Assembly (NCBI RefSeq): GCF_034274695.1
Contig: NZ_CP128362.1
Span: forward strand, 7,876,501-7,940,500
Origin: Chitinophaga sp. LS1
GTDB taxonomy: Bacteria > Bacteroidota > Bacteroidia > Chitinophagales > Chitinophagaceae
Direction: 5' to 3'
Length of the DNA stretch: 64,000 nucleotides
The notes below the pieces were generated by a model. That model was given only the letters and a program-made list of their open reading frames with translations, was not told the DNA's origin and made no database searches. A program made the position numbers and the translations under genes. How positions within the stretch are numbered: the stretch's first letter is position 1; the number at the start of each line of letters is the position of its first letter. Positions 1-64,000 of the stretch are shown piece after piece.

Positions 1-302
1 CCGGCCCTGGCAAACTCGGCACCATAGAGTGGGATGCAGAGATTATTAAAGATGAACCCGGTGCTATGATCGGATGGCGTTCTGCTCCGGGATCAGACCT
101 GGTAACTGCGGGCAAGATCACATTTAATGATGCGATCAGTGGCGGTACCGAAATGGAAGTGATCATAACCTATCGCCCACCAGCTGGCTATGTAGGTACA
201 GGACTGGCGTGGATACTGAATCCTGCGTTTGAAAACATGATCAGAAAAGATATTCTGAGATTTAAAAACTATGTGGAAACAGGAGAAATTACGGCACTGT
301 AA
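1..302 (+). CDS. SRPBCC-family protein, 5' end cut by window
   Basis: This is the C-terminal 99 residues of a protein whose reading frame is open from base 3, so the ATG at 66 is internal and not the true start. The visible part alternates beta strands (GTIEWDAEI, KITFNDAI, EMEVIITY) and ends in a long helix with LNPAFENMIRKDILRFKNYVE. This is the usual end of polyketide cyclase/dehydrase-like SRPBCC proteins, a helix-grip fold that binds hydrophobic ligands. The ligand cannot be inferred. The stop at 300-302 is followed by about 100 bases before the next gene. Confidence 0.6.
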   Translation, partial: GPGKLGTIEWDAEIIKDEPGAMIGWRSAPGSDLVTAGKITFNDAISGGTEMEVIITYRPPAGYVGTGLAWILNPAFENMIRKDILRFKNYVETGEITAL

Positions 303-403
303 TGCCGGGTTTCACATAATTTTCACATTCAACTGGCTGTGTCTGGCCTGATATTTGGCACACTATACATGCATTTTGTTTAACCTTATAAACTACTATT
401 TTT

Positions 404-706
404 ATGAGCACAATGAAGTTAATATACGGCGCATTAGCAGGATTGGCAGCAGGAGTTGCAATCGGAATATTGACAGCACCAGAAAGTGGTGAAGAAACAA
501 GGAAAAAGATCAGAAGGTCAGCTCATGATGTGAATAATCGGTTCAGACGTATAGTTGGAAAAGGTGCGGATGGCTTGTCAGAGCTGAAATTTATCTTCGA
601 AAACGAGACGACCGGCTTGAAAGATGATGTAAAGGAACGTGTACTGAAGATCATAGATGAAAGCAATCAATCTTATACAAAATTTAAGAAAGAGGCGCTT
701 TCCTAA
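404..706 (+). CDS. YtxH domain-containing small protein
   Basis: A 100-residue protein. The N-terminal glycine/alanine-rich hydrophobic segment (LIYGALAGLAAGVAIGIL, about residues 5-22) is followed directly by TAPESGEETRKKIR, the hallmark of the YtxH family, and then by a charged helical tail. It is probably a single-pass inner-membrane protein with a cytoplasmic coiled tail, and family members are often linked to envelope or general stress. A second in-frame ATG lies three codons in, at 413, and could be the true start. The gene stands alone and ends at a strong terminator. Confidence 0.75.
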   Translation: MSTMKLIYGALAGLAAGVAIGILTAPESGEETRKKIRRSAHDVNNRFRRIVGKGADGLSELKFIFENETTGLKDDVKERVLKIIDESNQSYTKFKKEALS

Positions 707-740
707 GAGCACATAAACGGATGGCCACGCGAATAAAATA

Positions 741-772
741 AAAAGGTCCTGCTGAGTGAGCAGGACCTTTTT
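741..772. terminator. Bidirectional hairpin terminator
   Basis: A 9-bp perfect stem (GGTCCTGCT / AGCAGGACC) with a 5-base loop is flanked by an A-run on the left and a T-run on the right. It sits between the convergent YtxH gene and the thioredoxin-like gene at 825, so it can stop transcription from both sides. Confidence 0.85.
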
Positions 773-824
773 ATTTTATAGCAAGTAAAGATTATTTTAT
801 GGAAAATAAACGAGTGAACTTTTT

Positions 825-2060
825 TTATTCCGCTAATAATGAATTCACGAGTGCATTAAATTCCTTCTTAAACGCCTCATAGTGCTCTCCCGTACCAGGA
901 CCGGAAAAACCAGTATGCACTTCCTTCACATTTCCTTTCTTATCTATAAAAATAGTCGTCGGGAAACCTTTGATTCCCGTCAACTGTGGCAATGTCTTTT
1001 CTGCTTTTTGCGGATCCCCAGGTGTTACACCTGTAATCAATACAGGATAAGTCACATCGAATCTTCTCAGAAATCCTGCAAGGGATTTCTGAGATGTTGC
1101 AAAATCAGTCGTTCTTTCATAAGAAAGACCAATTACTTCTACCCCACGGGCTTTATTTTCCTTGTACCACGTACTTAAGAAACCGGTTTCATCCATACAG
1201 TTTGGACACCAGCTACCCATCAATGTGATCACCACTACTTTGCCTGCAAAACGCTGATCATTGATGCTTACTTTTTTACCATTCATATCAGGGAAGGCAA
1301 AATCGAGGCGGTTATTCCCCGGTTTGGTAGTCGCCAGTGAACGTTCATCAGGCAATGCAGCTTTATCATCTTTGCGGGCTACCCATTGTTCTTTACCTGC
1401 GCCAATGCCGGCATAGAAGGTGCCATTTTCAAGATAACCGTCTTTTACCAATGCCGTAAAGTAGTAAGCATGAGAACCATCGAAAGTAGAGAGTTTCAGA
1501 CTATCCCCGTCTACAATGCCTTCCAGGAAACGGTAGTCGCCTGTAGACGTGAGGAAGGTTCCCGTTACTTTGCTGCCGGTTTGTTTAAATTCACCAACAG
1601 CATAAGATGAATCTGGTTTATTAGCGTTAAAGAACCAGGTAGCATAGCGACCGGTTACATTGAGTGCAGGAGGTGATTGTGCATGAAAGCGTTCTTTCAC
1701 ATTGTGTGCAGCAGTGAATGGAATCGTCACCTCTCCGGTGGGCAGATGACGCACCCATAATCCTTCCAAACCGCCATTACTGGTAACAGCTTTGAATTCA
1801 GAATCGAAGAACGGCATTTTGATGAATACAGAATCACCTTTCAGTTTTACATCGTCTACGAGCATGCGATCCTTCGCATTGAGGATATAGATCACTTTCT
1901 TATGCGCACTGTCCTTCACTTCAAAGTTAAACACGATATCTGCGCCATCTGCACGATGCAGGCTACCTTTCCAGGTACCGGCAGGCAGGTTCCCTTTTTC
2001 CAGGCTTTTACCGAACATAAATGCTGGCAGTAATGCCAGTAACCAACAATGCTTAAGCAT
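825..2060 (-). CDS. TlpA-like thioredoxin-fold protein with long N-terminal domain
   Basis: A 411-residue protein. A short hydrophobic N-terminus (HCWLLALLPAFMFG) looks like a signal peptide. Residues about 25-240 form a beta-rich region typical of the long N-terminal part of Bacteroidota TlpA/DUF4369-like proteins. The C-terminal half is a thioredoxin/redoxin domain with the active site WCPNC and the cis-Pro region KGFPTTIFID. It probably acts in the periplasm as a thiol-disulfide reductase or heme/cytochrome maturation helper; the exact substrate is unknown. It lies 39 bases downstream of the YggS-like gene on the same strand and may be co-transcribed with it. Confidence 0.75.
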   Translation of the reverse strand: MLKHCWLLALLPAFMFGKSLEKGNLPAGTWKGSLHRADGADIVFNFEVKDSAHKKVIYILNAKDRMLVDDVKLKGDSVFIKMPFFDSEFKAVTSNGGLEGLWVRHLPTGEVTIPFTAAHNVKERFHAQSPPALNVTGRYATWFFNANKPDSSYAVGEFKQTGSKVTGTFLTSTGDYRFLEGIVDGDSLKLSTFDGSHAYYFTALVKDGYLENGTFYAGIGAGKEQWVARKDDKAALPDERSLATTKPGNNRLDFAFPDMNGKKVSINDQRFAGKVVVITLMGSWCPNCMDETGFLSTWYKENKARGVEVIGLSYERTTDFATSQKSLAGFLRRFDVTYPVLITGVTPGDPQKAEKTLPQLTGIKGFPTTIFIDKKGNVKEVHTGFSGPGTGEHYEAFKKEFNALVNSLLAE

Positions 2061-2099
2061 GAGTATAGTCTATTAGTTTTGTGGGGTAAAGATAGGAAA

Positions 2100-2777
2100 T
2101 TAATACCGCGCACCAAAAAGCATGCTGCCTATACGGACCATGGTACTACCTTCTTCGAGCGCGATGGTGTAATCGCCGGACATGCCAATGGAAAGTTCTG
2201 TGAGCGCCTCCCCTTCTGGTGCAAAGGTAGCTTTAAGCTGTGTTTGCAGCCCTTTTAAGTGCCTGAATTCAGCTCTTACCTGATCGGGTTTATCAGTGTT
2301 GGTAGCCATGCCCATGAAGCCGGCAATCAGGATATTTTTGAATTTATCTGCCTGTGCTTTCCATTGCGTGAGTAGGTCGGTGAGTTCCTTCTCGTCCAGG
2401 CCGAATTTGGTCTCTTCTTCGGCAATGTGCACCTGGAGAAGGCAACGGATGGTACGATTATTTTTAGCTGCCTGTTTATTGATTTCTTCCAGCAGGCGCA
2501 GACTGTCAACTGCGTGGATCATGGAAACGAAGGGAGCGATGTATTTTACCTTGTTCGATTGGAGGTGGCCAATGAAATGCCATTCAATATCGTTTGGCAG
2601 TACAGGGTGTTTTTCCTGCAACTCCTGTACATAGTTTTCGCCAAAAATACGCTGACCGGCGTCATACAGTGCTTGTATGTCGGAGGCTGGTTTTACTTTG
2701 GAAACCGCGACGAGTTTAGCCTTATGAGGGGCCAGTTCGCCGATGATCTTGTTATAAGCGGGTAAATTTACTGACAT
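2100..2777 (-). CDS. YggS/PLPBP family pyridoxal-phosphate homeostasis protein
   Basis: A 225-residue single-domain PLP-binding TIM barrel. Visible signatures are LVAVSKVKP (the Schiff-base lysine), FGENYVQE, WHFIGHLQSNK, GFMGMATN, LSIGMSGDY and VRIGSMLFGARY, in the order and spacing of the family. Members bind PLP without catalysing a transformation and buffer PLP and amino/keto-acid pools. Length is normal and both ends are complete. Confidence 0.92.
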   Translation of the reverse strand: MSVNLPAYNKIIGELAPHKAKLVAVSKVKPASDIQALYDAGQRIFGENYVQELQEKHPVLPNDIEWHFIGHLQSNKVKYIAPFVSMIHAVDSLRLLEEINKQAAKNNRTIRCLLQVHIAEEETKFGLDEKELTDLLTQWKAQADKFKNILIAGFMGMATNTDKPDQVRAEFRHLKGLQTQLKATFAPEGEALTELSIGMSGDYTIALEEGSTMVRIGSMLFGARY

Positions 2778-2849
2778 GCCGCAAAGGTAGTAATTGTGGC
2801 CTGTGGTGGCAAGGGGGAATTCTTTTGGGTTCTTAACTTGGGGTGGGAC

Positions 2850-3179
2850 TTAGTCAATATGGCTGGCATGAGGATGATGACTCGTCATATCGGTATTATC
2901 CAATGGCGGCGTGGAATCATCCAATCCACTGAAATCGGGTCCGCTATTGTCAGGTACCGTATTATCTATAAAGGTTCCTCCATCGATATCGCCGTCTTCC
3001 TTCCCTCCTTTTCCTTTCTTCTTACCTATAGCTGTATTCAGTGATACCAAAGCAATCATAAATGCCACTGCCGCCGCTGAAGGTGCGATAAATATAAAAG
3101 GAACGGAAATAACAATCGCAAGCACTGTTATTATCAGGAAATGGGTGAAATCGTTGGAGGAATCTTGTTTATTAGACAT
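2850..3179 (-). CDS. Small two-TM protein with acidic/His tail, unknown
   Basis: A 109-residue protein of unrecognised family. Two adjoining hydrophobic stretches (about residues 13-33 and 35-50) form a hairpin in the membrane. They are followed by a Lys/Gly-rich turn (KKKGKGGKEDGD) and a tail rich in Asp, Pro and Ser that ends in HHPHASHID. The tail could be a disordered cytoplasmic region or a weak metal-binding site, but this is speculative. It lies 11 bases upstream of (before) the acyl-CoA dehydrogenase stop on the same strand and may sit in the same transcript. Confidence 0.5.
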   Translation of the reverse strand: MSNKQDSSNDFTHFLIITVLAIVISVPFIFIAPSAAAVAFMIALVSLNTAIGKKKGKGGKEDGDIDGGTFIDNTVPDNSGPDFSGLDDSTPPLDNTDMTSHHPHASHID

Positions 3180-3190
3180 AAAATTGGGTT

Positions 3191-4330
3191 TTAGCCGAGT
3201 ATACTGCGCCCGATCACGATCCGCTGCACCTCACTGGTACCTTCATAGATCTGTGTGATCTTGGCATCCCTCATCAGTCGTTCTACATGATACTCTTTCA
3301 CATAGCCATATCCACCATGTACCTGCACTGCCTCTGTCGTAACCCACATCGCTGTTTCCGAGGCAAACACTTTCGCCATCGAGCCGCTGAGGGTATAATC
3401 TTTATGTTGATCTTTTTCCCAGGCTGCCCTGAAACACAGCAACCGCGATGCTTCTATACGGGTAGCCATATCCGCCAGTTTAAACTGGATCGCCTGATGT
3501 TGACTGATTTCTTTACCGAAAGCCTTGCGTTGTTTGGAGTAGTTGACTGCTAGTTCGTAAGCGCCGGAAGCGATACCCAATGCCTGGGAAGCAATGCCGA
3601 TACGGCCACCCGCCAGTGTTTTCATGGCGAACTTAAAACCGAATCCATCTTCCCCTATCCTGTTCTGCTTAGGTACTTTTACGTCCTGGAACATAATGCT
3701 GTGGGTATCGCTACCCCTGATTCCCATTTTATTTTCCTTGGCCCCTACTGTGACACCGGGACTGTTCTTTTCTACGATCAGGGCATTGATGCCTTTGCTG
3801 CTTTTGCCAGGGTGGGTCTGAGCGATTACAAGGTACACACTTGCACTGCTACCATTCGTGATCCAGTTTTTCGTACCATTGAGGAGGTAAAAATCGCCCT
3901 TATCTTCAGCAGTGGTACGCTGTGAGGTGGCATCGGAGCCAGCTTCAGGCTCGCTGAGTAAAAATGCACCGGTGATTTCACCTGTGGCAAGGGGTACCAG
4001 GTACTGCTGTTTCTGCTCTTCTGTACCATACTGCTCCAGGCCCCAGCAGACTAATGAATTATTTACGCTCATACATACAGAGGTGGAAGCATCAATTTTG
4101 GAGATCTCTTCCATAGCCAGTACATAGGAGATCGTATCCAGGCCGGCACCTCCATATTTTGGATCTACCATCATTCCGAGAAATCCCAACTCTCCCAGTT
4201 TTTTGATCTGCGCTGCGGGGTATATTTGTTTCTCATCTCTTTCTATGACGCCTGGTAAAAGTTCATTTTGTGCGAAGTCCCGGGCTGCCTTTTGAATCAT
4301 CAGGTGCTCTTCAGTGAGTTGAAAGTCCAT
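3191..4330 (-). CDS. Acyl-CoA dehydrogenase (housekeeping copy)
   Basis: A 379-residue FAD-dependent acyl-CoA dehydrogenase of normal length. Signatures include LSEPEAGSDA (substrate/FAD loop), NGTKNWITNG, RIGIASQALGIA, the C-terminal VHGGYGYVKEYHVERLMRDAKI, and IYEGTSEVQRIVI, which carries the catalytic glutamate of short/branched-chain types. It introduces the alpha,beta double bond in fatty or branched acyl-CoAs in the cytoplasm. It is a different gene from the biosynthetic acyl-CoA dehydrogenase at 35731. Confidence 0.9.
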   Translation of the reverse strand: MDFQLTEEHLMIQKAARDFAQNELLPGVIERDEKQIYPAAQIKKLGELGFLGMMVDPKYGGAGLDTISYVLAMEEISKIDASTSVCMSVNNSLVCWGLEQYGTEEQKQQYLVPLATGEITGAFLLSEPEAGSDATSQRTTAEDKGDFYLLNGTKNWITNGSSASVYLVIAQTHPGKSSKGINALIVEKNSPGVTVGAKENKMGIRGSDTHSIMFQDVKVPKQNRIGEDGFGFKFAMKTLAGGRIGIASQALGIASGAYELAVNYSKQRKAFGKEISQHQAIQFKLADMATRIEASRLLCFRAAWEKDQHKDYTLSGSMAKVFASETAMWVTTEAVQVHGGYGYVKEYHVERLMRDAKITQIYEGTSEVQRIVIGRSILG

Positions 4331-4570
4331 GGAATTTACGTTTTGTTGGAGTTATTGATATAAACGAATTTATTGTTTTTATACTTCTGAATTCCACATT
4401 TAGTCTTTATCCATTTTTATCATGAAAATATTAAAGATTATTTGAAGATAGCTGTCCCTTATTGGAATTATTGTATGTTTTCACGCAGGTATGTATATAC
4501 CTCCACAGTGTAACCGGCCGCCCGTTCATTTAAAAACCATTAGCTTGCTAAACAGGAATAACATCCTTTT

Positions 4571-5518
4571 ATGAAAAATATTAAGATCATTGAGGTGAAA
4601 TCAGAAATTGGCGCGGGAACACGTGGCGCCAGCCTGGGTGTGGAAGCGATCAAGATAGCTGCACTGGACTTTATGAGCAACTTTTTTGTGCATTTCCCTA
4701 CTGAAACAATTGAGACAGAAAATAAGCTGCTGTTTGAACCGATAGAATCCCCTTATGCGAAAAGGATTAAAGGTACCCTGACGTTGTATGAAAGGATCAG
4801 TAAGAGTGTGTGTGAAACAGTGAAGGCGAATTGGTTTCCGGTTGTTTTATCAGGAGATCATAGTACGGCGGGAGCTACCATTGCAGGGTTGAAGATGGCG
4901 AGGCCGAAGGCGAAGATAGGAGCGATCTGGATTGACGCGCATGCGGATTTACATACGCCGTATACGACGCCTTCAGGGAATATGCATGGGATGCCGGTGG
5001 CAATTTCAATTGCGGAAGATAATCTGGAATGTAAGGTGCATGATCTGGATGATAATACAATAAAACAATGGGAGGCGCTTAAAAATATTGGTGGGATTGC
5101 GCCGAAAGTATTGCCGGAGGATATTGTGTTTATTTCATTACGTGACTATGAGAAGGAGGAAGAGGCGTTGATAAAGCAGTATGGGATGAAGGTGATAACT
5201 ACCAATGAAGTGAGGAGAAAGGGTGCGGAGCAGGTGGCGAGAGCGGTGTTCAGGTATTTGAGTGATTGCGAGTATATATATGTGTCGTTTGATGTGGATA
5301 GCTTGGATAGTTCTATTTCAAAAGGAACTGGTACACCGGTAACGAATGGACTAAGAGAGAGAGAAGTAGAGGATTTGATAGCGAAGTTTATGCAGCATAG
5401 GAAGATATGTTGTTTTGAGATAACGGAAGTGAATCCAACGTTGGATAAAGAGAATTTAATGGCGGAGATTGCCTTTAATATATTGCAGCGAAGTGTAAAT
5501 GTGTTGTTGATGAATTAG
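4571..5518 (+). CDS. Arginase/ureohydrolase family protein
   Basis: A 315-residue ureohydrolase. The manganese ligands are visible in GDHST (about residue 97), DAHAD (about 124) and SFDVDSLD (about 236), followed by KGTGTPV, which is the family's PGTGTP motif. It most likely hydrolyses arginine to ornithine and urea; formimidoylglutamase or agmatinase cannot be excluded from motifs alone. It is transcribed alone and ends 2 bases before a strong terminator. Confidence 0.82.
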   Translation: MKNIKIIEVKSEIGAGTRGASLGVEAIKIAALDFMSNFFVHFPTETIETENKLLFEPIESPYAKRIKGTLTLYERISKSVCETVKANWFPVVLSGDHSTAGATIAGLKMARPKAKIGAIWIDAHADLHTPYTTPSGNMHGMPVAISIAEDNLECKVHDLDDNTIKQWEALKNIGGIAPKVLPEDIVFISLRDYEKEEEALIKQYGMKVITTNEVRRKGAEQVARAVFRYLSDCEYIYVSFDVDSLDSSISKGTGTPVTNGLREREVEDLIAKFMQHRKICCFEITEVNPTLDKENLMAEIAFNILQRSVNVLLMN

Positions 5519-5520
5519 CC

Positions 5521-5557
5521 CAAAAAAGGCGTTTACCTGCGGTAAACGCCTTTTTTG
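5521..5557 (+). terminator. Rho-independent terminator after the arginase gene
   Basis: A perfect 10-bp stem (GGCGTTTACC / GGTAAACGCC) with a 3-base loop follows an A-run and precedes six T residues. It is only a few bases past the stop codon. Confidence 0.88.
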
Positions 5558-5562
5558 GGCGT

Positions 5563-5605
5563 GCAAGGGATTATTTTTTGACAGAGGCAAAAAATAATCC
5601 CTTGC
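5563..5605. terminator. Second hairpin: 18-bp perfect inverted repeat
   Basis: Two 18-base arms (5563-5580 and 5588-5605) are exact reverse complements around a 7-base loop. Each arm has a GC-rich outer end and a T/A-rich inner end. It lies between convergent genes, directly behind the arginase terminator, and overlaps the region just after the glucosidase stop at 5610. It probably terminates the minus-strand gene. Confidence 0.6.
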
Positions 5606-5609
5606 GTAT

Positions 5610-8225
5610 TTATCGCGGATTCGTATGCTTCATTCTGATCAGGTTCGCCACCAACCCGGTCCAACCCGTCTGGTGCGCAGCACCCAGCCCTTTCCCACTA
5701 TCTCCATGAAAATATTCATGAAATTGTATCAAATCAGCAAAATGCGGATCGCTCTGCAATTTCTCATTATTCCCAAACACCGGCCTGCGCCCATGTTCAT
5801 CCTTCCTGAATATCTTTAATAACCGATCCGCCAGCAAGGTACCCACTTCCTTCAATGAATAATAACAACCGGAAGCTGTCGGATATTCTATCCTGAAATC
5901 ATCTGTATAGAAATAGTGAAACTTACGCAAACTCTCTATCAAGAGGAAATTCATCTGTATCCACACAGGCCCCCGCCAGTTAGAATTACCTCCATAAGTG
6001 ATCGTATCACTTTCTCCCGGTACATATTTTACGATTAATTCTGTTCCATCTTCATACAGCCGATAAGGATCCGCCTCATATTTTTTAGACAAAGACCTTA
6101 TCCCATACTCACTCAAAAACTCTGTTTCATCCAGCATCCTGTACAACAACCGCTTCATCCGATGCCCACGCAATAAACTCAGCAAATGTTTATTCTCCTT
6201 CCCCTCTTCATACCACCTTGACACCAGCTGTGCCAGATCTGGCCTATGCCGCAAAAACCAGGACATGCGTTCCGCAAAAACAGGATTATTTGCCAACGCC
6301 TCTTTTGAAATTACTTCTACCGCACAAAGTGGAATCAATCCCACCATACTTCTGAACTTCAACTTCACAATACGATTATCCGGCGCCCGTAACTGATCAT
6401 AAAAGAACTCATCTTCCTCATCCCACAATCCACTATTCCCCGTACCCATACTCGCCATCGCACCAGCTATGTACATAAAATGCTCAAAAAACTTCGTCGC
6501 CATCCCATTGTACACCTTATTATGATTACACAATTCTAATGAAATGTGCAACATATTCAAGGCATACGTTGCCATCCAACTGGTCGCATCTGCCTGCTCT
6601 TCCCGAATACCATTCGGCAATGGCAGACTTCTGTCAAACGCACCTATATTATCCAATCCCAGGAAACCTCCTTCAAAAATATTACTTCCACTACTATCTT
6701 TCCTGTTCACCCACCACGTGAAATTGATGAGTAATTTATGAAACAACGCTTCGAGAAAATGATAATCCTTCTCCCCCTTTATCGCCGCATCCTGCTTGAA
6801 TACACGGTATACCGCGCCTGCATGTACAGGTGGATTCACATCTCCAAATGCCCACTCATATGCAGGAAACTCTCCTGAAGGATGCATGTACCACTCCTCA
6901 GTCAACAACAATAATTGTTGCTTTGCAAAATCCGGATCCACCATCGCCAGTGTCACACAATGGAAAGCCAGATCCCACGCCGCATACCAGGGGAACTCCC
7001 ATTTATCAGGTACGGAAATGATATCTTCATTAACAAGATGCTTCCATTCTTTATTGCGGCCATTCCAGCGTTCCGCAGGCGGTGCCGGTTGTGATGGATC
7101 GCCTTCCAGCCAGCGCTGTACTTTATAATAGTAGAACTGTTTATTCCACAGCATACCTGCTAATGCCTGACGCTGTATCAGCCTTTCATCTTCATCCTTA
7201 ATCTCTGCCTGCAATTCTTCATAGTATGCATTTGCATCTGCAATCTTCGCCGCAAAGAGATCATCAAAACCTGCAAAAGGTTGCTCCTTGGCCTTATCAG
7301 TTAATCTTAATTTAATAGTATGAGAACCATGTGCAGGCACAGAAATATCATAATGCACCGCAGCCTTCGTACCTTTTTTATCAGGATTTACAGAAGATGC
7401 ACCATGCAGGATATAATCATTGATCCCATCCTTTGCATAAGGTGTGATGGAATCTATATTATACAATCTTTTATTGTTGGATTCATTTTCACAAAACAGC
7501 ATTTCCTGCCCTCCTTCCTGATACAGGTACTGCATCTGCAATTTCTCATGATCGAACCGGATAGTAGTAGCATCCTCCTGCCACAAAGCAGGTTTATAAG
7601 GTCTGCGCCCCCACACCCATGTATTGCGGAACCACACAGTAGGTAATACTGTCAAAGGCGCGTCCTCATTACTTCTGTTATGAATCGTGATTTTGACAAG
7701 CACATCATCCATATCCTCCTTTGCATATTCTATGAAGATGTCAAAGTATTTATCTTCATTAAAAAGCCCGGTATCAATCAGCTCATACTCCTCTTCCACC
7801 TTGCTCCTCCGGGCATTCTCCTGTATCAGTTGTTGGTAAGGATATTCCTGCTGTACATATTTATACAGCATTTTCATATAGGAGTGTGTGGGTGTTGCAT
7901 CCAGGTAGTAATAGAGCTCCTTTACATCCTCCCCATGATTCCCCTCTGCATTGTTCAGTCCGAAGTAGCGTTCTTTCAGAATAGGGTCTTTCTTATTCCA
8001 GAAAGCGAGTGAAAAACACAAGTGCTGTCTTTCATCGCAAATACCCCCAATTCCTTCCTCCCCCCATCTCCACGCTTTACTCCTCGCCATATCATGCGTC
8101 GTATAATCCCATGAACTGCCGCTACCGCTATAATCTTCGCGTACAGTTCCCCATTGTCTGTCACTCACATAAGATCCCCATTTCTTCCAGCCTTGTATCT
8201 GAAGGCGTTGTTGTTCCTGATTCAT
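5610..8225 (-). CDS. GH63/MGH1-like glucosidase
   Basis: An 871-residue cytoplasmic glycoside hydrolase without a signal peptide. It starts with WGSYVSDRQWGTVREDYS and WDYTTHDMARSKAYRWGEDG-type motifs (here KAWRWGEEG). It continues with KWEFPWYAAWDLAFH and NVNPPVHAGA-like segments and ends with GGNSNWRGPVWIQMNFLL and the AAHQTGWTGLVA region, all typical of the bacterial GH63/MGH1-like (alpha/alpha)6 barrel. Family members cleave alpha-glucosides or glucosyl/mannosyl-glycerate; the substrate here is unknown. Confidence 0.82.
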   Translation of the reverse strand: MNQEQQRLQIQGWKKWGSYVSDRQWGTVREDYSGSGSSWDYTTHDMARSKAWRWGEEGIGGICDERQHLCFSLAFWNKKDPILKERYFGLNNAEGNHGEDVKELYYYLDATPTHSYMKMLYKYVQQEYPYQQLIQENARRSKVEEEYELIDTGLFNEDKYFDIFIEYAKEDMDDVLVKITIHNRSNEDAPLTVLPTVWFRNTWVWGRRPYKPALWQEDATTIRFDHEKLQMQYLYQEGGQEMLFCENESNNKRLYNIDSITPYAKDGINDYILHGASSVNPDKKGTKAAVHYDISVPAHGSHTIKLRLTDKAKEQPFAGFDDLFAAKIADANAYYEELQAEIKDEDERLIQRQALAGMLWNKQFYYYKVQRWLEGDPSQPAPPAERWNGRNKEWKHLVNEDIISVPDKWEFPWYAAWDLAFHCVTLAMVDPDFAKQQLLLLTEEWYMHPSGEFPAYEWAFGDVNPPVHAGAVYRVFKQDAAIKGEKDYHFLEALFHKLLINFTWWVNRKDSSGSNIFEGGFLGLDNIGAFDRSLPLPNGIREEQADATSWMATYALNMLHISLELCNHNKVYNGMATKFFEHFMYIAGAMASMGTGNSGLWDEEDEFFYDQLRAPDNRIVKLKFRSMVGLIPLCAVEVISKEALANNPVFAERMSWFLRHRPDLAQLVSRWYEEGKENKHLLSLLRGHRMKRLLYRMLDETEFLSEYGIRSLSKKYEADPYRLYEDGTELIVKYVPGESDTITYGGNSNWRGPVWIQMNFLLIESLRKFHYFYTDDFRIEYPTASGCYYSLKEVGTLLADRLLKIFRKDEHGRRPVFGNNEKLQSDPHFADLIQFHEYFHGDSGKGLGAAHQTGWTGLVANLIRMKHTNPR

Positions 8226-8241
8226 CGTATGCTGCTTTTAA

Positions 8242-9327
8242 TCAGTGAATGTGGAAGTAGGCCACCAGCCATCCCACCACTTCACTATAACTACGTATTC
8301 CTTTTTCCTGTTTATTAGCCTTCAGGTACTGATCATAAATCATAGAAGTATAATCATCTACCGGGCTGCTGTATCTGCGATAGAAATTCTTTAACTGATG
8401 GTAATCTTCATGCACACCAGGTACGGCTTTCTGCCACAAATTCTTCGCCATGGTCGTATCCTGCCAGCGCAACTGCCTGATACTGTACATAAACATCTCG
8501 AAATTAGCCGCGTATCTGAACCGAACATCCTTTGCATGACCTGCTACGAGGTAACCGATAAAATTAGCCTCTTCTTCCGCCCCATATCCCAATTGATGTG
8601 CCACTTCATGACAGATCGTAAATGGATGCATAAAACCCGGCGTAGTAACGTTTACCTGAGCTTCGCCGGTAAAGGGATTGAGATAGCCCCCTACATTCAT
8701 ATAATTCATCCAGGTTCCATACAGGGAAGTCTTGAGACAGGGATGCGTATATTTCAGCACCGGCCATTGTTTTGCCGCCTGATCATAGGCGACTACAGCC
8801 CGCTGAAAGAGCTGTGCGCTGTCCGCGCCCGGGCGTGTGGCGTTGAGTGTATCCCCCATTTCTATCCTGTTGGCATTTACCTGTTGCAACAGGGTATCTG
8901 CCAGTTTGTACAATTGCTCCGTACCGTACTCATTCACTTGTAGTTGCATATCTTTCTCCAGGGAGTAGCGGTCATAGTTAAAACCCCACAATACCAGAAA
9001 AGCCAGATATAATGTCAAAACAGCACTTATTCCCTTCAGAAAGTATAAAAAACTTTCCTTCCATTGGGTTTTGATCAGTTTATAACATAATTTTAACAAA
9101 TAAATGCTACCTGTTATAACCCAGGCGGCATAAATTACGTCGCCAACACTAAAGAGTATGGATCCCAATGCCACCCTTAATAAGTTACTTATCCAAAAGT
9201 AGAACCTATGAAAATACCACCCTTCAAAATGATGGCTGAATGCGAGCAGCCCCTTCAAAATGATGATGCACAATATTGTTACCAAAATACGTACTCCTGT
9301 GTGCCTTATCTTTGTAATTGTATCCAT
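8242..9327 (-). CDS. DUF3810 membrane zinc-peptidase-like protein
   Basis: A 361-residue protein with three predicted N-terminal membrane segments (about residues 10-28, 45-75 and 95-115), then a soluble domain with HEVAH followed by GAEEEANFIGYL, an HExxH plus downstream-glutamate zinc site. This matches the DUF3810 family, common in Bacteroidota and assumed to be membrane metallopeptidases. No substrate is known. It lies 16 bases upstream of the glucosidase on the same strand and shares a divergent intergenic space of only 17 bases with the kinase-like gene at 9345. Confidence 0.8.
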   Translation of the reverse strand: MDTITKIRHTGVRILVTILCIIILKGLLAFSHHFEGWYFHRFYFWISNLLRVALGSILFSVGDVIYAAWVITGSIYLLKLCYKLIKTQWKESFLYFLKGISAVLTLYLAFLVLWGFNYDRYSLEKDMQLQVNEYGTEQLYKLADTLLQQVNANRIEMGDTLNATRPGADSAQLFQRAVVAYDQAAKQWPVLKYTHPCLKTSLYGTWMNYMNVGGYLNPFTGEAQVNVTTPGFMHPFTICHEVAHQLGYGAEEEANFIGYLVAGHAKDVRFRYAANFEMFMYSIRQLRWQDTTMAKNLWQKAVPGVHEDYHQLKNFYRRYSSPVDDYTSMIYDQYLKANKQEKGIRSYSEVVGWLVAYFHIH

Positions 9328-9344
9328 ACTAATCAGCGCGTAAA

Positions 9345-10223
9345 ATGACAGATGAGATCTTATTGGGCGAACTTACGACAGCGCTATCCTGCCAGTCAGG
9401 AGTGAAAATACACATTAATTGCGCAGAAAAAATATCCGGTGGAGATATTAACGAAACATATAAGCTCTCCACATCTGACGGAACGTTGTTTCTGAAAATG
9501 AACGATGCGCATATCTATCCTGACATGTTCCTGCGGGAACTGAACGGACTCAATATACTCCGTAATACCAATGCCATCTCTGTACCCAGGCCACTGGCCA
9601 CAGGTACCGTGGGAGACAAAGGTTTCCTTGTCACTGAGTTTATGGAAAAAGGCAGCGTGACGCCTGACTTCTGGGAAAACTTTGGTGCAAGCCTGTCAAG
9701 AGTACATCGCCAGACACAGACATACTACGGATTTCAGGAGACCAATTACATCGGTACCCTCAAGCAATACAATACGCCTTATAGCAGCTGGCCGGTGTTC
9801 TACGCATTTAACAGGTTGCAACCCCTGACCAGGGCTGCCTATGACCAGCAGGTGATGGACAAGGCAATGGTGGTACAGATGGAACACCTGTGGAAGCAGC
9901 TGCCAGGTATGTTTCCCGACGAAAAGCCGGCATTACTGCATGGCGACCTCTGGTCTGGTAACTTCATGGTGGGCAAAGATGGCAAGGCATGTGTGTATGA
10001 CCCGGCGGTATATTATGGAAACAGGGAAATGGATCTGGCTATGACCAGACTGTTTGGTGGTTTTGATACCCGCTTTTACTTCAGCTATCAAACCATGTAT
10101 CCGCTGGCTGAAGGATGGCAGTCCAGAATTGGTGTCTGCCAGTTATATCCGCTCATGGTGCACCTGCTCTTATTCGGAGGTAGCTATTATAATAATGTAA
10201 AGGAAATTCTTGACGAATTCTGA
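9345..10223 (+). CDS. Fructosamine-kinase-family protein
   Basis: A 292-residue protein-kinase-like enzyme. Visible motifs are SGGDINETYKL (the ATP-binding loop with the family's GGDIN signature), LFLKMN (catalytic lysine), LLHGDLWSGNFM (catalytic HGDLW) and YDPAVYYGNREMDLAM (Mg-binding DPA). The family phosphorylates ketoamines on glycated proteins or small molecules, leading to deglycation. Length is normal. Its stop codon directly abuts the stop of the convergent hybrid kinase, with no room for a separate terminator. Confidence 0.88.
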   Translation: MTDEILLGELTTALSCQSGVKIHINCAEKISGGDINETYKLSTSDGTLFLKMNDAHIYPDMFLRELNGLNILRNTNAISVPRPLATGTVGDKGFLVTEFMEKGSVTPDFWENFGASLSRVHRQTQTYYGFQETNYIGTLKQYNTPYSSWPVFYAFNRLQPLTRAAYDQQVMDKAMVVQMEHLWKQLPGMFPDEKPALLHGDLWSGNFMVGKDGKACVYDPAVYYGNREMDLAMTRLFGGFDTRFYFSYQTMYPLAEGWQSRIGVCQLYPLMVHLLLFGGSYYNNVKEILDEF

Positions 10224-12233
10224 TTACTGATAGATCTTCATTCTATCGTACTCTGCCTCAATAATTGGATAGAATTTTTCCACTTCTTCCGAAATATTGG
10301 CAAACAACGCATCTACCTCTTCAGGAGGCAGCGCTGTATTTGCATTCAACGTGTTTTCCAGATTCTGCATACGGGCACTAATCCATGTAAGTCCCACCAT
10401 AGAGAAATTGGGTTTCAGTTTGTGCACCTGAAATTTCAGGAGTTCCCAATCCCGTGCATTTACTAAAGCCTGAATCTTCACCAGTTCTTCCCTGATCGTT
10501 TTCAAAAATATTTCAAAGAGATCCGCCGCGTACGAAATATTGTTCTCATACAGGGTATTGAGGTACTTTACATCCAGGTCCTTATGGAACTCAAAACCAG
10601 ACGTGTTGTTTGTTTCTTCCATTATAAGTTCAGTTTCGTCTTCATTCAGGTATTTATTCAACACCTGTAACAATTGATCGGGGGTATATGGTTTCGTTAG
10701 TATATCGGTAATACCGGCCTGCCTTGCCTGTGTAAACGTACTTTCCATAGCGAGGGCAGTAGTGGCTACCAGTGGAGTAGCTACGTTCGGTTTATCTTCA
10801 TCTTCTCGGATCCGGCCAGCCAGCTCCAGTCCGTTGAGTCCGGGAATCCGGATATCGATCAGGACCAGGTCATACTGTCTTGAATTCAAAAAATAGAGTG
10901 CATCCGGCCCATTGGTGGCCAGCTGGTGCTCCACGTTATATTTTTCCAGCAGGCTGTTAATGTAATGAAGGTTCATCGCATTGTCCTCAATCACAAGTAC
11001 ACTTGATCCTGAAAAACTGGCCTGCTTACGGCGTGCTCCCGCTCCGGGCGTGGTGACGGCCGACTTCCGGGTATCGATAAAGGGCAGGTTGAACGAAAAA
11101 CAGGTATTGTAGCCCGGTGTGTCTTCCACACATATGGTACCTCCCTGTAGTTCAATCAGTTGTTTGGAAATGGCGAGTCCCAGACCGGTACCGCCATATT
11201 TTTCCCTGATTTCCTGTTCTGCCTGTTTATAATTTTTAAAGATCAGTTCCAGTTTGTCTTTACTGATGCCGATACCCGTATCACATATACGAAAGCGTAC
11301 CCACACTTTGTCATCCTGCCAGCTTTCAGGGGTCACGCGGATGGCAATCTCTCCTTCCGGCGTAAATTTTTCTGCATTACCTAACAAGTTCATTAGGATT
11401 TGGTTCAAAAGCGTATCGTCTCCGACCAGGCGATTCTGGATACGGGGATCGATGGTCGCAGAAATTTTTACAGGACGCTGACCCAATTTGAGCTCAAAAG
11501 TGTGCCGGAGAGATTGAACCAGGGCGGTGAGGTTAAACTCCCGCTGATTGACCTGAAACTCCCCTGCTTCGATCTTGGAGATATCAAGAATATCGGAAAT
11601 CAGTCCCAGGAGGATATTGGAACTATGTTTTAATATATTAATGTAGTCTTGCTGATGGCCGTCGAGGTTCGTTTCTTCCAGCAGGTGGGTCATACCGATA
11701 ATGACATTGAGGGGAGTACGAATTTCGTGGCTCATGCTGGCCAGAAATTCTTTTTGTGCACCCCGGGCCTCTTCAGCCTGCTGCCGGGCCTGCTCAAGGG
11801 TAGCCTGCTGTAGTTGCCTGCCGGAAATGTCGGTTACCTGCCACATGCTGCCGTTAAAGACCCCGTTGTGCCAGAGCGGCGTATAGTTCAGTTCGAAAAT
11901 GCGGCCGTCGGAAAAAAGGAGTTCCTGCCCAAAGTAGGGATTTTTCTGTGTTAACAGGTCTTCAACTGTGGCGAGAAATGCTTCAGGATTCCGGGCGCCC
12001 CTGGCCAGGTATCGGGCGATGGTAGCAAAGGGCAGATCGGGTACAAGATCAATATCTTCTCCTGTATATTGTTGAAATACAGCGTTTACCCATACGATGT
12101 GCTGCTCCGCATCGAGGAGAAGGATACCGGCATTGGTGTGCTGGAAATAAACGCTGATTGGCAGTGAAAATATGTCCGGCGGCGAAATGCTTCGGGTAAT
12201 GGGATGTTTTCTCGTACCTTTGATCCGGGCCAT
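10224..12233 (-). CDS. Hybrid sensor kinase: PAS-HisKA-HATPase-REC-HPt
   Basis: A 669-residue soluble hybrid histidine kinase. Domain order: PAS (about residues 25-135, with GILLLDAEQHIVWVNAVF), HisKA with SHEIRTPLN (about 170), HATPase with NAEKF, DTGIGIS and GGTGLGLAIS (about 290-395), a receiver domain with VLIDIRIPG as phospho-acceptor Asp (about 425-540), and a C-terminal HPt domain with VHKLKPNFSMVGL (His about 625). No membrane segments are evident, so it senses a cytoplasmic signal through PAS. All phosphorelay residues are present, but no output regulator lies beside it. Confidence 0.9.
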   Translation of the reverse strand: MARIKGTRKHPITRSISPPDIFSLPISVYFQHTNAGILLLDAEQHIVWVNAVFQQYTGEDIDLVPDLPFATIARYLARGARNPEAFLATVEDLLTQKNPYFGQELLFSDGRIFELNYTPLWHNGVFNGSMWQVTDISGRQLQQATLEQARQQAEEARGAQKEFLASMSHEIRTPLNVIIGMTHLLEETNLDGHQQDYINILKHSSNILLGLISDILDISKIEAGEFQVNQREFNLTALVQSLRHTFELKLGQRPVKISATIDPRIQNRLVGDDTLLNQILMNLLGNAEKFTPEGEIAIRVTPESWQDDKVWVRFRICDTGIGISKDKLELIFKNYKQAEQEIREKYGGTGLGLAISKQLIELQGGTICVEDTPGYNTCFSFNLPFIDTRKSAVTTPGAGARRKQASFSGSSVLVIEDNAMNLHYINSLLEKYNVEHQLATNGPDALYFLNSRQYDLVLIDIRIPGLNGLELAGRIREDEDKPNVATPLVATTALAMESTFTQARQAGITDILTKPYTPDQLLQVLNKYLNEDETELIMEETNNTSGFEFHKDLDVKYLNTLYENNISYAADLFEIFLKTIREELVKIQALVNARDWELLKFQVHKLKPNFSMVGLTWISARMQNLENTLNANTALPPEEVDALFANISEEVEKFYPIIEAEYDRMKIYQ

Positions 12234-12366
12234 TGGTTATGAATGGAAAGTGTACAGTGATACTGATTTTATACAGCACGAATATAATAATTAATTAATT
12301 GGTTTTCACTAATCTAGCTGTTAAAACCTGTTATTCGGGCGGATGTGAAAAAGCGAATGTAGGAAA

Positions 12367-12398
12367 TTTTTGCATTTGCAAATATTTGGTTACCTTTG
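12367..12398 (+). promoter_or_regulatory. Bacteroidota-type promoter for yceD-rpmF-plsX
   Basis: A TTTG element (12369-12372) is followed after 18 bases by TACCTTTG (12391-12398), a perfect TAnnTTTG -7 box. It places the transcript start near 12405, which argues for the downstream ATG at 12426 and against the in-frame ATG at 12396. Confidence 0.65.
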
Positions 12399-12425
12399 CA
12401 TCCCTCTAAAAGTGAGGATTTTATT

Positions 12426-12959
12426 ATGAAACAACTCCGTCAATTTGAAATTGCCTTTGTGGGGCTCAAACCCGGAGAGCATACATTTGAATACCAAGTT
12501 ACGGATAGTTTTTTTGAAAACTACGGACCGCAGGATTTCAGCGACTGTAACGCAACAGTAAAGCTGACCTTAGACAAGAAAAGTGATTTTTTCCTGTTAA
12601 AGTTTGAAATTGGCGGATCAGTTAGCGTAATTTGTGACCGTTGTGGACAACCATTTAATCTTCAGCTCTGGGACGATTTTACCCAGGTGGTGAAGATGGT
12701 GGAGAATCCTGAGGAGATTGAAGGTGATGAGGATCCGGAAGTATCTTATATTTCGAGAACGGAATCGCACCTGAATGTCGGTGAATGGATTTACGAATTC
12801 ATCAACCTGAGCATTCCTATGCAGAAGATACACCCGGATGTGGATGGCAAAAGCACATGTGATCCGAAAGTATTGGAAATGCTGGATCAGATGAACAAAC
12901 AATCTGACGCTCAGGACAATCCAATTTGGAAAGACCTGGACAAATTCCGGAGCAATTAA
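12426..12959 (+). CDS. YceD/DUF177 family protein
   Basis: 177 residues from the preferred start MKQLRQFEI. The ATG at 12396 would lie on top of the promoter. The central CDRCGQP and later STCDPKVLEML segments match the DUF177 pattern (one Cys pair conserved). In most bacteria this gene sits immediately before rpmF, as here; the family is linked to 23S rRNA accumulation and ribosome assembly. It is the first gene of a three-gene operon with rpmF and plsX. Confidence 0.82.
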   Translation: MKQLRQFEIAFVGLKPGEHTFEYQVTDSFFENYGPQDFSDCNATVKLTLDKKSDFFLLKFEIGGSVSVICDRCGQPFNLQLWDDFTQVVKMVENPEEIEGDEDPEVSYISRTESHLNVGEWIYEFINLSIPMQKIHPDVDGKSTCDPKVLEMLDQMNKQSDAQDNPIWKDLDKFRSN

Positions 12960-13025
12960 GCCTGGATTTTAAGGGAAAAGATACTTATTGAAACATTAAA
13001 CTAGGACAATTAAAAACTAAATACG

Positions 13026-13220
13026 ATGCCAAATCCGAAACGCAGACATTCTCAGCAAAGATCAGCTAAGAGAAGGACGCATTACAAGGCCTTTGCGGAT
13101 ACTTTAAGCACAGATAGCGCAACTGGTGAAGTGCACCTGAGACATCGTGCTCACTGGGTAGAGAACAAACTGTACTACAGAGGAAAAGTTGTATTGGAAA
13201 AACAAAGCAGCGCTAAATAA
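13026..13220 (+). CDS. rpmF: Ribosomal protein L32
   Basis: A 64-residue basic protein beginning MPNPKRRHSQQRSAKRRTH, the classic L32 start, and ending with HRAHWVENKLYYRGKVV. It is part of the large ribosomal subunit. It sits between yceD and plsX, the standard bacterial order. Confidence 0.96.
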   Translation: MPNPKRRHSQQRSAKRRTHYKAFADTLSTDSATGEVHLRHRAHWVENKLYYRGKVVLEKQSSAK

Positions 13221-13262
13221 TTTTACTATTTTTACCCCGAGCAAAGACAAATTTAAACGTTC

Positions 13263-14204
13263 ATGAGAATCGGGCTAGATATGATGGGCGGTGATTATGC
13301 CCCCGTCGAAGCAGTAAAAGGAGTAAAATTATTTTTAGATACTGTTGCAGCAGATGCACATCTGGTGCTGATTGGTGATGAGGTAGCCCTGGCTCCCTTA
13401 TTATCTGAAGCGCAGTTGGACCAATCAAAATATTCAGTTGTTCATTCATCCCAGGTTATTGGGATGAATGAACATCCTACCAAGGCGCTGAAGGAAAAGC
13501 AACATTCTTCTATCAGTATTGGGTTTCACCTGTTACAGAGCGGGAAGATTGATGCATTCATCAGTGCTGGAAATACAGGCGCTATGATGGTTGGAACATT
13601 CTATTCCATCAAAGCGATTGAAGGGGTTCAGCGGCCAACGATATCTACACCAGTGCCAAGATTGGACGGCTCTATCGGGCTGTTACTCGACGTTGGTATC
13701 AATGCCGATTGTAAAGCAGAAAACCTGCTCCAATTTGCAATACTTGGGTCTCTCTATTCCAAACATATCCTGAATGTAAGTAATCCTACTGTAGGTCTGC
13801 TGAATATCGGAGAAGAGGAAGGTAAAGGTAATCTGCTGGCACAAGCCACTTATCCTTTGCTGAAAGAACACCCTGGTTTAAATTTCATTGGCAATGTGGA
13901 AGGTCGTGATGTACTGACTGGCAAGGCTGATGTCATTGTATGTGAAGGTTTTACGGGTAATGTTGTACTCAAGATGGCTGAGTCACTGCACGATATAGCA
14001 GTACAGCGGAATATTAATGATGAGTACATGGACCGGTTTAACTTCCAGAGCTATGGCGGTACTCCTGTATTAGGCGTATCAAAGCCGGTGATCATAGGCC
14101 ATGGTATATCGAAAGATACTGCCTTTAAGAATATGATCGTGCTGGCACAACAAATGATCGAAACGAAACTGCTGGAGAAGATCCGGGAGAGTTTTGTGAA
14201 ATAA
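13263..14204 (+). CDS. plsX: Phosphate acyltransferase PlsX
   Basis: A 313-residue enzyme that converts acyl-ACP plus phosphate to acyl-phosphate, the first step of phospholipid synthesis through PlsY. Signatures are RIGLDMMGGDYAP at the start, HPTKALKEKQHSS, SAGNTGAMM, LLDVGINADC, LLNIGEEEGKG and VCEGFTGNVVLKM. Length is close to normal for the family. fabH, often next in this operon, is absent here; a terminator follows and then a convergent gene. Confidence 0.95.
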   Translation: MRIGLDMMGGDYAPVEAVKGVKLFLDTVAADAHLVLIGDEVALAPLLSEAQLDQSKYSVVHSSQVIGMNEHPTKALKEKQHSSISIGFHLLQSGKIDAFISAGNTGAMMVGTFYSIKAIEGVQRPTISTPVPRLDGSIGLLLDVGINADCKAENLLQFAILGSLYSKHILNVSNPTVGLLNIGEEEGKGNLLAQATYPLLKEHPGLNFIGNVEGRDVLTGKADVIVCEGFTGNVVLKMAESLHDIAVQRNINDEYMDRFNFQSYGGTPVLGVSKPVIIGHGISKDTAFKNMIVLAQQMIETKLLEKIRESFVK

Positions 14205-14234
14205 TTTACATCCTATTAGAACTAAAAATTATTG

Positions 14235-14262
14235 ATACCAGTCGCAAGGCTGGTATTTTTTT
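14235..14262 (+). terminator. Terminator of the plsX operon
   Basis: A 7-bp stem (ATACCAG / CTGGTAT) with an 8-base loop, followed by a run of T residues. Confidence 0.8.
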
Positions 14263-14273
14263 GCGTTGTTTAA

Positions 14274-14306
14274 AAACAAGGTCGGACATAATGCCCGACC
14301 TTGTTT
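14274..14306 (-). terminator. Terminator of the NtrY-like kinase gene
   Basis: A 12-bp inverted repeat (AAACAAGGTCGG / CCGACCTTGTTT) lies 3 bases past the stop of the minus-strand kinase gene. Read on the minus strand, a T-rich tract follows it. Confidence 0.75.
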
Positions 14307-14308
14307 CT

Positions 14309-17300
14309 TTATACAGGATTTGCCGCCAGCGGCAACTTTACATAAAATGTAGTCCCAACCGTTAACTGTGTCTCAAACCAGATCTCTCCCCTCGCCTGCT
14401 CCACAATATTCTTACACATTGCTAACCCTAAACCAGTCCCTGAATTCTTCGTCGTAAAGTTCGGTACAAATATCTTAGACTGAACCTCAGGCGGAATACC
14501 ATCCCCATTATCCGATACACTCACCACTACCCAACCCGGATCTACCTCCTCCATATTGATGGTGATCATCCCCTCTCTTTCTTCCGGTATAGCCTGTATC
14601 GCATTCTGCAGGAGATTTGTAAACAACCGGTTCATCTGTGTCTTATCTGCAAATACATAAAACGCATGCCCCGGATGATTGAACTGAATTGTACTATGTT
14701 CGTGGCTTTGGTACAGCTCTTTTAAAGAATGTAATACCTCATTCAGCATCAACACCTCACTATTCGCCTCCCCTATCCTTGCAAATGCAGAGAAATCTGA
14801 TGCGATATTCGCCAGGTGTTCTATCTGCTCTACCAACGTACGCGCTACATTCGTAGACAGCTGTTTTACATTCGGTGCATCATTATCTATCGCCCTTTGC
14901 AGATACTGAATACTCAGCTTCATAGGTGTGAGCGGGTTCTTGATCTCATGCGCCACCTGTCTCGCCATCTCTCTCCACGCCCCTTCACGCTCACTCTTTG
15001 CCAGTCTTGCCGCACTCACCTCGAGCTTTCTCACCATTTTATTGTATTCTTTTACCACGGCCCCGATCTCATCATCCTTCTCCCATTCTATCTCATCATT
15101 CTGCTGCCCTAAGCTCACATGTCGCAAGCGCTCTGTCACTAAGGAGAATGACTTTGTAATAGAGTTGGTAATTAATAATGCTAATAACCCTGCTATTAAG
15201 AAAATAAACGCATTGAAATTGATGAGCGCCACTAAGAAGTTGGAGATCTGCTGGTTCAATTCCGTTTGCGTTGCAAAATACGGTACATTCAGATAAGCGA
15301 AGATCTCTCCATTATTACGCAACGGTGCATAGCCAGATAAGTACCCCATGGAACCGATCTTCTCCTTCTGGATCCACTGGATCTTTTGCTGACGCCCCAG
15401 TTGCATATATGCATCCGGATTTATTTTTCTGGACAACAGCCCTTTCTCTGTAATCAGTGGCTGCGTTGTTACCTGCAAATTTCCATCCCTGTCATAAATG
15501 TTTATATCCAACGCCCGCTCATCCGCAATCTCTCCAATGGATTCTGACAAACTGGCCTGGAATATCGGATCATACAGATCCTCCAGGTCATCAAACATGC
15601 GTTGGTTCGCAAATACCTTCTCCACTTCATGCGTCACCTCATTGATCGTATGGCTCAGACGCTCCTTATTCTCCCTTTCAGAACGATCAATGAAGAACAA
15701 TACCGTGGTCAGACCTAAGATCACAAATGCAAATACCACAATGAAAATGATAGTCCCGGTTACCTTTCTTCTGATATTAATATTGACCAGTGATTTCAGG
15801 TTACCAATCCGCATTCTTGCTTTTACCAACAGATCCAGCACCCTGTAAATGGCAATGATCAACAGGAACAGGCAGAACATGTACGCAAAGAGCGTGATAA
15901 ATTCTATAAAGCTCCTGATCTCTTTCGCCACAATCACGACCTTGTCTTTCGAAGCTTTGTAGTACATCAGCGAATACCCATTCACCGTCTTCACCGTCAC
16001 TTCATCTGTAGGCATATCCGAATCGTACAACTTGACCGGAAACGAGTAATCATTGTTATTATTTACCAGTTGCCCCTTGTCATAAATCGCATAAGAATAA
16101 GTAGCATTAGACTCTTTTTCAGGGTCATAGATCTCTCCATCCACCAGCAATTCAGGATACAATCGTTGTGAATTGACCACCGCAGGCGTCAGCTCATATA
16201 CCAGGTAACCTGCCTTATCCCCATTGCGGTAAAAGTCTTTCTGACCTATATAACTATAATCATTGAATCCCCTTTCATTATAATAGAGATCATTCCCGAT
16301 CAGTTCTGATTCCACCAGCATCTTCCTGCTCAGTGAATAGAAAGAACTGGTGTCACCACCATAGATCGGCATCCCGTTCTCATCAAAAGCATAGATGTCT
16401 ACCTTAAATCGACCCAGGTATCCTTTAAAATATTTTTGCTTCAACTCATTCTCCAGCGTACTCCTGGGCATATTCCCCCCATTCGCCTGCTGAAAAAAGT
16501 ATTGTAACAGTTCATCCCGCTCCATCTGCTTTGTTACATCTGTGAGCAGCATTTCAAGATAAGGGTCCTTTTGTTTTGACAATTCTATCGCCATCCTCTC
16601 ACGCAGACTAAGCTCCTTCTGGTCGTTGTAATACACCAGCACCGCAGAGGTCGTGATCGTCAGCAAAAACAACCAGAACAAAAACGGCACTGTCGCCAGA
16701 CTATTCTCAAATTTAAACGCCAGTGCATCCAGCAGGATCACATAGATGATCAGCCATATCACCAAAGCAATGGAATAATGTATCTCCGGATTATGGATCC
16801 TGAACACCAGCCACACTACACCGACTATCGCCAGGAATACATACTTGGTACGATGCCTGAAACTGGTCAGCTCATTGAGCAGTGAATTCACAATCTGCGA
16901 AAAGAAGAGGAAGCTAAACGCGATGAACCCTAATATGATCGCACCGATGATGCTGTATTCATTCAGACTGAATGGATTCGCCACATCAAAAGAAATGCGG
17001 GAGTCGATCACCAGACTCTGAATGAGCTCAGACAAAAACTGTCCGACTACATACATGATATAACTACTCAGAATGATCACACCTCTTAGCTGCCATACAT
17101 TCTTCACCGGCGGCGCTTTGATCGATTTTACATGCTGCCTGAAAAACAGTAACAACCAAAACGTCAGCGATACATTCAGCAACAGGTCACCCAGCGATCG
17201 GAAGATCTCATCCTTTGCATAGATCAAAGGCGTGAAGATATTGAGTGTTCGCAGGTTGAAAGGAAACGGGTACACATAGCTCAGTAACCTGAATACGACA

Positions 17301-18079
17301 ATGACTGCCGCCAGGAACAGAAATCCATTCAGGGCGCTCTTCTGTCTTGCCAGAGTAGCGGCAAAGAGGTTGATGAAGATCAATACACAGATACAACCCA
17401 TTACTCTGAGTATGACACTCAGCAGGTTAGGTGGCTTGGTATCCAGCGTTCTGTCGTAGTGCAGGTAAAAAAGGATCAGCCCTTTGCCATTGAGTACGGG
17501 TATACCCGGGGCTTTGAGATTAATATTGTATTCCCGCCCCAGCGCAGGTTTATCATAAAAGTGATCGACCAGGTAATTGTTCGTAATACTATACTCCATC
17601 ATGACCGGAATTACACCGACCATAAAGCGTTCATGACCGGCCTCCGGACTAAATACCCGGCGGCACAGCACTTCATAATATCCGTTTTTTAATTTTACGA
17701 AGCGGTTTCCATCCACCAGCGGCACCTGCCATTCTTCCGGCGTCACCATATTGGTGCTCCAGAATACCAGCCAGCGGCCGGCCACACTGCTATCGTAGGC
17801 AAAAACATAAAAGTCCTTTGTATCCAGACTTTTTATTTCCTTCTCATTGTAATTGCGTGAAAAAAGATGGTTGAGCAGCAACTGATCTTTGATTATTTTT
17901 TCAAAGGACGCTTCCCGCTGGGAGATGCTTTTTTCCAGGCTGCGCTTCACTCCCATGGGGGAGGAATAGTAAGACCAGTAGTTACTAAACAGGAAGGAAA
18001 AGGTAAACAGCCAGGCTGCTACGATCAGTAGATATCCGTGTCGGATAAAGAAAAGCCGTATTTCTTTAATGTCTAACAT
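14309..18079 (-). CDS. Large membrane sensor histidine kinase, NtrY-like
   Basis: A 1256-residue kinase, unusually long. The N-terminal 450 residues contain a first TM helix (about 13-33), an extracytoplasmic segment and a block of many TM helices. A second extracytoplasmic region (about 500-720) and a further TM precede another periplasmic part (about 770-920). Then come a TM, HAMP (SLGQQNDEIEWEKDDEIGAV), HisKA with HEIKNPLTPMKLS, and HATPase with NLLQNAIQAIPE, DNGDGIPPEV and GTGLGLAMCKNI. The signal is unknown, and no cognate response regulator lies beside it. Its start overlaps mazG by 7 bases. Confidence 0.88.
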   Translation of the reverse strand: MLDIKEIRLFFIRHGYLLIVAAWLFTFSFLFSNYWSYYSSPMGVKRSLEKSISQREASFEKIIKDQLLLNHLFSRNYNEKEIKSLDTKDFYVFAYDSSVAGRWLVFWSTNMVTPEEWQVPLVDGNRFVKLKNGYYEVLCRRVFSPEAGHERFMVGVIPVMMEYSITNNYLVDHFYDKPALGREYNINLKAPGIPVLNGKGLILFYLHYDRTLDTKPPNLLSVILRVMGCICVLIFINLFAATLARQKSALNGFLFLAAVIVVFRLLSYVYPFPFNLRTLNIFTPLIYAKDEIFRSLGDLLLNVSLTFWLLLFFRQHVKSIKAPPVKNVWQLRGVIILSSYIMYVVGQFLSELIQSLVIDSRISFDVANPFSLNEYSIIGAIILGFIAFSFLFFSQIVNSLLNELTSFRHRTKYVFLAIVGVVWLVFRIHNPEIHYSIALVIWLIIYVILLDALAFKFENSLATVPFLFWLFLLTITTSAVLVYYNDQKELSLRERMAIELSKQKDPYLEMLLTDVTKQMERDELLQYFFQQANGGNMPRSTLENELKQKYFKGYLGRFKVDIYAFDENGMPIYGGDTSSFYSLSRKMLVESELIGNDLYYNERGFNDYSYIGQKDFYRNGDKAGYLVYELTPAVVNSQRLYPELLVDGEIYDPEKESNATYSYAIYDKGQLVNNNNDYSFPVKLYDSDMPTDEVTVKTVNGYSLMYYKASKDKVVIVAKEIRSFIEFITLFAYMFCLFLLIIAIYRVLDLLVKARMRIGNLKSLVNINIRRKVTGTIIFIVVFAFVILGLTTVLFFIDRSERENKERLSHTINEVTHEVEKVFANQRMFDDLEDLYDPIFQASLSESIGEIADERALDINIYDRDGNLQVTTQPLITEKGLLSRKINPDAYMQLGRQQKIQWIQKEKIGSMGYLSGYAPLRNNGEIFAYLNVPYFATQTELNQQISNFLVALINFNAFIFLIAGLLALLITNSITKSFSLVTERLRHVSLGQQNDEIEWEKDDEIGAVVKEYNKMVRKLEVSAARLAKSEREGAWREMARQVAHEIKNPLTPMKLSIQYLQRAIDNDAPNVKQLSTNVARTLVEQIEHLANIASDFSAFARIGEANSEVLMLNEVLHSLKELYQSHEHSTIQFNHPGHAFYVFADKTQMNRLFTNLLQNAIQAIPEEREGMITINMEEVDPGWVVVSVSDNGDGIPPEVQSKIFVPNFTTKNSGTGLGLAMCKNIVEQARGEIWFETQLTVGTTFYVKLPLAANPV

Positions 18080-18834
18080 TTTTTCGCTTCGTTCCAGAGT
18101 TCATCCATTTCACCCAGCGTCATTTCATCCAAAGATTTGCCTTTTTCGGCCGCTTTCTTTTCAATATACTGGAAGCGGCTGATGAATTTTTTATTAGTAC
18201 GTTCCAGTGCATTTTCTGCATCAATCTTCAGAAAACGTGAATAGTTGACCAGAGAAAAGAGTACATCCCCGAATTCCCCTTCAATTTCGTCGGGATTGCC
18301 GGTAGCCACTACTTCTTCCAGTTCCTGTACTTCCTCTTTCACTTTATCCCATACCTGTTCCGTGGTATCCCACTCAAAACCGACAGTTTTTGCCTTGGAT
18401 TGCAGGCGCATGGCCTTTACCAATGCAGGCAGGGATACAGGTACACCACTGAGTACAGAGGTCTTGCCTTCTTTCAGTTTCAGTTTTTCCCAGTTTTGTT
18501 TAACGGCATCCTCATCTTCGGCTTTGACATCGCCATAGATGTGCGGATGGCGGAAAATGAGCTTTTCACAGATGCCGTTGATCACATCTGTCATGGTAAA
18601 CTGCCCTTGTTCGGCGCCTATTTTGGCATAAAAAACGATATGCAGCAGCAGGTCGCCCAGTTCTTCCTTAATGGATTTCCAGTCGGAAGTGGTGATAGCG
18701 TCTGCCAGTTCATATAATTCTTCAATAGATTGCTGACGCAGGGTGTGGATGGTTTGTTTTCTATCCCAGGGGCATTTTTCCCTGAGATCATCCATAATAC
18801 TGAGTAGCCGTTCGAAGGCTGCGTTATTTTCCAT
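18073..18834 (-). CDS. mazG: Nucleoside triphosphate pyrophosphohydrolase MazG
   Basis: A 253-residue two-domain MazG. It starts with CPWDRKQTIHTLRQQSIEELYEL and carries the metal-binding EELGDLLLHIVFYAKI. A second repeat holds EGEFGDVLFSLVNYSRF, and the protein ends NKKFISRFQYIE. It hydrolyses NTPs to NMP and pyrophosphate and removes aberrant nucleotides. A TATATTTG box ends only 4 bases before this ATG on the minus strand, which could give a leaderless or nearly leaderless mRNA. It overlaps the downstream kinase gene, implying co-transcription. Confidence 0.93.
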   Translation of the reverse strand: MENNAAFERLLSIMDDLREKCPWDRKQTIHTLRQQSIEELYELADAITTSDWKSIKEELGDLLLHIVFYAKIGAEQGQFTMTDVINGICEKLIFRHPHIYGDVKAEDEDAVKQNWEKLKLKEGKTSVLSGVPVSLPALVKAMRLQSKAKTVGFEWDTTEQVWDKVKEEVQELEEVVATGNPDEIEGEFGDVLFSLVNYSRFLKIDAENALERTNKKFISRFQYIEKKAAEKGKSLDEMTLGEMDELWNEAKKC

Positions 18835-18920
18835 TTGTCAAATATAAGGAATATGTGTCCGCTGCTAATTTCGGGCCGAAATTTGAGGATATCCGGCCGG
18901 CCATCATATGTTAATTTCTT

Positions 18921-18954
18921 TTTGCTGATGACAAAGGCATTTTCTTTACATTTG
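18921..18954 (+). promoter_or_regulatory. Bacteroidota-type promoter upstream of tex
   Basis: TTTG at 18921-18924 and TACATTTG at 18947-18954 match the -33/-7 pattern, with spacing a little above the usual 19-20. The tex start codon is 41 bases further on. Confidence 0.5.
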
Positions 18955-18995
18955 TCGGCCGGTTTAATCACCGTAAAAAGACTAATTTTCGTTTC

Positions 18996-21263
18996 ATGAA
19001 TACCAAACACATTGCACTTATTTCGTCTGAATTGGGCATTCCAGCCCGTTCAGCTGAGAATACCATGAATTTGCTGGCAGAAGGGTCTACGGTACCTTTT
19101 ATCAGTCGCTACCGTAAGGAAGTGACAGGCAGCCTTGATGAGGTGCAGATAGGCCGTATTGAAGACCTCCAGAAACGTTACAAGGAGATTGATGAACGTC
19201 GTGCGTTCATTATCAAAACCATTACAGACCAGGAGAAAATGACCCCTGAGCTGCAGGACAAACTGGAAACTACCTGGGTACTGACAGAACTGGAAGATAT
19301 TTATCTGCCATACAAACCCAAACGTAAGACCAGGGCTACTGTGGCAATTGAAAAAGGCCTGGAACCACTGGCTAAAATGCTGTTTGAACAACAGGAAGGT
19401 ATACCACAATCCCTTGCAGAACAGTTCCTTAACGAGCAGGTAGCCTCTACGGACGAAGCCCTGAAAGGTGCCCGCGATATCATGGCTGAGTGGATTAACG
19501 AAAATGCTGAGCTGCGTGACAAAATGCGTAAGCTTTTCAACCATACTTCTGTTTTAACATCCAAAGTGATTGAAGGCAAAGAAGAGGAAGGCAATAAATA
19601 CAAAGATTACTTCGATTTCAACGAAGATTTCAGCAAAATACCTTCTCACCGTGTACTGGCTATTCTGCGTGGAGAGGCGGAAGGATTCCTCTATGGCACC
19701 ATCGCGCCTAATGAGGAAGATGCGATTGAGATCATGGATAAACAATTCATTACCACCCGCAATGCTGCTGCAGAGCAGATAGGAAAAGCGATCACAGATT
19801 CTTACAAACGTCTGCTGCGTCCTTCACTGGAAAATGAATTCCGTGCACTGGCAAAGGACAGGGCGGATCAGGAAGCAATCGAGGTGTTCGCAGAGAACCT
19901 GCGTCAGCTGTTGCTCGCTGCACCACTGGGGCCTAAAGCTGTAATTGCCATTGACCCGGGTTATAGAACCGGTTGTAAAGTGGTAGCACTGGACAACCAG
20001 GGTAATATGCTGGACAACGATGTAATTTACCCACTGGAAAAGAACTATAAACGTGATGACGCAGAAGCCCTGCTGAAAAAATGGGCTGATCGTTATGACA
20101 CTTCTGCTATCGCAGTTGGTAATGGTACTGCTGGTAGAGAGACAGAAGAATTTGTGAAGAAGATTGATTTTGGTAAAAAGATCAACGTATTCATGGTGAA
20201 TGAAAGTGGTGCTTCTGTGTATTCTGCATCTGAAGTAGCGCGTGAGGAATTCCCTGAATTTGATGTAACTGTGCGTGGCGCCATATCTATTGGCCGCAGA
20301 CTGATCGATCCGCTGGCAGAGCTGGTAAAGATTGATCCGAAAGCGATTGGTGTGGGTCAGTACCAGCACGATGTGAATCAGTCTCAGTTGAAACAGAGCC
20401 TGGACAGAGTAGTGGTAAGTTGTGTGAACAATGTAGGAGTGAACCTGAATACGGCATCCAAGCACCTGCTGGCGTATGTATCTGGTTTAGGGCCAAGTCT
20501 GGCGGAGAATATTGTAAAATACCGTAAGGAGAATGGTGCATTCAGCAATCGTTCACAGCTGAAGAAAGTAACCCGTTTGGGTGAAAAGGCGTTCGAACAG
20601 TGTGCGGGGTTCCTTCGTATTGAGAATGGCGATAACCCACTGGATAATTCAGCAGTACACCCTGAGCGTTATAAACTGATTGAAAGCATGGCTTCCAAAC
20701 AGCATTGTACTGTGCAGGATCTGATAGCGAAAGAAGATCTGCGTAAGCAGATCAACCCTAAGGAGTATGTAAGTGAAGAAGTAGGTCTGCTTACTTTGGA
20801 AGACATCCTGAAGGAGTTGGATAAGCCAAGCCGTGACCCACGCGATGAGATAGCGATCTTTGAATATGCGGAAGGGATCAAGAGTATGGAAGATCTGAGA
20901 GTAGGTATGACATTGCCAGGTGTGGTAACGAATATTACGAACTTCGGTGCGTTTGTGGATGTAGGGGTGAAACAGGATGGTCTGGTGCATATTTCTCATT
21001 TGAGCAATAAATATATCAGCAATCCTAATGAGGCGGTGAAGTTGAACCAGAAGGTGACGGTGACAGTGTTGGAGGTAGATCCATCCCGTAAACGTATATC
21101 ATTGTCAATGAAGACGAATGAGCCTGCGCAGCAGCAGCAACCCAGAAACAGGGAGCAGCAGCGTAAACCGGATAATAATAACAACAATAGTAAAAAGGCT
21201 GCACCAGCACCTTTGAATGATTTCCAGGCTAAGCTGGCGGAGTTGAAGAAGAAGTTTAATTAA
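18996..21263 (+). CDS. tex: Tex-family transcription accessory / RNA-binding protein
   Basis: A 755-residue Tex protein. The N-terminal helical region has VPFISRYRKEVTGSLDE. The YqgF-like RNase H-fold domain has AIDPGYRTGCKVVALD (about residue 315). The helix-hairpin-helix region has LGPSLAENIVKYRKENGAF and TRLGEKAFEQCAGFLRI. The C-terminal S1 domain has GVVTNITNFGAFVDVGVKQDGLVHISHLS (about 640-710). A Gln/Arg/Asn-rich tail follows S1. Members bind nucleic acid and affect transcription elongation. The gene is monocistronic, with its own promoter and terminator. Confidence 0.94.
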   Translation: MNTKHIALISSELGIPARSAENTMNLLAEGSTVPFISRYRKEVTGSLDEVQIGRIEDLQKRYKEIDERRAFIIKTITDQEKMTPELQDKLETTWVLTELEDIYLPYKPKRKTRATVAIEKGLEPLAKMLFEQQEGIPQSLAEQFLNEQVASTDEALKGARDIMAEWINENAELRDKMRKLFNHTSVLTSKVIEGKEEEGNKYKDYFDFNEDFSKIPSHRVLAILRGEAEGFLYGTIAPNEEDAIEIMDKQFITTRNAAAEQIGKAITDSYKRLLRPSLENEFRALAKDRADQEAIEVFAENLRQLLLAAPLGPKAVIAIDPGYRTGCKVVALDNQGNMLDNDVIYPLEKNYKRDDAEALLKKWADRYDTSAIAVGNGTAGRETEEFVKKIDFGKKINVFMVNESGASVYSASEVAREEFPEFDVTVRGAISIGRRLIDPLAELVKIDPKAIGVGQYQHDVNQSQLKQSLDRVVVSCVNNVGVNLNTASKHLLAYVSGLGPSLAENIVKYRKENGAFSNRSQLKKVTRLGEKAFEQCAGFLRIENGDNPLDNSAVHPERYKLIESMASKQHCTVQDLIAKEDLRKQINPKEYVSEEVGLLTLEDILKELDKPSRDPRDEIAIFEYAEGIKSMEDLRVGMTLPGVVTNITNFGAFVDVGVKQDGLVHISHLSNKYISNPNEAVKLNQKVTVTVLEVDPSRKRISLSMKTNEPAQQQQPRNREQQRKPDNNNNNSKKAAPAPLNDFQAKLAELKKKFN

Positions 21264-21282
21264 TTCTTTGTTTTATAATTAT

Positions 21283-21319
21283 AAAGAGGCCCATTCCTTA
21301 CCGGAATGGGCCTCTTTTT
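21283..21319 (+). terminator. Terminator after tex
   Basis: A 15-bp perfect stem (AAAGAGGCCCATTCC / GGAATGGGCCTCTTT) with a 7-base loop and a T-run. It is symmetric enough to act in both directions. Confidence 0.9.
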
Positions 21320-21343
21320 GCTGAAAATGGTTTTATGCTAATG

Positions 21344-21486
21344 AGTGAATTCGCGGTTTCAGGAATGTTTCTTTTTCTGAAAAGGGACTCATTCTCATTA
21401 GTGAATTATCTCTTTTATGAATGTTTCTTTTTCTAAAAATAACCTCATTCCATTAGTGAATTCCCTCTTTCAGGAATGTTTTTATT
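21344..21486. repeat. Three imperfect tandem repeats of about 55-56 bp
   Basis: AGTGAATT recurs at 21344, 21400 and 21455, each time followed about 20 bases later by GAATGTTT(C)TTTTTCT-like sequence. Copies are imperfect and the last is cut short just before the lipoprotein stop at 21491. It is non-coding and lies between tex and a convergent lipoprotein gene. Function unknown. Confidence 0.7.
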
Positions 21487-21490
21487 TGAC

Positions 21491-22024
21491 TTAATTACCG
21501 AATTTCTCTTTCCACTTTAGTAGTTTTTCCGGAAACCTCGGATCCCGCTGCTCACTATACAGCTTTACAATCCCATTTGCCGCCACACCTGCATATACGA
21601 TATCAGATTTCATATCGATTGCAATCGCGGCTTCATCAGCCCCGCAATAGTGTTTACGACAGCCCTGGTTATACAGTACATCATTTTCTACTTCAATAGG
21701 AGGTGCGACGTCAAAACGCTCGCGCAGGGTATTGTTATCATTTCCCAACAAAGTCTTAAGCCGCGATTTGAGCGGTTCACGTTGCAGTATATCCGTTTCC
21801 GTAATATACTTGCCGTCGTACTGTTCAAAATGCTTCCAGGAGGTCACTTTCACGAGTTCAACCGCGTCGTTAATGGTTATCATTGTATCTGTCTCCGGCG
21901 CTTCAATGTTGTCTTTCTTCTCCCTTGCATTATTCATTGAGGGTTCTTTGCACCCGAAGATGCATGTAGCCATCACGGTGATGGCTGTCACTTGTTTGGT
22001 AAATGTCATGATTTCATTGTTCAC
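21491..22024 (-). CDS. Lipoprotein resembling Ivy-type lysozyme inhibitor
   Basis: A 177-residue protein with a hydrophobic leader ending in a lipobox-like TCIFGC, so lysis of the leader at Cys24 and membrane anchoring are likely. ATG at 22009 (MTFTKQ) gives a more usual leader length. The mature part holds LKTLLGNDNNTLRERFDVAPPIEVENDVL then GCRKHYCGADEAAIAID. This arrangement is reminiscent of the Ivy family (a short Cys-x-x-His-x-Cys loop followed by a beta strand). If correct, it would protect peptidoglycan from lysozyme or regulate autolysins. The family call is from remembered motifs only. Confidence 0.5.
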   Translation of the reverse strand: MNNEIMTFTKQVTAITVMATCIFGCKEPSMNNAREKKDNIEAPETDTMITINDAVELVKVTSWKHFEQYDGKYITETDILQREPLKSRLKTLLGNDNNTLRERFDVAPPIEVENDVLYNQGCRKHYCGADEAAIAIDMKSDIVYAGVAANGIVKLYSEQRDPRFPEKLLKWKEKFGN

Positions 22025-22043
22025 GGCCTTTCTATAGCCGCTA

Positions 22044-22823
22044 TCATTTTCCTTTAAATACAGGTACTCGTTTTTCTACAAAAGCCTGCATGCCTTCTTT
22101 CTGATCATCGGAGGCAAACAGCAGGTAGAAGTTCTTCCTTTCAAAATGTAAGCCTTCTTCCAGCGAGCTATCGAAAGCTTTCAGTACAGACTCTTTCGCC
22201 ATGCGTACAGCGAGTGGACTCAGTGCTGCAATTTCGGTCGCTAACTGGATTGCTTCCTGCAAATATAATTCAACCGGAACGATACGGTTAATTAGTCCTG
22301 CATTTAATGCTTCAATTGCGGTAATAAATTTTCCCGTCAGTACCATTTCCATAGCAAGAGCTTTGCCCACGGCCCTTGTCAGGCGTTGGGTCCCTCCTGC
22401 TCCGGGCATCACGCCGATCTTGATTTCAGGTTGTCCAAATCGGGCGGTTTCACTGGCTATGATCATATCGCAAAGCATAACGAGTTCACAGCCACCGCCT
22501 AATGCAAAACCGCTTACTGCTGCAATCAACGGCTTTTTTGTTTTCTTTATTGTATCCCAGGTACTGAATTGATCTATATTATACATATCCATGGCAGTTT
22601 TCCCTGCCATCTGTTTGATATCAGCGCCTGCCGCAAAAGCTTTTTCATTTCCGCTGATCACGATTACGCGTACACTCTCGTCTGCGTCCAGTGATTTTAA
22701 TGCGTCCTTCAGCTCTGTCATTAATTGCAGATTGAGGGCATTCAGTTCTTTAGGGCGGTTCAATTGGATGTGCGCAACATATGGCGCTACCTGCTGGTGT
22801 ATGATTATAAATTCTGGTTGCAT
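22044..22823 (-). CDS. Enoyl-CoA hydratase (crotonase family)
   Basis: A 259-residue crotonase. The oxyanion-hole segments are FAAGADIKQMAG and ALGGGCELVMLCD, and FGQPEIKIGVMPGAGGTQRL carries the two family glutamates (in CELVMLCD and the QPEI region). It hydrates trans-2-enoyl-CoA in beta-oxidation. The gene is just downstream of a DUF3667 gene on the same strand, 9 bases away. Confidence 0.93.
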   Translation of the reverse strand: MQPEFIIIHQQVAPYVAHIQLNRPKELNALNLQLMTELKDALKSLDADESVRVIVISGNEKAFAAGADIKQMAGKTAMDMYNIDQFSTWDTIKKTKKPLIAAVSGFALGGGCELVMLCDMIIASETARFGQPEIKIGVMPGAGGTQRLTRAVGKALAMEMVLTGKFITAIEALNAGLINRIVPVELYLQEAIQLATEIAALSPLAVRMAKESVLKAFDSSLEEGLHFERKNFYLLFASDDQKEGMQAFVEKRVPVFKGK

Positions 22824-22831
22824 CCCCTAAT

Positions 22832-23761
22832 TTACATCAAAATTGTAAGCAATAATGAAAACCCGGTGAAGACCAGTAAGAGGGTGAAACTATATAACAA
22901 CACCAGTAATAATGCTTTCCAGAATGACTTGCCGCCATAGATTCTCTTTAATGACAGCATGAGGTAAATAAAGACGACGATAAGTCCAAAAACAGATATA
23001 AAATCTACATTAAAGAGCCAATCTAATATGGTGGTGAAAAGGTAGAAGATAAAAAAGAACGTATGGAAGTGTAGGGAGAAAATTGCATGGTCGGCATAGA
23101 ACCATTGCTTGCTGCGGCGGTAAAACCATTTGAGGTAAAGGGCAAATAGCGGGAGTAAGACGAACATCATTTTAGGATAGTTATGCTGGAATCGTTCGTC
23201 CATGCTCTCCTCTCCTTTTTCCTTCCGTTCTTTCTGTTTAAAATACTGGCGGACAGCCTGTTTTGTAATAATCCCATCCCGCTGACTTTCAGGGAGGGCT
23301 TTTTGGGCGGCCAAATAGCCTTTTTCATCCTTGTACTTGTCCATTTTTTCGGCCCAGGCTTTGGCGACGCTATCCGTTTTGTCATAGTCATTCAGGTTGT
23401 AGCTTTCGGTGACCACCACTCCTGGGGTGTCACCTTTTTCTTCCTTATGCGTAAAGGCGAAATAACTGAAGAAAAAAACGAAGGACGTAAAGATGTAGAA
23501 CTTAATCGGATTCACGTACCGGACCCTTTTGCCGGCGGTATATTCCTGGGTGAGGAACCCTGGCCGGAACAGCAGGTACTTGAGTGTGATTAATGTCTTT
23601 GAATCATAATGGATTACATCGGCGAAGAAGTGGTTGAACAGGTGGCCGAAAGTTTCGTGAGGAACGGTATTTTCCTGACCACAATGAGTACAGTAGCGCT
23701 CCGGAACTTCGGTGCCACAATTAAGACAGTTTTTTTCTGCCCTGATAGGTTGTGTTTTCAA
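22832..23761 (-). CDS. DUF3667 membrane protein with zinc-ribbon start
   Basis: A 309-residue protein. The N-terminus has CLNCGTEVPERYCTHCGQ, a four-cysteine zinc ribbon. It is followed by HLFNHFFADVIHYDSK and FRPGFLTQEYTAGKRVRYVNPIKFYIFTSF, diagnostic of DUF3667. At least five hydrophobic segments lie in the rest. A charged insertion (about residues 105-175) separates the first two TMs. Role unknown; family members are common in Bacteroidota. Confidence 0.85.
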   Translation of the reverse strand: MKTQPIRAEKNCLNCGTEVPERYCTHCGQENTVPHETFGHLFNHFFADVIHYDSKTLITLKYLLFRPGFLTQEYTAGKRVRYVNPIKFYIFTSFVFFFSYFAFTHKEEKGDTPGVVVTESYNLNDYDKTDSVAKAWAEKMDKYKDEKGYLAAQKALPESQRDGIITKQAVRQYFKQKERKEKGEESMDERFQHNYPKMMFVLLPLFALYLKWFYRRSKQWFYADHAIFSLHFHTFFFIFYLFTTILDWLFNVDFISVFGLIVVFIYLMLSLKRIYGGKSFWKALLLVLLYSFTLLLVFTGFSLLLTILM

Positions 23762-23891
23762 ATGGCTAAAGTGTTAGTCCTATAAATATAATTTTTTTAA
23801 TCTGTTTTACGTTTTAGTGGAATACCAAATTGGGTTGGGACTGGATTTCAATAATTTACAAATCCTTCATCCATAACATCCCCTAAATCAT

Positions 23892-23899
23892 TATTTTTG
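23892..23899 (+). promoter_or_regulatory. -7 promoter box
   Basis: TATTTTTG matches TAnnTTTG 8 bases before the ATG of the gene at 23908, implying a very short leader. Confidence 0.5.
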
Positions 23900-23907
23900 C
23901 ATTTAAT

Positions 23908-24759
23908 ATGTACACGAGGAAAACTTTATTTACAATAGCCATATTTCTGGGACTTTACACAGGAGCCAGGGCCCAGTATTATTACCTGGATATCCTCAAT
24001 ACCAAACAGACGGAGGCCAACCAGGCTAATTTCAAAAAGGCCAAAGTACAATCTCAGATAGTAGTAAGTCTCGATGCCGAGGGACGGAAGACCGATTACG
24101 ACTTTAAGAGTGAGCGGGATTTTCTGGACGACTACCGTCAGCTGATGACAGTGACCGCTTCCATCGCTACAGGCCGTTCCATTATGCGTACGTACTTTAA
24201 TCCCCATGGTCAGCTGACGAAGATTGTGGATAGTACCCGTAATGTGATTACTACAACCATTTATACGTACGACAAGTACGACTCTTCCCATAATATCAAG
24301 GAAATTTACGTCAAAACCGAGGATCCCAAGAATAAATACACAGTATCAGAAACAAGACGGTATGTGTACGATTCTCTGAACAGACCTACCAGAATGATCC
24401 ATTTCCGTGGGGAAAAGCTGGAGGACTCAACGACGGTTAAATTTGTACTGGATAGTGCAGGACACATAGTAGAAGAGCAGGAAACGAACAAAGGCAAGAT
24501 CTATTACAAGTACAATGACCAGGGTTTACTGACAGATATTTACCGCTACTACCCTTCCAAACAGAAGATGTTACCGGATTATGTATTTGACTACGATGCG
24601 AAAAACAGGATTGGGGCGACTACAACTGTGAATGTTACATCCGGCGATTATATCATATACAGAAATACGTACAATGAGATGGATCTGTTAGAATCACAGG
24701 ATGTATATGGCAGGCAGAAAGTGCAGGTAGGTGTGGTCAGGTACAGATATAAATTTTAA
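23908..24759 (+). CDS. Secreted YD/RHS-repeat-like protein, unknown
   Basis: A 283-residue protein with a signal peptide (LFTIAIFLGLYTGARAQ, cleavage near residue 22). The mature part is made of short repeating units of the form TYxYDxxxxI (YTYDKYDSSHNI, YVYDSLNRPTRM, FVLDSAGHIVEE, YKYNDQGLLTDI, FDYDAKNRIGAT, NTYNEMDLLESQ). This is the YD-repeat pattern of RHS-like beta-helical shells, but here it is short and lacks a toxin or core domain. It probably resides in the periplasm or outside the cell. Role unknown. Confidence 0.6.
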   Translation: MYTRKTLFTIAIFLGLYTGARAQYYYLDILNTKQTEANQANFKKAKVQSQIVVSLDAEGRKTDYDFKSERDFLDDYRQLMTVTASIATGRSIMRTYFNPHGQLTKIVDSTRNVITTTIYTYDKYDSSHNIKEIYVKTEDPKNKYTVSETRRYVYDSLNRPTRMIHFRGEKLEDSTTVKFVLDSAGHIVEEQETNKGKIYYKYNDQGLLTDIYRYYPSKQKMLPDYVFDYDAKNRIGATTTVNVTSGDYIIYRNTYNEMDLLESQDVYGRQKVQVGVVRYRYKF

Positions 24760-24770
24760 AGATTTTTAGA

Positions 24771-24797
24771 AAAGGCTGTGGTATCGCAGTCTTTTTT
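24771..24797 (+). terminator. Hairpin terminator
   Basis: Stem AAAGGCTG / CAGTCTTT (one G-T pair, extendable by two more pairs) with a T-run, 11 bases after the stop of the preceding gene. Confidence 0.7.
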
Positions 24798-24872
24798 ATT
24801 TACTTTAAAGCTGGGCTGGGCTTGATTTTCGGGTAGTGGGTTACAAATTTTAAAAAATAAGGATAAGATTTT

Positions 24873-24902
24873 TTTGTTTTTATAAAACAAATCCTATCTT
24901 TG
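24873..24902 (+). promoter_or_regulatory. Promoter for the tRNA cluster
   Basis: TTTG (24873-24876) and TATCTTTG (24895-24902) with 18-base spacing, followed by tRNA-Gly 56 bases on. Confidence 0.65.
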
Positions 24903-24958
24903 CAATCCCAACGAAAAAACAACGGGTTGTTTCTGAGGGAAATAAGTTCTTAATACAA

Positions 24959-25031
<73 letters not shown>

Positions 25032-25082
25032 CACTGACAAACTTCCAAATTGCAGTGCAATTTGGATTTTTTGTTTAGGGCC

Positions 25083-25127
25083 ACCCGGGTGGTGGAATCG
25101 GTAGACACGCGGGACTTAAAATCCTGT
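25083..25127 (+). pseudogene. Truncated tRNA-Leu (5' half, UAA)
   Basis: This segment matches the 5' half of the complete tRNA-Leu 67 bases downstream: GGTGGTGGAAT, GGTAGACACG and GGGACTTAAAATCC, through the anticodon stem. It then ends abruptly in unrelated AT-rich sequence. The variable arm, T-arm and 3' acceptor are missing. It is probably the remnant of a second leucine tRNA destroyed by deletion or by an integration/excision event. Confidence 0.8.
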
Positions 25128-25149
25128 ACATATTTGACTCAAAAAAATT

Positions 25150-25235
25150 GCCCTGGTGGTGGAATTGGTAGACACGAGGGACTTAAAATCCCTTGGAACG
25201 CAAGTTTCGTGCAGGTTCAACTCCTGTCCGGGGCA
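25150..25235 (+). tRNA. tRNA-Leu (UAA)
   Basis: 86 bases. Acceptor GCCCTGG/CCGGGGC (one T-G pair), class II D-arm TGGTGGAATTGGTAGACAC, anticodon loop ACTTAAAAT with anticodon TAA, a long variable arm (TGGAACGCAAGTTTCG) and T-arm GGTTCAACTCC. It is complete. A debris-filled mobile region begins directly downstream. Confidence 0.95.
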
Positions 25236-25236
25236 C

Positions 25237-25269
25237 AAAAGGTCACTCTTAACGAGTGGCCTTTTTTTA
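25237..25269 (+). terminator. Terminator after tRNA-Leu
   Basis: Stem GGTCACTC / GAGTGGCC (one G-T pair) with a 5-base loop and seven T residues. Confidence 0.85.
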
Positions 25270-25883
25270 TGTCATTTTCAAACAATTTCCAAACATTGCC
25301 TTTTTGCTAGCCAATTATTTTCAATCAATTTGACGATTTGAGATATGAGGTCAAAGAACTTTCTATTGTAAAGATAACAAAAATAGTTCCCATCGTCCTT
25401 CTAAACCACTGCTTCTGCCATAAACTGCAGATCATACTCCATATTCTCGGATCACTGAAATTGTAAACGTCTTCCTGGTTTATCTTTTTGCAGGTATGTT
25501 CCTTGCTACTTCAAAAGGTGTCGTTATCTGCATCTATCCCGTATGTGAACGGATTACCACCTGACGGTTCAGTCAACCATTCACGGCCAGAAGGGATGCC
25601 ATCTTTTGCATATTGTTCCACATCAAAGCGCAATGCTTTAGCATATACCCGTTTTACTGCCGCATCTCTAACTCCGCAACCCAGTCTATTTCAATCACAG
25701 GCAGTAATCAATCTTTCAAACAGGTTGGTTCTGATTTGGTTAAATGGCATTATCCATAATGGATAATAACCTATCTGCAAAGATACCTCTGCTTCGGCCC
25801 CCTTGTAGTGGAGTTGTGATGGTCGCCCCTCAGTAATTTTTATTAATTTCCCTCAATAAACCAATACCAAACCTCAGCTAACT
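25270..25883. other. Intergenic stretch after the tRNAs, mostly empty
   Basis: About 610 bases. Apart from a short minus-strand coding remnant (25511-25680) I see no gene, no clear repeat and no copy of the tRNA 3' end. The 25320-25480 part is AT-rich and featureless. Confidence 0.5.
25511..25680 (-). pseudogene. Coding remnant of unrecognised gene
   Basis: Read on the minus strand, about 55 codons give protein-like sequence (RVYAKALRFDVEQYAKDG, SGREWLTEPSGGNPF, YGIDADNDTF) ending at a TGA (25511-25513). A stop lies two codons before the first plausible residues and there is no start, so only the C-terminal part of a gene remains. I do not recognise the family. The evidence is composition and plausibility of the translation only. 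Confidence 0.3.
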
Positions 25884-26746
25884 ATGAAGATTAAACAATG
25901 GCTACTGTCCAGGATGGTGCCCCAGAATATGCTGGCAGAATTAGGGGGGCGTTCTGCTTATTCTACTCAGCCAGGTAATTTTACTGCCTACTTTCAATAC
26001 AAAATCGCGCCTTACCAGTCGGATTATTATTTATATTTCCCTAAAGAGCCCTTTGCCATCCGGTACACTAACGAAATTTTCAATAAGCTCTACGAATACC
26101 AGGGTTACGACATTATTAAATACCTGGAATTCCATTATAGCCGGTATCCCTACAAGGAAGATTTCCTGAAATTCCTATCCTACGAAATTCTCGTAAGGCA
26201 GCAAAAGGGTCCGAATAAAAGCCGTTACTTAAAATTGCATGCCACCCAAACCTGGGTAACAGAAAGACAACAGGAACGAGAGCAACAGCTTCGAACTGAC
26301 TTGCAGGTCGAGCTAAAAGCGGCCATCGAAAACAGACAAAGTATTTCCCCCGAAGATAAAGAACAGGAGATTCAGGCGATCCAGGACAAAGTGATGCACC
26401 GGATGCATCAGTTCATGGACACTACTGAGGAAAGAATGGCCGCTATGACCCGGTCCCTTGTCACCGGTAATATGGTTTTCACAATGATACCCATGCAGAA
26501 AAACTGATCCAGCTCTGGGTTGTCCTTAAAGATCTGGGGATACCTAAAGGAGACCGCCTTTTCAAAAAGATCTCTGTGGCAGATATTACCGCAATGCTCC
26601 ATCTGCATTTTGAGGAATTCAAAACGCTGAAACCGGAAACGATCAGGAAGAATATTAACAGCATTAACCAGGAAACAAAGGAGCACAATAAAGATTTCAG
26701 CGAGCTGGATGCCGCTCTGACCAATCACTTCTTTGGGAAAAGATAA
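25884..26746 (+). pseudogene. Mobile-element gene with a -1 frameshift, unknown function
   Basis: Frame one runs from the ATG at 25884 to a stop at 26505-26507 (207 residues). The protein-like sequence then continues in the -1 frame from about 26483 to a TAA at 26744-26746 (HAEKLIQLWVVLKDLG, KISVADITAMLHLHF, TNHFFGKR), giving about 287 residues in total. One missing A in the ACAATGATACC stretch would restore a single frame. The N-terminal 110 residues are Tyr/Phe-rich (YFQYKIAPYQSDYYLYFP). The middle is a highly charged helix with many Gln and Glu, likely a coiled coil. Family not recognised. Confidence 0.6.
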
Positions 26747-26877
26747 CCCGCTCCCCTGCTGCTATGCCTCCGAACTAAAATTAACTTATTAACACTCAAT
26801 ACTCAGAAATCTGTACCTAATCCGGCATTGTCCGGCTTTTCACGGCCTTCCATCTTTGCGTCCATAAACTCATTGTT

Positions 26878-27189
26878 ATGGATACTTTATTTATTCCGAA
26901 TGAAAATGACTTTCGCAGATGGATTAAGGAGGCGTTGAAGGAATGCTTGGTTAACACCCCGCCTGCTAATCCTGAAGAAGAGCCTTTACTGACCCGGAAA
27001 GAGATTGCGGGGTTATTCCGTATCTCCCTCGTTACCCTGCACGACTGGATGAAACGGGGCCTGCCTAGTCACAAGCAACGGGGTCGGGTATACTTCCTGC
27101 GCTCAGAGGTCCTGACCTATATCAAACAGAAAGGTAAACCGGAGCCCATTTTACTTGCTCCCAAGACCATTTTACCCCTAAAAGGTTAG
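26878..27189 (+). CDS. Excisionase-like HTH DNA-binding protein
   Basis: A 103-residue protein with the HTH_17/MerR-like segment LLTRKEIAGLFRISLVTLHDWMKRGLPSHKQRGRVYFLRSEVLTYI (about residues 40-85), typical of excisionase-family proteins. In Bacteroidota mobile elements this gene lies upstream of the replication genes, as here. A possible promoter (TTG at 26828, CATCTTTG at 26851-26858) lies just before it. It is the only intact protein gene in the replication part of the element. Confidence 0.82.
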   Translation: MDTLFIPNENDFRRWIKEALKECLVNTPPANPEEEPLLTRKEIAGLFRISLVTLHDWMKRGLPSHKQRGRVYFLRSEVLTYIKQKGKPEPILLAPKTILPLKG

Positions 27190-27211
27190 TTACCCATTAA
27201 ATCCTTTCAAG

Positions 27212-27313
27212 ATGAAATCCATCCCCTGCATCCAAGCCAGGCAGATTGACCGGGTCCATTACCTGCAATCTTTGGGACATCGGCAAAGGTTTCCTCCAAC
27301 GGCTAACACTTAA
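27212..27313 (+). pseudogene. DNA primase stub (CHC2/TOPRIM type)
   Basis: A 33-codon reading frame gives IQARQIDRVHYLQSLGH. This resembles the start of element-encoded primases (…ARQIDLVDYLxSLGY…), which continue into a zinc finger and TOPRIM domain. Here it ends at a TAA after 33 residues and no zinc finger follows. It is the remnant of a gene normally about 300 residues long. Confidence 0.45.
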
Positions 27314-27324
27314 TGCAATCATTT

Positions 27325-27603
27325 ATGGCAAAAAAAATAACGCACCGTAGCAGAGAAGGTAGTGTAGAAAAGATTCCTCCTCCCTTTCTGCATGTAAAAA
27401 ATTATTTCGACTAAAAAGGGTTGAGTGAAAAAGCAGCCGAAGGCTTTTACCAATATTACAAGGCCCGTAAGTGGAAAACGGAAAAAGGGTTCTCCATCTG
27501 TAATTGGAAAGTTGCAGCCGCAAACTGGATATGGATGCACCAGCAAAATAAGCCACTATCCGTTGAAATAAAACTCCGCTTGCAATTCCCATCACAACAC
27601 TAA
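27325..27603 (+). pseudogene. Small element gene with in-frame stop
   Basis: One frame runs from ATG 27325 to TAA 27601-27603 (about 92 codons) but is interrupted by TAA at 27412-27414. After the stop it reads KGLSEKAAEGFYQYYKARKW and then ICNWKVAAANWIW. This is the helical 'FYxYYxxxGW…NWKxAxxxWI' pattern found at the end of plasmid and phage replication proteins and in small proteins of Bacteroidota elements. A single substitution explains the stop. It abuts the ATPase gene (6 bases). Confidence 0.5.
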
Positions 27604-27609
27604 TTCACT

Positions 27610-28543
27610 ATGGCAGGTTCTACCCACAAATTATCCGATCAGGTATCCTTTTACTCGAAGACAAGCCTGAAAAGTATGTACCGGCTGGCCCAGGAAGCCG
27701 TTAACCTGGAGGAGCTTCGATTGCTGTTCGGGCATTACATTCCCGAAAATTGTTTGATTCACTTCCCTTTGCCGAGAGGTACGGGTAAGTCCTGGTTCTG
27801 TATGCAGCTTTGCATTGCCATAGCAGCCGAATGGCCATCCTTTCTTGGGGAGGCCATTACGTTACATGGCAACACACTTTATATCAATAATGAATTAAGT
27901 GAAAAAAGCGTTCAGCGACGGTCTAAAAAGCTGTTGGACAATGCGCCGCTACCACTTGGCGAGCAATACAAGGCAATGGTATATACTTCCCGCCGCAATA
28001 TGCTGGATGATTTGCACAACATTGTAACTATTATCGAAAGAGTGAAGCCGGTACTGATTATTATTGATAACCTGCGCATGGCCTTTACAGATGTCGACAC
28101 GAACAACAACAAGGAAATCACCAAGCTAATGTTCACCTTATTGGCACTGTGTGAAGGCACGCAAACGTCGGTCTTAGTTACCGATCACTTTAGGAAGCAT
28201 ACCAATTCTTTACTTAGTGAAAGCGACCTACAAGCAGGTTCCGGGATCAAAACAGATCTTTCCGACGGCGACTTCTTCTTACGCAAGAGCGGCCAGGATA
28301 AGGGGCTGCGCATTCTGAAGCGCGGAAAATCTCGTCATTTTGAAGAAGAGGATAACGCGAAACTCATCCGCCTGAGACCGGACAGCTGCTGGTTCGAGCT
28401 GGTCTATGAGGGGGTTAATGAAGCCGAACATGTAGGAATTAGATCCTTAAAAGATAAGGACGAACAAAAAGATCTAGCCAAGGCATTACGCAGCCAGGAT
28501 AAATCCCTTGACGAAATAGCGCACATCCTGGGCAAGGGGTCGA
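27610..28543 (+). pseudogene. RepA-like AAA_25 ATPase, 5' part, split by intron
   Basis: About 311 residues of an element-encoded helicase/ATPase. Walker A is PRGTGKSW (about residue 60), Walker B is PVLIIIDNL (about 150), followed by VLVTDHFRK and SGIKTDLSDGDFFLR, which match RepA/AAA_25 ATPases used in plasmid or element replication. Coding stops at 28543, where a group II intron in the opposite orientation begins. The last bases (30414-30462) lie beyond the intron. Because the intron is antisense to this gene it cannot be spliced from its mRNA, so the gene is inactivated. Confidence 0.75.
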
Positions 28544-28578
28544 GTAGGCAAAAGGAATTTCACCTTAAGCCTCTCACT

Positions 28579-28612
28579 AAACCGTGCTTAAGCGTCGCCG
28601 CTTACACGGCTT
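28579..28612 (-). ncRNA. Group II intron domain V
   Basis: 34 bases. The outer helix AAGCCGUG/CACGGUUU contains the catalytic AGC triad. An internal bulge is followed by the inner helix AAGCG/CGCUU closed by a GCGA (GNRA) tetraloop. Domain VI follows toward 28544. Confidence 0.88.
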
Positions 28613-28627
28613 TTATTATCCTAAACC

Positions 28628-29887
28628 TTACACTCTCACACCAAACCGCCAATGAGCCATTAAACAAGGTTTTCGATCTACGATCTTTCTTATCCAGTCT
28701 TTAGCTTTGACTCTTTGCTTGTGAAATCTTTTGTATTTCGTCATTACCCATTTTTGTATCCAAAGATTCACATGCTTCAGCACATTTATCAATTTTTCTT
28801 TGTGATACTTCCCATAGTAATTTATCCAACCGGTAATCATAGGATTGATTACTCTCGCAACATCTTCTAATTTACCACATGCCCTCGATGTTAGATTCCA
28901 TGCTCGCATCTTTTCACGGATCGTTTTGGCTGCCTTATTGCTGATTGCTGGCGAGAAACTTAAGAAACTGATTCCATACTTATCAAGCGATTTCCTCGGT
29001 CTAAAGGTATAGCCTAAGAAATCAAATTGTACATCATGATACAATTCCTTTTTGCGTCCTCTTCTGCAGTAAACTATTTTGGTCTTGTCTGGATGCATTT
29101 CAACTCCACATTCCTTCAGCCTTTTCATCAACTGTTCTTTCAATTTCTCAGCTTCCGACTTTGTTTGACAATGAAATACACTATCATCTGCATAACGCTC
29201 GAATGGACAATTTGGAAATTTGTGTCTTACCCATTCATCCATACAGTAGTGAAGAAAAAGATTAGCCATTATTGGGCTAACAACACCGCCCTGAGCTGTT
29301 CCTTTAGTTACTTCTGTAATTGTACCATCCTCTCGTTGTAATGGTGCCGTTAGCCATCTTTTGATGTACAGCAATACCCATTTGCAATCAATGTGTTTTT
29401 CCATAGCCTTCATCATCAGCTCATGCGGAATGCTGTTAAAGAAATCTTTGATGTCTACATCTAACACCCATTTGTACTGCCAGCAACGTTCTCTACATTT
29501 ACCTACAGCATCCAGTGCTGACTTGTTTGGCCTATAGCCATATGAGTCTTCGTGGAATACCGGGTCAATAAGTGGTTCAATCTGCATTTTAACTACAGTT
29601 TGGGCAATGCGATCTGAAACAGTTGCAATACCTAAAGGGCGTTTACCTCCATTTTTCTTAGGTATTTCCACCAGTAATACAGGAGGAGGTATATAGCTTC
29701 CAGAACTCATGCGGTTCCATATCCGATAAAGATTGTTTTTCAAGTCTTTTTCAAACTTTTCTAAACTTACTTCATCAACACCCGCACTTCCTTTGTTTGC
29801 TTTTACCCTTAGGTAAGCATCCATTACAGCTTGCTTTGAAATACAAAAAGGTTTTGTTTTGTTCATTTCAGTACCTCCTGAAGTCAC
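28628..29887 (-). CDS. ltrA: Group II intron reverse transcriptase/maturase
   Basis: A 419-residue LtrA-type protein. RT motifs include NKGSAGVDEVS, IPKKNGGKRPLGIATVSDR, DVDIKDFFNSIPH, GTAQGGVVSPIMANLFLHY, the catalytic FERYADDSVFH, and FDFLGYTFRPR. The maturase X domain includes MITGWINYYGKYHK. It ends with HWRFGV and has no HNH endonuclease domain, so retrohoming would rely on other nicks. Start may be the second ATG at 29866 (MNKTKPF). It reads as intact, so the intron may still be active. Confidence 0.95.
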   Translation of the reverse strand: MTSGGTEMNKTKPFCISKQAVMDAYLRVKANKGSAGVDEVSLEKFEKDLKNNLYRIWNRMSSGSYIPPPVLLVEIPKKNGGKRPLGIATVSDRIAQTVVKMQIEPLIDPVFHEDSYGYRPNKSALDAVGKCRERCWQYKWVLDVDIKDFFNSIPHELMMKAMEKHIDCKWVLLYIKRWLTAPLQREDGTITEVTKGTAQGGVVSPIMANLFLHYCMDEWVRHKFPNCPFERYADDSVFHCQTKSEAEKLKEQLMKRLKECGVEMHPDKTKIVYCRRGRKKELYHDVQFDFLGYTFRPRKSLDKYGISFLSFSPAISNKAAKTIREKMRAWNLTSRACGKLEDVARVINPMITGWINYYGKYHKEKLINVLKHVNLWIQKWVMTKYKRFHKQRVKAKDWIRKIVDRKPCLMAHWRFGVRV

Positions 29888-30413
29888 CCTCAGTTTTCTT
29901 AGTGAGTAAAACTGGATAATACTTCCCCTTCAGTCCACTCTCATTACAAGAGCTTCATTCCTATTACGAGAAGTTCCGCCCATTGAACCCGCATCGGTAC
30001 TCTACCTCTTGTAATTCCATTACTTGAGGGTCTCCCTTAACATCGGGACGAAGGTTCCTACGTTCCAAATATCAACCTGTATTAAGATCGCGCCATTTCT
30101 ACGCCGGATGCCGTAAGAGCAGCATAACAGATAGCATCTCTTACTTATCCCGAAGCAGTCCTCGCCTCCGGTTTTGACATCGTCTAAGGATGTTTCGACG
30201 CTTCATCAATGGTTCATTTACATTCGCCTTCTTAATACATACCTGACGTTTTAACAACGCCTTTTCCTTATCGCTCAATACCACAGCTTTTGGCTGCAGC
30301 ACCATAAGGTAGTTTGGAATCATCATCTGCTTAACGAATCCGAGGGGCCTACCCTCATTTGATATTTAGCATCAGAGTATACCCTTTATTATTATACTCT
30401 GTTCGTAGCGCAC

Positions 30414-30462
30414 AAAGACCACCGTCCATCGATGGCTGAAGAATGAACAACTCGATGAATAA
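30414..30462 (+). pseudogene. RepA-like ATPase, 3' end beyond the intron
   Basis: From 30415 a frame reads KTTVHRWLKNEQLDE and stops at TAA 30460-30462. It looks like the winged/HTH tail that normally follows the ATPase core (GKGSxxTVHRWL) and continues the sequence broken off at 28543. Confidence 0.6.
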
Positions 30463-30494
30463 GATCATTCCGCTCCCACTCAATAACCTGAAAC

Positions 30495-30704
30495 GTTCCA
30501 TTCCATCTTTTTGCCGAAGTGGAACAAAAAAAGGAAGTTCGCCTTGATTGCCAACCACTTCCCCGCCCATTAGAGGAACAGAAATGCCACCTGTGGAACA
30601 AAAATGGAACAAATTCTGGCTCAAAAAGGCAATGGAACAAAATACTCCCACAATGCATTGATGATCAATATCTGTCCACCCGGAAATGGAACGGGCATAG
30701 GAAC
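30495..30704. repeat. Cluster of GGAAC/GTTCC motifs
   Basis: Eight GGAAC or GTTCC pentamers occur in 210 bases (30495, 30521, 30575, 30595, 30606, 30634, 30688, 30700), several as TGGAACAAAA. Being just downstream of a replication ATPase, they could be iteron-like binding sites. A GTG-started frame (30519-30761) also covers the area, so codon bias in a small gene is an alternative. Confidence 0.35.
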
Positions 30705-30913
30705 GACCAGGACAAATCGGAACTGGCGTATACGTTAGGACTTCCTGCTCCAGATTTTTGATGCATAGCCAACTCTTTCTTTGCTTAACCTATTTATCCA
30801 AAAGCCTATCTCTGGTTTTGAAGTTGATTTCAATTAGATTTAAAACTTGGGCTAATATTTCTCCGCTGACATCTGGCCAACAGTTAGGCAAGGAAAATAA
30901 ATTAGCCGATCGA

Positions 30914-31144
30914 CTATTTATGTGGAAGAATTGGAAGTAAATCTGACGGGGTACATTCTAAAGCCTCAGAAAGCATGTAAATCACTGTTAAACCCGGTTC
31001 ATTATGGCCATTCTCCAACCGTGAAACGTATCCCGGTGTGGAATTTAATGCTATCGCGACATCCATCTGCGTAAGATCTTTCGCTTGCCGCAGTGCTTTG
31101 AGGTTTTCCCCAAATACTTTTAATATGTCAACCTTACTTTTCAT
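30914..31144 (-). CDS. XRE-family HTH regulator
   Basis: 76 residues from the preferred start MKSKVDILKVFGENLKALR. The HTH reads LTQMDVAIALNSTPGYVSRLENGHNEPGL, typical of Cro/CI-type regulators. An upstream in-frame ATG exists at 31174, but a TACGTTTG -7 box lies between the two ATGs, about 10 bases before 31144, which favours the shorter start. It may have controlled the element. Confidence 0.85.
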   Translation of the reverse strand: MKSKVDILKVFGENLKALRQAKDLTQMDVAIALNSTPGYVSRLENGHNEPGLTVIYMLSEALECTPSDLLPILPHK

Positions 31145-31329
31145 AGAAGGCAAACGTATATATAATTTATACATTTCAATACACCTGATTATGCATGCTT
31201 AATTCGGTAATTTTTCCTATATTACAATTCGATTAAACGGTATGATCATAAATACCACAGAACAAATCCCCGAAAAGCTCAGGTGCTGCTTTTCGTTTTA
31301 ACGTTGTAAGATATCAATGTGTATGGTCA

Positions 31330-32223
31330 ATGGTACTGTCTATAAATTCAAGTTCAGAAATAAAGCAGAAACTGAATTATGCTAAAAAGAATTGGCCAGC
31401 AGCGGTGGATAAATATGAAAAGCAGGAAAAGGAACTGGGGCATCAAAGAAACAGTTTAAGCAAAACAGATACTGACGCTACGTTTATGCATATGAAGGAA
31501 GATCATATGAAAAACGGGCAATTAAAACCGGCGTACAATGTGCAGATAAGTACCAATAACCAATATATTCTTTCTTATAGCCTTCATCAAAATGCAACGG
31601 ATACCAATACCCTGATTCCACATTTAAAGCAGCATATCAAAAATCATGGTATAAAGGCCTCCAATATTACCGCAGATTCAGGTTATGGGAGCGAACAGAA
31701 TTATCAGTGGCTTGAAAAAAGACGGATCACAGGGTATGTAAAACACAATCAATTTGACAGGAATCAGCACAAAAAAACACGGGATAAAAAACCTTACTCT
31801 TCCGATAAACTACGCTACGATGCTGCCAGGGATATTTATTATTGTCCGAAGGATAAACCCATGAGAAACGTGGGAACTTATACCCAAAAGACAAGCACTG
31901 GTTTTGAACAGACTATTACCAGATATGAGACTGAAAGTTGTAAATGGTGCAGATTACGGGAACAATGCCATAATAGTAAGGGAAATCGAATCATATCAAT
32001 CAATCACAACCAACAACGGCTAAAATCAAGAGCAGACAAACGATTAAAAACCAGGCGAGGAATAGCAAAACGTAAACAACGTTGTTTTGACACCGAACCT
32101 GTGTTTGGTAATATCAAGCATAACCATAACTTCAAAAGATTTATGCTTCGTGGGCTTGAAAAAGTCAGGGTTGAAACAGGATTATTGGCATTAGCGCATA
32201 ACCTGAGAAAGAAAATAGCTTAA
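31330..32223 (+). pseudogene. IS1182-type transposase, 5'-truncated
   Basis: 297 residues matching the C-terminal two thirds of an IS1182-family DDE transposase: KTDTDATFMHMKEDHMKNGQLKPAYNVQIST (first Asp region), ITADSGYGSEQNYQWL (second Asp), YCPKDKPM, CKWCRLREQC, and FDTEPVFGNIKHNHNFKRFMLRG (catalytic Glu region). The normal N-terminal DUF772 domain (…LIPENHMVR…) is absent, and sequence upstream of 31330 does not look like transposase. It is therefore inactive by itself. It separates the mobile region from the biosynthetic cluster. Confidence 0.85.
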
Positions 32224-32245
32224 AAAGGGGAGAAATCCCTTTTTT
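32222..32245 (+). terminator. Terminator after the transposase
   Basis: Stem AAAAAGGG / CCCTTTTT around a 7-8 base loop, directly after the stop codon. Confidence 0.65.
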
Positions 32246-32435
32246 AGTGCCCCTTTTATCGCTACCCGCTCCATAAAAGTTAATAGGATCATAGCTTATC
32301 ACAAAAGCTTCTAAATATAAGGCTTATTATAGCGCATGGTATAACAAGAAAAAAGCGCCTCATTTATTTATGGGACGCCCTCATGCCTTAATATGTAATA
32401 ATTATATTAAATATAACGTAACTGCCCTAAATATG

Positions 32436-33077
32436 TTACAATGGAAATTTAACCGGTATAAAGGAATATTGCTGATTGGGGTGATCTGTTGCAACCTGAC
32501 ACGAATAACCCGGAAATTGGTCAATCCTATGCAGATACCAGGTTATATTATCCAATATCACCTGATTAAAATTACTCACTTCCAGTGAGGAGAGGTCATC
32601 TATCAGACCTCTTCCATCAGCTTTCAGGATGGCCTCCTTGGCCGTCCAGTGATCGTAAAATGAGGTAGTTGGTGCAGCATGCTGATGAATGTAATGCCAT
32701 TCGGCAGCTGTAAACTGCGGCGTAAAATCTGTCATTTTCAGGGGTTGATGCATTTCAATATCAATCCCGATTCTGCCATGAGTTGTCAAAGAGCAGGCAA
32801 CTAAATTGCCCGAATGGGTAATGTTAAAATCTCCCACCCCATGAATGTAAGGACGGCCACGCGTAGAATATTTTATGTCAGTTAATTTATAATCAGATCC
32901 ATCCAATGCATGGCGCAGTAAAGTCCGTCCTAATACATAAGCATGTGCATCCTCCCATCGCCGGTAGGCAAAAGCTTTACCCTGCATGACGAATGGCAAT
33001 GAAAATATAAGCTCATCCAATTGAGATTGACTGAGCCTGTCAATATAGTAACTGTAATAAATTTTGCATGAATGCAT
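32436..33077 (-). CDS. Sfp-type 4'-phosphopantetheinyl transferase (second copy)
   Basis: A 213-residue Sfp-type PPTase. Motifs are RPYIHGVGDFNITHSG, RIGIDIEMH (Mg-binding) and WTAKEAILKADGRGL (the WxxKE core). It transfers the phosphopantetheine arm from CoA to the Ser of ACP and PCP domains. It is the last gene of the cluster and starts 4 bases after the glycosyltransferase gene. It is only distantly similar to the other PPTase at 34290, so the two probably serve different carrier sets. Confidence 0.9.
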   Translation of the reverse strand: MHSCKIYYSYYIDRLSQSQLDELIFSLPFVMQGKAFAYRRWEDAHAYVLGRTLLRHALDGSDYKLTDIKYSTRGRPYIHGVGDFNITHSGNLVACSLTTHGRIGIDIEMHQPLKMTDFTPQFTAAEWHYIHQHAAPTTSFYDHWTAKEAILKADGRGLIDDLSSLEVSNFNQVILDNITWYLHRIDQFPGYSCQVATDHPNQQYSFIPVKFPL

Positions 33078-33081
33078 ACAA

Positions 33082-34260
33082 CTACAATTGCTGTGAGATC
33101 TTTTTATAGACTGTTCGTAAGGTAACCTTCTTCCTTTTCTTCTTCATAATTTCGAGAATTTTACTTTTATGGACAACCCCAATAGCCCTCCACCATGCAA
33201 GAAATGAGATACTTAACCAGAATAAAGGATACAGTAAAATCAACCAGGTGCTACCTTTTCGAATTTCTGTCCGCTCGTATTTGTTAGCTGCAAACAGGGT
33301 GAAATAATACAAGATACTTAACAGATAAGCGCCAACAACCAGGGATGCTGTCAGTTTAAGGCTCACAATTGAAAGGATGATCAGTTCCAATGGGAGTAAT
33401 AATAAAACTAATACCCCTAACAGATCCTGCAGTGTTCTGATACCGATCCTATGGAAACGCAGGATTTTCGAGACGTAAAATTTATTTTCCTTCAACACCG
33501 TTTCAAGGTAGCCCGCATACCATCGCTTACGCTGATTGGCCAATACCTTAAAAGTTAATGGTGGACGGGTTAATGCCAATACCTTATCCGCATACATTGT
33601 TTTATATCCCTTCTCCATTCCAAGCACTGTTGTTTCCCTGTCTTCACCATTTCGTAAACCACTATGTTCATGATATAGTTCTATCAGCATGTCGCGTTTA
33701 AAACAGGAACCCGCACCAGGCATTACCGGTACGCTTTTATCTTTATCATGAAATTTATAATAGATACGTGCAAAGGAATATTCCATTTGCTGTAACTGGA
33801 AACAGAGGCCACTTCCTTCATAAGGGATCATTTTGAAATAAGCCCCCATCATGTCAGGATCTTCATCAAGTTGTGACAGGCTCTGTTCCAGATTTTGCAG
33901 ACACATCAAATCTGTATCAAAATCAGACAGTATAACGAACTCGTGTGGCAAATTATTTGCGACTGCGTATAGGGCACCCACTTTTTGTGCATTGGGTGTC
34001 ACAGCGGTCAGATAAAATGAGTCTGAATGGTTCGCCACAAACTCCTGCATTACTGACAAACTATTATCAGTTGAGCCATCATCAATCAATATAACATCGA
34101 CAATATGCTTATATTCCTGGGCTAATTCTTTAAAGTAATATAACCTTTTTTCCATGTTACAATTCATACCTTCATTATACTGTGGAATTAACAGTGCAAC
34201 ACGATTACAAACTAATGGCAGGTTATGAACCCATTCTAAATGGAAATCCGATAAATTCAC
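33082..34260 (-). CDS. Membrane GT2 glycosyltransferase
   Basis: A 392-residue family 2 glycosyltransferase. The GT-A domain shows ALLIPQYNEG, VILIDDGSTDNS, VILSDFDTD (metal-binding DxD), NGEDRETTVLGMEKGY (the ED base) and NQRKRWYAGYLE (QxxRW). This is the pattern of processive or lipid-linked enzymes such as those making poly-GlcNAc or glycolipids. C-terminal hydrophobic segments (about 270-300, 305-330, 345-370) form membrane helices, and a basic tail follows. Its place between two PPTases suggests that it decorates the product or the precursor lipid, but this is inference. Confidence 0.85.
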   Translation of the reverse strand: MNLSDFHLEWVHNLPLVCNRVALLIPQYNEGMNCNMEKRLYYFKELAQEYKHIVDVILIDDGSTDNSLSVMQEFVANHSDSFYLTAVTPNAQKVGALYAVANNLPHEFVILSDFDTDLMCLQNLEQSLSQLDEDPDMMGAYFKMIPYEGSGLCFQLQQMEYSFARIYYKFHDKDKSVPVMPGAGSCFKRDMLIELYHEHSGLRNGEDRETTVLGMEKGYKTMYADKVLALTRPPLTFKVLANQRKRWYAGYLETVLKENKFYVSKILRFHRIGIRTLQDLLGVLVLLLLPLELIILSIVSLKLTASLVVGAYLLSILYYFTLFAANKYERTEIRKGSTWLILLYPLFWLSISFLAWWRAIGVVHKSKILEIMKKKRKKVTLRTVYKKISQQL

Positions 34261-34289
34261 GTTATTAGGTATTATATTTTTGAAAAAGA

Positions 34290-34934
34290 CTAAAAAAAAT
34301 TAAGCTCCTGTAAACAGTATTCAGGTATCACATGATCACTTGCCAGGCAAACCTGATGGTCACCATCCAAGCGCGGAAAATGAAGATACCAAGTCATATC
34401 TCCATGATGGGCAGTGCCGGCCTTTGCATTAATTATTATGTTTTCCATACGCTTGTTGTATATACCATGTCCTATAGCTTTCATGACACTTTCCTTCACC
34501 GTCCATCGGTTTATAAATTCCCGGCCAGGTTGTTCAGAAAGGATAATTTCCTGCCATTGCGCATCACTCATGGTATGCTTATAAAAGGTAATATCATCCT
34601 GTGCATAAGGCTCTACATCAATACCTAAGCGAATATTTCGCCCCATTGCACAAATCACATATTTGCCTGCAGCCGAAATATTAAAGTCAATGTCACCTTC
34701 TACGAATGGTCGGTTGAATATGTTGTACTGCAGGTTTTCCAGTGGGTTAACAGATGCACCAAGTGTCTGAAAACCGCTATTCAACAATAATCTGCCTAAT
34801 AAATGCCTCTTCTTTTCCGCTTTATGCCCGTACGACAGATTCCTTTTTCTACATGCAGGCGAGAGCATTTTAAAATGATAATTCCAGGTTGCATCTTCAC
34901 AAGGTGTGTCAATGGTTGAATAATAAAGCAGCAT
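34290..34934 (-). CDS. Sfp-type 4'-phosphopantetheinyl transferase (first copy)
   Basis: A 214-residue PPTase. Visible motifs are RPFVEGDIDFNISAAG, RLGIDVEPY and WTVKESVMKAIGHGIYN. It should activate the carrier domains of the megasynthases and the free ACP at 36863. It lies 40 bases downstream of the thioesterase gene and 29 bases upstream of the GT2 gene. The usual FNxSHS serine/His motif is altered to FNISAAG, a small departure from the family. Confidence 0.87.
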   Translation of the reverse strand: MLLYYSTIDTPCEDATWNYHFKMLSPACRKRNLSYGHKAEKKRHLLGRLLLNSGFQTLGASVNPLENLQYNIFNRPFVEGDIDFNISAAGKYVICAMGRNIRLGIDVEPYAQDDITFYKHTMSDAQWQEIILSEQPGREFINRWTVKESVMKAIGHGIYNKRMENIIINAKAGTAHHGDMTWYLHFPRLDGDHQVCLASDHVIPEYCLQELNFF

Positions 34935-34974
34935 TCTTCATATTTTAAATGAATGGATTAACAGGGCATCATTT

Positions 34975-35709
34975 TTATTGATGGTTGCTTAACAATTGGA
35001 TGATTGCAGGTTTATGATCGTGGATAAAAAAATGTCCGCCTTCGAATCTATATACATTAAAATCGCCCTTCGTATAATCCCGCCAACCTTCTATCTGTTC
35101 TGAAGTCAGGTCTTCCTGATTTCCTATGAGCAGACTGATATCACAATCCAGTGGATGAATGATCTGTTCATCAAACTCTGTTTCTGCCAGCGTAAAATCA
35201 CTTATTAACAGTGGCAGAAACAACTCCATTAACTCAGGGCTATCAAAAAAGCCTTCTGGTGTACCGCCTAGGTTCAACACCTTTTCTTTAAATTCAGGGA
35301 ATGGCATTTTATGATATTTCTTTTTGTCAGGGCGGTTATTGTGCGGTGTTCCCTTTCCTGACACAAAAAGATGAAGTGGCTGAGGCAATCCTCTTTTTGC
35401 AATTTCACTTGACAACAAGTAACTGATCAATCCTCCCATACTATGTCCGAAAAGTATATATCTTTCTCTGGTGATATGGGGCTGAATGATGGACAATACA
35501 TCCTTTACTACAGCATGTATGTCTTTATAAAGCGGATCGGTCATCCTACTGCCTCTTCCTGCCAGTTCTACAGGTACTATTTCGATTGTAGAAGGTGCTA
35601 ATTCCTTCCATGTATTATAAATTGCAGCACTTCCTCCTGCAAATGGGATACAGAATACTTTTATCCTTTCAGCCATATTATTATCTATCATATTTAGGTC
35701 AAAACACAC
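34975..35709 (-). CDS. Type II thioesterase (editing)
   Basis: A 244-residue alpha/beta hydrolase of the type II TE family. It has FCIPFAGGSAAIY near the start, the nucleophile elbow GHSMGG (about residue 97), SGKGTP and GGHFFI with the catalytic His. It hydrolyses wrongly loaded acyl groups from carrier domains. In-frame ATGs at 35691 and 35676 (MAERIKV) are equally good starts. It is the only thioesterase visible in the cluster, so it is not a cis release domain. Confidence 0.88.
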   Translation of the reverse strand: MCFDLNMIDNNMAERIKVFCIPFAGGSAAIYNTWKELAPSTIEIVPVELAGRGSRMTDPLYKDIHAVVKDVLSIIQPHITRERYILFGHSMGGLISYLLSSEIAKRGLPQPLHLFVSGKGTPHNNRPDKKKYHKMPFPEFKEKVLNLGGTPEGFFDSPELMELFLPLLISDFTLAETEFDEQIIHPLDCDISLLIGNQEDLTSEQIEGWRDYTKGDFNVYRFEGGHFFIHDHKPAIIQLLSNHQ

Positions 35710-35730
35710 TGGTTACAAGGTAGTCATTCA

Positions 35731-36894
35731 CTATTGTCTATATGGCTTACCATATTGTTCTATACCGAAGTTACTTATGGCCTCCTGGTGTACCTGGTAA
35801 GTACCTTCAATAATCTCGAAGATCTTCGCCTCACGAAATAAACGTTCCACCGGATAAGCATTATGGCAACCGTTGGCACCATGCACCTGTATAGCGTTGT
35901 CTGTAGCTGTTCTGGCTATCTTTGATGTAAAACACTTCGCCATGATTGTTTCTATGTATGCATGCTCATGCTTTTCACGTCTTAGTGTACCGGCATTCAA
36001 ACACATTCCTCTGGCACTATGGACATTTATCGTTGTATCAGCGATCATATCCTGTATAGACTGGAATGATGACAACCGTTGTCCAAACTGTTTTCTGTTG
36101 ATAGCATAATGACACATTGCATCAAGGGATTCCTGGGCGAGCCCTAAACCGGCCCAGGCCACACTATACCTACCATAATCCAAAGCAGTATTAGCAATAT
36201 AGGTAAAGCCGCTTCCTTCAGACAATAGCATCTGTTCTTCAGATACTTCTAAATCAGTAAATGTAATTTCGGCGATGTAAGTACCCCTGTTTGCCATAAA
36301 GCCTCTCATGGGTGTTACAGTCACCCCGGGTGTATCTGCATCCACGAGAAATGCCGATACTGTTCCATTGTCCTGTGCAACAACCAGGAAGACATCTGCA
36401 ATTTCAGCAAAAGAGATCCACTTCTTTTTGCCATTTATCAGGAATTTTGTGCCCTGTCTGCTATAGGCAGTTCTGATATTCCTTGCATCAGACCCTACTT
36501 CCGGTTCGGAAAGTGCAAACGCTGCTATTTTTTCGCCAGCAGCGATCAGTGGTAACCATTTATTCTTTTGCTTATCGCTCCCCCATCTCAGGATAGTCTC
36601 GCCTACCAGGGAAGTATGCACTGTCAATAAGGCTCTTGCTGAGGAACATGCTTTGCTAAATTGTTCTGTCACTAAACCATAACTGATACAATCCATGGCC
36701 ATACCACCATACTTTTCAGGGAAAGTAGCCCCCAGATAACCTGCCCTGGCCATTTCTTTTATCAGATCTTCGGATATACCCTGTTCTTCATCGAACCGGG
36801 TTGCGAAAGGTCTGATATAGCTGGCTGCAAATATCCGGGCATTCTCCTGGATCTGCTTTTGATCATCTGTCATTTTTATTGGTTTTCTTTTCAA
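35731..36894 (-). CDS. Acyl-CoA dehydrogenase for hydroxymalonyl-ACP (FkbI/ZmaI-like)
   Basis: A 387-residue acyl-CoA dehydrogenase fold: FALSEPEVGSDARN, FLINGKKKWISFAE, GRYSVAWAGLGLAQ, QVHGANGCHNAYPVERLFREAK, EIIEGTYQVHQ. In methoxymalonyl- and hydroxymalonyl-ACP pathways such an enzyme oxidises the aldehyde of 2-hydroxy-3-oxopropionyl-ACP to the malonyl carboxylate. It differs clearly from the housekeeping enzyme at 3191. The first ATG overlaps the ACP gene by 32 bases; the ATG at 36873 (MTDDQKQ) overlaps by only 11 and is likelier. Confidence 0.88.
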   Translation of the reverse strand: MKRKPIKMTDDQKQIQENARIFAASYIRPFATRFDEEQGISEDLIKEMARAGYLGATFPEKYGGMAMDCISYGLVTEQFSKACSSARALLTVHTSLVGETILRWGSDKQKNKWLPLIAAGEKIAAFALSEPEVGSDARNIRTAYSRQGTKFLINGKKKWISFAEIADVFLVVAQDNGTVSAFLVDADTPGVTVTPMRGFMANRGTYIAEITFTDLEVSEEQMLLSEGSGFTYIANTALDYGRYSVAWAGLGLAQESLDAMCHYAINRKQFGQRLSSFQSIQDMIADTTINVHSARGMCLNAGTLRREKHEHAYIETIMAKCFTSKIARTATDNAIQVHGANGCHNAYPVERLFREAKIFEIIEGTYQVHQEAISNFGIEQYGKPYRQ

Positions 36895-37126
36895 TCAAAC
36901 TAACAATGTTATGAACGGTACTAAAGTTTTGCAGCTTGATATCCTCATTTTCTACTGTGAACCCGAATTCATTTTCAATAAAACCAAGCAGTTTCATTCC
37001 AAACAATGAATTCACATATCCTTTCTTAAAAATATCATCATCATCATGTAAGGTTACCGAACTTTCCTCATCAAACACGACAATGTTCTTCAGTATGAAC
37101 TTTCTGATTTTCTCTTTTACTTCCAT
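36863..37126 (-). CDS. Stand-alone ACP for the extender unit (FkbJ/ZmaD-like)
   Basis: An 87-residue acyl carrier protein. The phosphopantetheine Ser lies in KKGYVNSLFGMKLLGFIE (Ser about 40). The GYVNSLF form differs from the GGDSL of the modular ACP and PCP domains and is typical of carriers for methoxymalonyl, hydroxymalonyl or aminomalonyl units. It is translationally coupled to the following dehydrogenase. Confidence 0.88.
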   Translation of the reverse strand: MEVKEKIRKFILKNIVVFDEESSVTLHDDDDIFKKGYVNSLFGMKLLGFIENEFGFTVENEDIKLQNFSTVHNIVSLIEKKTNKNDR

Positions 37127-37131
37127 TTTTG

Positions 37132-38160
37132 TTATATTATTTCAACATTTATATAATTAGGTATTCCAGGGATTTCTTCGAGATCATGACCAAACTGAAT
37201 GTTGCCATTTTTGTCATTGCGTAGCTCATAGAAATTTGCGAACTTAAAGGTGACATACATCATTCTATTCCGGTCTGTCTGTTTAAAATCTGCTAATAAT
37301 CTGACATTGTTCTTCTTTGCTGCTGACATAATATGTGATAGCATCACCGTTCCCACGCCCCGTGATACAACCCGGCATGACATTAACAACAGTTTACAAC
37401 ACCAGGTTTCCGGTGATTTTTCAACCAGTGCGATGCCAATCTTACCGTATGAACCGAATTTATCTGACAGTTCGCACACAAACAGATCATAATCCTGTGC
37501 TTTTGAAAAGTGCAATAATTCTTCATAGCTATACGTTACACCGGTTGCATTCAGCTGGTTGGTACGTATCGTTAATTCTTCCACACGCTTCAGGTCCTTT
37601 TCCTCTGCTTTGGAGATAATAAAGCGCAGATCCAGCCCTGCCATGAATTCTTCCTGCGGACCTCTAAACTCTTCTTCCTGATTTTTTCTGTCGATATCAG
37701 CTTTGTACATCAATCTCCTGTTAGCAGTATCCTCTGTTATCACGCTGGGATTAAACCGTTCCAGGGAAGACAGCTGCAGATACATCTTTGCATCTATACA
37801 TTCTATTTCCGGATGTTGGCTCAGGACCTCTTCACGTTCAAAGATCTGGTCATCGACAAATACGATGGTATCTTTTCCGATATTTAATTGTTGCTGAATA
37901 ACAGTAATCGCATATGACTTGGCATCCCAAGCGATCTGCGGATAAAGAAAATAATGATCTATACCAAACTCAGATAGTTTCTTCATCGCATCATCTGCAT
38001 TATTTTTACTGGCTATAGAATGAAGAATTCCTCTCTCGTCAAATTGTTTCAACAGCTCCCTCATTTCTGGTTTTAACCTTACATCTGCATCTTCCAGTAA
38101 TGTTCCGTCCCAGATAGTATTGTCAAGATCCCAGACAATACACTTTACTTCTTTTGGCAT
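37132..38160 (-). CDS. FkbH-like glyceryl-ACP synthase (HAD family)
   Basis: A 342-residue protein. The N-terminal HAD phosphatase-like domain has VWDLDNTIWDG (nucleophile Asp), HSIASKNN and VFVDDQIFEREEV. The C-terminal part resembles a GNAT-like fold (GSYGKIGIALVEK, SRGVGTVMLSHIM). FkbH enzymes take D-1,3-bisphosphoglycerate, dephosphorylate it and load the glyceryl group onto the ACP. It starts the hydroxymalonyl-ACP pathway and lies next to its ACP (6 bases). Confidence 0.92.
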   Translation of the reverse strand: MPKEVKCIVWDLDNTIWDGTLLEDADVRLKPEMRELLKQFDERGILHSIASKNNADDAMKKLSEFGIDHYFLYPQIAWDAKSYAITVIQQQLNIGKDTIVFVDDQIFEREEVLSQHPEIECIDAKMYLQLSSLERFNPSVITEDTANRRLMYKADIDRKNQEEEFRGPQEEFMAGLDLRFIISKAEEKDLKRVEELTIRTNQLNATGVTYSYEELLHFSKAQDYDLFVCELSDKFGSYGKIGIALVEKSPETWCCKLLLMSCRVVSRGVGTVMLSHIMSAAKKNNVRLLADFKQTDRNRMMYVTFKFANFYELRNDKNGNIQFGHDLEEIPGIPNYINVEII

Positions 38161-38180
38161 ATTTTGTATTTTCTAATCAA

Positions 38181-39020
38181 TCAATATTTAAAAAACCCTT
38201 CTCCTGATTTTCTTCCTAACAGGCCTTTACCGACCATTTCACGCAACAGCTTACAACACATAAAGCGGTTATCTTTATAGCTATCATATAGTACCTCCAA
38301 CGAATTAACCACTGTATCAATTCCTATCAGATCTGCAGTTGCCAATGGCCCCATTGCATGACCATATCCCAGGGTGAAAATCTGATCAATATCTGCTGCT
38401 GATGCCACCTGTTCTTCCAGCAACATAGCTGCTTCATTCATATATAGATGGGAAACCCTGTTACTGACGAAGCCCGGCTTATCATTTACCACTATTGCCT
38501 TCTTGCCCAGCGTTGCCAGTGTCTTCTTCATATCTGCCAGTGTATCTTCTTCTGTAAGCGGTGATTTGATAACCTCTACCATTTTCTTTAATGGAACCGG
38601 GTTCATAAAGTGCGCACCTATTACACGGTCAGGATGATTGAAACAGGTGGCTACTTTTGCAATTTCAATACAGCTGGTGTTGATGGCAAGGGTCATGTCC
38701 TTTTTCATCAATGGGTTCAGCTCTTTATATAATTGTTCTTTCAACTGCCAGTTTTCCGGGATATTTTCAATCACGAAGTTTGCTTCCGCCACACTTTGCA
38801 ACCCAATTTCAAACCTGATGCGCCCCAATACTTCTTCCAGCGTAACCTGCTGAAACTGCTCTTTTACCATTTTTACCATCCTCAAGTCTGATCTCAATTT
38901 TGATTTGGCGGTATTCAGCACTTCTTCACTTATATCAATCAAAACTACATTGTATCCATTCAGGGCAAAGTCAAGCGCAATGCCTGTACCCATTATACCG
39001 GCTCCTATTACTGCTATCAT
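38181..39020 (-). CDS. 3-hydroxyacyl-CoA dehydrogenase for extender unit (FkbK/ZmaG-like)
   Basis: A 279-residue NAD-dependent dehydrogenase: Rossmann GAGIMGTGIALDFAL, INTSCIEIAKVAT, GAHFMNPVPLKKMVEVI, NDKPGFVSNRV, GYGHAMGPLATADLIGID. It should oxidise the 3-hydroxyl of glyceryl-ACP to the aldehyde. It lies between the loader NRPS (31-base gap) and the FkbH gene (20-base gap). Confidence 0.9.
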   Translation of the reverse strand: MIAVIGAGIMGTGIALDFALNGYNVVLIDISEEVLNTAKSKLRSDLRMVKMVKEQFQQVTLEEVLGRIRFEIGLQSVAEANFVIENIPENWQLKEQLYKELNPLMKKDMTLAINTSCIEIAKVATCFNHPDRVIGAHFMNPVPLKKMVEVIKSPLTEEDTLADMKKTLATLGKKAIVVNDKPGFVSNRVSHLYMNEAAMLLEEQVASAADIDQIFTLGYGHAMGPLATADLIGIDTVVNSLEVLYDSYKDNRFMCCKLLREMVGKGLLGRKSGEGFFKY

Positions 39021-39051
39021 AGTTTAAAATTCTTCTTTAAGGAAATACTTA

Positions 39052-42000
39052 TTAGTCGATGAATAATTTGCTCAGATCCTCATTATCCAGGTCCACCAGA
39101 TCAAGGTCAATACCTGGCAAATGCAATTCATTTCCGTTGATGGAGCTGCGGGAGAATTCTTCCAGATAATTTTTATAATTCTCCAGAAAGATGGCTATAT
39201 CAGTCTTTAAAAATGCATATTGGTCATATGCCACATTTATCCGCAGGCTACCATTCACGATCATACAGTTAATGTCGATCTTTGCTGTCCGGTGATTTTT
39301 ATTACCTATATTATTCCTACCTGTGGTTGCAACATAGGTGAACAAATCATTGCTTAAATCCCGGTCAAAAACACCCAGATAATTGAATCTTACTTCCGAA
39401 ATTTTGTTTAAATCAGCGAAAGCACGCTTCATAAACATTAATATTCCAAAGCCAATCCCATTATCAGGCACGTGGTCTATCTGCCTTTTAATGCGTTGTA
39501 ACTGCATCCCCAAATCGCCGCATTTATAATGGAATACCTGTGGATACATGACAGTAAACCAGCCAATGGCATTAGACACATCCAGCTGCCGGAATGATCT
39601 GCCATGGCTTTCCAATTCGAGGGTAATATTTGTTCTTCCCGTCCACTTATTCAATGCTTCCAGCAATCCGGCTATCAGCAATGCCTGTAGATCCGTATTA
39701 GGGAATAATTTGCTATGCTGTATGATCTCATCAGTTGTAGCTGCATCAAACAACAATTCCTCTTCCTGGTAATTCTCATGCAGCCATGTTGTAACAGCTA
39801 CCTGTACCGGCAATGCAAAGTCGTTTTGCACAATATCATTCCAATACTCAAACTGATCATTGATGTAAGACTTATCTATAGAGTCAGCCAGCAGCTGATG
39901 CCAGTCTCTGGCAGACGCCGTCTTTTGATATGCAACAGGAGAAAGGCTATTGTCAAACAACAGGTATAGCTGATGTATATCTGCCAAAAGGGTTCTCCAT
40001 GAAACGCCATCGATAACCAAATGGTGCACCATAATATACAGATAGTCTACCTCGTCTGCCACGGTGATCAGAAATACCCTTATCAGCAAATCATTTTCGA
40101 GATCAAAAGAGGTATTCAGCTGGCTGAGCTCCTGTTCCAGCTGCGCCTGTGTTGCGATGGCTGATGTCATCACAGGCAGATCCTGTTGTAACGCTTCCCT
40201 GTTATAATTTACAAGCATACGGTGGAGATCGAAATTTTGTCTTAACCCATCATAGCGAAGCAATATTTCGTTCAGAACTTTGGTTAAGATCATCTTATCC
40301 ACCCGCCTATGCATTTTAAGCAGGGTTGTCTGGTTATATATACCTGGCTGCGCAAGGGATAATCCGGCAAACCAGCTTTCAATCGGTATAAAGCCTCTGG
40401 TACCAGATAAAATGCCCTGTTCAAACTGGTTAACGGGCTGCAATTCTGCCTGTTTGCTGATTTGTGCGATAGTTTGCCCCAGCAGAATATTCTTTGTATT
40501 TACATTGATATGATACTGTGACAGGCGGGAAACGATCTGTACCGCTTTTATAGAATCGCCTCCTAATTCAAAGAAGTTATTGTAGATACCTATATGTTCC
40601 TGCTCCAACAACTCCTGCCATACTTCTATCATCCGTTGCTGCACATTATTTTCAGCTTGTGCATATGCTACCTGTTCCGGTAAAACAGGCAGGGCCAATA
40701 ATGCTGGTACATCTACCTTACCATTATTATTTATTGGAATACGCTCCAGAAAATAGTACTGTCGGGGTATCATGTAGAAAGGCAGCTCCGCCGACAGCTG
40801 GTCCTGTAGTTCCTGCAAAGCAGACTTACGGAATTCCTGTAGACTGAGCGTTTCTTTGTACTGATTTTCAAAAACAATATATGCGCATAATATACCGTCA
40901 TTATTTCCATTGCCGGTTACTTTTACTACCGCCTCCTTCACCAGCCTGGATTTTAGCAGCTGCGCCTCTATTTCTCCCGGCTCAATGCGGAATCCTTTTA
41001 TCTTCACCTGATTGTCCGACCGGCCTTTGTACATCAGGATACCATCATGCGACCATACACCCAGATCTCCTGTTTTGTAGAGCTTTGCTCCCTGAATAAA
41101 AGGATGCGGGATAAACTTTTCACTGGTGAGGGCTTCATTGCCTACATAATATTTAGCCAGACCATGGCCGCCTATATAAATCTCTCCAATTGCTCTGATG
41201 CCTACCGGCTTTAAAAATTTATCCAGTAAATAAATCTGGGTATTATCGATCGGCTTACCAATTGCCACTCCAACATCTGTATCCTTTGACAAATCAAACA
41301 GATGTATCATACAACCAACCGTGGCTTCGGTTGGTCCATATTCGTTAAATATCTCCACCTTGTTGTGGTACTTACTGCTTAGCAGCCTGGCCAGTGATAC
41401 CTTCAGTTCCTCTCCACCTACAATAAACCGGCTGATCTTACTATTATTGTTTACTGGCAGAAAATCTGTGAGTAAGGCCAGATGTGATGGTGTCACCTTT
41501 ACGACATCTACCCTATTATCATTTACTACCTGTTCGATGGCTATACCAGCAGCATTGTCCCTGTAAATGATAATCCGCCCGCCACTCAGCAAAGGCACAA
41601 ATATCGAGGTAACGGTGAGATCGAATGATACGGAGGTGAACAAAGGAAATACCAGCTTCTCTCCTTTACAATATACCTTAGCCGCCCAATAAATATAGTT
41701 TACCAGCGACTGGTTGGAGATAGCTACACCCTTAGGGGTACCAGTAGTACCAGAGGTATAAATCACATAAGCTGTATCAGCTGGCTGTGGTATGTGCTCC
41801 GCTACTGTTGTACCTTCGTATGGTAATTCATCCAGTAATAAAATAGGTGGATGATCAGACAATCCCCTGCCCAGTTCAGCACCATGTACATCATACCAGT
41901 TCTTAATGCTTATGACCACTGTAGCCTGGCTATCTTTCAGGATATAACTGATTCTGCTCAACGGCATACTGGTATCTATCGGTATGTAGTAGCCACCTGC

Positions 42001-45000
42001 TTTGATAACTGCCATTAATGCTGCTACCTGATCATGATCTGACTCCATAATAATCGCCACAGGCTGCTTGCCTGTTACACCATGCTGTTGCATAACAGCA
42101 GCTAACTGGTTGATCCTGGACTGTAAATATCCATAGCTCCACGCTACACCATTATACTCAACGGCAGTAGCATCCGGCTGCATGTTCACCATTTCTTCAA
42201 ATAATGTAACAACCGTTTTTTGTGCCGAATAAGCTCTTTCTGTGTCATTAAACTGATGTAGGATCTCATTGATGGAGGCAGCACTGTGTGTTGACATATC
42301 AGCCAGCAGCTGATCTGTATTTTCAGCAATATGGTGCAAGATCTTCAGGAAACTTTCAGCATAGCCATGCATAGTCTCCTCTCTGAAAAGGCTAGTTGCA
42401 TACTCTATACTGAATGCCAGTTCATCTGCCTGCTCAAATATTTCAAAGGACAGGTCAAACTTGGAGAAACCAGGGTCAAAATCCTTTTTGCGGATGAATA
42501 CTCCTTGTACATCAGGGATGTTTAATTCCATATTCTGGTAATTAAACATTGTATCAAATACCAGGTGGTTACTTAAGGTCCTGTGCCTGTTTGTAACATC
42601 CACAAGCATTTCAAACGGATATTCCTGGTTATCCAGCGCAGATAATATATACTGTTTTAACTCTTTTAAATATGCTTTATAACTTTTGCCTGCTTCCGGA
42701 AAACTCCTCACCACCAGATTGTTTACAAACATTCCGATCAGATCTTTGATCTGTGGTTGTGTTCGGCCAATGACCGGCACACCTACCAGTAGATCTTCCT
42801 GTCCGGCATATTTAGATAAAAGAATCTTATATGCAGACAGTAACAATGTGAACATGGTAGTCTTTTCCTGTTTTGCCACTGCCTGTAACGCACGGAATAA
42901 TTCCTGACTTACCGGGAAGGTCAACCGCTTGCCTGCAGTGTTAAAAGAGGTAGTTCTTTGCAGGTCAACCGGCAAATTCAGCACCGGCAGTTCATCTCCC
43001 AGCCGCTGTTGCCAAAAAGCAGTACCATCCTGGTAAATGCTGCTATGCTCATTTTCCCAGGCGGCATAATCCCTAAAATGCAGGGCAGGTGCTGACAGTA
43101 CGTCACCATTGTATACTTTAAAAATATGTTCCAGCAGGATATAAATGGAAGAGCCATCTGCTATGATATGGTGGCAATCGATAAATAATACTGATTTATC
43201 TGACTGGCATTTGAGATATACAACTCTAAAAAGCGGCCCATTATGCAAATCAAATGGCTGAACCAATGCCTTCAATTCGGAACCTGTAACTTCATCAGCC
43301 GTCTCCAGCATCTGAAAGGCAAGCATTGCATCGGGGTTGATTACCTGAAGCGGGAGGCCATTTTCGATGATAAATGTTGTTCTTAAAATATCAATTGACG
43401 CATATATGTCACTGATTGCATTTTTCAGCTTCACCTCATCAACAGGCCCATCAAGTGTAATTGCAAATGGAATATTATAGGCAGTGCTATTTTTATCTGC
43501 TTCCCAAGTATAATATATTCTTCTCTGGGCAGCTGACAATACGTAATGCGGTTGCGCTTGCAGGGCAGGAATAGCCTGCAGAACATGCTTTTCCTTTTTT
43601 GTAATCAGTTCACTTAAGCTAAAAATATTGCCACAACCATAGATTTCCTCGAAAGTGATCTTTATCCCAAACGCATCCTGTATATAAGCCACCAGGGAAG
43701 CCATTTTGATAGAATTGCCTCCCAGGGTAAAAAAGTTATCGCCAACGCTCAGCTGATTGCCATACAACAGCTTTTTCCAGTATTCCAGTAACCTGGCCTG
43801 TATGTTATTTTGTGGTTCAATATTCAGCATACCTGCAGCTGATGGTTTTGGCACAACAGCTGAAATTTCTTCCACAACAGTATCGAATACTCCACTATTA
43901 TACAATTCGATCAACTTGTAGCGCTGCACTTTTCCACTGGTGGTTTTGGGTATCTCCCTCACCGGGATCACTTTATCTATTTCTATACCCAAAGTACTGT
44001 TGACCCTGTTAGTTAACTGTTGTAACAGTGGCAGGAAGGTCTCCACCTTTCCTTTGAACAAAACAAAAACGAATAATTCTTCCCGTTGAGTGATATGGTT
44101 GGATTGACCAGCTACGGCCACTTTTCCCAGGTCAATACCATCTATAGTTTCAATTACATTCTCAATATCATGGGGGTAAAAATTTTGTCCGTTCAGGAAG
44201 ATAATATCTTTTGCCCTGCCGGTAACAAATAAACAACCTTCATGCACAAATCCAAGATCACCCGTGCGTAACCAGGCATCAGCAGTGATTACTTTTTCAG
44301 TTGCTGCTGTGTTATTATAATACCCTGCTGTTACATTTCCTCCTTTTATGAGGATTTCACCAATTGTATTATCGGAAAGTGCATTACCGGTTACATCAGT
44401 AATTTTAACGTCACAGTTCCAAACTGGTTTACCAAGGTTCACACAGGCAAATGTGTTATCCTGCTGGTCTAATAAGACCTTGTCTCCCATACCTACATGA
44501 TCTCGGCTTACATGCAGGACCTTCATATTTGCTTCCGGCTGGGAAAATGTTACTGCAAGACTAGCCTCTGCCAATCCGTATACAGGGAAAATAACATTAC
44601 TTTTTAAACCATATCTGGCCAGTTCCGTCGTAAATTCCTGACACAGTGATGCGGAGATAGGCTCAGCACCATTTGTGATAATACGCAGGCATGACAGATC
44701 ATAAAGACCATCTTCCGTATTTCGCAAAGCATTCAGCAGGTATCTGTAGCCAAAGTTGGGGGATGCTGTAAAAGTGATGCTGTGAATGGAGATTTTTTGC
44801 AACCACAGCGTTGGCCTTCTTATGAACAGTTCTGTAGGCATAATAAAATGCTTCCATCCCATATACATTGGTGTCAGATGGTAGCCTATCAATCCCATAT
44901 CGTGCGTAAGTGGCATCCAGGAAAAGAAAAGATCACCTGTGGCAGGAGCAGCTATTCCTTTCAAAATAGCATTAACATTCGTAACAAGATTCTTATGTGT

Positions 45001-45588
45001 GAGTACAACACCTTTAGGGTTGCCGGTAGAACCAGAGGAAAATTGAATATAGGCTATATCATTCACACCGGGTGTATGCATAATACCTGGTGTATGATCT
45101 TCATTAATGATCGTATCAAAACAATATCTTGTATTTACCTGTTCGTAAACAGTCGTTTCGTTTTCTCCCCAGATGAATGTTGTTATTCTGGAAAACTGCG
45201 CTTCATATGTAAATAAGTAAGGCTTATGCAGTGTTTTCCATACATTGATTAGTTTTCTCTTCTGGTCATCATTTCTTCCCAAGCTTAAGGGTACAGGAAT
45301 GATTCCTCCTAACAGACATGCCCAGAATACGATTATAAATGAACGGTTATTATCCAGCTGGAATACCATCTCATCGCCTGGCTGAAGACCCAGCTGCTGC
45401 AGGTATCCTAACACACTTACAGATTGTTCATAAGCATCAGCATAGGAAAGCCAGTTTTCTTCATTTGCTCCGTTTATAAACATGATACCACCATCAGACT
45501 TCGCACTATCAAGAAACGCACTTACCAGTGTCTTGTTTTTCATATACCGTAACTTATTAAAGATTGGATTAAAGATGTAATCAAACAA
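39052..45588 (-). CDS. FAAL-ACP-C-A(Asn)-PCP-E acyl-D-Asn loading synthetase
   Basis: A 2178-residue NRPS. FAAL domain about 15-580 (SSGSTGNPKGV; the FAAL-type MPLTHDMGLIG; GRAKDIIFLNGQNFYPHDIE), ACP with GGNSI (about 624), C with HHIIADG (about 806), A about 1110-1635, PCP with GGDSI (about 1675), and E about 1735-2140 (HHLVIDGVSW, ESHGRS, GWFTVMYP, FNYLG). Aligning A to GrsA gives pocket residues D-L-T-K-I-G-E-V-G-K, close to the published Asn code DLTKLGEVGK. The product should be N-acyl-D-Asn on the PCP. The tail is acidic (DLDLVDLDNEDLSKLF), perhaps a docking peptide. The first ATG overlaps the peptidase gene by 8 bases; MKNKTLV at 45543 is an alternative start. Confidence 0.93.
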   Translation of the reverse strand: MFDYIFNPIFNKLRYMKNKTLVSAFLDSAKSDGGIMFINGANEENWLSYADAYEQSVSVLGYLQQLGLQPGDEMVFQLDNNRSFIIVFWACLLGGIIPVPLSLGRNDDQKRKLINVWKTLHKPYLFTYEAQFSRITTFIWGENETTVYEQVNTRYCFDTIINEDHTPGIMHTPGVNDIAYIQFSSGSTGNPKGVVLTHKNLVTNVNAILKGIAAPATGDLFFSWMPLTHDMGLIGYHLTPMYMGWKHFIMPTELFIRRPTLWLQKISIHSITFTASPNFGYRYLLNALRNTEDGLYDLSCLRIITNGAEPISASLCQEFTTELARYGLKSNVIFPVYGLAEASLAVTFSQPEANMKVLHVSRDHVGMGDKVLLDQQDNTFACVNLGKPVWNCDVKITDVTGNALSDNTIGEILIKGGNVTAGYYNNTAATEKVITADAWLRTGDLGFVHEGCLFVTGRAKDIIFLNGQNFYPHDIENVIETIDGIDLGKVAVAGQSNHITQREELFVFVLFKGKVETFLPLLQQLTNRVNSTLGIEIDKVIPVREIPKTTSGKVQRYKLIELYNSGVFDTVVEEISAVVPKPSAAGMLNIEPQNNIQARLLEYWKKLLYGNQLSVGDNFFTLGGNSIKMASLVAYIQDAFGIKITFEEIYGCGNIFSLSELITKKEKHVLQAIPALQAQPHYVLSAAQRRIYYTWEADKNSTAYNIPFAITLDGPVDEVKLKNAISDIYASIDILRTTFIIENGLPLQVINPDAMLAFQMLETADEVTGSELKALVQPFDLHNGPLFRVVYLKCQSDKSVLFIDCHHIIADGSSIYILLEHIFKVYNGDVLSAPALHFRDYAAWENEHSSIYQDGTAFWQQRLGDELPVLNLPVDLQRTTSFNTAGKRLTFPVSQELFRALQAVAKQEKTTMFTLLLSAYKILLSKYAGQEDLLVGVPVIGRTQPQIKDLIGMFVNNLVVRSFPEAGKSYKAYLKELKQYILSALDNQEYPFEMLVDVTNRHRTLSNHLVFDTMFNYQNMELNIPDVQGVFIRKKDFDPGFSKFDLSFEIFEQADELAFSIEYATSLFREETMHGYAESFLKILHHIAENTDQLLADMSTHSAASINEILHQFNDTERAYSAQKTVVTLFEEMVNMQPDATAVEYNGVAWSYGYLQSRINQLAAVMQQHGVTGKQPVAIIMESDHDQVAALMAVIKAGGYYIPIDTSMPLSRISYILKDSQATVVISIKNWYDVHGAELGRGLSDHPPILLLDELPYEGTTVAEHIPQPADTAYVIYTSGTTGTPKGVAISNQSLVNYIYWAAKVYCKGEKLVFPLFTSVSFDLTVTSIFVPLLSGGRIIIYRDNAAGIAIEQVVNDNRVDVVKVTPSHLALLTDFLPVNNNSKISRFIVGGEELKVSLARLLSSKYHNKVEIFNEYGPTEATVGCMIHLFDLSKDTDVGVAIGKPIDNTQIYLLDKFLKPVGIRAIGEIYIGGHGLAKYYVGNEALTSEKFIPHPFIQGAKLYKTGDLGVWSHDGILMYKGRSDNQVKIKGFRIEPGEIEAQLLKSRLVKEAVVKVTGNGNNDGILCAYIVFENQYKETLSLQEFRKSALQELQDQLSAELPFYMIPRQYYFLERIPINNNGKVDVPALLALPVLPEQVAYAQAENNVQQRMIEVWQELLEQEHIGIYNNFFELGGDSIKAVQIVSRLSQYHINVNTKNILLGQTIAQISKQAELQPVNQFEQGILSGTRGFIPIESWFAGLSLAQPGIYNQTTLLKMHRRVDKMILTKVLNEILLRYDGLRQNFDLHRMLVNYNREALQQDLPVMTSAIATQAQLEQELSQLNTSFDLENDLLIRVFLITVADEVDYLYIMVHHLVIDGVSWRTLLADIHQLYLLFDNSLSPVAYQKTASARDWHQLLADSIDKSYINDQFEYWNDIVQNDFALPVQVAVTTWLHENYQEEELLFDAATTDEIIQHSKLFPNTDLQALLIAGLLEALNKWTGRTNITLELESHGRSFRQLDVSNAIGWFTVMYPQVFHYKCGDLGMQLQRIKRQIDHVPDNGIGFGILMFMKRAFADLNKISEVRFNYLGVFDRDLSNDLFTYVATTGRNNIGNKNHRTAKIDINCMIVNGSLRINVAYDQYAFLKTDIAIFLENYKNYLEEFSRSSINGNELHLPGIDLDLVDLDNEDLSKLFID

Positions 45589-48500
45589 CGTTTAGTTGCA
45601 TTTGCACAATGGTGCCCTGTCCCATTTTCATCACCTGGTCAGCTATATGGAAGTAAGCATCGTCATGAGAAATGATTATAATGATCTTCCCTGCTTCTTT
45701 CAACTGGAATATGAGATCATTATAAAAGAATTTCCGAAACACAGGGTCCTGATCTGCAGCCCATTCATCGAATATTACAATGGGCTTATTCTCAAGGTAA
45801 GATACGAGTAAGGCCACGCGTTTTTTCTGTCCGGAAGACAACTGAAAGTTTGAGAAACTACCATTTAGTAAAGATATCTTTTTGTCCAGCTGCAGCAACT
45901 GGATTTTTTCACTGATCTCACTATCTAATCCATCCAAATCGATTCCGTAGAGTTTATCAAATAAATGGTAATCACTAAAGATAGCAGAGCAATGTTCTCT
46001 CAGTTCAAATGCTTCCTGTGGTTTTCCATCAATCAGGATGGCTCCTTCAGAAGGACTATACAGACCACACAGTAATTTCGCCAGCGTAGATTTACCACTT
46101 CCATTTCCACCGACAATAAATAAGACTTCTCCTCTTTTCAGTTGGAAGGAAACAGGTCCCACTTTAAAGCCGGTCCCATCCAGTTCATAGTTATATCGCA
46201 CATTGTCTACTAGCAGGTGTGCTATTTCACTGGTTGGTCGTAGTGCCGGATTTATTGTCTGGTCAGTAGCTATATCAGCAATCTGGGCTTCGAAATGATT
46301 GATCCGGTTCCATGATATCCTGATACGCGCCAGTTGTGGTAATGCACTTAAGATCATGTTAACAGGTCCGGTCATGTACAGGAACACAAATACAAAGGTC
46401 CTGATCTTACTTTCATCGAGGTTCAGTAGTATCAATGGAAAGATAAACACGACGACACCAATCACTGCTGTAAAGATCAATTCTCCGATCACAAAGACAT
46501 CTGCATACATGACACCTGATTCGATATTTGCATTTCTGAAGTTAGCTCCGTTTACCCGCATGTCAGCTTCAAAAGCCAATCGCTTTCTGAGATTCAGCTT
46601 TAATTCCTTAAATCCATTTACAATATCATTGAGAAATTTAAAATAGATATTCTGATGATCCCTGGCTTTTTCAAGGGTAGCATGTGCTTTTCTGTTTACC
46701 AGATAAAACAGGGATACTGCAACCAACACTGTTCCGATGGCAATGCACATTCCCCAGAGATTTACGAATGCGAGATATATAAAACAACAAACCAGTGTTA
46801 CTGATCCCGTTACCACAGCTACAAGGGAATTGGGCAAGTTGCTTATTTCCTGTGTATCGTTATTTAAAACCGTCAGTAGATTTTCCTTCTTTATTCGTTC
46901 GACCTGATGAAAGGAAGAATTCAGAAATAATTTGACCAGTTCCGTACGGGTATTAAACACGAAGTCATTTACCATCCTTACCAGTTTTCTTCGGATTTCA
47001 CGCTGTGCATAGATATAGATAGCGATACCGACCAGCAGAAATATTACAAAACCATTGCTGATAGCATCTTTCCTGGAGATGCTCTGGTTAATCACAATAA
47101 TGATCAGGCTGTTTGCAAATCCCCCTAAACAGCTCAGTGTAGCTACCGGAAACAGCATCCGGTCATTTTGCTTTATAAACATTGTGGTAGCTATGAAGTA
47201 AAGGAAAAACAACGCAAGCGACAGATAAAACAATGTAATGACTGACTGGAAACTTTCCGGTGCCCATACTACCATAAACTGCCAGGATAATCCATCAAAA
47301 CAAGCTTTGGGTATGATATAAAAGCCGATCCCTATCAGTAACAGCAAAAACAGTGTACGTAATAGCGTCAGTATGGCGGTCTTTCGTGATAAACTGAATA
47401 CCCTTACGCCTTTGATTACTTCAAGCACAAACTTTACAGCGTACCAGGCAGTAGCTATCATAAATAACAGTACGATAATGCCAAGCACTACCATAAATTT
47501 ATCTAACTGGCGATACATGTCTCCATCATATGGTATCGGCGCTTCTCCTTCCACGATCCGCAATACGCCACGGGCAATTCGCTCTGTATAGGCTGTATTC
47601 AGGTTACATAGTACAGCAACACCTGTGCTATCGGTATGATGATACACGATGTATGAAGCGTAATTGGGATTTCTTCCGCCATGTGCAATCGTCCCATCGC
47701 TATCACGGGATACTAACCATCCACCGGCATAATAAGCCCCGTTTGCATCAGGTAGCACGCTGCTATCTGGTACATGCGATGCCTGGATCACCTCGTTCAG
47801 CAATGTATCTGTCGTCCCTTTTAATTGTATGGTCAGCCATTTCTCTATCTCATCAATGTTAGCCGTAAGATAACCTGCCGGGTTATTGCCTTCAAATGGT
47901 GGGGCTTCGTAAGGTATGGGTTGCAAGTATCCGAATTTATAACCTGTTGCCTTTTCAGGCATCTTTCCATAAGTAAAGCGGGCGGTATTTAAACCCAAAG
48001 GGGTTAAAACCTGCTCCTTTATAAATGTTTCAAAAGGTTGACCGGCCACTTTTTTAATGATGAGTCCAAGAACGTCGTAATTAATAGTGGCATACAGAAA
48101 CTTTGTTCCAGGCAGGTTTTCGAGTGTTGTTCCTGACAAACGCTTTACAGTTTCTTCCAATGCTTTATTACTATGTTCGGGCCGGATCAGATCAATAGCC
48201 GAAAATGGAATACCGGAAGTATGATGTAAACAGTTACTGATCGTTATTTCCGGCGTGACAATCTTTCCATCTGGTAATTTATATTTCAACTGAAACCATG
48301 GCAGATATTTGTGGACTGGATCATTCATATTCAGCTGACCTGTTGCTGCCAACCGCAGAATACCTAATGCTGTAAAAGCTTTGGTATTAGAGCCGATTTC
48401 AAAAGTGGTCCTATTATTTACTTGTTCCTTACGTGCAAGATCCGCATATCCATATGCTGCTTTATAAACAGGTTCGCCCTTTTGTAATACAACAATTGAA

Positions 48501-48682
48501 AGTCCGGGGATCCCTGACTTTGACATTTGTTCCTTGACAAAACCATCCACGCTGTTTATTACATCCTTCTTTTGCTGCGGCAAGGCAACGGCCGGAAGGA
48601 CAGATAATAAGATCAAATAGGCAAATACAATCCATCTGCCAGTATATTTGCTTCTTGGCGGCAATCCAAAAGTTGGCAACAT
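45581..48682 (-). CDS. S12 serine peptidase fused to ABC exporter (ZmaM-like prodrug activator)
   Basis: A 1033-residue fusion. A hydrophobic leader (about 17-34) is followed by a beta-lactamase/DD-peptidase-like domain (about 40-385) with the SxxK motif SNTK (Ser98, Lys101), Tyr197 in LYATINYD, and HGG (about 334). This spacing is like ClbP (Ser95, Lys98, Tyr186). TM segments follow (about 395-560), then an ABC transmembrane region and an NBD with VGGNGSGKST, LSSGQKKR, IVIFDEWAADQD and ISHDD. The peptidase faces the periplasm. In zwittermicin-type clusters such fusions export the precursor and cut after acyl-D-Asn. Co-occurrence with the Asn-E loader next door supports this role. Confidence 0.9.
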   Translation of the reverse strand: MLPTFGLPPRSKYTGRWIVFAYLILLSVLPAVALPQQKKDVINSVDGFVKEQMSKSGIPGLSIVVLQKGEPVYKAAYGYADLARKEQVNNRTTFEIGSNTKAFTALGILRLAATGQLNMNDPVHKYLPWFQLKYKLPDGKIVTPEITISNCLHHTSGIPFSAIDLIRPEHSNKALEETVKRLSGTTLENLPGTKFLYATINYDVLGLIIKKVAGQPFETFIKEQVLTPLGLNTARFTYGKMPEKATGYKFGYLQPIPYEAPPFEGNNPAGYLTANIDEIEKWLTIQLKGTTDTLLNEVIQASHVPDSSVLPDANGAYYAGGWLVSRDSDGTIAHGGRNPNYASYIVYHHTDSTGVAVLCNLNTAYTERIARGVLRIVEGEAPIPYDGDMYRQLDKFMVVLGIIVLLFMIATAWYAVKFVLEVIKGVRVFSLSRKTAILTLLRTLFLLLLIGIGFYIIPKACFDGLSWQFMVVWAPESFQSVITLFYLSLALFFLYFIATTMFIKQNDRMLFPVATLSCLGGFANSLIIIVINQSISRKDAISNGFVIFLLVGIAIYIYAQREIRRKLVRMVNDFVFNTRTELVKLFLNSSFHQVERIKKENLLTVLNNDTQEISNLPNSLVAVVTGSVTLVCCFIYLAFVNLWGMCIAIGTVLVAVSLFYLVNRKAHATLEKARDHQNIYFKFLNDIVNGFKELKLNLRKRLAFEADMRVNGANFRNANIESGVMYADVFVIGELIFTAVIGVVVFIFPLILLNLDESKIRTFVFVFLYMTGPVNMILSALPQLARIRISWNRINHFEAQIADIATDQTINPALRPTSEIAHLLVDNVRYNYELDGTGFKVGPVSFQLKRGEVLFIVGGNGSGKSTLAKLLCGLYSPSEGAILIDGKPQEAFELREHCSAIFSDYHLFDKLYGIDLDGLDSEISEKIQLLQLDKKISLLNGSFSNFQLSSGQKKRVALLVSYLENKPIVIFDEWAADQDPVFRKFFYNDLIFQLKEAGKIIIIISHDDAYFHIADQVMKMGQGTIVQMQLNVV

Positions 48683-48713
48683 TTGGTTATTTTATTTTAA
48701 AATGTCTTCATGA

Positions 48714-51700
48714 TTATTTGCCTATTAATCTTTTAAGCAAATTGATGTATAGCTGCGATATTTTTTTGATCTGTGGTCCGGCAAAAACAGCTCTGTTAAA
48801 AGTGAAATCAACTTTAATAGCATTCACGAATTCACTCAGGTAAACGGTTAATTCAAACTTGCAATCTGTTTCATAATCGGTTATTACTGGTTCAGTTGGT
48901 TCATACTCAATAGTTCGCTTCTTTGAGAGGTCAATGTTCTGCATATTGAAGAAGTATTGCATAGCGGGTAACTTCATATTTAGCTTATCCAATACTGTAT
49001 CAATAGGGAAATTCTGATGGCTTATACATTCGCTCACACTGAAGTGTAAATCTTTGATAAATGGAATAATTTCTAACTCCTTATCAATGGGAATTTTCAT
49101 CAATAAGGTGTTTGCGAAGAATCCAACAATTTCATTCAGGTCCGGATTATCTCTTCCAGATGTCGCGATCCCACAAACAATTTCATTTTCGTCAGTCACT
49201 CTGGCCATTAAAATATTAAAGGCCGCAAACATGGTGATAAAGATAGAAGTATTATTCGATTTAGCAAATATCTTTAGCTCATTTAATATCATATCATCAA
49301 CATACAACACAAGCGATGATGACTTTCCTATAATGGATCTTGTGGTGGACCTTACAGTTTTCTGTTCAGCAAAATTCTCTTCGAAGATTTTCTTCCAGTA
49401 CACAAAAGAAGGATGCGCCTCCATATTTTCATTTGCTCTGAAACCGTCTTCCTGTAAGGCTAAATCCAGGAAATTATATTTCAGCAATTGTAATTGCGGT
49501 GTTCCGTTTCTGAGCAGGGACAGGTATATTTCTGAAAAATCATTTCCTAAAATATTCATGGACCATGCATCTGCAATGATATGATGAATCGTAATGATTA
49601 TTTCAAATTTATCTACCGCCAGTTCATATACCCTTATCCGGTACAAAGGATATGCTGATAGTATAAATGGTTTTAAACGTTCTTTTGCCACATCTCCCTT
49701 AATCAGTGCATCCTGTTCAGCAACAGACATTGCTGACAGATCATGGAATTGTATATCCGGTGCCGGTGCATCTTTCAGGAATTGTAAAGGAACACCATCC
49801 TTCTGCATAATGTAGGAAGACAGGGTAGATTGCCGCTCTTCCAGTACGCGGAATGCATCAATGATCGCCTGCCTGTTAAAGGTTTCATTGATTGCTACCC
49901 TATTGACAATATTGTACGAGCTATCTGCAGGATTCAGCTGATTGATAAACCAAAGTCTTTTCTGGTTGTAAGTCAATGCTGCCTGACGGGCATCCGGATA
50001 ATGCACTAATTCCGGGAACTGCGTTTGCAATGAATGATCTTCTTTTGTACCCAACAGTTCCTTGAAATATGCGGCCAATAGTCTGATCGTGTTATATTGA
50101 TAGATAACATCAACACTAATATTCATATACCCAAATTCTTTCTTGTAACTGTTTAAGAACTTTAATCCAATCAGGGAGTCGCCTCCAAGGCTAAAGAAAT
50201 CTGCATCCGGATCGATGGCATCATATTTAAAATGCTTTTTCCAAATGCTTAATATGGTTTGCTCAATATCGTTTTTGTTTAGCTGTTGTGTTTGTACGGG
50301 ATCTGTTGCTGCTATAGCTGATGGCTGAGGTTTTTCTCCTGCCAAGCGGACATTTTTGTAGAACTGGTTTTTATCATGATACACTGCCCACCTGCGGTAA
50401 GTGCCATCTACAATTTTTAACATGTAACGGTTACCATCTTCATGCTGCAGATAATTACTTTCTTCCACACCCTGTTTTCCCTGCATGCGGGTATTCAATT
50501 CATCCAGCCGCTGTCCCATTCCGACATTCCATGCTGGCCAGTTAACAGTTATTACACGGGTCTGGTCATTAAATTCCGGATCAAAGCTGTAGGAATCGAG
50601 AAAAGCATTGGCTGATGCATACGCCAGGTTATTAATATTATTGAACACCGTTGCCATGGATGAAAATAACATAACGAAATCAATATTTCTTCCACGAATG
50701 GCATGCTTAAGATGAATGGTTCCCTTTACCTTGGCACTGAATGCTTCATCCAAAACGGATGCTTTCAGGGAATTGGTCGTACCGCCAAAGGAATCTGTTC
50801 CGGCTGCATGAAATATGCCATCCACTTTCCGGCCTTTTGCTTCTATCTGAGTAAAGATACCGGCTACCTGTACCGGATCTGACATATCGCAGGAGATATA
50901 TTCCACTGTTCCCGTTACTGCTTCAGTCTGCAGGAGATTTGACTGCCCCATTATTAAGCCAAATGGTACTGCACCTTCCTGGTCGCCCGCAAAGCTATGG
51001 ATATTCTCAAATCCATTTTCCACATATTTATCGCCCCATTTCTCCAATGATAACAATGGAGAATTATCTGCTATTCTTTCATCCACGAAGTTCCACCAGC
51101 CATCGGTTAATCCCCAGATCAGGAACTCCATCTTTTGTTCTATAATATTCTCTACCAGACATAGTACGCCGAAGTGTACCAACAGCTTCTTCAAATTTTT
51201 AAACGTCACATTGATATCCGGCGTAGCATGTACCACACAAAACCCTATGATGACATCAAATGGTTCATGCCCAAAACGTTGTTGCAGAGGGTCTTTTGAA
51301 ATATCCAGTATGTCAAAATTCATTTGTCTGGACGACGTACTTCCGAAAGTATTTTCGGCTTTTTCTATAAATGATTTTGATATATCAGTAAATACATATT
51401 GAACAGGTGTATCCTTTAGTCCGTTCAACACATAGGTAGTCAACATTCCTGATCCCCCGCCAATTTCCAGTATTCTTACCGGCCGCTGTACCTGCTGGCT
51501 GATGGCTGCAATGGTTTCACAGATTGTCTCCGCATATTTTGCAACAGCATAATTATCATCTCCCGGATCTTTAAATGACTTTAAAAAGTTCAGATCACCA
51601 CCCGGGAAAACAACATTCAATCCTGTATCCCTGCCTTCAAATACGTCCTGGTATTTACCTGTACAATGACGCAGCAGCTCAGCTACGCTGTTTGCACCAG

Positions 51701-54700
51701 CACCACTATTCCATTTTACCTCTTCATCAATATTGGCTGTATGAAATACATACCCCTCTGCAGTCTGCTTTACCATCCCACTTTTCACCAGTAATGAGAG
51801 CAGATACTGCTGGAATCTTGCCAGTCGTTGTCCTTGTATTTTCGCTGTCCATGCTGTCTCCGAAATAGTATGGTTATCTGCACCAAGACCCAGGTAAGCT
51901 TTCATTGCATGGTATACCAGCAGTACTGAATACTGATCGAGTCTTTGTGTAAAATCCAGTTTTTCTGCACCCTTAGCGGTAAACATAGCTGCCAGTCCAT
52001 CCACCAGTTTTTTCCATGAGGTAGTCATTGCTGACAGGTAAAACCCCTGTAAGGTATGAGCGGCAGGTGCTGGCTTTCTACCAACCAGCACTATATTTGC
52101 CCCGTAATCAGCAGACAAGGTGGCAGCCAGTTTAACACCGATTCCGCCCGTACCACCTGTGATGACATATGTGCCACCTTTTTTCAGCTGTGAGCCATAA
52201 CTCACTTCGTTATCTAATGAAACGATATTAAAGCCTTCGGTAAAAATGTTGTTCTTTCTTAATACCAGTACTGGGAATTTATTAAATTCAATGCTTACCT
52301 GTATGGCTTCTTTTATCAGTTCGCCAATATCGCCTGCCAGGAATTCGGTTTCATCCACATCCATCAGCTGCGCATATAATGCCGGATATTCTTTTATTAT
52401 TCTTTTTGTTAAACCGGAAAGTATATTTTTTAATGCATACAGCCGCGTATCTCCATTTGTAAACTGAGAATTGGTGGTCAGCATGATCAGCCTTCCCAGG
52501 TTTTCAGGCCTCACCTTAGCCGCCTGTTGTACAAGATATAATACAGCGAGGTATTCCTGCTTTATCCTATCAAACATGCTGTCATCGAACGGCAGACATA
52601 ACCGGAGGCTGATGACATTCCAGGCCCCGGACTTTGATGAGCTGAGTGCTTCAAAAAGGCGGAGATAGTCATTTTCGTTGTATGGATCTATCTCAAACTG
52701 GCTGGCAGCTCTTTTCTTAAATTGCTTTCCCTGGAAAACCAGTATGGCATCCGAATACAATTGTAATAGTGAAGACGTATTCAACAGGCTGTCATCTTCA
52801 GGTAGCAATATCAGATAATTTCCTGCTGCTATATCTTTTGGCTGGCTTCTATGCCTAAGGTATTTCCATTCGGGTACATAACCATAATCTCCGGCAGGGA
52901 GCATCTTTTCTCTCTGATTGGCAGATTTGTTATCCGTATTTAATAATTTAAAAAACTGTGCTTTGTAATCTGGAGCATATTCCTGTTTGTCAAAAGCATA
53001 GCCGGGCAGGGACGTTTTACGGAATTCGCTGGTCCTGTAAAATTTGTTCCAGTCAATATTTATTCCATATAAAGCTAACTGGCCAATGGCCTGATAAAAA
53101 ATAGTCTGTTCTCCCGCCAAGCTTTTAGGATGTTTTAGAAAATGAATGGCAGCCTCATTACGCCTGGCTGAAGACTCCTTCACTATATTCATGAGGGTTG
53201 CACCAGGGCCTATTTCGAGATACAGCAGATCGCTAGTTTCCTGTATTTGCTGTATGCCTTTGTAAAACAAAACTGGTTTTCTGATATGAGAGACCCAGTA
53301 ATCACTGGTCATCATTTCGGTTTCGGTCAGCCAATTACCTGTTATACATGACACAATAGGGATAGCTGGTTTATTGAACTTAAATCCTTTTACAATGGAT
53401 GCATATTCATCCAGTACAGGGTCCATCAGCCTCGAGTGTCCGGCACAGGAAGTATTTAATTTTTTATACAACACTTCTTGCGATGCTAAAATATTGCAAA
53501 ATGCATCTATAGCATGGACCGGCCCCGAAATGACCCAGCTTGTGGGGCCATTGATCCCGGCTATTTCGACATCGTTAGTGAGCAGTGCTTTGAGGGTTGC
53601 TTCATCTGTCGACACTGCTACCATGCTACCCGGTAAAGCCTGCTGCATGACGCGGCCACGGTTGCATATCAGCTTTACGGCATCTTCCAGAGACATTACG
53701 CCGGCAATACATGCACAGGCATATTCTCCCAGACTATGGCCGATCATGGCAAACGGTTTGACACCATAATGGATCAGAAGTTTTGCCAGTGAATACTCTA
53801 TTGAAAACAACAGCACTGGTACTGCCTGCACTTCTGCCAGTGGCTGATAACCTTCCATCTCTCCTCTTCCTTCAGGATATAAGAATGGCTTGTGATTGAT
53901 GCCACTATACCTGAAAATAATATCAAAACAGGTATCTAATACTTCTCTGAAATAGGGATCTTCTTTGTATAAGGAAGCGCCCATATGCGGATATTGCGGC
54001 CCTTCACCCGGAAACATAAAGATCAGTTTCGGTTCGGTTCGGTATTTATATTCTACCTGTATTCCATTGCCTGTTTTCATTGACCGGACAGCATCTATAC
54101 GGCTATCGGCCACAAACAGGCTTCTGTAATTAAGTAATTTTCTTCCTGACAGCAGTGTATATGATACATCCGGGAGTTGTACACTTTCCTGTTCTTCCAG
54201 GAATGAAGTCAGGTTTTCAGTTGTATTTGTCAGCGAAGCAGGTGTGTTGCCGCTTACCACCAGCAATTGTGTTGCTCTGCCTTTGTAGGGTGCTACAGGT
54301 GCCGGCTGATATTCTTCCAGGATAACATGCGCATTCGTTCCGCCAATGCCAAAAGAACTTACGCCTGCCCGCCGTGGTATACCCGTGGTGGTCCAATCCC
54401 TCAATTGTGTATTTACATAGAAGGGAGAATTGTTAAAATCAAAATTGACGTTTGGTGTATCGCAGTTGATCGATGGTGGCAGGACATGGTGTTTTAAAGC
54501 TAATGCAGTCTTTATCAGGCCTGCTACGCCTGCCACTACATCCAGGTGGCCAATGTTACCTTTAACTGATCCTACACCGCAATAGCCCCTCTTTTTGGTA
54601 TTAAATGCCTGTCTGAGGCCTTCCAGTTCTACGGAATCACCAATGCGCGTACCCGTACCATGGCATTCCACCATTGTGATGGTCTCCGGATCTACCTCTG

Positions 54701-55589
54701 CAATATCCATAGCGGTTCTGATCACATCTGCCTGTCCTGCTATAGCGGGGGTTGAAAAACCACTTTTCTCATTCCCATCATTATTGATGGCAGAACCTCT
54801 GATGATAGCGTAAATATGATCACCTTCTGCAATGGCATCTTCGAGACGTTTGATAACTACTACGCCTGCCCCATTGGAGAATAAAGTACCGGTAGCACTG
54901 TTATCAAACGGACGGCAGTACCCGTCTTTAGAGAAGATCATGCCATCTTCATACAGGTAGCCACGCTCCTGTGGCTGGAGGACGGATATCCCACCGGCAA
55001 CAGCTATTTCACACTGTCCATTTAACAGAGATTTACATGCAAGATCTACTGCTACCAGAGATGATGAGCAGGCTGTATTTACATTAAATGCAGGTCCCTT
55101 CAGATTAAATTTATAGGCAATTCTTGTACTCAAGTAATCTTTTTGCGCCAGGATTGCATTTCTGAAAAGATCTGTAATATCATTTCCTACTGAAAATGTT
55201 TCGTGCAGATAGTTGTTCGATGCAGTACCATACAAACCAATTTTACCGGTGTATTTATACGGATCATAACCGGCATCCTCCAATCCATGCCAGACCACTT
55301 CATGAAAGATCCTGGTCTGAGGATCCAATATCATGGCTTCGTGTGGGGTGTAGTTAAAAAATATCGGGTCAAAGTGATTAGGATCTTTAATAATACCCCT
55401 GGCATTTACATAATTTTTAAACTTTGATGCTAATCCAAATACCGGGTTGGTTGGATCTTCGATATCAAAAAAAGAGATACAATTCTTACCTTTCTTTATA
55501 TTATTCCAATATTCCTGCACATTCTCAGCTTCGGGAAATACGCCTGCCATTCCTACAATAGCCAATTCCAAGCCTGTAAACTGGGTCAT
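48714..55589 (-). CDS. PKS-NRPS B: KS-AT-KR[MT]-ACP-C
   Basis: A 2291-residue megasynthase. KS about 8-425 (TACSSS, Cys174; VECHGTGT; KGNIGH). AT about 520-810 (GHSLG about 617; the specificity position reads SCAGHS about 715 instead of HAFH or YASH). The KR structural subdomain spans about 900-1130, and the KR Rossmann start ITGGTGGIG is about 1145. A methyltransferase (about 1180-1550, LEIGGGSGM about 1374, VVHATPDI, GLTDGWWNF) is inserted after LVGR. KR then resumes at VEYISCDMSD and continues to HAAGT, LFSSM and AYASANAF. ACP has GGDSL (about 1803). C (about 1860-2291) has HHIIADAWS and is the last domain, with no A-PCP behind it. It follows the A protein by 22 bases. Confidence 0.93.
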   Translation of the reverse strand: MTQFTGLELAIVGMAGVFPEAENVQEYWNNIKKGKNCISFFDIEDPTNPVFGLASKFKNYVNARGIIKDPNHFDPIFFNYTPHEAMILDPQTRIFHEVVWHGLEDAGYDPYKYTGKIGLYGTASNNYLHETFSVGNDITDLFRNAILAQKDYLSTRIAYKFNLKGPAFNVNTACSSSLVAVDLACKSLLNGQCEIAVAGGISVLQPQERGYLYEDGMIFSKDGYCRPFDNSATGTLFSNGAGVVVIKRLEDAIAEGDHIYAIIRGSAINNDGNEKSGFSTPAIAGQADVIRTAMDIAEVDPETITMVECHGTGTRIGDSVELEGLRQAFNTKKRGYCGVGSVKGNIGHLDVVAGVAGLIKTALALKHHVLPPSINCDTPNVNFDFNNSPFYVNTQLRDWTTTGIPRRAGVSSFGIGGTNAHVILEEYQPAPVAPYKGRATQLLVVSGNTPASLTNTTENLTSFLEEQESVQLPDVSYTLLSGRKLLNYRSLFVADSRIDAVRSMKTGNGIQVEYKYRTEPKLIFMFPGEGPQYPHMGASLYKEDPYFREVLDTCFDIIFRYSGINHKPFLYPEGRGEMEGYQPLAEVQAVPVLLFSIEYSLAKLLIHYGVKPFAMIGHSLGEYACACIAGVMSLEDAVKLICNRGRVMQQALPGSMVAVSTDEATLKALLTNDVEIAGINGPTSWVISGPVHAIDAFCNILASQEVLYKKLNTSCAGHSRLMDPVLDEYASIVKGFKFNKPAIPIVSCITGNWLTETEMMTSDYWVSHIRKPVLFYKGIQQIQETSDLLYLEIGPGATLMNIVKESSARRNEAAIHFLKHPKSLAGEQTIFYQAIGQLALYGINIDWNKFYRTSEFRKTSLPGYAFDKQEYAPDYKAQFFKLLNTDNKSANQREKMLPAGDYGYVPEWKYLRHRSQPKDIAAGNYLILLPEDDSLLNTSSLLQLYSDAILVFQGKQFKKRAASQFEIDPYNENDYLRLFEALSSSKSGAWNVISLRLCLPFDDSMFDRIKQEYLAVLYLVQQAAKVRPENLGRLIMLTTNSQFTNGDTRLYALKNILSGLTKRIIKEYPALYAQLMDVDETEFLAGDIGELIKEAIQVSIEFNKFPVLVLRKNNIFTEGFNIVSLDNEVSYGSQLKKGGTYVITGGTGGIGVKLAATLSADYGANIVLVGRKPAPAAHTLQGFYLSAMTTSWKKLVDGLAAMFTAKGAEKLDFTQRLDQYSVLLVYHAMKAYLGLGADNHTISETAWTAKIQGQRLARFQQYLLSLLVKSGMVKQTAEGYVFHTANIDEEVKWNSGAGANSVAELLRHCTGKYQDVFEGRDTGLNVVFPGGDLNFLKSFKDPGDDNYAVAKYAETICETIAAISQQVQRPVRILEIGGGSGMLTTYVLNGLKDTPVQYVFTDISKSFIEKAENTFGSTSSRQMNFDILDISKDPLQQRFGHEPFDVIIGFCVVHATPDINVTFKNLKKLLVHFGVLCLVENIIEQKMEFLIWGLTDGWWNFVDERIADNSPLLSLEKWGDKYVENGFENIHSFAGDQEGAVPFGLIMGQSNLLQTEAVTGTVEYISCDMSDPVQVAGIFTQIEAKGRKVDGIFHAAGTDSFGGTTNSLKASVLDEAFSAKVKGTIHLKHAIRGRNIDFVMLFSSMATVFNNINNLAYASANAFLDSYSFDPEFNDQTRVITVNWPAWNVGMGQRLDELNTRMQGKQGVEESNYLQHEDGNRYMLKIVDGTYRRWAVYHDKNQFYKNVRLAGEKPQPSAIAATDPVQTQQLNKNDIEQTILSIWKKHFKYDAIDPDADFFSLGGDSLIGLKFLNSYKKEFGYMNISVDVIYQYNTIRLLAAYFKELLGTKEDHSLQTQFPELVHYPDARQAALTYNQKRLWFINQLNPADSSYNIVNRVAINETFNRQAIIDAFRVLEERQSTLSSYIMQKDGVPLQFLKDAPAPDIQFHDLSAMSVAEQDALIKGDVAKERLKPFILSAYPLYRIRVYELAVDKFEIIITIHHIIADAWSMNILGNDFSEIYLSLLRNGTPQLQLLKYNFLDLALQEDGFRANENMEAHPSFVYWKKIFEENFAEQKTVRSTTRSIIGKSSSLVLYVDDMILNELKIFAKSNNTSIFITMFAAFNILMARVTDENEIVCGIATSGRDNPDLNEIVGFFANTLLMKIPIDKELEIIPFIKDLHFSVSECISHQNFPIDTVLDKLNMKLPAMQYFFNMQNIDLSKKRTIEYEPTEPVITDYETDCKFELTVYLSEFVNAIKVDFTFNRAVFAGPQIKKISQLYINLLKRLIGK

Positions 55590-55611
55590 ACAATATCCTG
55601 TTTTAAAAAAA

Positions 55612-58600
55612 TTAATTAATGTTTTTTCGCAGCTTCATGGCAGAAGCTTTTAGTTTCTCTTTACGACGCGTATCGGGATGATTGTTTTCATCCTGATTGT
55701 CCTCATTGCCTGATTGAAGCTTTGATATGTAAACTGCCATCGTTTTAATGGAGCTGTACTGGAAGAAGAGAGGAATAGAAATTTCGACTGCAAAATCTTC
55801 CAGGATCATCATTTTAAGTTTTCCCAACAGGAAAGAGTTTCCTCCAATTTCAAAGAAGTTATCTTCGATACTAATGGTTATATCTTCATTTAATAACTTT
55901 TCCCAGATGGCCAGTAATTTTACTTCTACTTCATTAGATGGCTTTACATCGATTTCGTTTTGGGCAAGTTTTTTACCAACCTTTGCGAGGGCATTCCGGT
56001 CCACTTTATTATTGGCAGTCATCGGCATTTCGTCCACCATATAATACTCATCAGGTATCATATAAAGCGGTAAACGCTGACGAAGGAAGTTTAATATTTC
56101 AACAGATCTGATCTCCATCTCTGATTTTATATAAGCGACCAATATATTCACCTCTTTATTTTTCTGCAGCAATATGACACCTTCTTTAACACCAGGGTAT
56201 TGCAGGATAGCTGTTTCAATATCATTCACCTCTACACGATAGCCCCTAACCTTGATCTGAAAATCATTTCTGCTGATAAATTCAATTTCCCCATTAGCCA
56301 GGCGTTTCACAATATCTCCAGTCCGGTAGACTTTTGATCCATTGTTCATAAACGGATCAACAATCATGCGCTCTTTGGTCAGCTCTTCATTATTCCAGTA
56401 TCCTAAACCCAGTCCTTCACCTCCTATCAGCAATTCGCCTTCCACCTCCTGAGGTACCAGTTGCAGGTTCTTATCAACCACATAATAACGGGTATTTCTG
56501 ATGGGTTGGCCAATTGTAATAAGATCTGATCCTGTCAGGTCTTTTACCGATGACCATACTGTATTTTCCGTTGGGCCATACATATTACAGATACGACCGG
56601 TGTATCGTGATTTCAATTCCTGGAGTAAGGGAACCGGCAATTGTTCGCCACCGATCAATATATTTTTAAGACATGTGGGGAAAGGGTAATTTTTGTATTC
56701 CAGCAGCATTCTTAATCGGGAAGGCGTTAACTGGATCAGTTCTATTTTGTTATCCGCAATGATATCCATAATACGCTTTGCATCCAACTGATCCATATTA
56801 TTGGCGATAAAAACACAGCCACCTGAGAGTAATGGGTTAAATACTTCCAACACAAAAATATCGAACGAAATAGTTGTCATGCACAATGTATGCATGTCAT
56901 TATGGAAATCGATCACATCATTTATACCATCTATAAAGTTGATCACATTGGACTGGCTGATCAGAATACCCTTGGGCTTTCCGGTGGAACCTGATGTATA
57001 AATCAGATAAGCCGGGCTATCAGGTGATACTGGTGCAGTATTTATGGTTCCCGGGTCATATTTACTAAAATCAATGGAAGACACATTTACAACCTGCCCT
57101 GCAAACGGTAATTCACGTATGTTATCATTAGTAAGCAATGTGCTGATCTTGCTATCTGCAATCATATCCAGCATACGCTGTTCGGGGAATTCAGGATCGA
57201 TAGGCAGATAAGCTTTGTTTAGTTTTAATATTGCCATGATGGCTACGATCATATCGAATGACCTGTTCATCAGAACACCAATAACCTGATCATTTCCTGC
57301 AACCTGTGCCAAATAAGCAGCCAATCTGGATGAACGATCATATAATGTAATGTATGACATGCTATCGGCTCCGATTACCAGTGCTGTATTATCCGGGAAT
57401 TGCAAAGCCGTCTTTTCAAACCGCTCAAATAAGCTTTCGTTTTTAACAGGAACTACCTCTCCATTAAAAGTTTGGGTGAGCTCCTGATACTTAAGACTAT
57501 CCAACAAACTTAATTTGGATACTTTCTGCTTACTATTATTCAGGATATCAGCAATCAGATTCATGAAATACTTACCAAACTGCAGCATTGTATCTTCTAA
57601 AAACAGTAAACTGTTATACTGAAAACTAAACTGCAGCTCATTATCAATTTCAAGGACCTTTAAGATAATATCGAATAAAGCTGTCTCAGTTTTAATATGA
57701 TGTTCTGTAAAAGTCAAGCCATCTATAGTCTCCTTAAAAATATCCCCCATGTATTCATTATGGAAGCTGAACATCACGTCAAAAATTGTATCCCTGTTTC
57801 CAACATTTTGTTTTTTAAGGTGCCTTTTTAATAAGCCAATCGGATAGTCTGGTCTTTCAAAGACATTCATTGAATTTTCCTTTACAATAGTAAGCGCTTC
57901 TGCGAATGTCTGATCGGCAGACAAATGATTTCTTACAGGCAGGAAATTAACTAGATTGCCTACAATTGGTTGTAATTCTGCAAACTTTCTTATAGAAACC
58001 GGCACCCCAACAATAAGATCATCCTGACCTGTTATTTTTTGCAGGAAGATGTTGAAGGTGGTCATAAGTGTAACAAACAATGTACAATCATTCTCTCTGC
58101 TAATTACCTTCAATTGCCGGGTTTGACTTTCAGGCAGGGGAATCGTAAAAGTAGCTCCCCTGAACTCATATAATGCCGGTCTAGGAAAATCATAAGGAAG
58201 ATTGATGGCTTCCTCATGGTCACCGATTTCATTCAACCAAAACTCCTTATCAATGGCCATTTTTTCCAGCCATTTCGGTGAGTTTACAAACTCTGCATAA
58301 TCCCTGTAGTAATATTCAATGGGCGCTAATTCATTTCCACGAAATAACTCCATAAATTCCTTCATCATAATACCCTGGGAGATAGCGTCAAAAATAATAT
58401 GATGCACATCCAGCATCAGATAATATTTCTCCTCACCAACATTTATCAGATGTGTTCTGATAAGCGGACCTTCAGATACGTTAAATGGTTGAACAAGACT
58501 TAATATTAAATCATTCAGGTATTCTTCTTTTGCTTCAATCTTATTGACATGGAACGGCACTGAATCATGGATAACCCTGTATACCTCACCCCCTTTTTCA

Positions 58601-61600
58601 ACAAACACAGATCTTAGCATCTCATGCCTCTCAATGAGTACGTCCATTATTCTCACAATCTTTTCAACATTCGGCTTGCCTTTAATTTCCAATGCCCTGG
58701 TCAGATTTGAGGCACTACTTTCCGGCAAAAAGAGTTGTGTAAAGAAGAAATTCTTCTCTGAATAAGTAGTATTATAGAATTCTTTCTTATCATATACCGG
58801 TAAAGCAATTACATCACTTTTTTGCTGACTGTTTAAAAACTGAGATAATTCAAGAACAGTAGGATATTTGAAGAATGATGGGAGAGAAATATCTACTCCT
58901 AATTCTCTTTTTATCTTTTCCAGGATGATAATTGCCTTTAAAGAATCGCCTCCCAGATCAAAATAATTAGTGGCATAATCTACGACTTTACAGTCCAGTA
59001 CAGTTTCCCAAACATTTGCTATCAGATCAGCCATATTATCAGCATTGACTGTTTGGGTTACCAGCTCACCACCTGCATTTACTTTCATAGACAAGCTTTC
59101 AGCTATACCATGTGCCAGCCTCTGGTGGAGATCGGTCGTAGACACCACTATCTGAGGCAGGTTAGTGCCTATGATTTTTTCCAGCAGGAAAATTCCTTCT
59201 TCGAAAAGAATACCTTTTTCATCCAGATTTTGTTGTAACTCTTTCTTAAAATCAATACCCCTGGGTGATGTACTGGATTTGTCAGCAGCTTGCATTTTCA
59301 TGCTGTCATTATATTCAAGCATGGTATAACCCTTAATATCCACCAACACTTCATTGGCATCATTAACGAAGCTAACATCCATTACAATGGATCCTTCCTG
59401 GATTTCTACCATCCTGCTATAACAATGGATCCGGGCCGGAATTTTACCATATACACGAACAGAGCGATAAGAAAATGGCAGGTAGCTCTTATCAGAAAGA
59501 TATCTGGCCAGGAACCCCGTACCTCTATCAACAAGGGCAGCATGTATTCTGTAGCTATCCAGATCCGTCAGAAATGAATCGTTCAACGTTAACTGACAAT
59601 ATCCTGTTTTATCTGCTACATGCAAGACATCTGTATTGATCCACCTTGGCCCAAAATAGACGTTGCCGGATGGAGAATAATTAGAGTTTTGATAATGTGT
59701 TTCTATCACATTTCCTGCAATAGTATGGGTATTTACAATCGGATCTTCATGATGAATATTTACATGGGCTTTGGCACTTATCCGCCATTCATCTGTTGTA
59801 TCCTTACACGAAATCGTAATGGAATAGCTGCCTGTCTGCGTACTACGCAGCGATACTTTTACTTCACGGCTTTCATGCTCAGTGGCACTTACTGGTGTTA
59901 AAAAAATCAGGTCCTCTATTTCAAATCCGGGCACATCCAGTGATATTTCCAGGAGACTCCAGATAAGCTCCCAATATGCCACGCCCACCATTATTCCCTT
60001 CCCATCAAAGATGTGCTCATTGATCCACCACTCTTTGTCATAATCAAGTGAAAAATAGTAATCACCTGCTACTAACAGGTCTTTATAAACATCAATATGT
60101 CCCAAAATTGGTTTATCCAGTAATTGTAAATGACTGTTATCATTCCCTACAGCCATCCCTCCTTCTTTCCATGCATCCCAATTGATAGACTGATAATTAC
60201 CCTGTCCATCCTTTGATTGTACAAAAGCATCAATAAAAGAGTTGGCCGCATTGTAGTCTACACCACCCATGACAGGTACAATAGAACTGATGGAAGAGAA
60301 GATGGTAAAGAAGTCCAGTTTTCTGGCTGCCAGTACTTTATCCAGGTTCAATGTACCCTGTACCTTTGGCCCGAAAATGTTTTGCGCATCGGTTGCTGTC
60401 TTTAACTGAATGAGCCCCCCTCCTGCAATTCCAGCTGCATGTAAAACACCATCAATATTGCCAAATTCTGCTTCATAGGTGGTGACCGCGTGGCTTAAAG
60501 CAGCTTCATCTTCGATATTTACAGCACAATAAGTCACCTTATCGGAAATGCTTTGCAAATAAGCCATCATGCCTGTTTTTCCGTCAGTTGCCTGCTGCCC
60601 TGTATTGATAACAGACCTGCCGATCAATAATAATCTGGCATCATAGTTTTTTAATAAATAACTGGCAATATTAAAGCCGATGCTACCAAGCCCACCTGTA
60701 ATCAGGTAAGTTTTGCCTGTTGCAAGGCCCGTTGACTGGTCCATTAATTCCACCTCGCCGTAATCCTGTTCCCACCTGCCATTACCACGGTGTGCAATGA
60801 TCTGCTTAGCGTTACTATCACTTATTTCATTTACCAGCAGCGATATTGTTTTGTTCAGTGCAGCTGTAGTTCCGCTATATGAATGATCAATGTCTATGAG
60901 CCGGACATTTATATTAGCATACTCTTTCCCAATGATCCTTGCCGGGCCCATGAGCATGGCTTTCTCAGGAATGATGTTTGATTCATTACTGATGTTAAAA
61001 ATTTCGCTGGATATCACAATTATTTCAAGCGGATGCGCTGGCAGCAGTTCACCTATGGCCTGACTCAGGTATACCAGGCTGAAGAAGCTGTTATTAATAG
61101 CAGCATGCATTTCCTGCCTGTCCTTATAAATATTTAAGCAATGAATGATTTTATGTGGCAGTTGTTCTTTTTGCTGTAAGCTTTTCAATAATTCAGTATA
61201 AGCTGCTTTATCCGGCGAGGTGAAAACGTTACTGATCTGGTTATTGCCGGACAACTGCGCTGCAAGTGCTGCTGAAAGACCGGTATGGTCATGCAGGATA
61301 AGGATATTTTCTCCTGCAGGTGCTGTTTTATTAAAGACAGGCGTTAGCTTTTTCCAGGATGGATAATAACTCCAGTCTGCTATCTCTTTTCTACCTGCTG
61401 AATTATTTTTTGCCAGCGTCAGGTCCTGTACAATATTGGGGAAACCATTTCTGAATGCCTTTTGGTTAAATGGATACAATGGCATACGTACCTTTCCTAC
61501 CTTGTTCTCTTCAAAGTATTCTTTCCAGTTAACGGATTGACCAAATAAGGCTAATTGTCCTATTCCCCTTGCAAACATAGCTGCATCCGGGAACTTATCT

Positions 61601-64000
61601 TTCGGGTGTTTAATAAAATGAACGGCCGCCTCATTTCTGGCGGCAAGGCCTGGCCTTATCAACCCGGTAAGCGTATTACCCGGGCCAACTTCCAGGTACA
61701 ACAATGCTGATGAAGTCTGCAGCGTTTTACATCCCTGATAAAAATTGACTGGTTTCCTGATATGATCCACCCAGTAATCCACTGACATTGCTTCCGCCTT
61801 CGTTATCCATTTGCCGGTTACATTGGAAATAAATGGAATAGCAGGCTCATGAAACCTGATAGTTGAGAGTACGGCTTTAAATTGCCCCATTATACTTTCC
61901 ATCATGTAAGAATGGAAAGCATGAGAAGTTTTCAGTTCTCTGAACACAATATCAAGATCTGTCAGCTTTGCTGTAAATGCTTCAATTGCCGGTTGCGTGC
62001 CGGATACCACACAATTCTGCTCACCGTTGTAAGCAGCCATGTCTACACCGGGTGTGAGTAAAGGCTGCATTTCATCCCATGATAATGCGACACTGACCAT
62101 TGTTCCGGCTTCTACCTGCTGCATCAAACGACCTCTTTCGTAGACAATTTTCAACGCATCTTTCACACTGATCACTCCTGATAAACAGGCTGCCACATAC
62201 TCACCCAGGCTATGCCCGATCATACCGTAAGGCTTTACCCCCAACCGGATCAGGTTTTTACCCAATGCATATGAAACAGAAAATAATAAAGGCTGTGCAT
62301 ACATGGTCTGGTTGATACGATCTGCATTTGAATCTATATCATCAGCAGGATATAACAACTCCCGGAAATTAGTATCACCCAGTTTGTTCAGAATAGTAAA
62401 ACACTCATCCATATCGGCTCTGAACCATTTATCCTGTTCATACAATGCTTTCCCCATATTCACGTACTGGCTACCCTGACCAGGGAACATAAATACAAGT
62501 CTGGACAATAATGTACCCTCATTCAGAGAAGCACCGGGTACATCCAATACTGTTATTTTTCCATTTACCTGATGTCCAATCAACAGTTTTCTAAATGGAA
62601 ATTCTTTTCTGTATTCATTGTTACTAAAGGCGATATCAGCAAGGCTAACAGTTGTCTGGGTATCCAGGTATTTTTTGAAATTCTCTTCCGCCTTACTGAC
62701 CACATCTCCCGTGAGGCCACTCAGTATAACCGGTGCATATAGTTCAGCATCGGTTAATAATTGGCGCTCCTCATTGTACTCTTCCAGTACAACATGGGCA
62801 TTTGTGCCCCCTATACCGAAGGAACTGACGCCTGCTCTTCGTGGTGTATCTGCCTGATCCCAGCCCTTTAATTCTGTGTTTACATAGAAAGGACTGTTCT
62901 TAAAATCTATATCTTCATTTGATTCTTCAAAATTGATAGCTGGTGGTAGTTTTTTATGTTTTAATGCCAGCACTGCTTTCATAAGGCCTGCGATCCCCGA
63001 TGCTGAATCAGTATGACCAATATTTGCCTTTACTGAACCAACTGCACAAAAATTACGTTTTTCAGTATCAAAAGCTTCTTTTAGTGCTGCAATCTCGATC
63101 GGATCACCCAAATAAGTACCAGTACCATGGCATTCTACATAACCAACCGTTTCAGGGTTCACTTCTGCCATCCTGAGTGCTGCAGCAATCACCTCTGCCT
63201 GACCGGCAATACTTGGTGCAGTATACCCTGTTTTCCTATATCCATCGTTATTAATTGCAGAGCCTTTAATAATTGCATAGATATGATCGCCATCATTCAC
63301 GGCATCTTCCAGTCGCTTCAGGGTTACTACACCTATGCCCTGAGAGAATACCGTTCCTGATGCCTTTTTATCAAAAGCCCTGACCCTGCCGTCTTTGGAG
63401 TAAATCATTCCTTCTTTATGCACGTATCCATCTTCTGCACTTGACATTACGGTAGCACCGCCTGCCAATGCGATATCACACTCCCCGTTAATCAGTCCCT
63501 GACAGGCATTGTGCACAGCGACCAGAGAGGTAGAACAGGCTGTCTGTAAAAAAACAGAAGGGCCGGTCAGGTTTAATTTATAAGAAATTAGTGTATTGAA
63601 AAATGTCTTTGTCAGCGTGTTTGCTTCAAAATGAGCGATAGCGCCATCTAATGCCAGATGGTTGCCAATCTTCCAGGACACATTATCTGTAATGCCCGCA
63701 TATAAGCCGATTTTGCCATCTGCCTTTTCCGGTACACAACCGGCATCTTCCAGTGCATGCCAGACTGTTTGATAGAATAGTCTGACCTGCGGCTCCAATA
63801 AATTTGCTTCCCTTTCTGAAAAGCCAAAAAATTCATTATCAAAGTTTTCATACCCGTCAATAATACCTGCAACAGGTACGTATCCTTCCTTATGTTTATT
63901 AGCTGCTCTCTTCTCTTCTGAAAACTGTATTGTCTCTTTATTATTGGCAATCACCTCCCAGAAAGCATCCATATCTGATGCTCCGGGAAATTTTCCTGCC
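55612..64000 (-). CDS. PKS-NRPS A: KS-AT-KR-DH-ACP-C-A(Gly)-PCP, 5' end outside window
   Basis: The frame stays open to the window edge (GKFPGASD precedes the Met at 63972), so the true start is upstream of base 64000. Numbered from that Met: KS (TACSTS, Cys146; VECHGTGT; KANIGH), AT about 490-800 (GHSLG about 586; HAFH about 684, malonyl type), KR about 1085-1270 (GGLGSIG, FSSISS, DYNAANSF), DH-like region about 1310-1560 (EHIFDGKGIMV, then HAALVDRGTGF), ACP (GGDSL about 1674), C (HHIIFDA about 1857), A about 2170-2660, PCP (GGNSF about 2728), basic tail. The A pocket reads D-I-L-Q-L-G-M-V-W-K, close to the known Gly code DILQLGLIWK. Confidence 0.93.
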   Translation of the reverse strand, partial: AGKFPGASDMDAFWEVIANNKETIQFSEEKRAANKHKEGYVPVAGIIDGYENFDNEFFGFSEREANLLEPQVRLFYQTVWHALEDAGCVPEKADGKIGLYAGITDNVSWKIGNHLALDGAIAHFEANTLTKTFFNTLISYKLNLTGPSVFLQTACSTSLVAVHNACQGLINGECDIALAGGATVMSSAEDGYVHKEGMIYSKDGRVRAFDKKASGTVFSQGIGVVTLKRLEDAVNDGDHIYAIIKGSAINNDGYRKTGYTAPSIAGQAEVIAAALRMAEVNPETVGYVECHGTGTYLGDPIEIAALKEAFDTEKRNFCAVGSVKANIGHTDSASGIAGLMKAVLALKHKKLPPAINFEESNEDIDFKNSPFYVNTELKGWDQADTPRRAGVSSFGIGGTNAHVVLEEYNEERQLLTDAELYAPVILSGLTGDVVSKAEENFKKYLDTQTTVSLADIAFSNNEYRKEFPFRKLLIGHQVNGKITVLDVPGASLNEGTLLSRLVFMFPGQGSQYVNMGKALYEQDKWFRADMDECFTILNKLGDTNFRELLYPADDIDSNADRINQTMYAQPLLFSVSYALGKNLIRLGVKPYGMIGHSLGEYVAACLSGVISVKDALKIVYERGRLMQQVEAGTMVSVALSWDEMQPLLTPGVDMAAYNGEQNCVVSGTQPAIEAFTAKLTDLDIVFRELKTSHAFHSYMMESIMGQFKAVLSTIRFHEPAIPFISNVTGKWITKAEAMSVDYWVDHIRKPVNFYQGCKTLQTSSALLYLEVGPGNTLTGLIRPGLAARNEAAVHFIKHPKDKFPDAAMFARGIGQLALFGQSVNWKEYFEENKVGKVRMPLYPFNQKAFRNGFPNIVQDLTLAKNNSAGRKEIADWSYYPSWKKLTPVFNKTAPAGENILILHDHTGLSAALAAQLSGNNQISNVFTSPDKAAYTELLKSLQQKEQLPHKIIHCLNIYKDRQEMHAAINNSFFSLVYLSQAIGELLPAHPLEIIVISSEIFNISNESNIIPEKAMLMGPARIIGKEYANINVRLIDIDHSYSGTTAALNKTISLLVNEISDSNAKQIIAHRGNGRWEQDYGEVELMDQSTGLATGKTYLITGGLGSIGFNIASYLLKNYDARLLLIGRSVINTGQQATDGKTGMMAYLQSISDKVTYCAVNIEDEAALSHAVTTYEAEFGNIDGVLHAAGIAGGGLIQLKTATDAQNIFGPKVQGTLNLDKVLAARKLDFFTIFSSISSIVPVMGGVDYNAANSFIDAFVQSKDGQGNYQSINWDAWKEGGMAVGNDNSHLQLLDKPILGHIDVYKDLLVAGDYYFSLDYDKEWWINEHIFDGKGIMVGVAYWELIWSLLEISLDVPGFEIEDLIFLTPVSATEHESREVKVSLRSTQTGSYSITISCKDTTDEWRISAKAHVNIHHEDPIVNTHTIAGNVIETHYQNSNYSPSGNVYFGPRWINTDVLHVADKTGYCQLTLNDSFLTDLDSYRIHAALVDRGTGFLARYLSDKSYLPFSYRSVRVYGKIPARIHCYSRMVEIQEGSIVMDVSFVNDANEVLVDIKGYTMLEYNDSMKMQAADKSSTSPRGIDFKKELQQNLDEKGILFEEGIFLLEKIIGTNLPQIVVSTTDLHQRLAHGIAESLSMKVNAGGELVTQTVNADNMADLIANVWETVLDCKVVDYATNYFDLGGDSLKAIIILEKIKRELGVDISLPSFFKYPTVLELSQFLNSQQKSDVIALPVYDKKEFYNTTYSEKNFFFTQLFLPESSASNLTRALEIKGKPNVEKIVRIMDVLIERHEMLRSVFVEKGGEVYRVIHDSVPFHVNKIEAKEEYLNDLILSLVQPFNVSEGPLIRTHLINVGEEKYYLMLDVHHIIFDAISQGIMMKEFMELFRGNELAPIEYYYRDYAEFVNSPKWLEKMAIDKEFWLNEIGDHEEAINLPYDFPRPALYEFRGATFTIPLPESQTRQLKVISRENDCTLFVTLMTTFNIFLQKITGQDDLIVGVPVSIRKFAELQPIVGNLVNFLPVRNHLSADQTFAEALTIVKENSMNVFERPDYPIGLLKRHLKKQNVGNRDTIFDVMFSFHNEYMGDIFKETIDGLTFTEHHIKTETALFDIILKVLEIDNELQFSFQYNSLLFLEDTMLQFGKYFMNLIADILNNSKQKVSKLSLLDSLKYQELTQTFNGEVVPVKNESLFERFEKTALQFPDNTALVIGADSMSYITLYDRSSRLAAYLAQVAGNDQVIGVLMNRSFDMIVAIMAILKLNKAYLPIDPEFPEQRMLDMIADSKISTLLTNDNIRELPFAGQVVNVSSIDFSKYDPGTINTAPVSPDSPAYLIYTSGSTGKPKGILISQSNVINFIDGINDVIDFHNDMHTLCMTTISFDIFVLEVFNPLLSGGCVFIANNMDQLDAKRIMDIIADNKIELIQLTPSRLRMLLEYKNYPFPTCLKNILIGGEQLPVPLLQELKSRYTGRICNMYGPTENTVWSSVKDLTGSDLITIGQPIRNTRYYVVDKNLQLVPQEVEGELLIGGEGLGLGYWNNEELTKERMIVDPFMNNGSKVYRTGDIVKRLANGEIEFISRNDFQIKVRGYRVEVNDIETAILQYPGVKEGVILLQKNKEVNILVAYIKSEMEIRSVEILNFLRQRLPLYMIPDEYYMVDEMPMTANNKVDRNALAKVGKKLAQNEIDVKPSNEVEVKLLAIWEKLLNEDITISIEDNFFEIGGNSFLLGKLKMMILEDFAVEISIPLFFQYSSIKTMAVYISKLQSGNEDNQDENNHPDTRRKEKLKASAMKLRKNIN

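Follow-up and report, generated by a model that had tools for sequence, protein, structure and literature searches.

Does the locus described here encode the assembly of an inactive N-acyl-D-asparaginyl precursor that is activated at export? The window, i.e. the whole stretch of 64,000 nucleotides that was analysed, corresponds to C1:7876501-7940500 of an 8.67 Mb single-contig Chitinophaga genome. A first-pass annotation had proposed such a precursor, matured outside the cytoplasm, on the basis of two neighbouring open reading frames, a loader NRPS and a peptidase-exporter fusion, both of which are present at the positions it gave. Asn code, peptidase pocket, peptidase tree and structural match to ClbP lend support to this proposal, and we regard it as highly probable (about 0.88) that the cluster makes the capped precursor, with activation in the course of export. 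The domain order, the Asn code, the intact motifs, the peptidase pocket, the exporter family, the subtype of the acceptor domain and the linkage across genomes are read directly from sequence.

Domain organization of the loader

The loader and its domains are located as follows.

39052..45588, minus strand: loader NRPS FAAL-ACP-C-A(Asn)-PCP-E, 2178 aa if started at TTG, 2163 aa if started at ATG 45543
43834..45588, minus strand: FAAL domain, residues 1-585
43603..43794, minus strand: ACP, residues 599-662, motif LGGNS
42265..43554, minus strand: C domain, LCL-like, residues 679-1108, motif HHIIADG
40714..42201, minus strand: A domain, code DLTKIGEVGK (Asn)
40444..40668, minus strand: PCP, motif LGGDS
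39055..40443, minus strand: E domain, motif HHLVIDG

Two AMP-binding, two condensation-family and two carrier domains were detected with Pfam; one HHxxxDG motif each is found in C and E, and the carrier serine motif in both carriers. The A code, read at the motif positions given in the literature, is DLTKIGEVGK, which is of the Asn type and is followed by PCP and E. Both the domain order and the Asn-like pocket of the first-pass annotation are thus borne out, and the specificity assignment stands, with the addition that the Asp/Asn section of PMC12283262, in which this code is treated, calls it 'also compatible' with a cyanoalanine. The reported 8-base overlap with the fusion gene is doubtful, as it exists only if translation starts at TTG 45588. 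In the databases the loader (P0122, 2163 aa) is 15 residues shorter than this form and starts at ATG 45543, which leaves a 37-base gap to the fusion gene instead of an overlap.

The first ligase domain is FAAL-like rather than CoA-ligase-like in sequence. In a sequence search of solved structures it was matched by 18 chains, not all of them named FAAL by their depositors, with higher scores than by the best CoA ligase. These matches include the fatty acyl-adenylate ligase 3pbk (242 bits) and chains of FadD32, FadD23 and FadD28, compared to 107 bits for the best 4-coumarate CoA ligase match, 3a9u. A specific insertion is a feature of fatty acyl-AMP ligases and may be present here, where the domain aligns with 6ulw along its length. 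Phylogenetically, the Asn-loader FAALs are grouped on a separate branch (38 sequences on one side, support 98), apart from the other FAAL starters tested (15 controls on another branch, support 99). The substrate of such a ligase is not readable from sequence, and the close structures include McyG, which presumably loads non-fatty acids. A FAAL-like domain that loads another carboxylic acid, giving a D-Asn prodrug with an unusual cap, is nevertheless unlikely: the nearest NCBIfam ligase models are fatty acyl-AMP ligases, albeit with scores below their cut-offs, and the fusion described below has the tryptophan equivalent to W466 of ClbP, a residue that contacts the acyl chain (PMC9889268).

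According to the first-pass annotation, FAAL-ACP replaces the starter C domain of known loaders. This has to be corrected, since the loader retains a C domain, which is LCL-like rather than canonical-loader-like in sequence. The C-domain subtype phylogeny suggested there was carried out with 157 rows, for which 45 of the 48 FAAL-C rows and 20 of the 62 E rows were used. The C domains of 39 Asn FAAL loaders form one clade (support 100) within a 92-row group (96) that contains 26 of the 28 LCL rows, apart from 17 canonical loader C domains, which belong to a separate 18-row group (99). After three or four long-branched LCL rows had been dropped, an 80-row analysis again placed the FAAL-loader C domains among LCL (95-99) and the 17 canonical ones on one side of a branch (100). 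By BLAST the loader C domain is 21-27% identical to canonical loader C domains, versus 24-34% to C domains following an A domain in other NRPSs. It therefore appears to belong to a variant loader rather than to the canonical type, though a shared origin is formally not rejected: for a joint clade of FAAL-loader and canonical loader C domains the AU test gave p 0.268 (56 rows) and 0.072 (80 rows), although the unconstrained tree of either dataset has the FAAL-loader C domains within LCL. Both datasets leave out L119_3_4256, a canonical loader by rule-based label that fell among LCL. Furthermore, the first C domain of the NRPS at L009:566-5644 falls in a 23-row DCL clade (100), as do the acceptor C domains after FAAL loaders in two genus-mates (L109, L119), which fits a D-configured donor.

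The peptidase-exporter fusion

45581..48682, minus strand: fusion of S12 prodrug peptidase, ClbP-like membrane domain and cyclic peptide ABC exporter, 1033 aa
47579..48547, minus strand: S12 domain, residues 46-368, with E95, S98, K101, Y197, T199, K244, N266 and N338

That an S12 peptidase is joined to an ABC exporter was confirmed with Pfam (Beta-lactamase, 198 bits, and ABC_tran) and with the NCBIfam cyclic peptide export ABC transporter model TIGR01194, whose curated cut-off is exceeded (363.1 versus 286.2 bits). The catalytic residues Ser98, Lys101 and Tyr197 had also been assigned correctly. When the PDB was searched with the fusion sequence, full-length ClbP came first, aligned over residues 48-482 and thus reaching into the membrane domain; Flp was close behind, its match being limited to the peptidase domain. 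Scored by sequence, the S12 domain is equally close to Flp (183.7 bits) and to the peptidase domain of ClbP taken by itself (167.3 bits); it is the pocket, the membrane domain and the context that separate them.

Residues described in the consulted passages of PMC9889268 were mapped onto the fusion through the ClbP alignment of this search, and 10 of the 10 ClbP residues checked are present (the eight listed above, W467 and W473). The ClbP-type pocket is defined there by Asn at N331, Ser/Thr at 188 and His/Asn at 257, to which N338, T199 and N266 of the fusion correspond; W467 and W473 are the counterparts of the membrane-domain tryptophans W460 and W466. The best solved matches of an AlphaFold model of the fusion (mean pLDDT 80.5, pTM 0.65, 24 sequences) are full-length ClbP entries, aligned over residues 36-498. 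Asn code, the ten residues and this model match together make capping with acyl-D-Asn and decapping at export a well-supported prediction.

Thr188, Asn257 and Asn331 are present in all 49 S12 rows above 150 bits from the fetched loci (45 distinct genes), of which four have Gln92, three are missing W460 and two W466. Among 239 listed homologues, Asn331, Ser/Thr188 and both tryptophans occur in 239 and Asn257 in 237; position 92 is Glu in 196 and Gln in 43, and position 235 varies (Lys in 41), so that K235 is not diagnostic. Fusions with the same pocket are found in Chitinophaga, Pedobacter, Tenacibaculum and Fulvivirga. The window's own genome has 16 other S12 proteins, seven of which were tested for the pocket: Asn331 is found in none (another residue in five, a gap in two), and the 188 site is Asn in six and a gap in one. 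Flp has Leu at the 331 site and Asn at the 188 site.

A tree of the peptidase with ClbP, XcnG and ZmaM had also been proposed. Of these three, our 78-row S12 tree includes ClbP, and the grouping with ClbP and its kin is recovered: fusions, stand-alone forms and ClbP make up a 66-row group (support 85), outside of which lie Flp and the seven paralogues. ClbP is a long branch (support 81-85), so this grouping of the fusion peptidase should be taken as likely with modest support; one row entered as a fusion, P0106, is incomplete and has no ABC domain listed. A cell-wall DD-peptidase was ruled out by pocket residues, membrane domain and tree. Together with that of G061, a partial Chitinophaga protein and others, the window fusion falls in a 10-row group (98). 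A distinct 22-row group (99) comprises the remaining named Bacteroidota fusions of the tree as well as one Candidatus Aminicenantes protein; there are thus two fusion lineages within the genus.

In four Bacteroidota loci (L028:7273, L032:13047, L098:3674, L100:2) a second S12 protein adjoins the fusion; in these proteins site 188 is Gly and site 331 is Asn, and they form their own branch (99). Judged by length, one other S12 protein of the window's genome (genome position 2059091, L011) could have been a second fusion; it turned out to be a GH3-beta-lactamase protein.

Cluster surroundings and distribution

Further genes of the cluster in the window are the following.

55612..64000, minus strand: PKS-NRPS KS-AT-KR-DH-ACP-C-A-PCP, A code DILQLGMVWK, ATG at L009:542, just beyond the window
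48714..55589, minus strand: PKS-NRPS KS-AT-MT-KR-ACP-C
38181..39020, minus strand: 3-hydroxyacyl-CoA dehydrogenase family, extender-unit gene
37132..38160, minus strand: FkbH-domain HAD protein, extender-unit gene (TIGR01686, 267.5 bits, cut-off 146.65)
36863..37126, minus strand: small free-standing ACP, with 62-65% identity to the ACPs that accompany the S12 genes of L061, L066 and L075
35731..36894, minus strand: acyl-CoA dehydrogenase family, extender-unit gene
34975..35709, minus strand: type II thioesterase
34290..34934, minus strand: 4'-phosphopantetheinyl transferase
32436..33077, minus strand: second 4'-phosphopantetheinyl transferase

Along the minus strand, from L009 toward the window, a Cy/C-A-PCP-C protein, a free AT, a C-PCP-C-A-PCP protein, the two PKS-NRPSs, the fusion and the loader follow each other; past the loader there are four extender-unit genes (the free-standing ACP counted among them), the type II thioesterase and the two phosphopantetheinyl transferases around a glycosyltransferase. 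Since the loader comes last among the NRPS genes of this run, it is by domain logic that we place it as first module. Three Paenibacillus loci (L061, L066, L075; P. solani, P. profundus and P. apiarius) have these four extender genes adjoining stand-alone S12 and C-A(Asn)-PCP-E genes, and such a four-gene set makes a hydroxymalonyl-type ACP in zwittermicin and xenocoumacin. The A domain of the Cy/C-A-PCP-C protein (L009:6898-12753) has the code DLYNMSLIWK, which we take to be Cys-type, and is split by an insert resembling a nitroreductase; the product may accordingly contain a thiazole.

In a genome of the same species (G053, 380 contigs), none of the candidates scored matched the fusion or the loader over the full length. 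The DNA of G053 matches window positions 20001-25127 at 100%, ending between tRNA-Gly (24959-25032) and tRNA-Leu (25150-25236), and the match resumes at 99% in L010 from 4551 (genome 7964550). The remaining DNA searched, up to 39000 and in L009, gave short matches only, window 39001-63499 being compared through the loader and fusion proteins. Thus about 63 kb including the cluster (about 25127 to L010:4551) are absent from G053 or too diverged. A group II intron maturase and two transposases lie near the ends of this stretch (28628-29887, 31330-32223, L010:3196-4251). NRPS matches are present on the G053 contig holding the left-flank match, as if clusters had been exchanged at this spot. A position among mobile elements on a strain-specific stretch might point to a silent or decayed cluster without product, but we consider this quite unlikely, as the large open reading frames are continuous, the checked loader motifs are intact and another loader exists elsewhere (P0123), with 84% identity across the part searched.

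With at most the best ten (fusion) and five (loader) candidates scored per genome, full-length matches to the fusion were found in 12 of 79 genomes of the genus, and to the FAAL-ACP-C-A(Asn)-PCP-E loader in 10, all among these 12. Loader and fusion are neighbours, or are separated by a thioesterase gene or a short gap, in the window's own genome, G076, G077 and G008; they are 44-94 kb apart on one contig in G058, G065, G030 and G042, whereas in G013 and G020 they do not share a contig and the fusion is close to the end of one. In G061 the fusion lies beside a canonical C-A(Asn)-PCP-E loader without FAAL. The G034 fusion (L105, C1:1422591-1425548) has all of the catalytic Ser, Lys and Tyr replaced and both membrane-domain tryptophans kept; no full-length FAAL loader match was found among the best candidates of this genome, where the exporter may have outlived the peptidase.

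A first scan of genome contigs for relatives found none, and among 395 evenly drawn Bacteroidota genomes (E 1e-120, two candidates scored per genome) the fusion was found only in the window's own genome, so it is rare in the phylum at large. A loader survey comprised 44 rows, namely 10 genus loci including the window and 34 of 120 listed homologues, those of 1,900-2,350 residues, with P0122 being the window's own loader a second time. The code DLTK[IV]GE[VI]GK and the order FAAL-ACP-C-A-PCP-E are found in 39 rows; the other five (P0151, P0156, P0169, P0203, P0207) differ in code, and their last domain is a C domain. Chitinophaga polysaccharea, Fulvivirga sp. 29W222 and Aquimarina spongiae are among the named holders. 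Outside the genus, contigs of equal size suggest that loader and fusion share one contig in six pairs, e.g. P0236 and P0248 of Fulvivirga sp. 29W222, both on a 111,733-base contig that is presumably the same.

As controls, 15 FAAL starters of the genus were picked from a longer match list; all 15 have non-Asn codes, and they match the loader up to residue 1633-1721, short of its E domain, the fetched stretches being too short to show any E domain. That other FAAL-started NRPSs exist in the genus and that the S12 domain resembles Flp in score would suit an ordinary lipopeptide keeping its acyl-D-Asn, with an S12 domain serving e.g. cell-wall or self-resistance hydrolysis, but this is very unlikely given the controls, the complete D-Asn pocket of the window fusion and the confinement of the ten full-length FAAL-Asn-E loaders of the genus to fusion genomes.

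Proposed pathway and comparison with known systems

For the favoured reading, a D-Asn-capped precursor activated at export, we infer substrates, stereochemistry, periplasmic site, order of the later modules, product and product toxicity from these features. The FAAL would adenylate a free fatty acid and load it onto the adjacent ACP, the loader C domain would join the fatty acyl group to Asn on the PCP, and the E domain would convert Asn to its D form. The DCL-type C domain at the start of the NRPS at L009:566-5644 would then accept the acyl-D-Asn, and the hybrid line would extend it. After export by the ABC half of the fusion, the periplasmic S12 half, on its ClbP-like membrane domain, would hydrolyse the D-Asn amide and free the amine of the mature product.

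We further consider it probable, with less confidence than for the pathway itself, that Bacteroidota have their own entry to acyl-D-Asn prodrugs, in which FAAL-ACP and an LCL-derived C domain supplant the starter C domain, the cap is drawn from free fatty acids without acyl-CoA, and the loader accompanies peptidase-exporter fusions in Chitinophaga, Fulvivirga and further genera. If so, this entry marks an unexplored set of prodrug natural products. Capped precursors expose toxic or antibiotic natural products by sequence alone, and a second loader architecture provides a search handle (FAAL, DLTK[IV]GE[VI]GK, E and S12-ABC) as well as directly testable enzymes; it also suggests an exchangeable starter chemistry for the cap, with D-Asn recognition kept. 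As far as the open literature shows, the combination of FAAL-ACP with an LCL-like C domain in a loader recurring in Bacteroidota looks new. No paper joining ClbP and Chitinophaga was found there, and the titles and abstract beginnings listed in the searches contained no FAAL-started acyl-D-Asn loader; as subscription papers fell mostly outside this scope, absence in print is not claimed.

The D-Asn strategy and the peptidase-ABC fusion are already known: the passages of PMC9889268 used here describe ClbP-like proteins of about 450 residues and fusions of peptidase and cyclic-peptide transporter of about 1,100 residues, namely ZmaM (zwittermicin), EdeA (edeine) and PamJ (paenilamicin). The window fusion has the same architecture as these three and differs in host phylum, since the phyla named in those passages are Firmicutes, Proteobacteria and Actinobacteria. 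The host noted earlier as a possible novelty thus lies, together with the second loader architecture, in a phylum not named there; it is not a single odd host, as several genera are involved. Some Flavobacteriaceae clusters have been listed with 7-22% similarity to zwittermicin A (PMC10734526, in part). S12 domain, D-Asn pocket and membrane domain with both tryptophans are common to the fusion, ClbP (colibactin) and the XcnG-type stand-alone peptidases, which, unlike the fusion, do not carry a C-terminal ABC exporter. Among named full-length fusions, those of Brevibacillus come nearest, with 44% identity. With XcnA, ClbN and ZmaO, which we take to be canonical C-A(Asn)-PCP-E loaders, the window loader has A code, PCP and E in common, and in many loci the adjacent peptidase gene; it differs in the FAAL-ACP added in front and in the position of its C domain in the tree. 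We know of no FAAL-initiated lipopeptide NRPS with an Asn-E module and an S12 partner. The FAAL-ACP-C start itself is shared with FAAL-initiated lipopeptide NRPSs such as that of puwainaphycin, as described in the part of PMC4219810 drawn on here.
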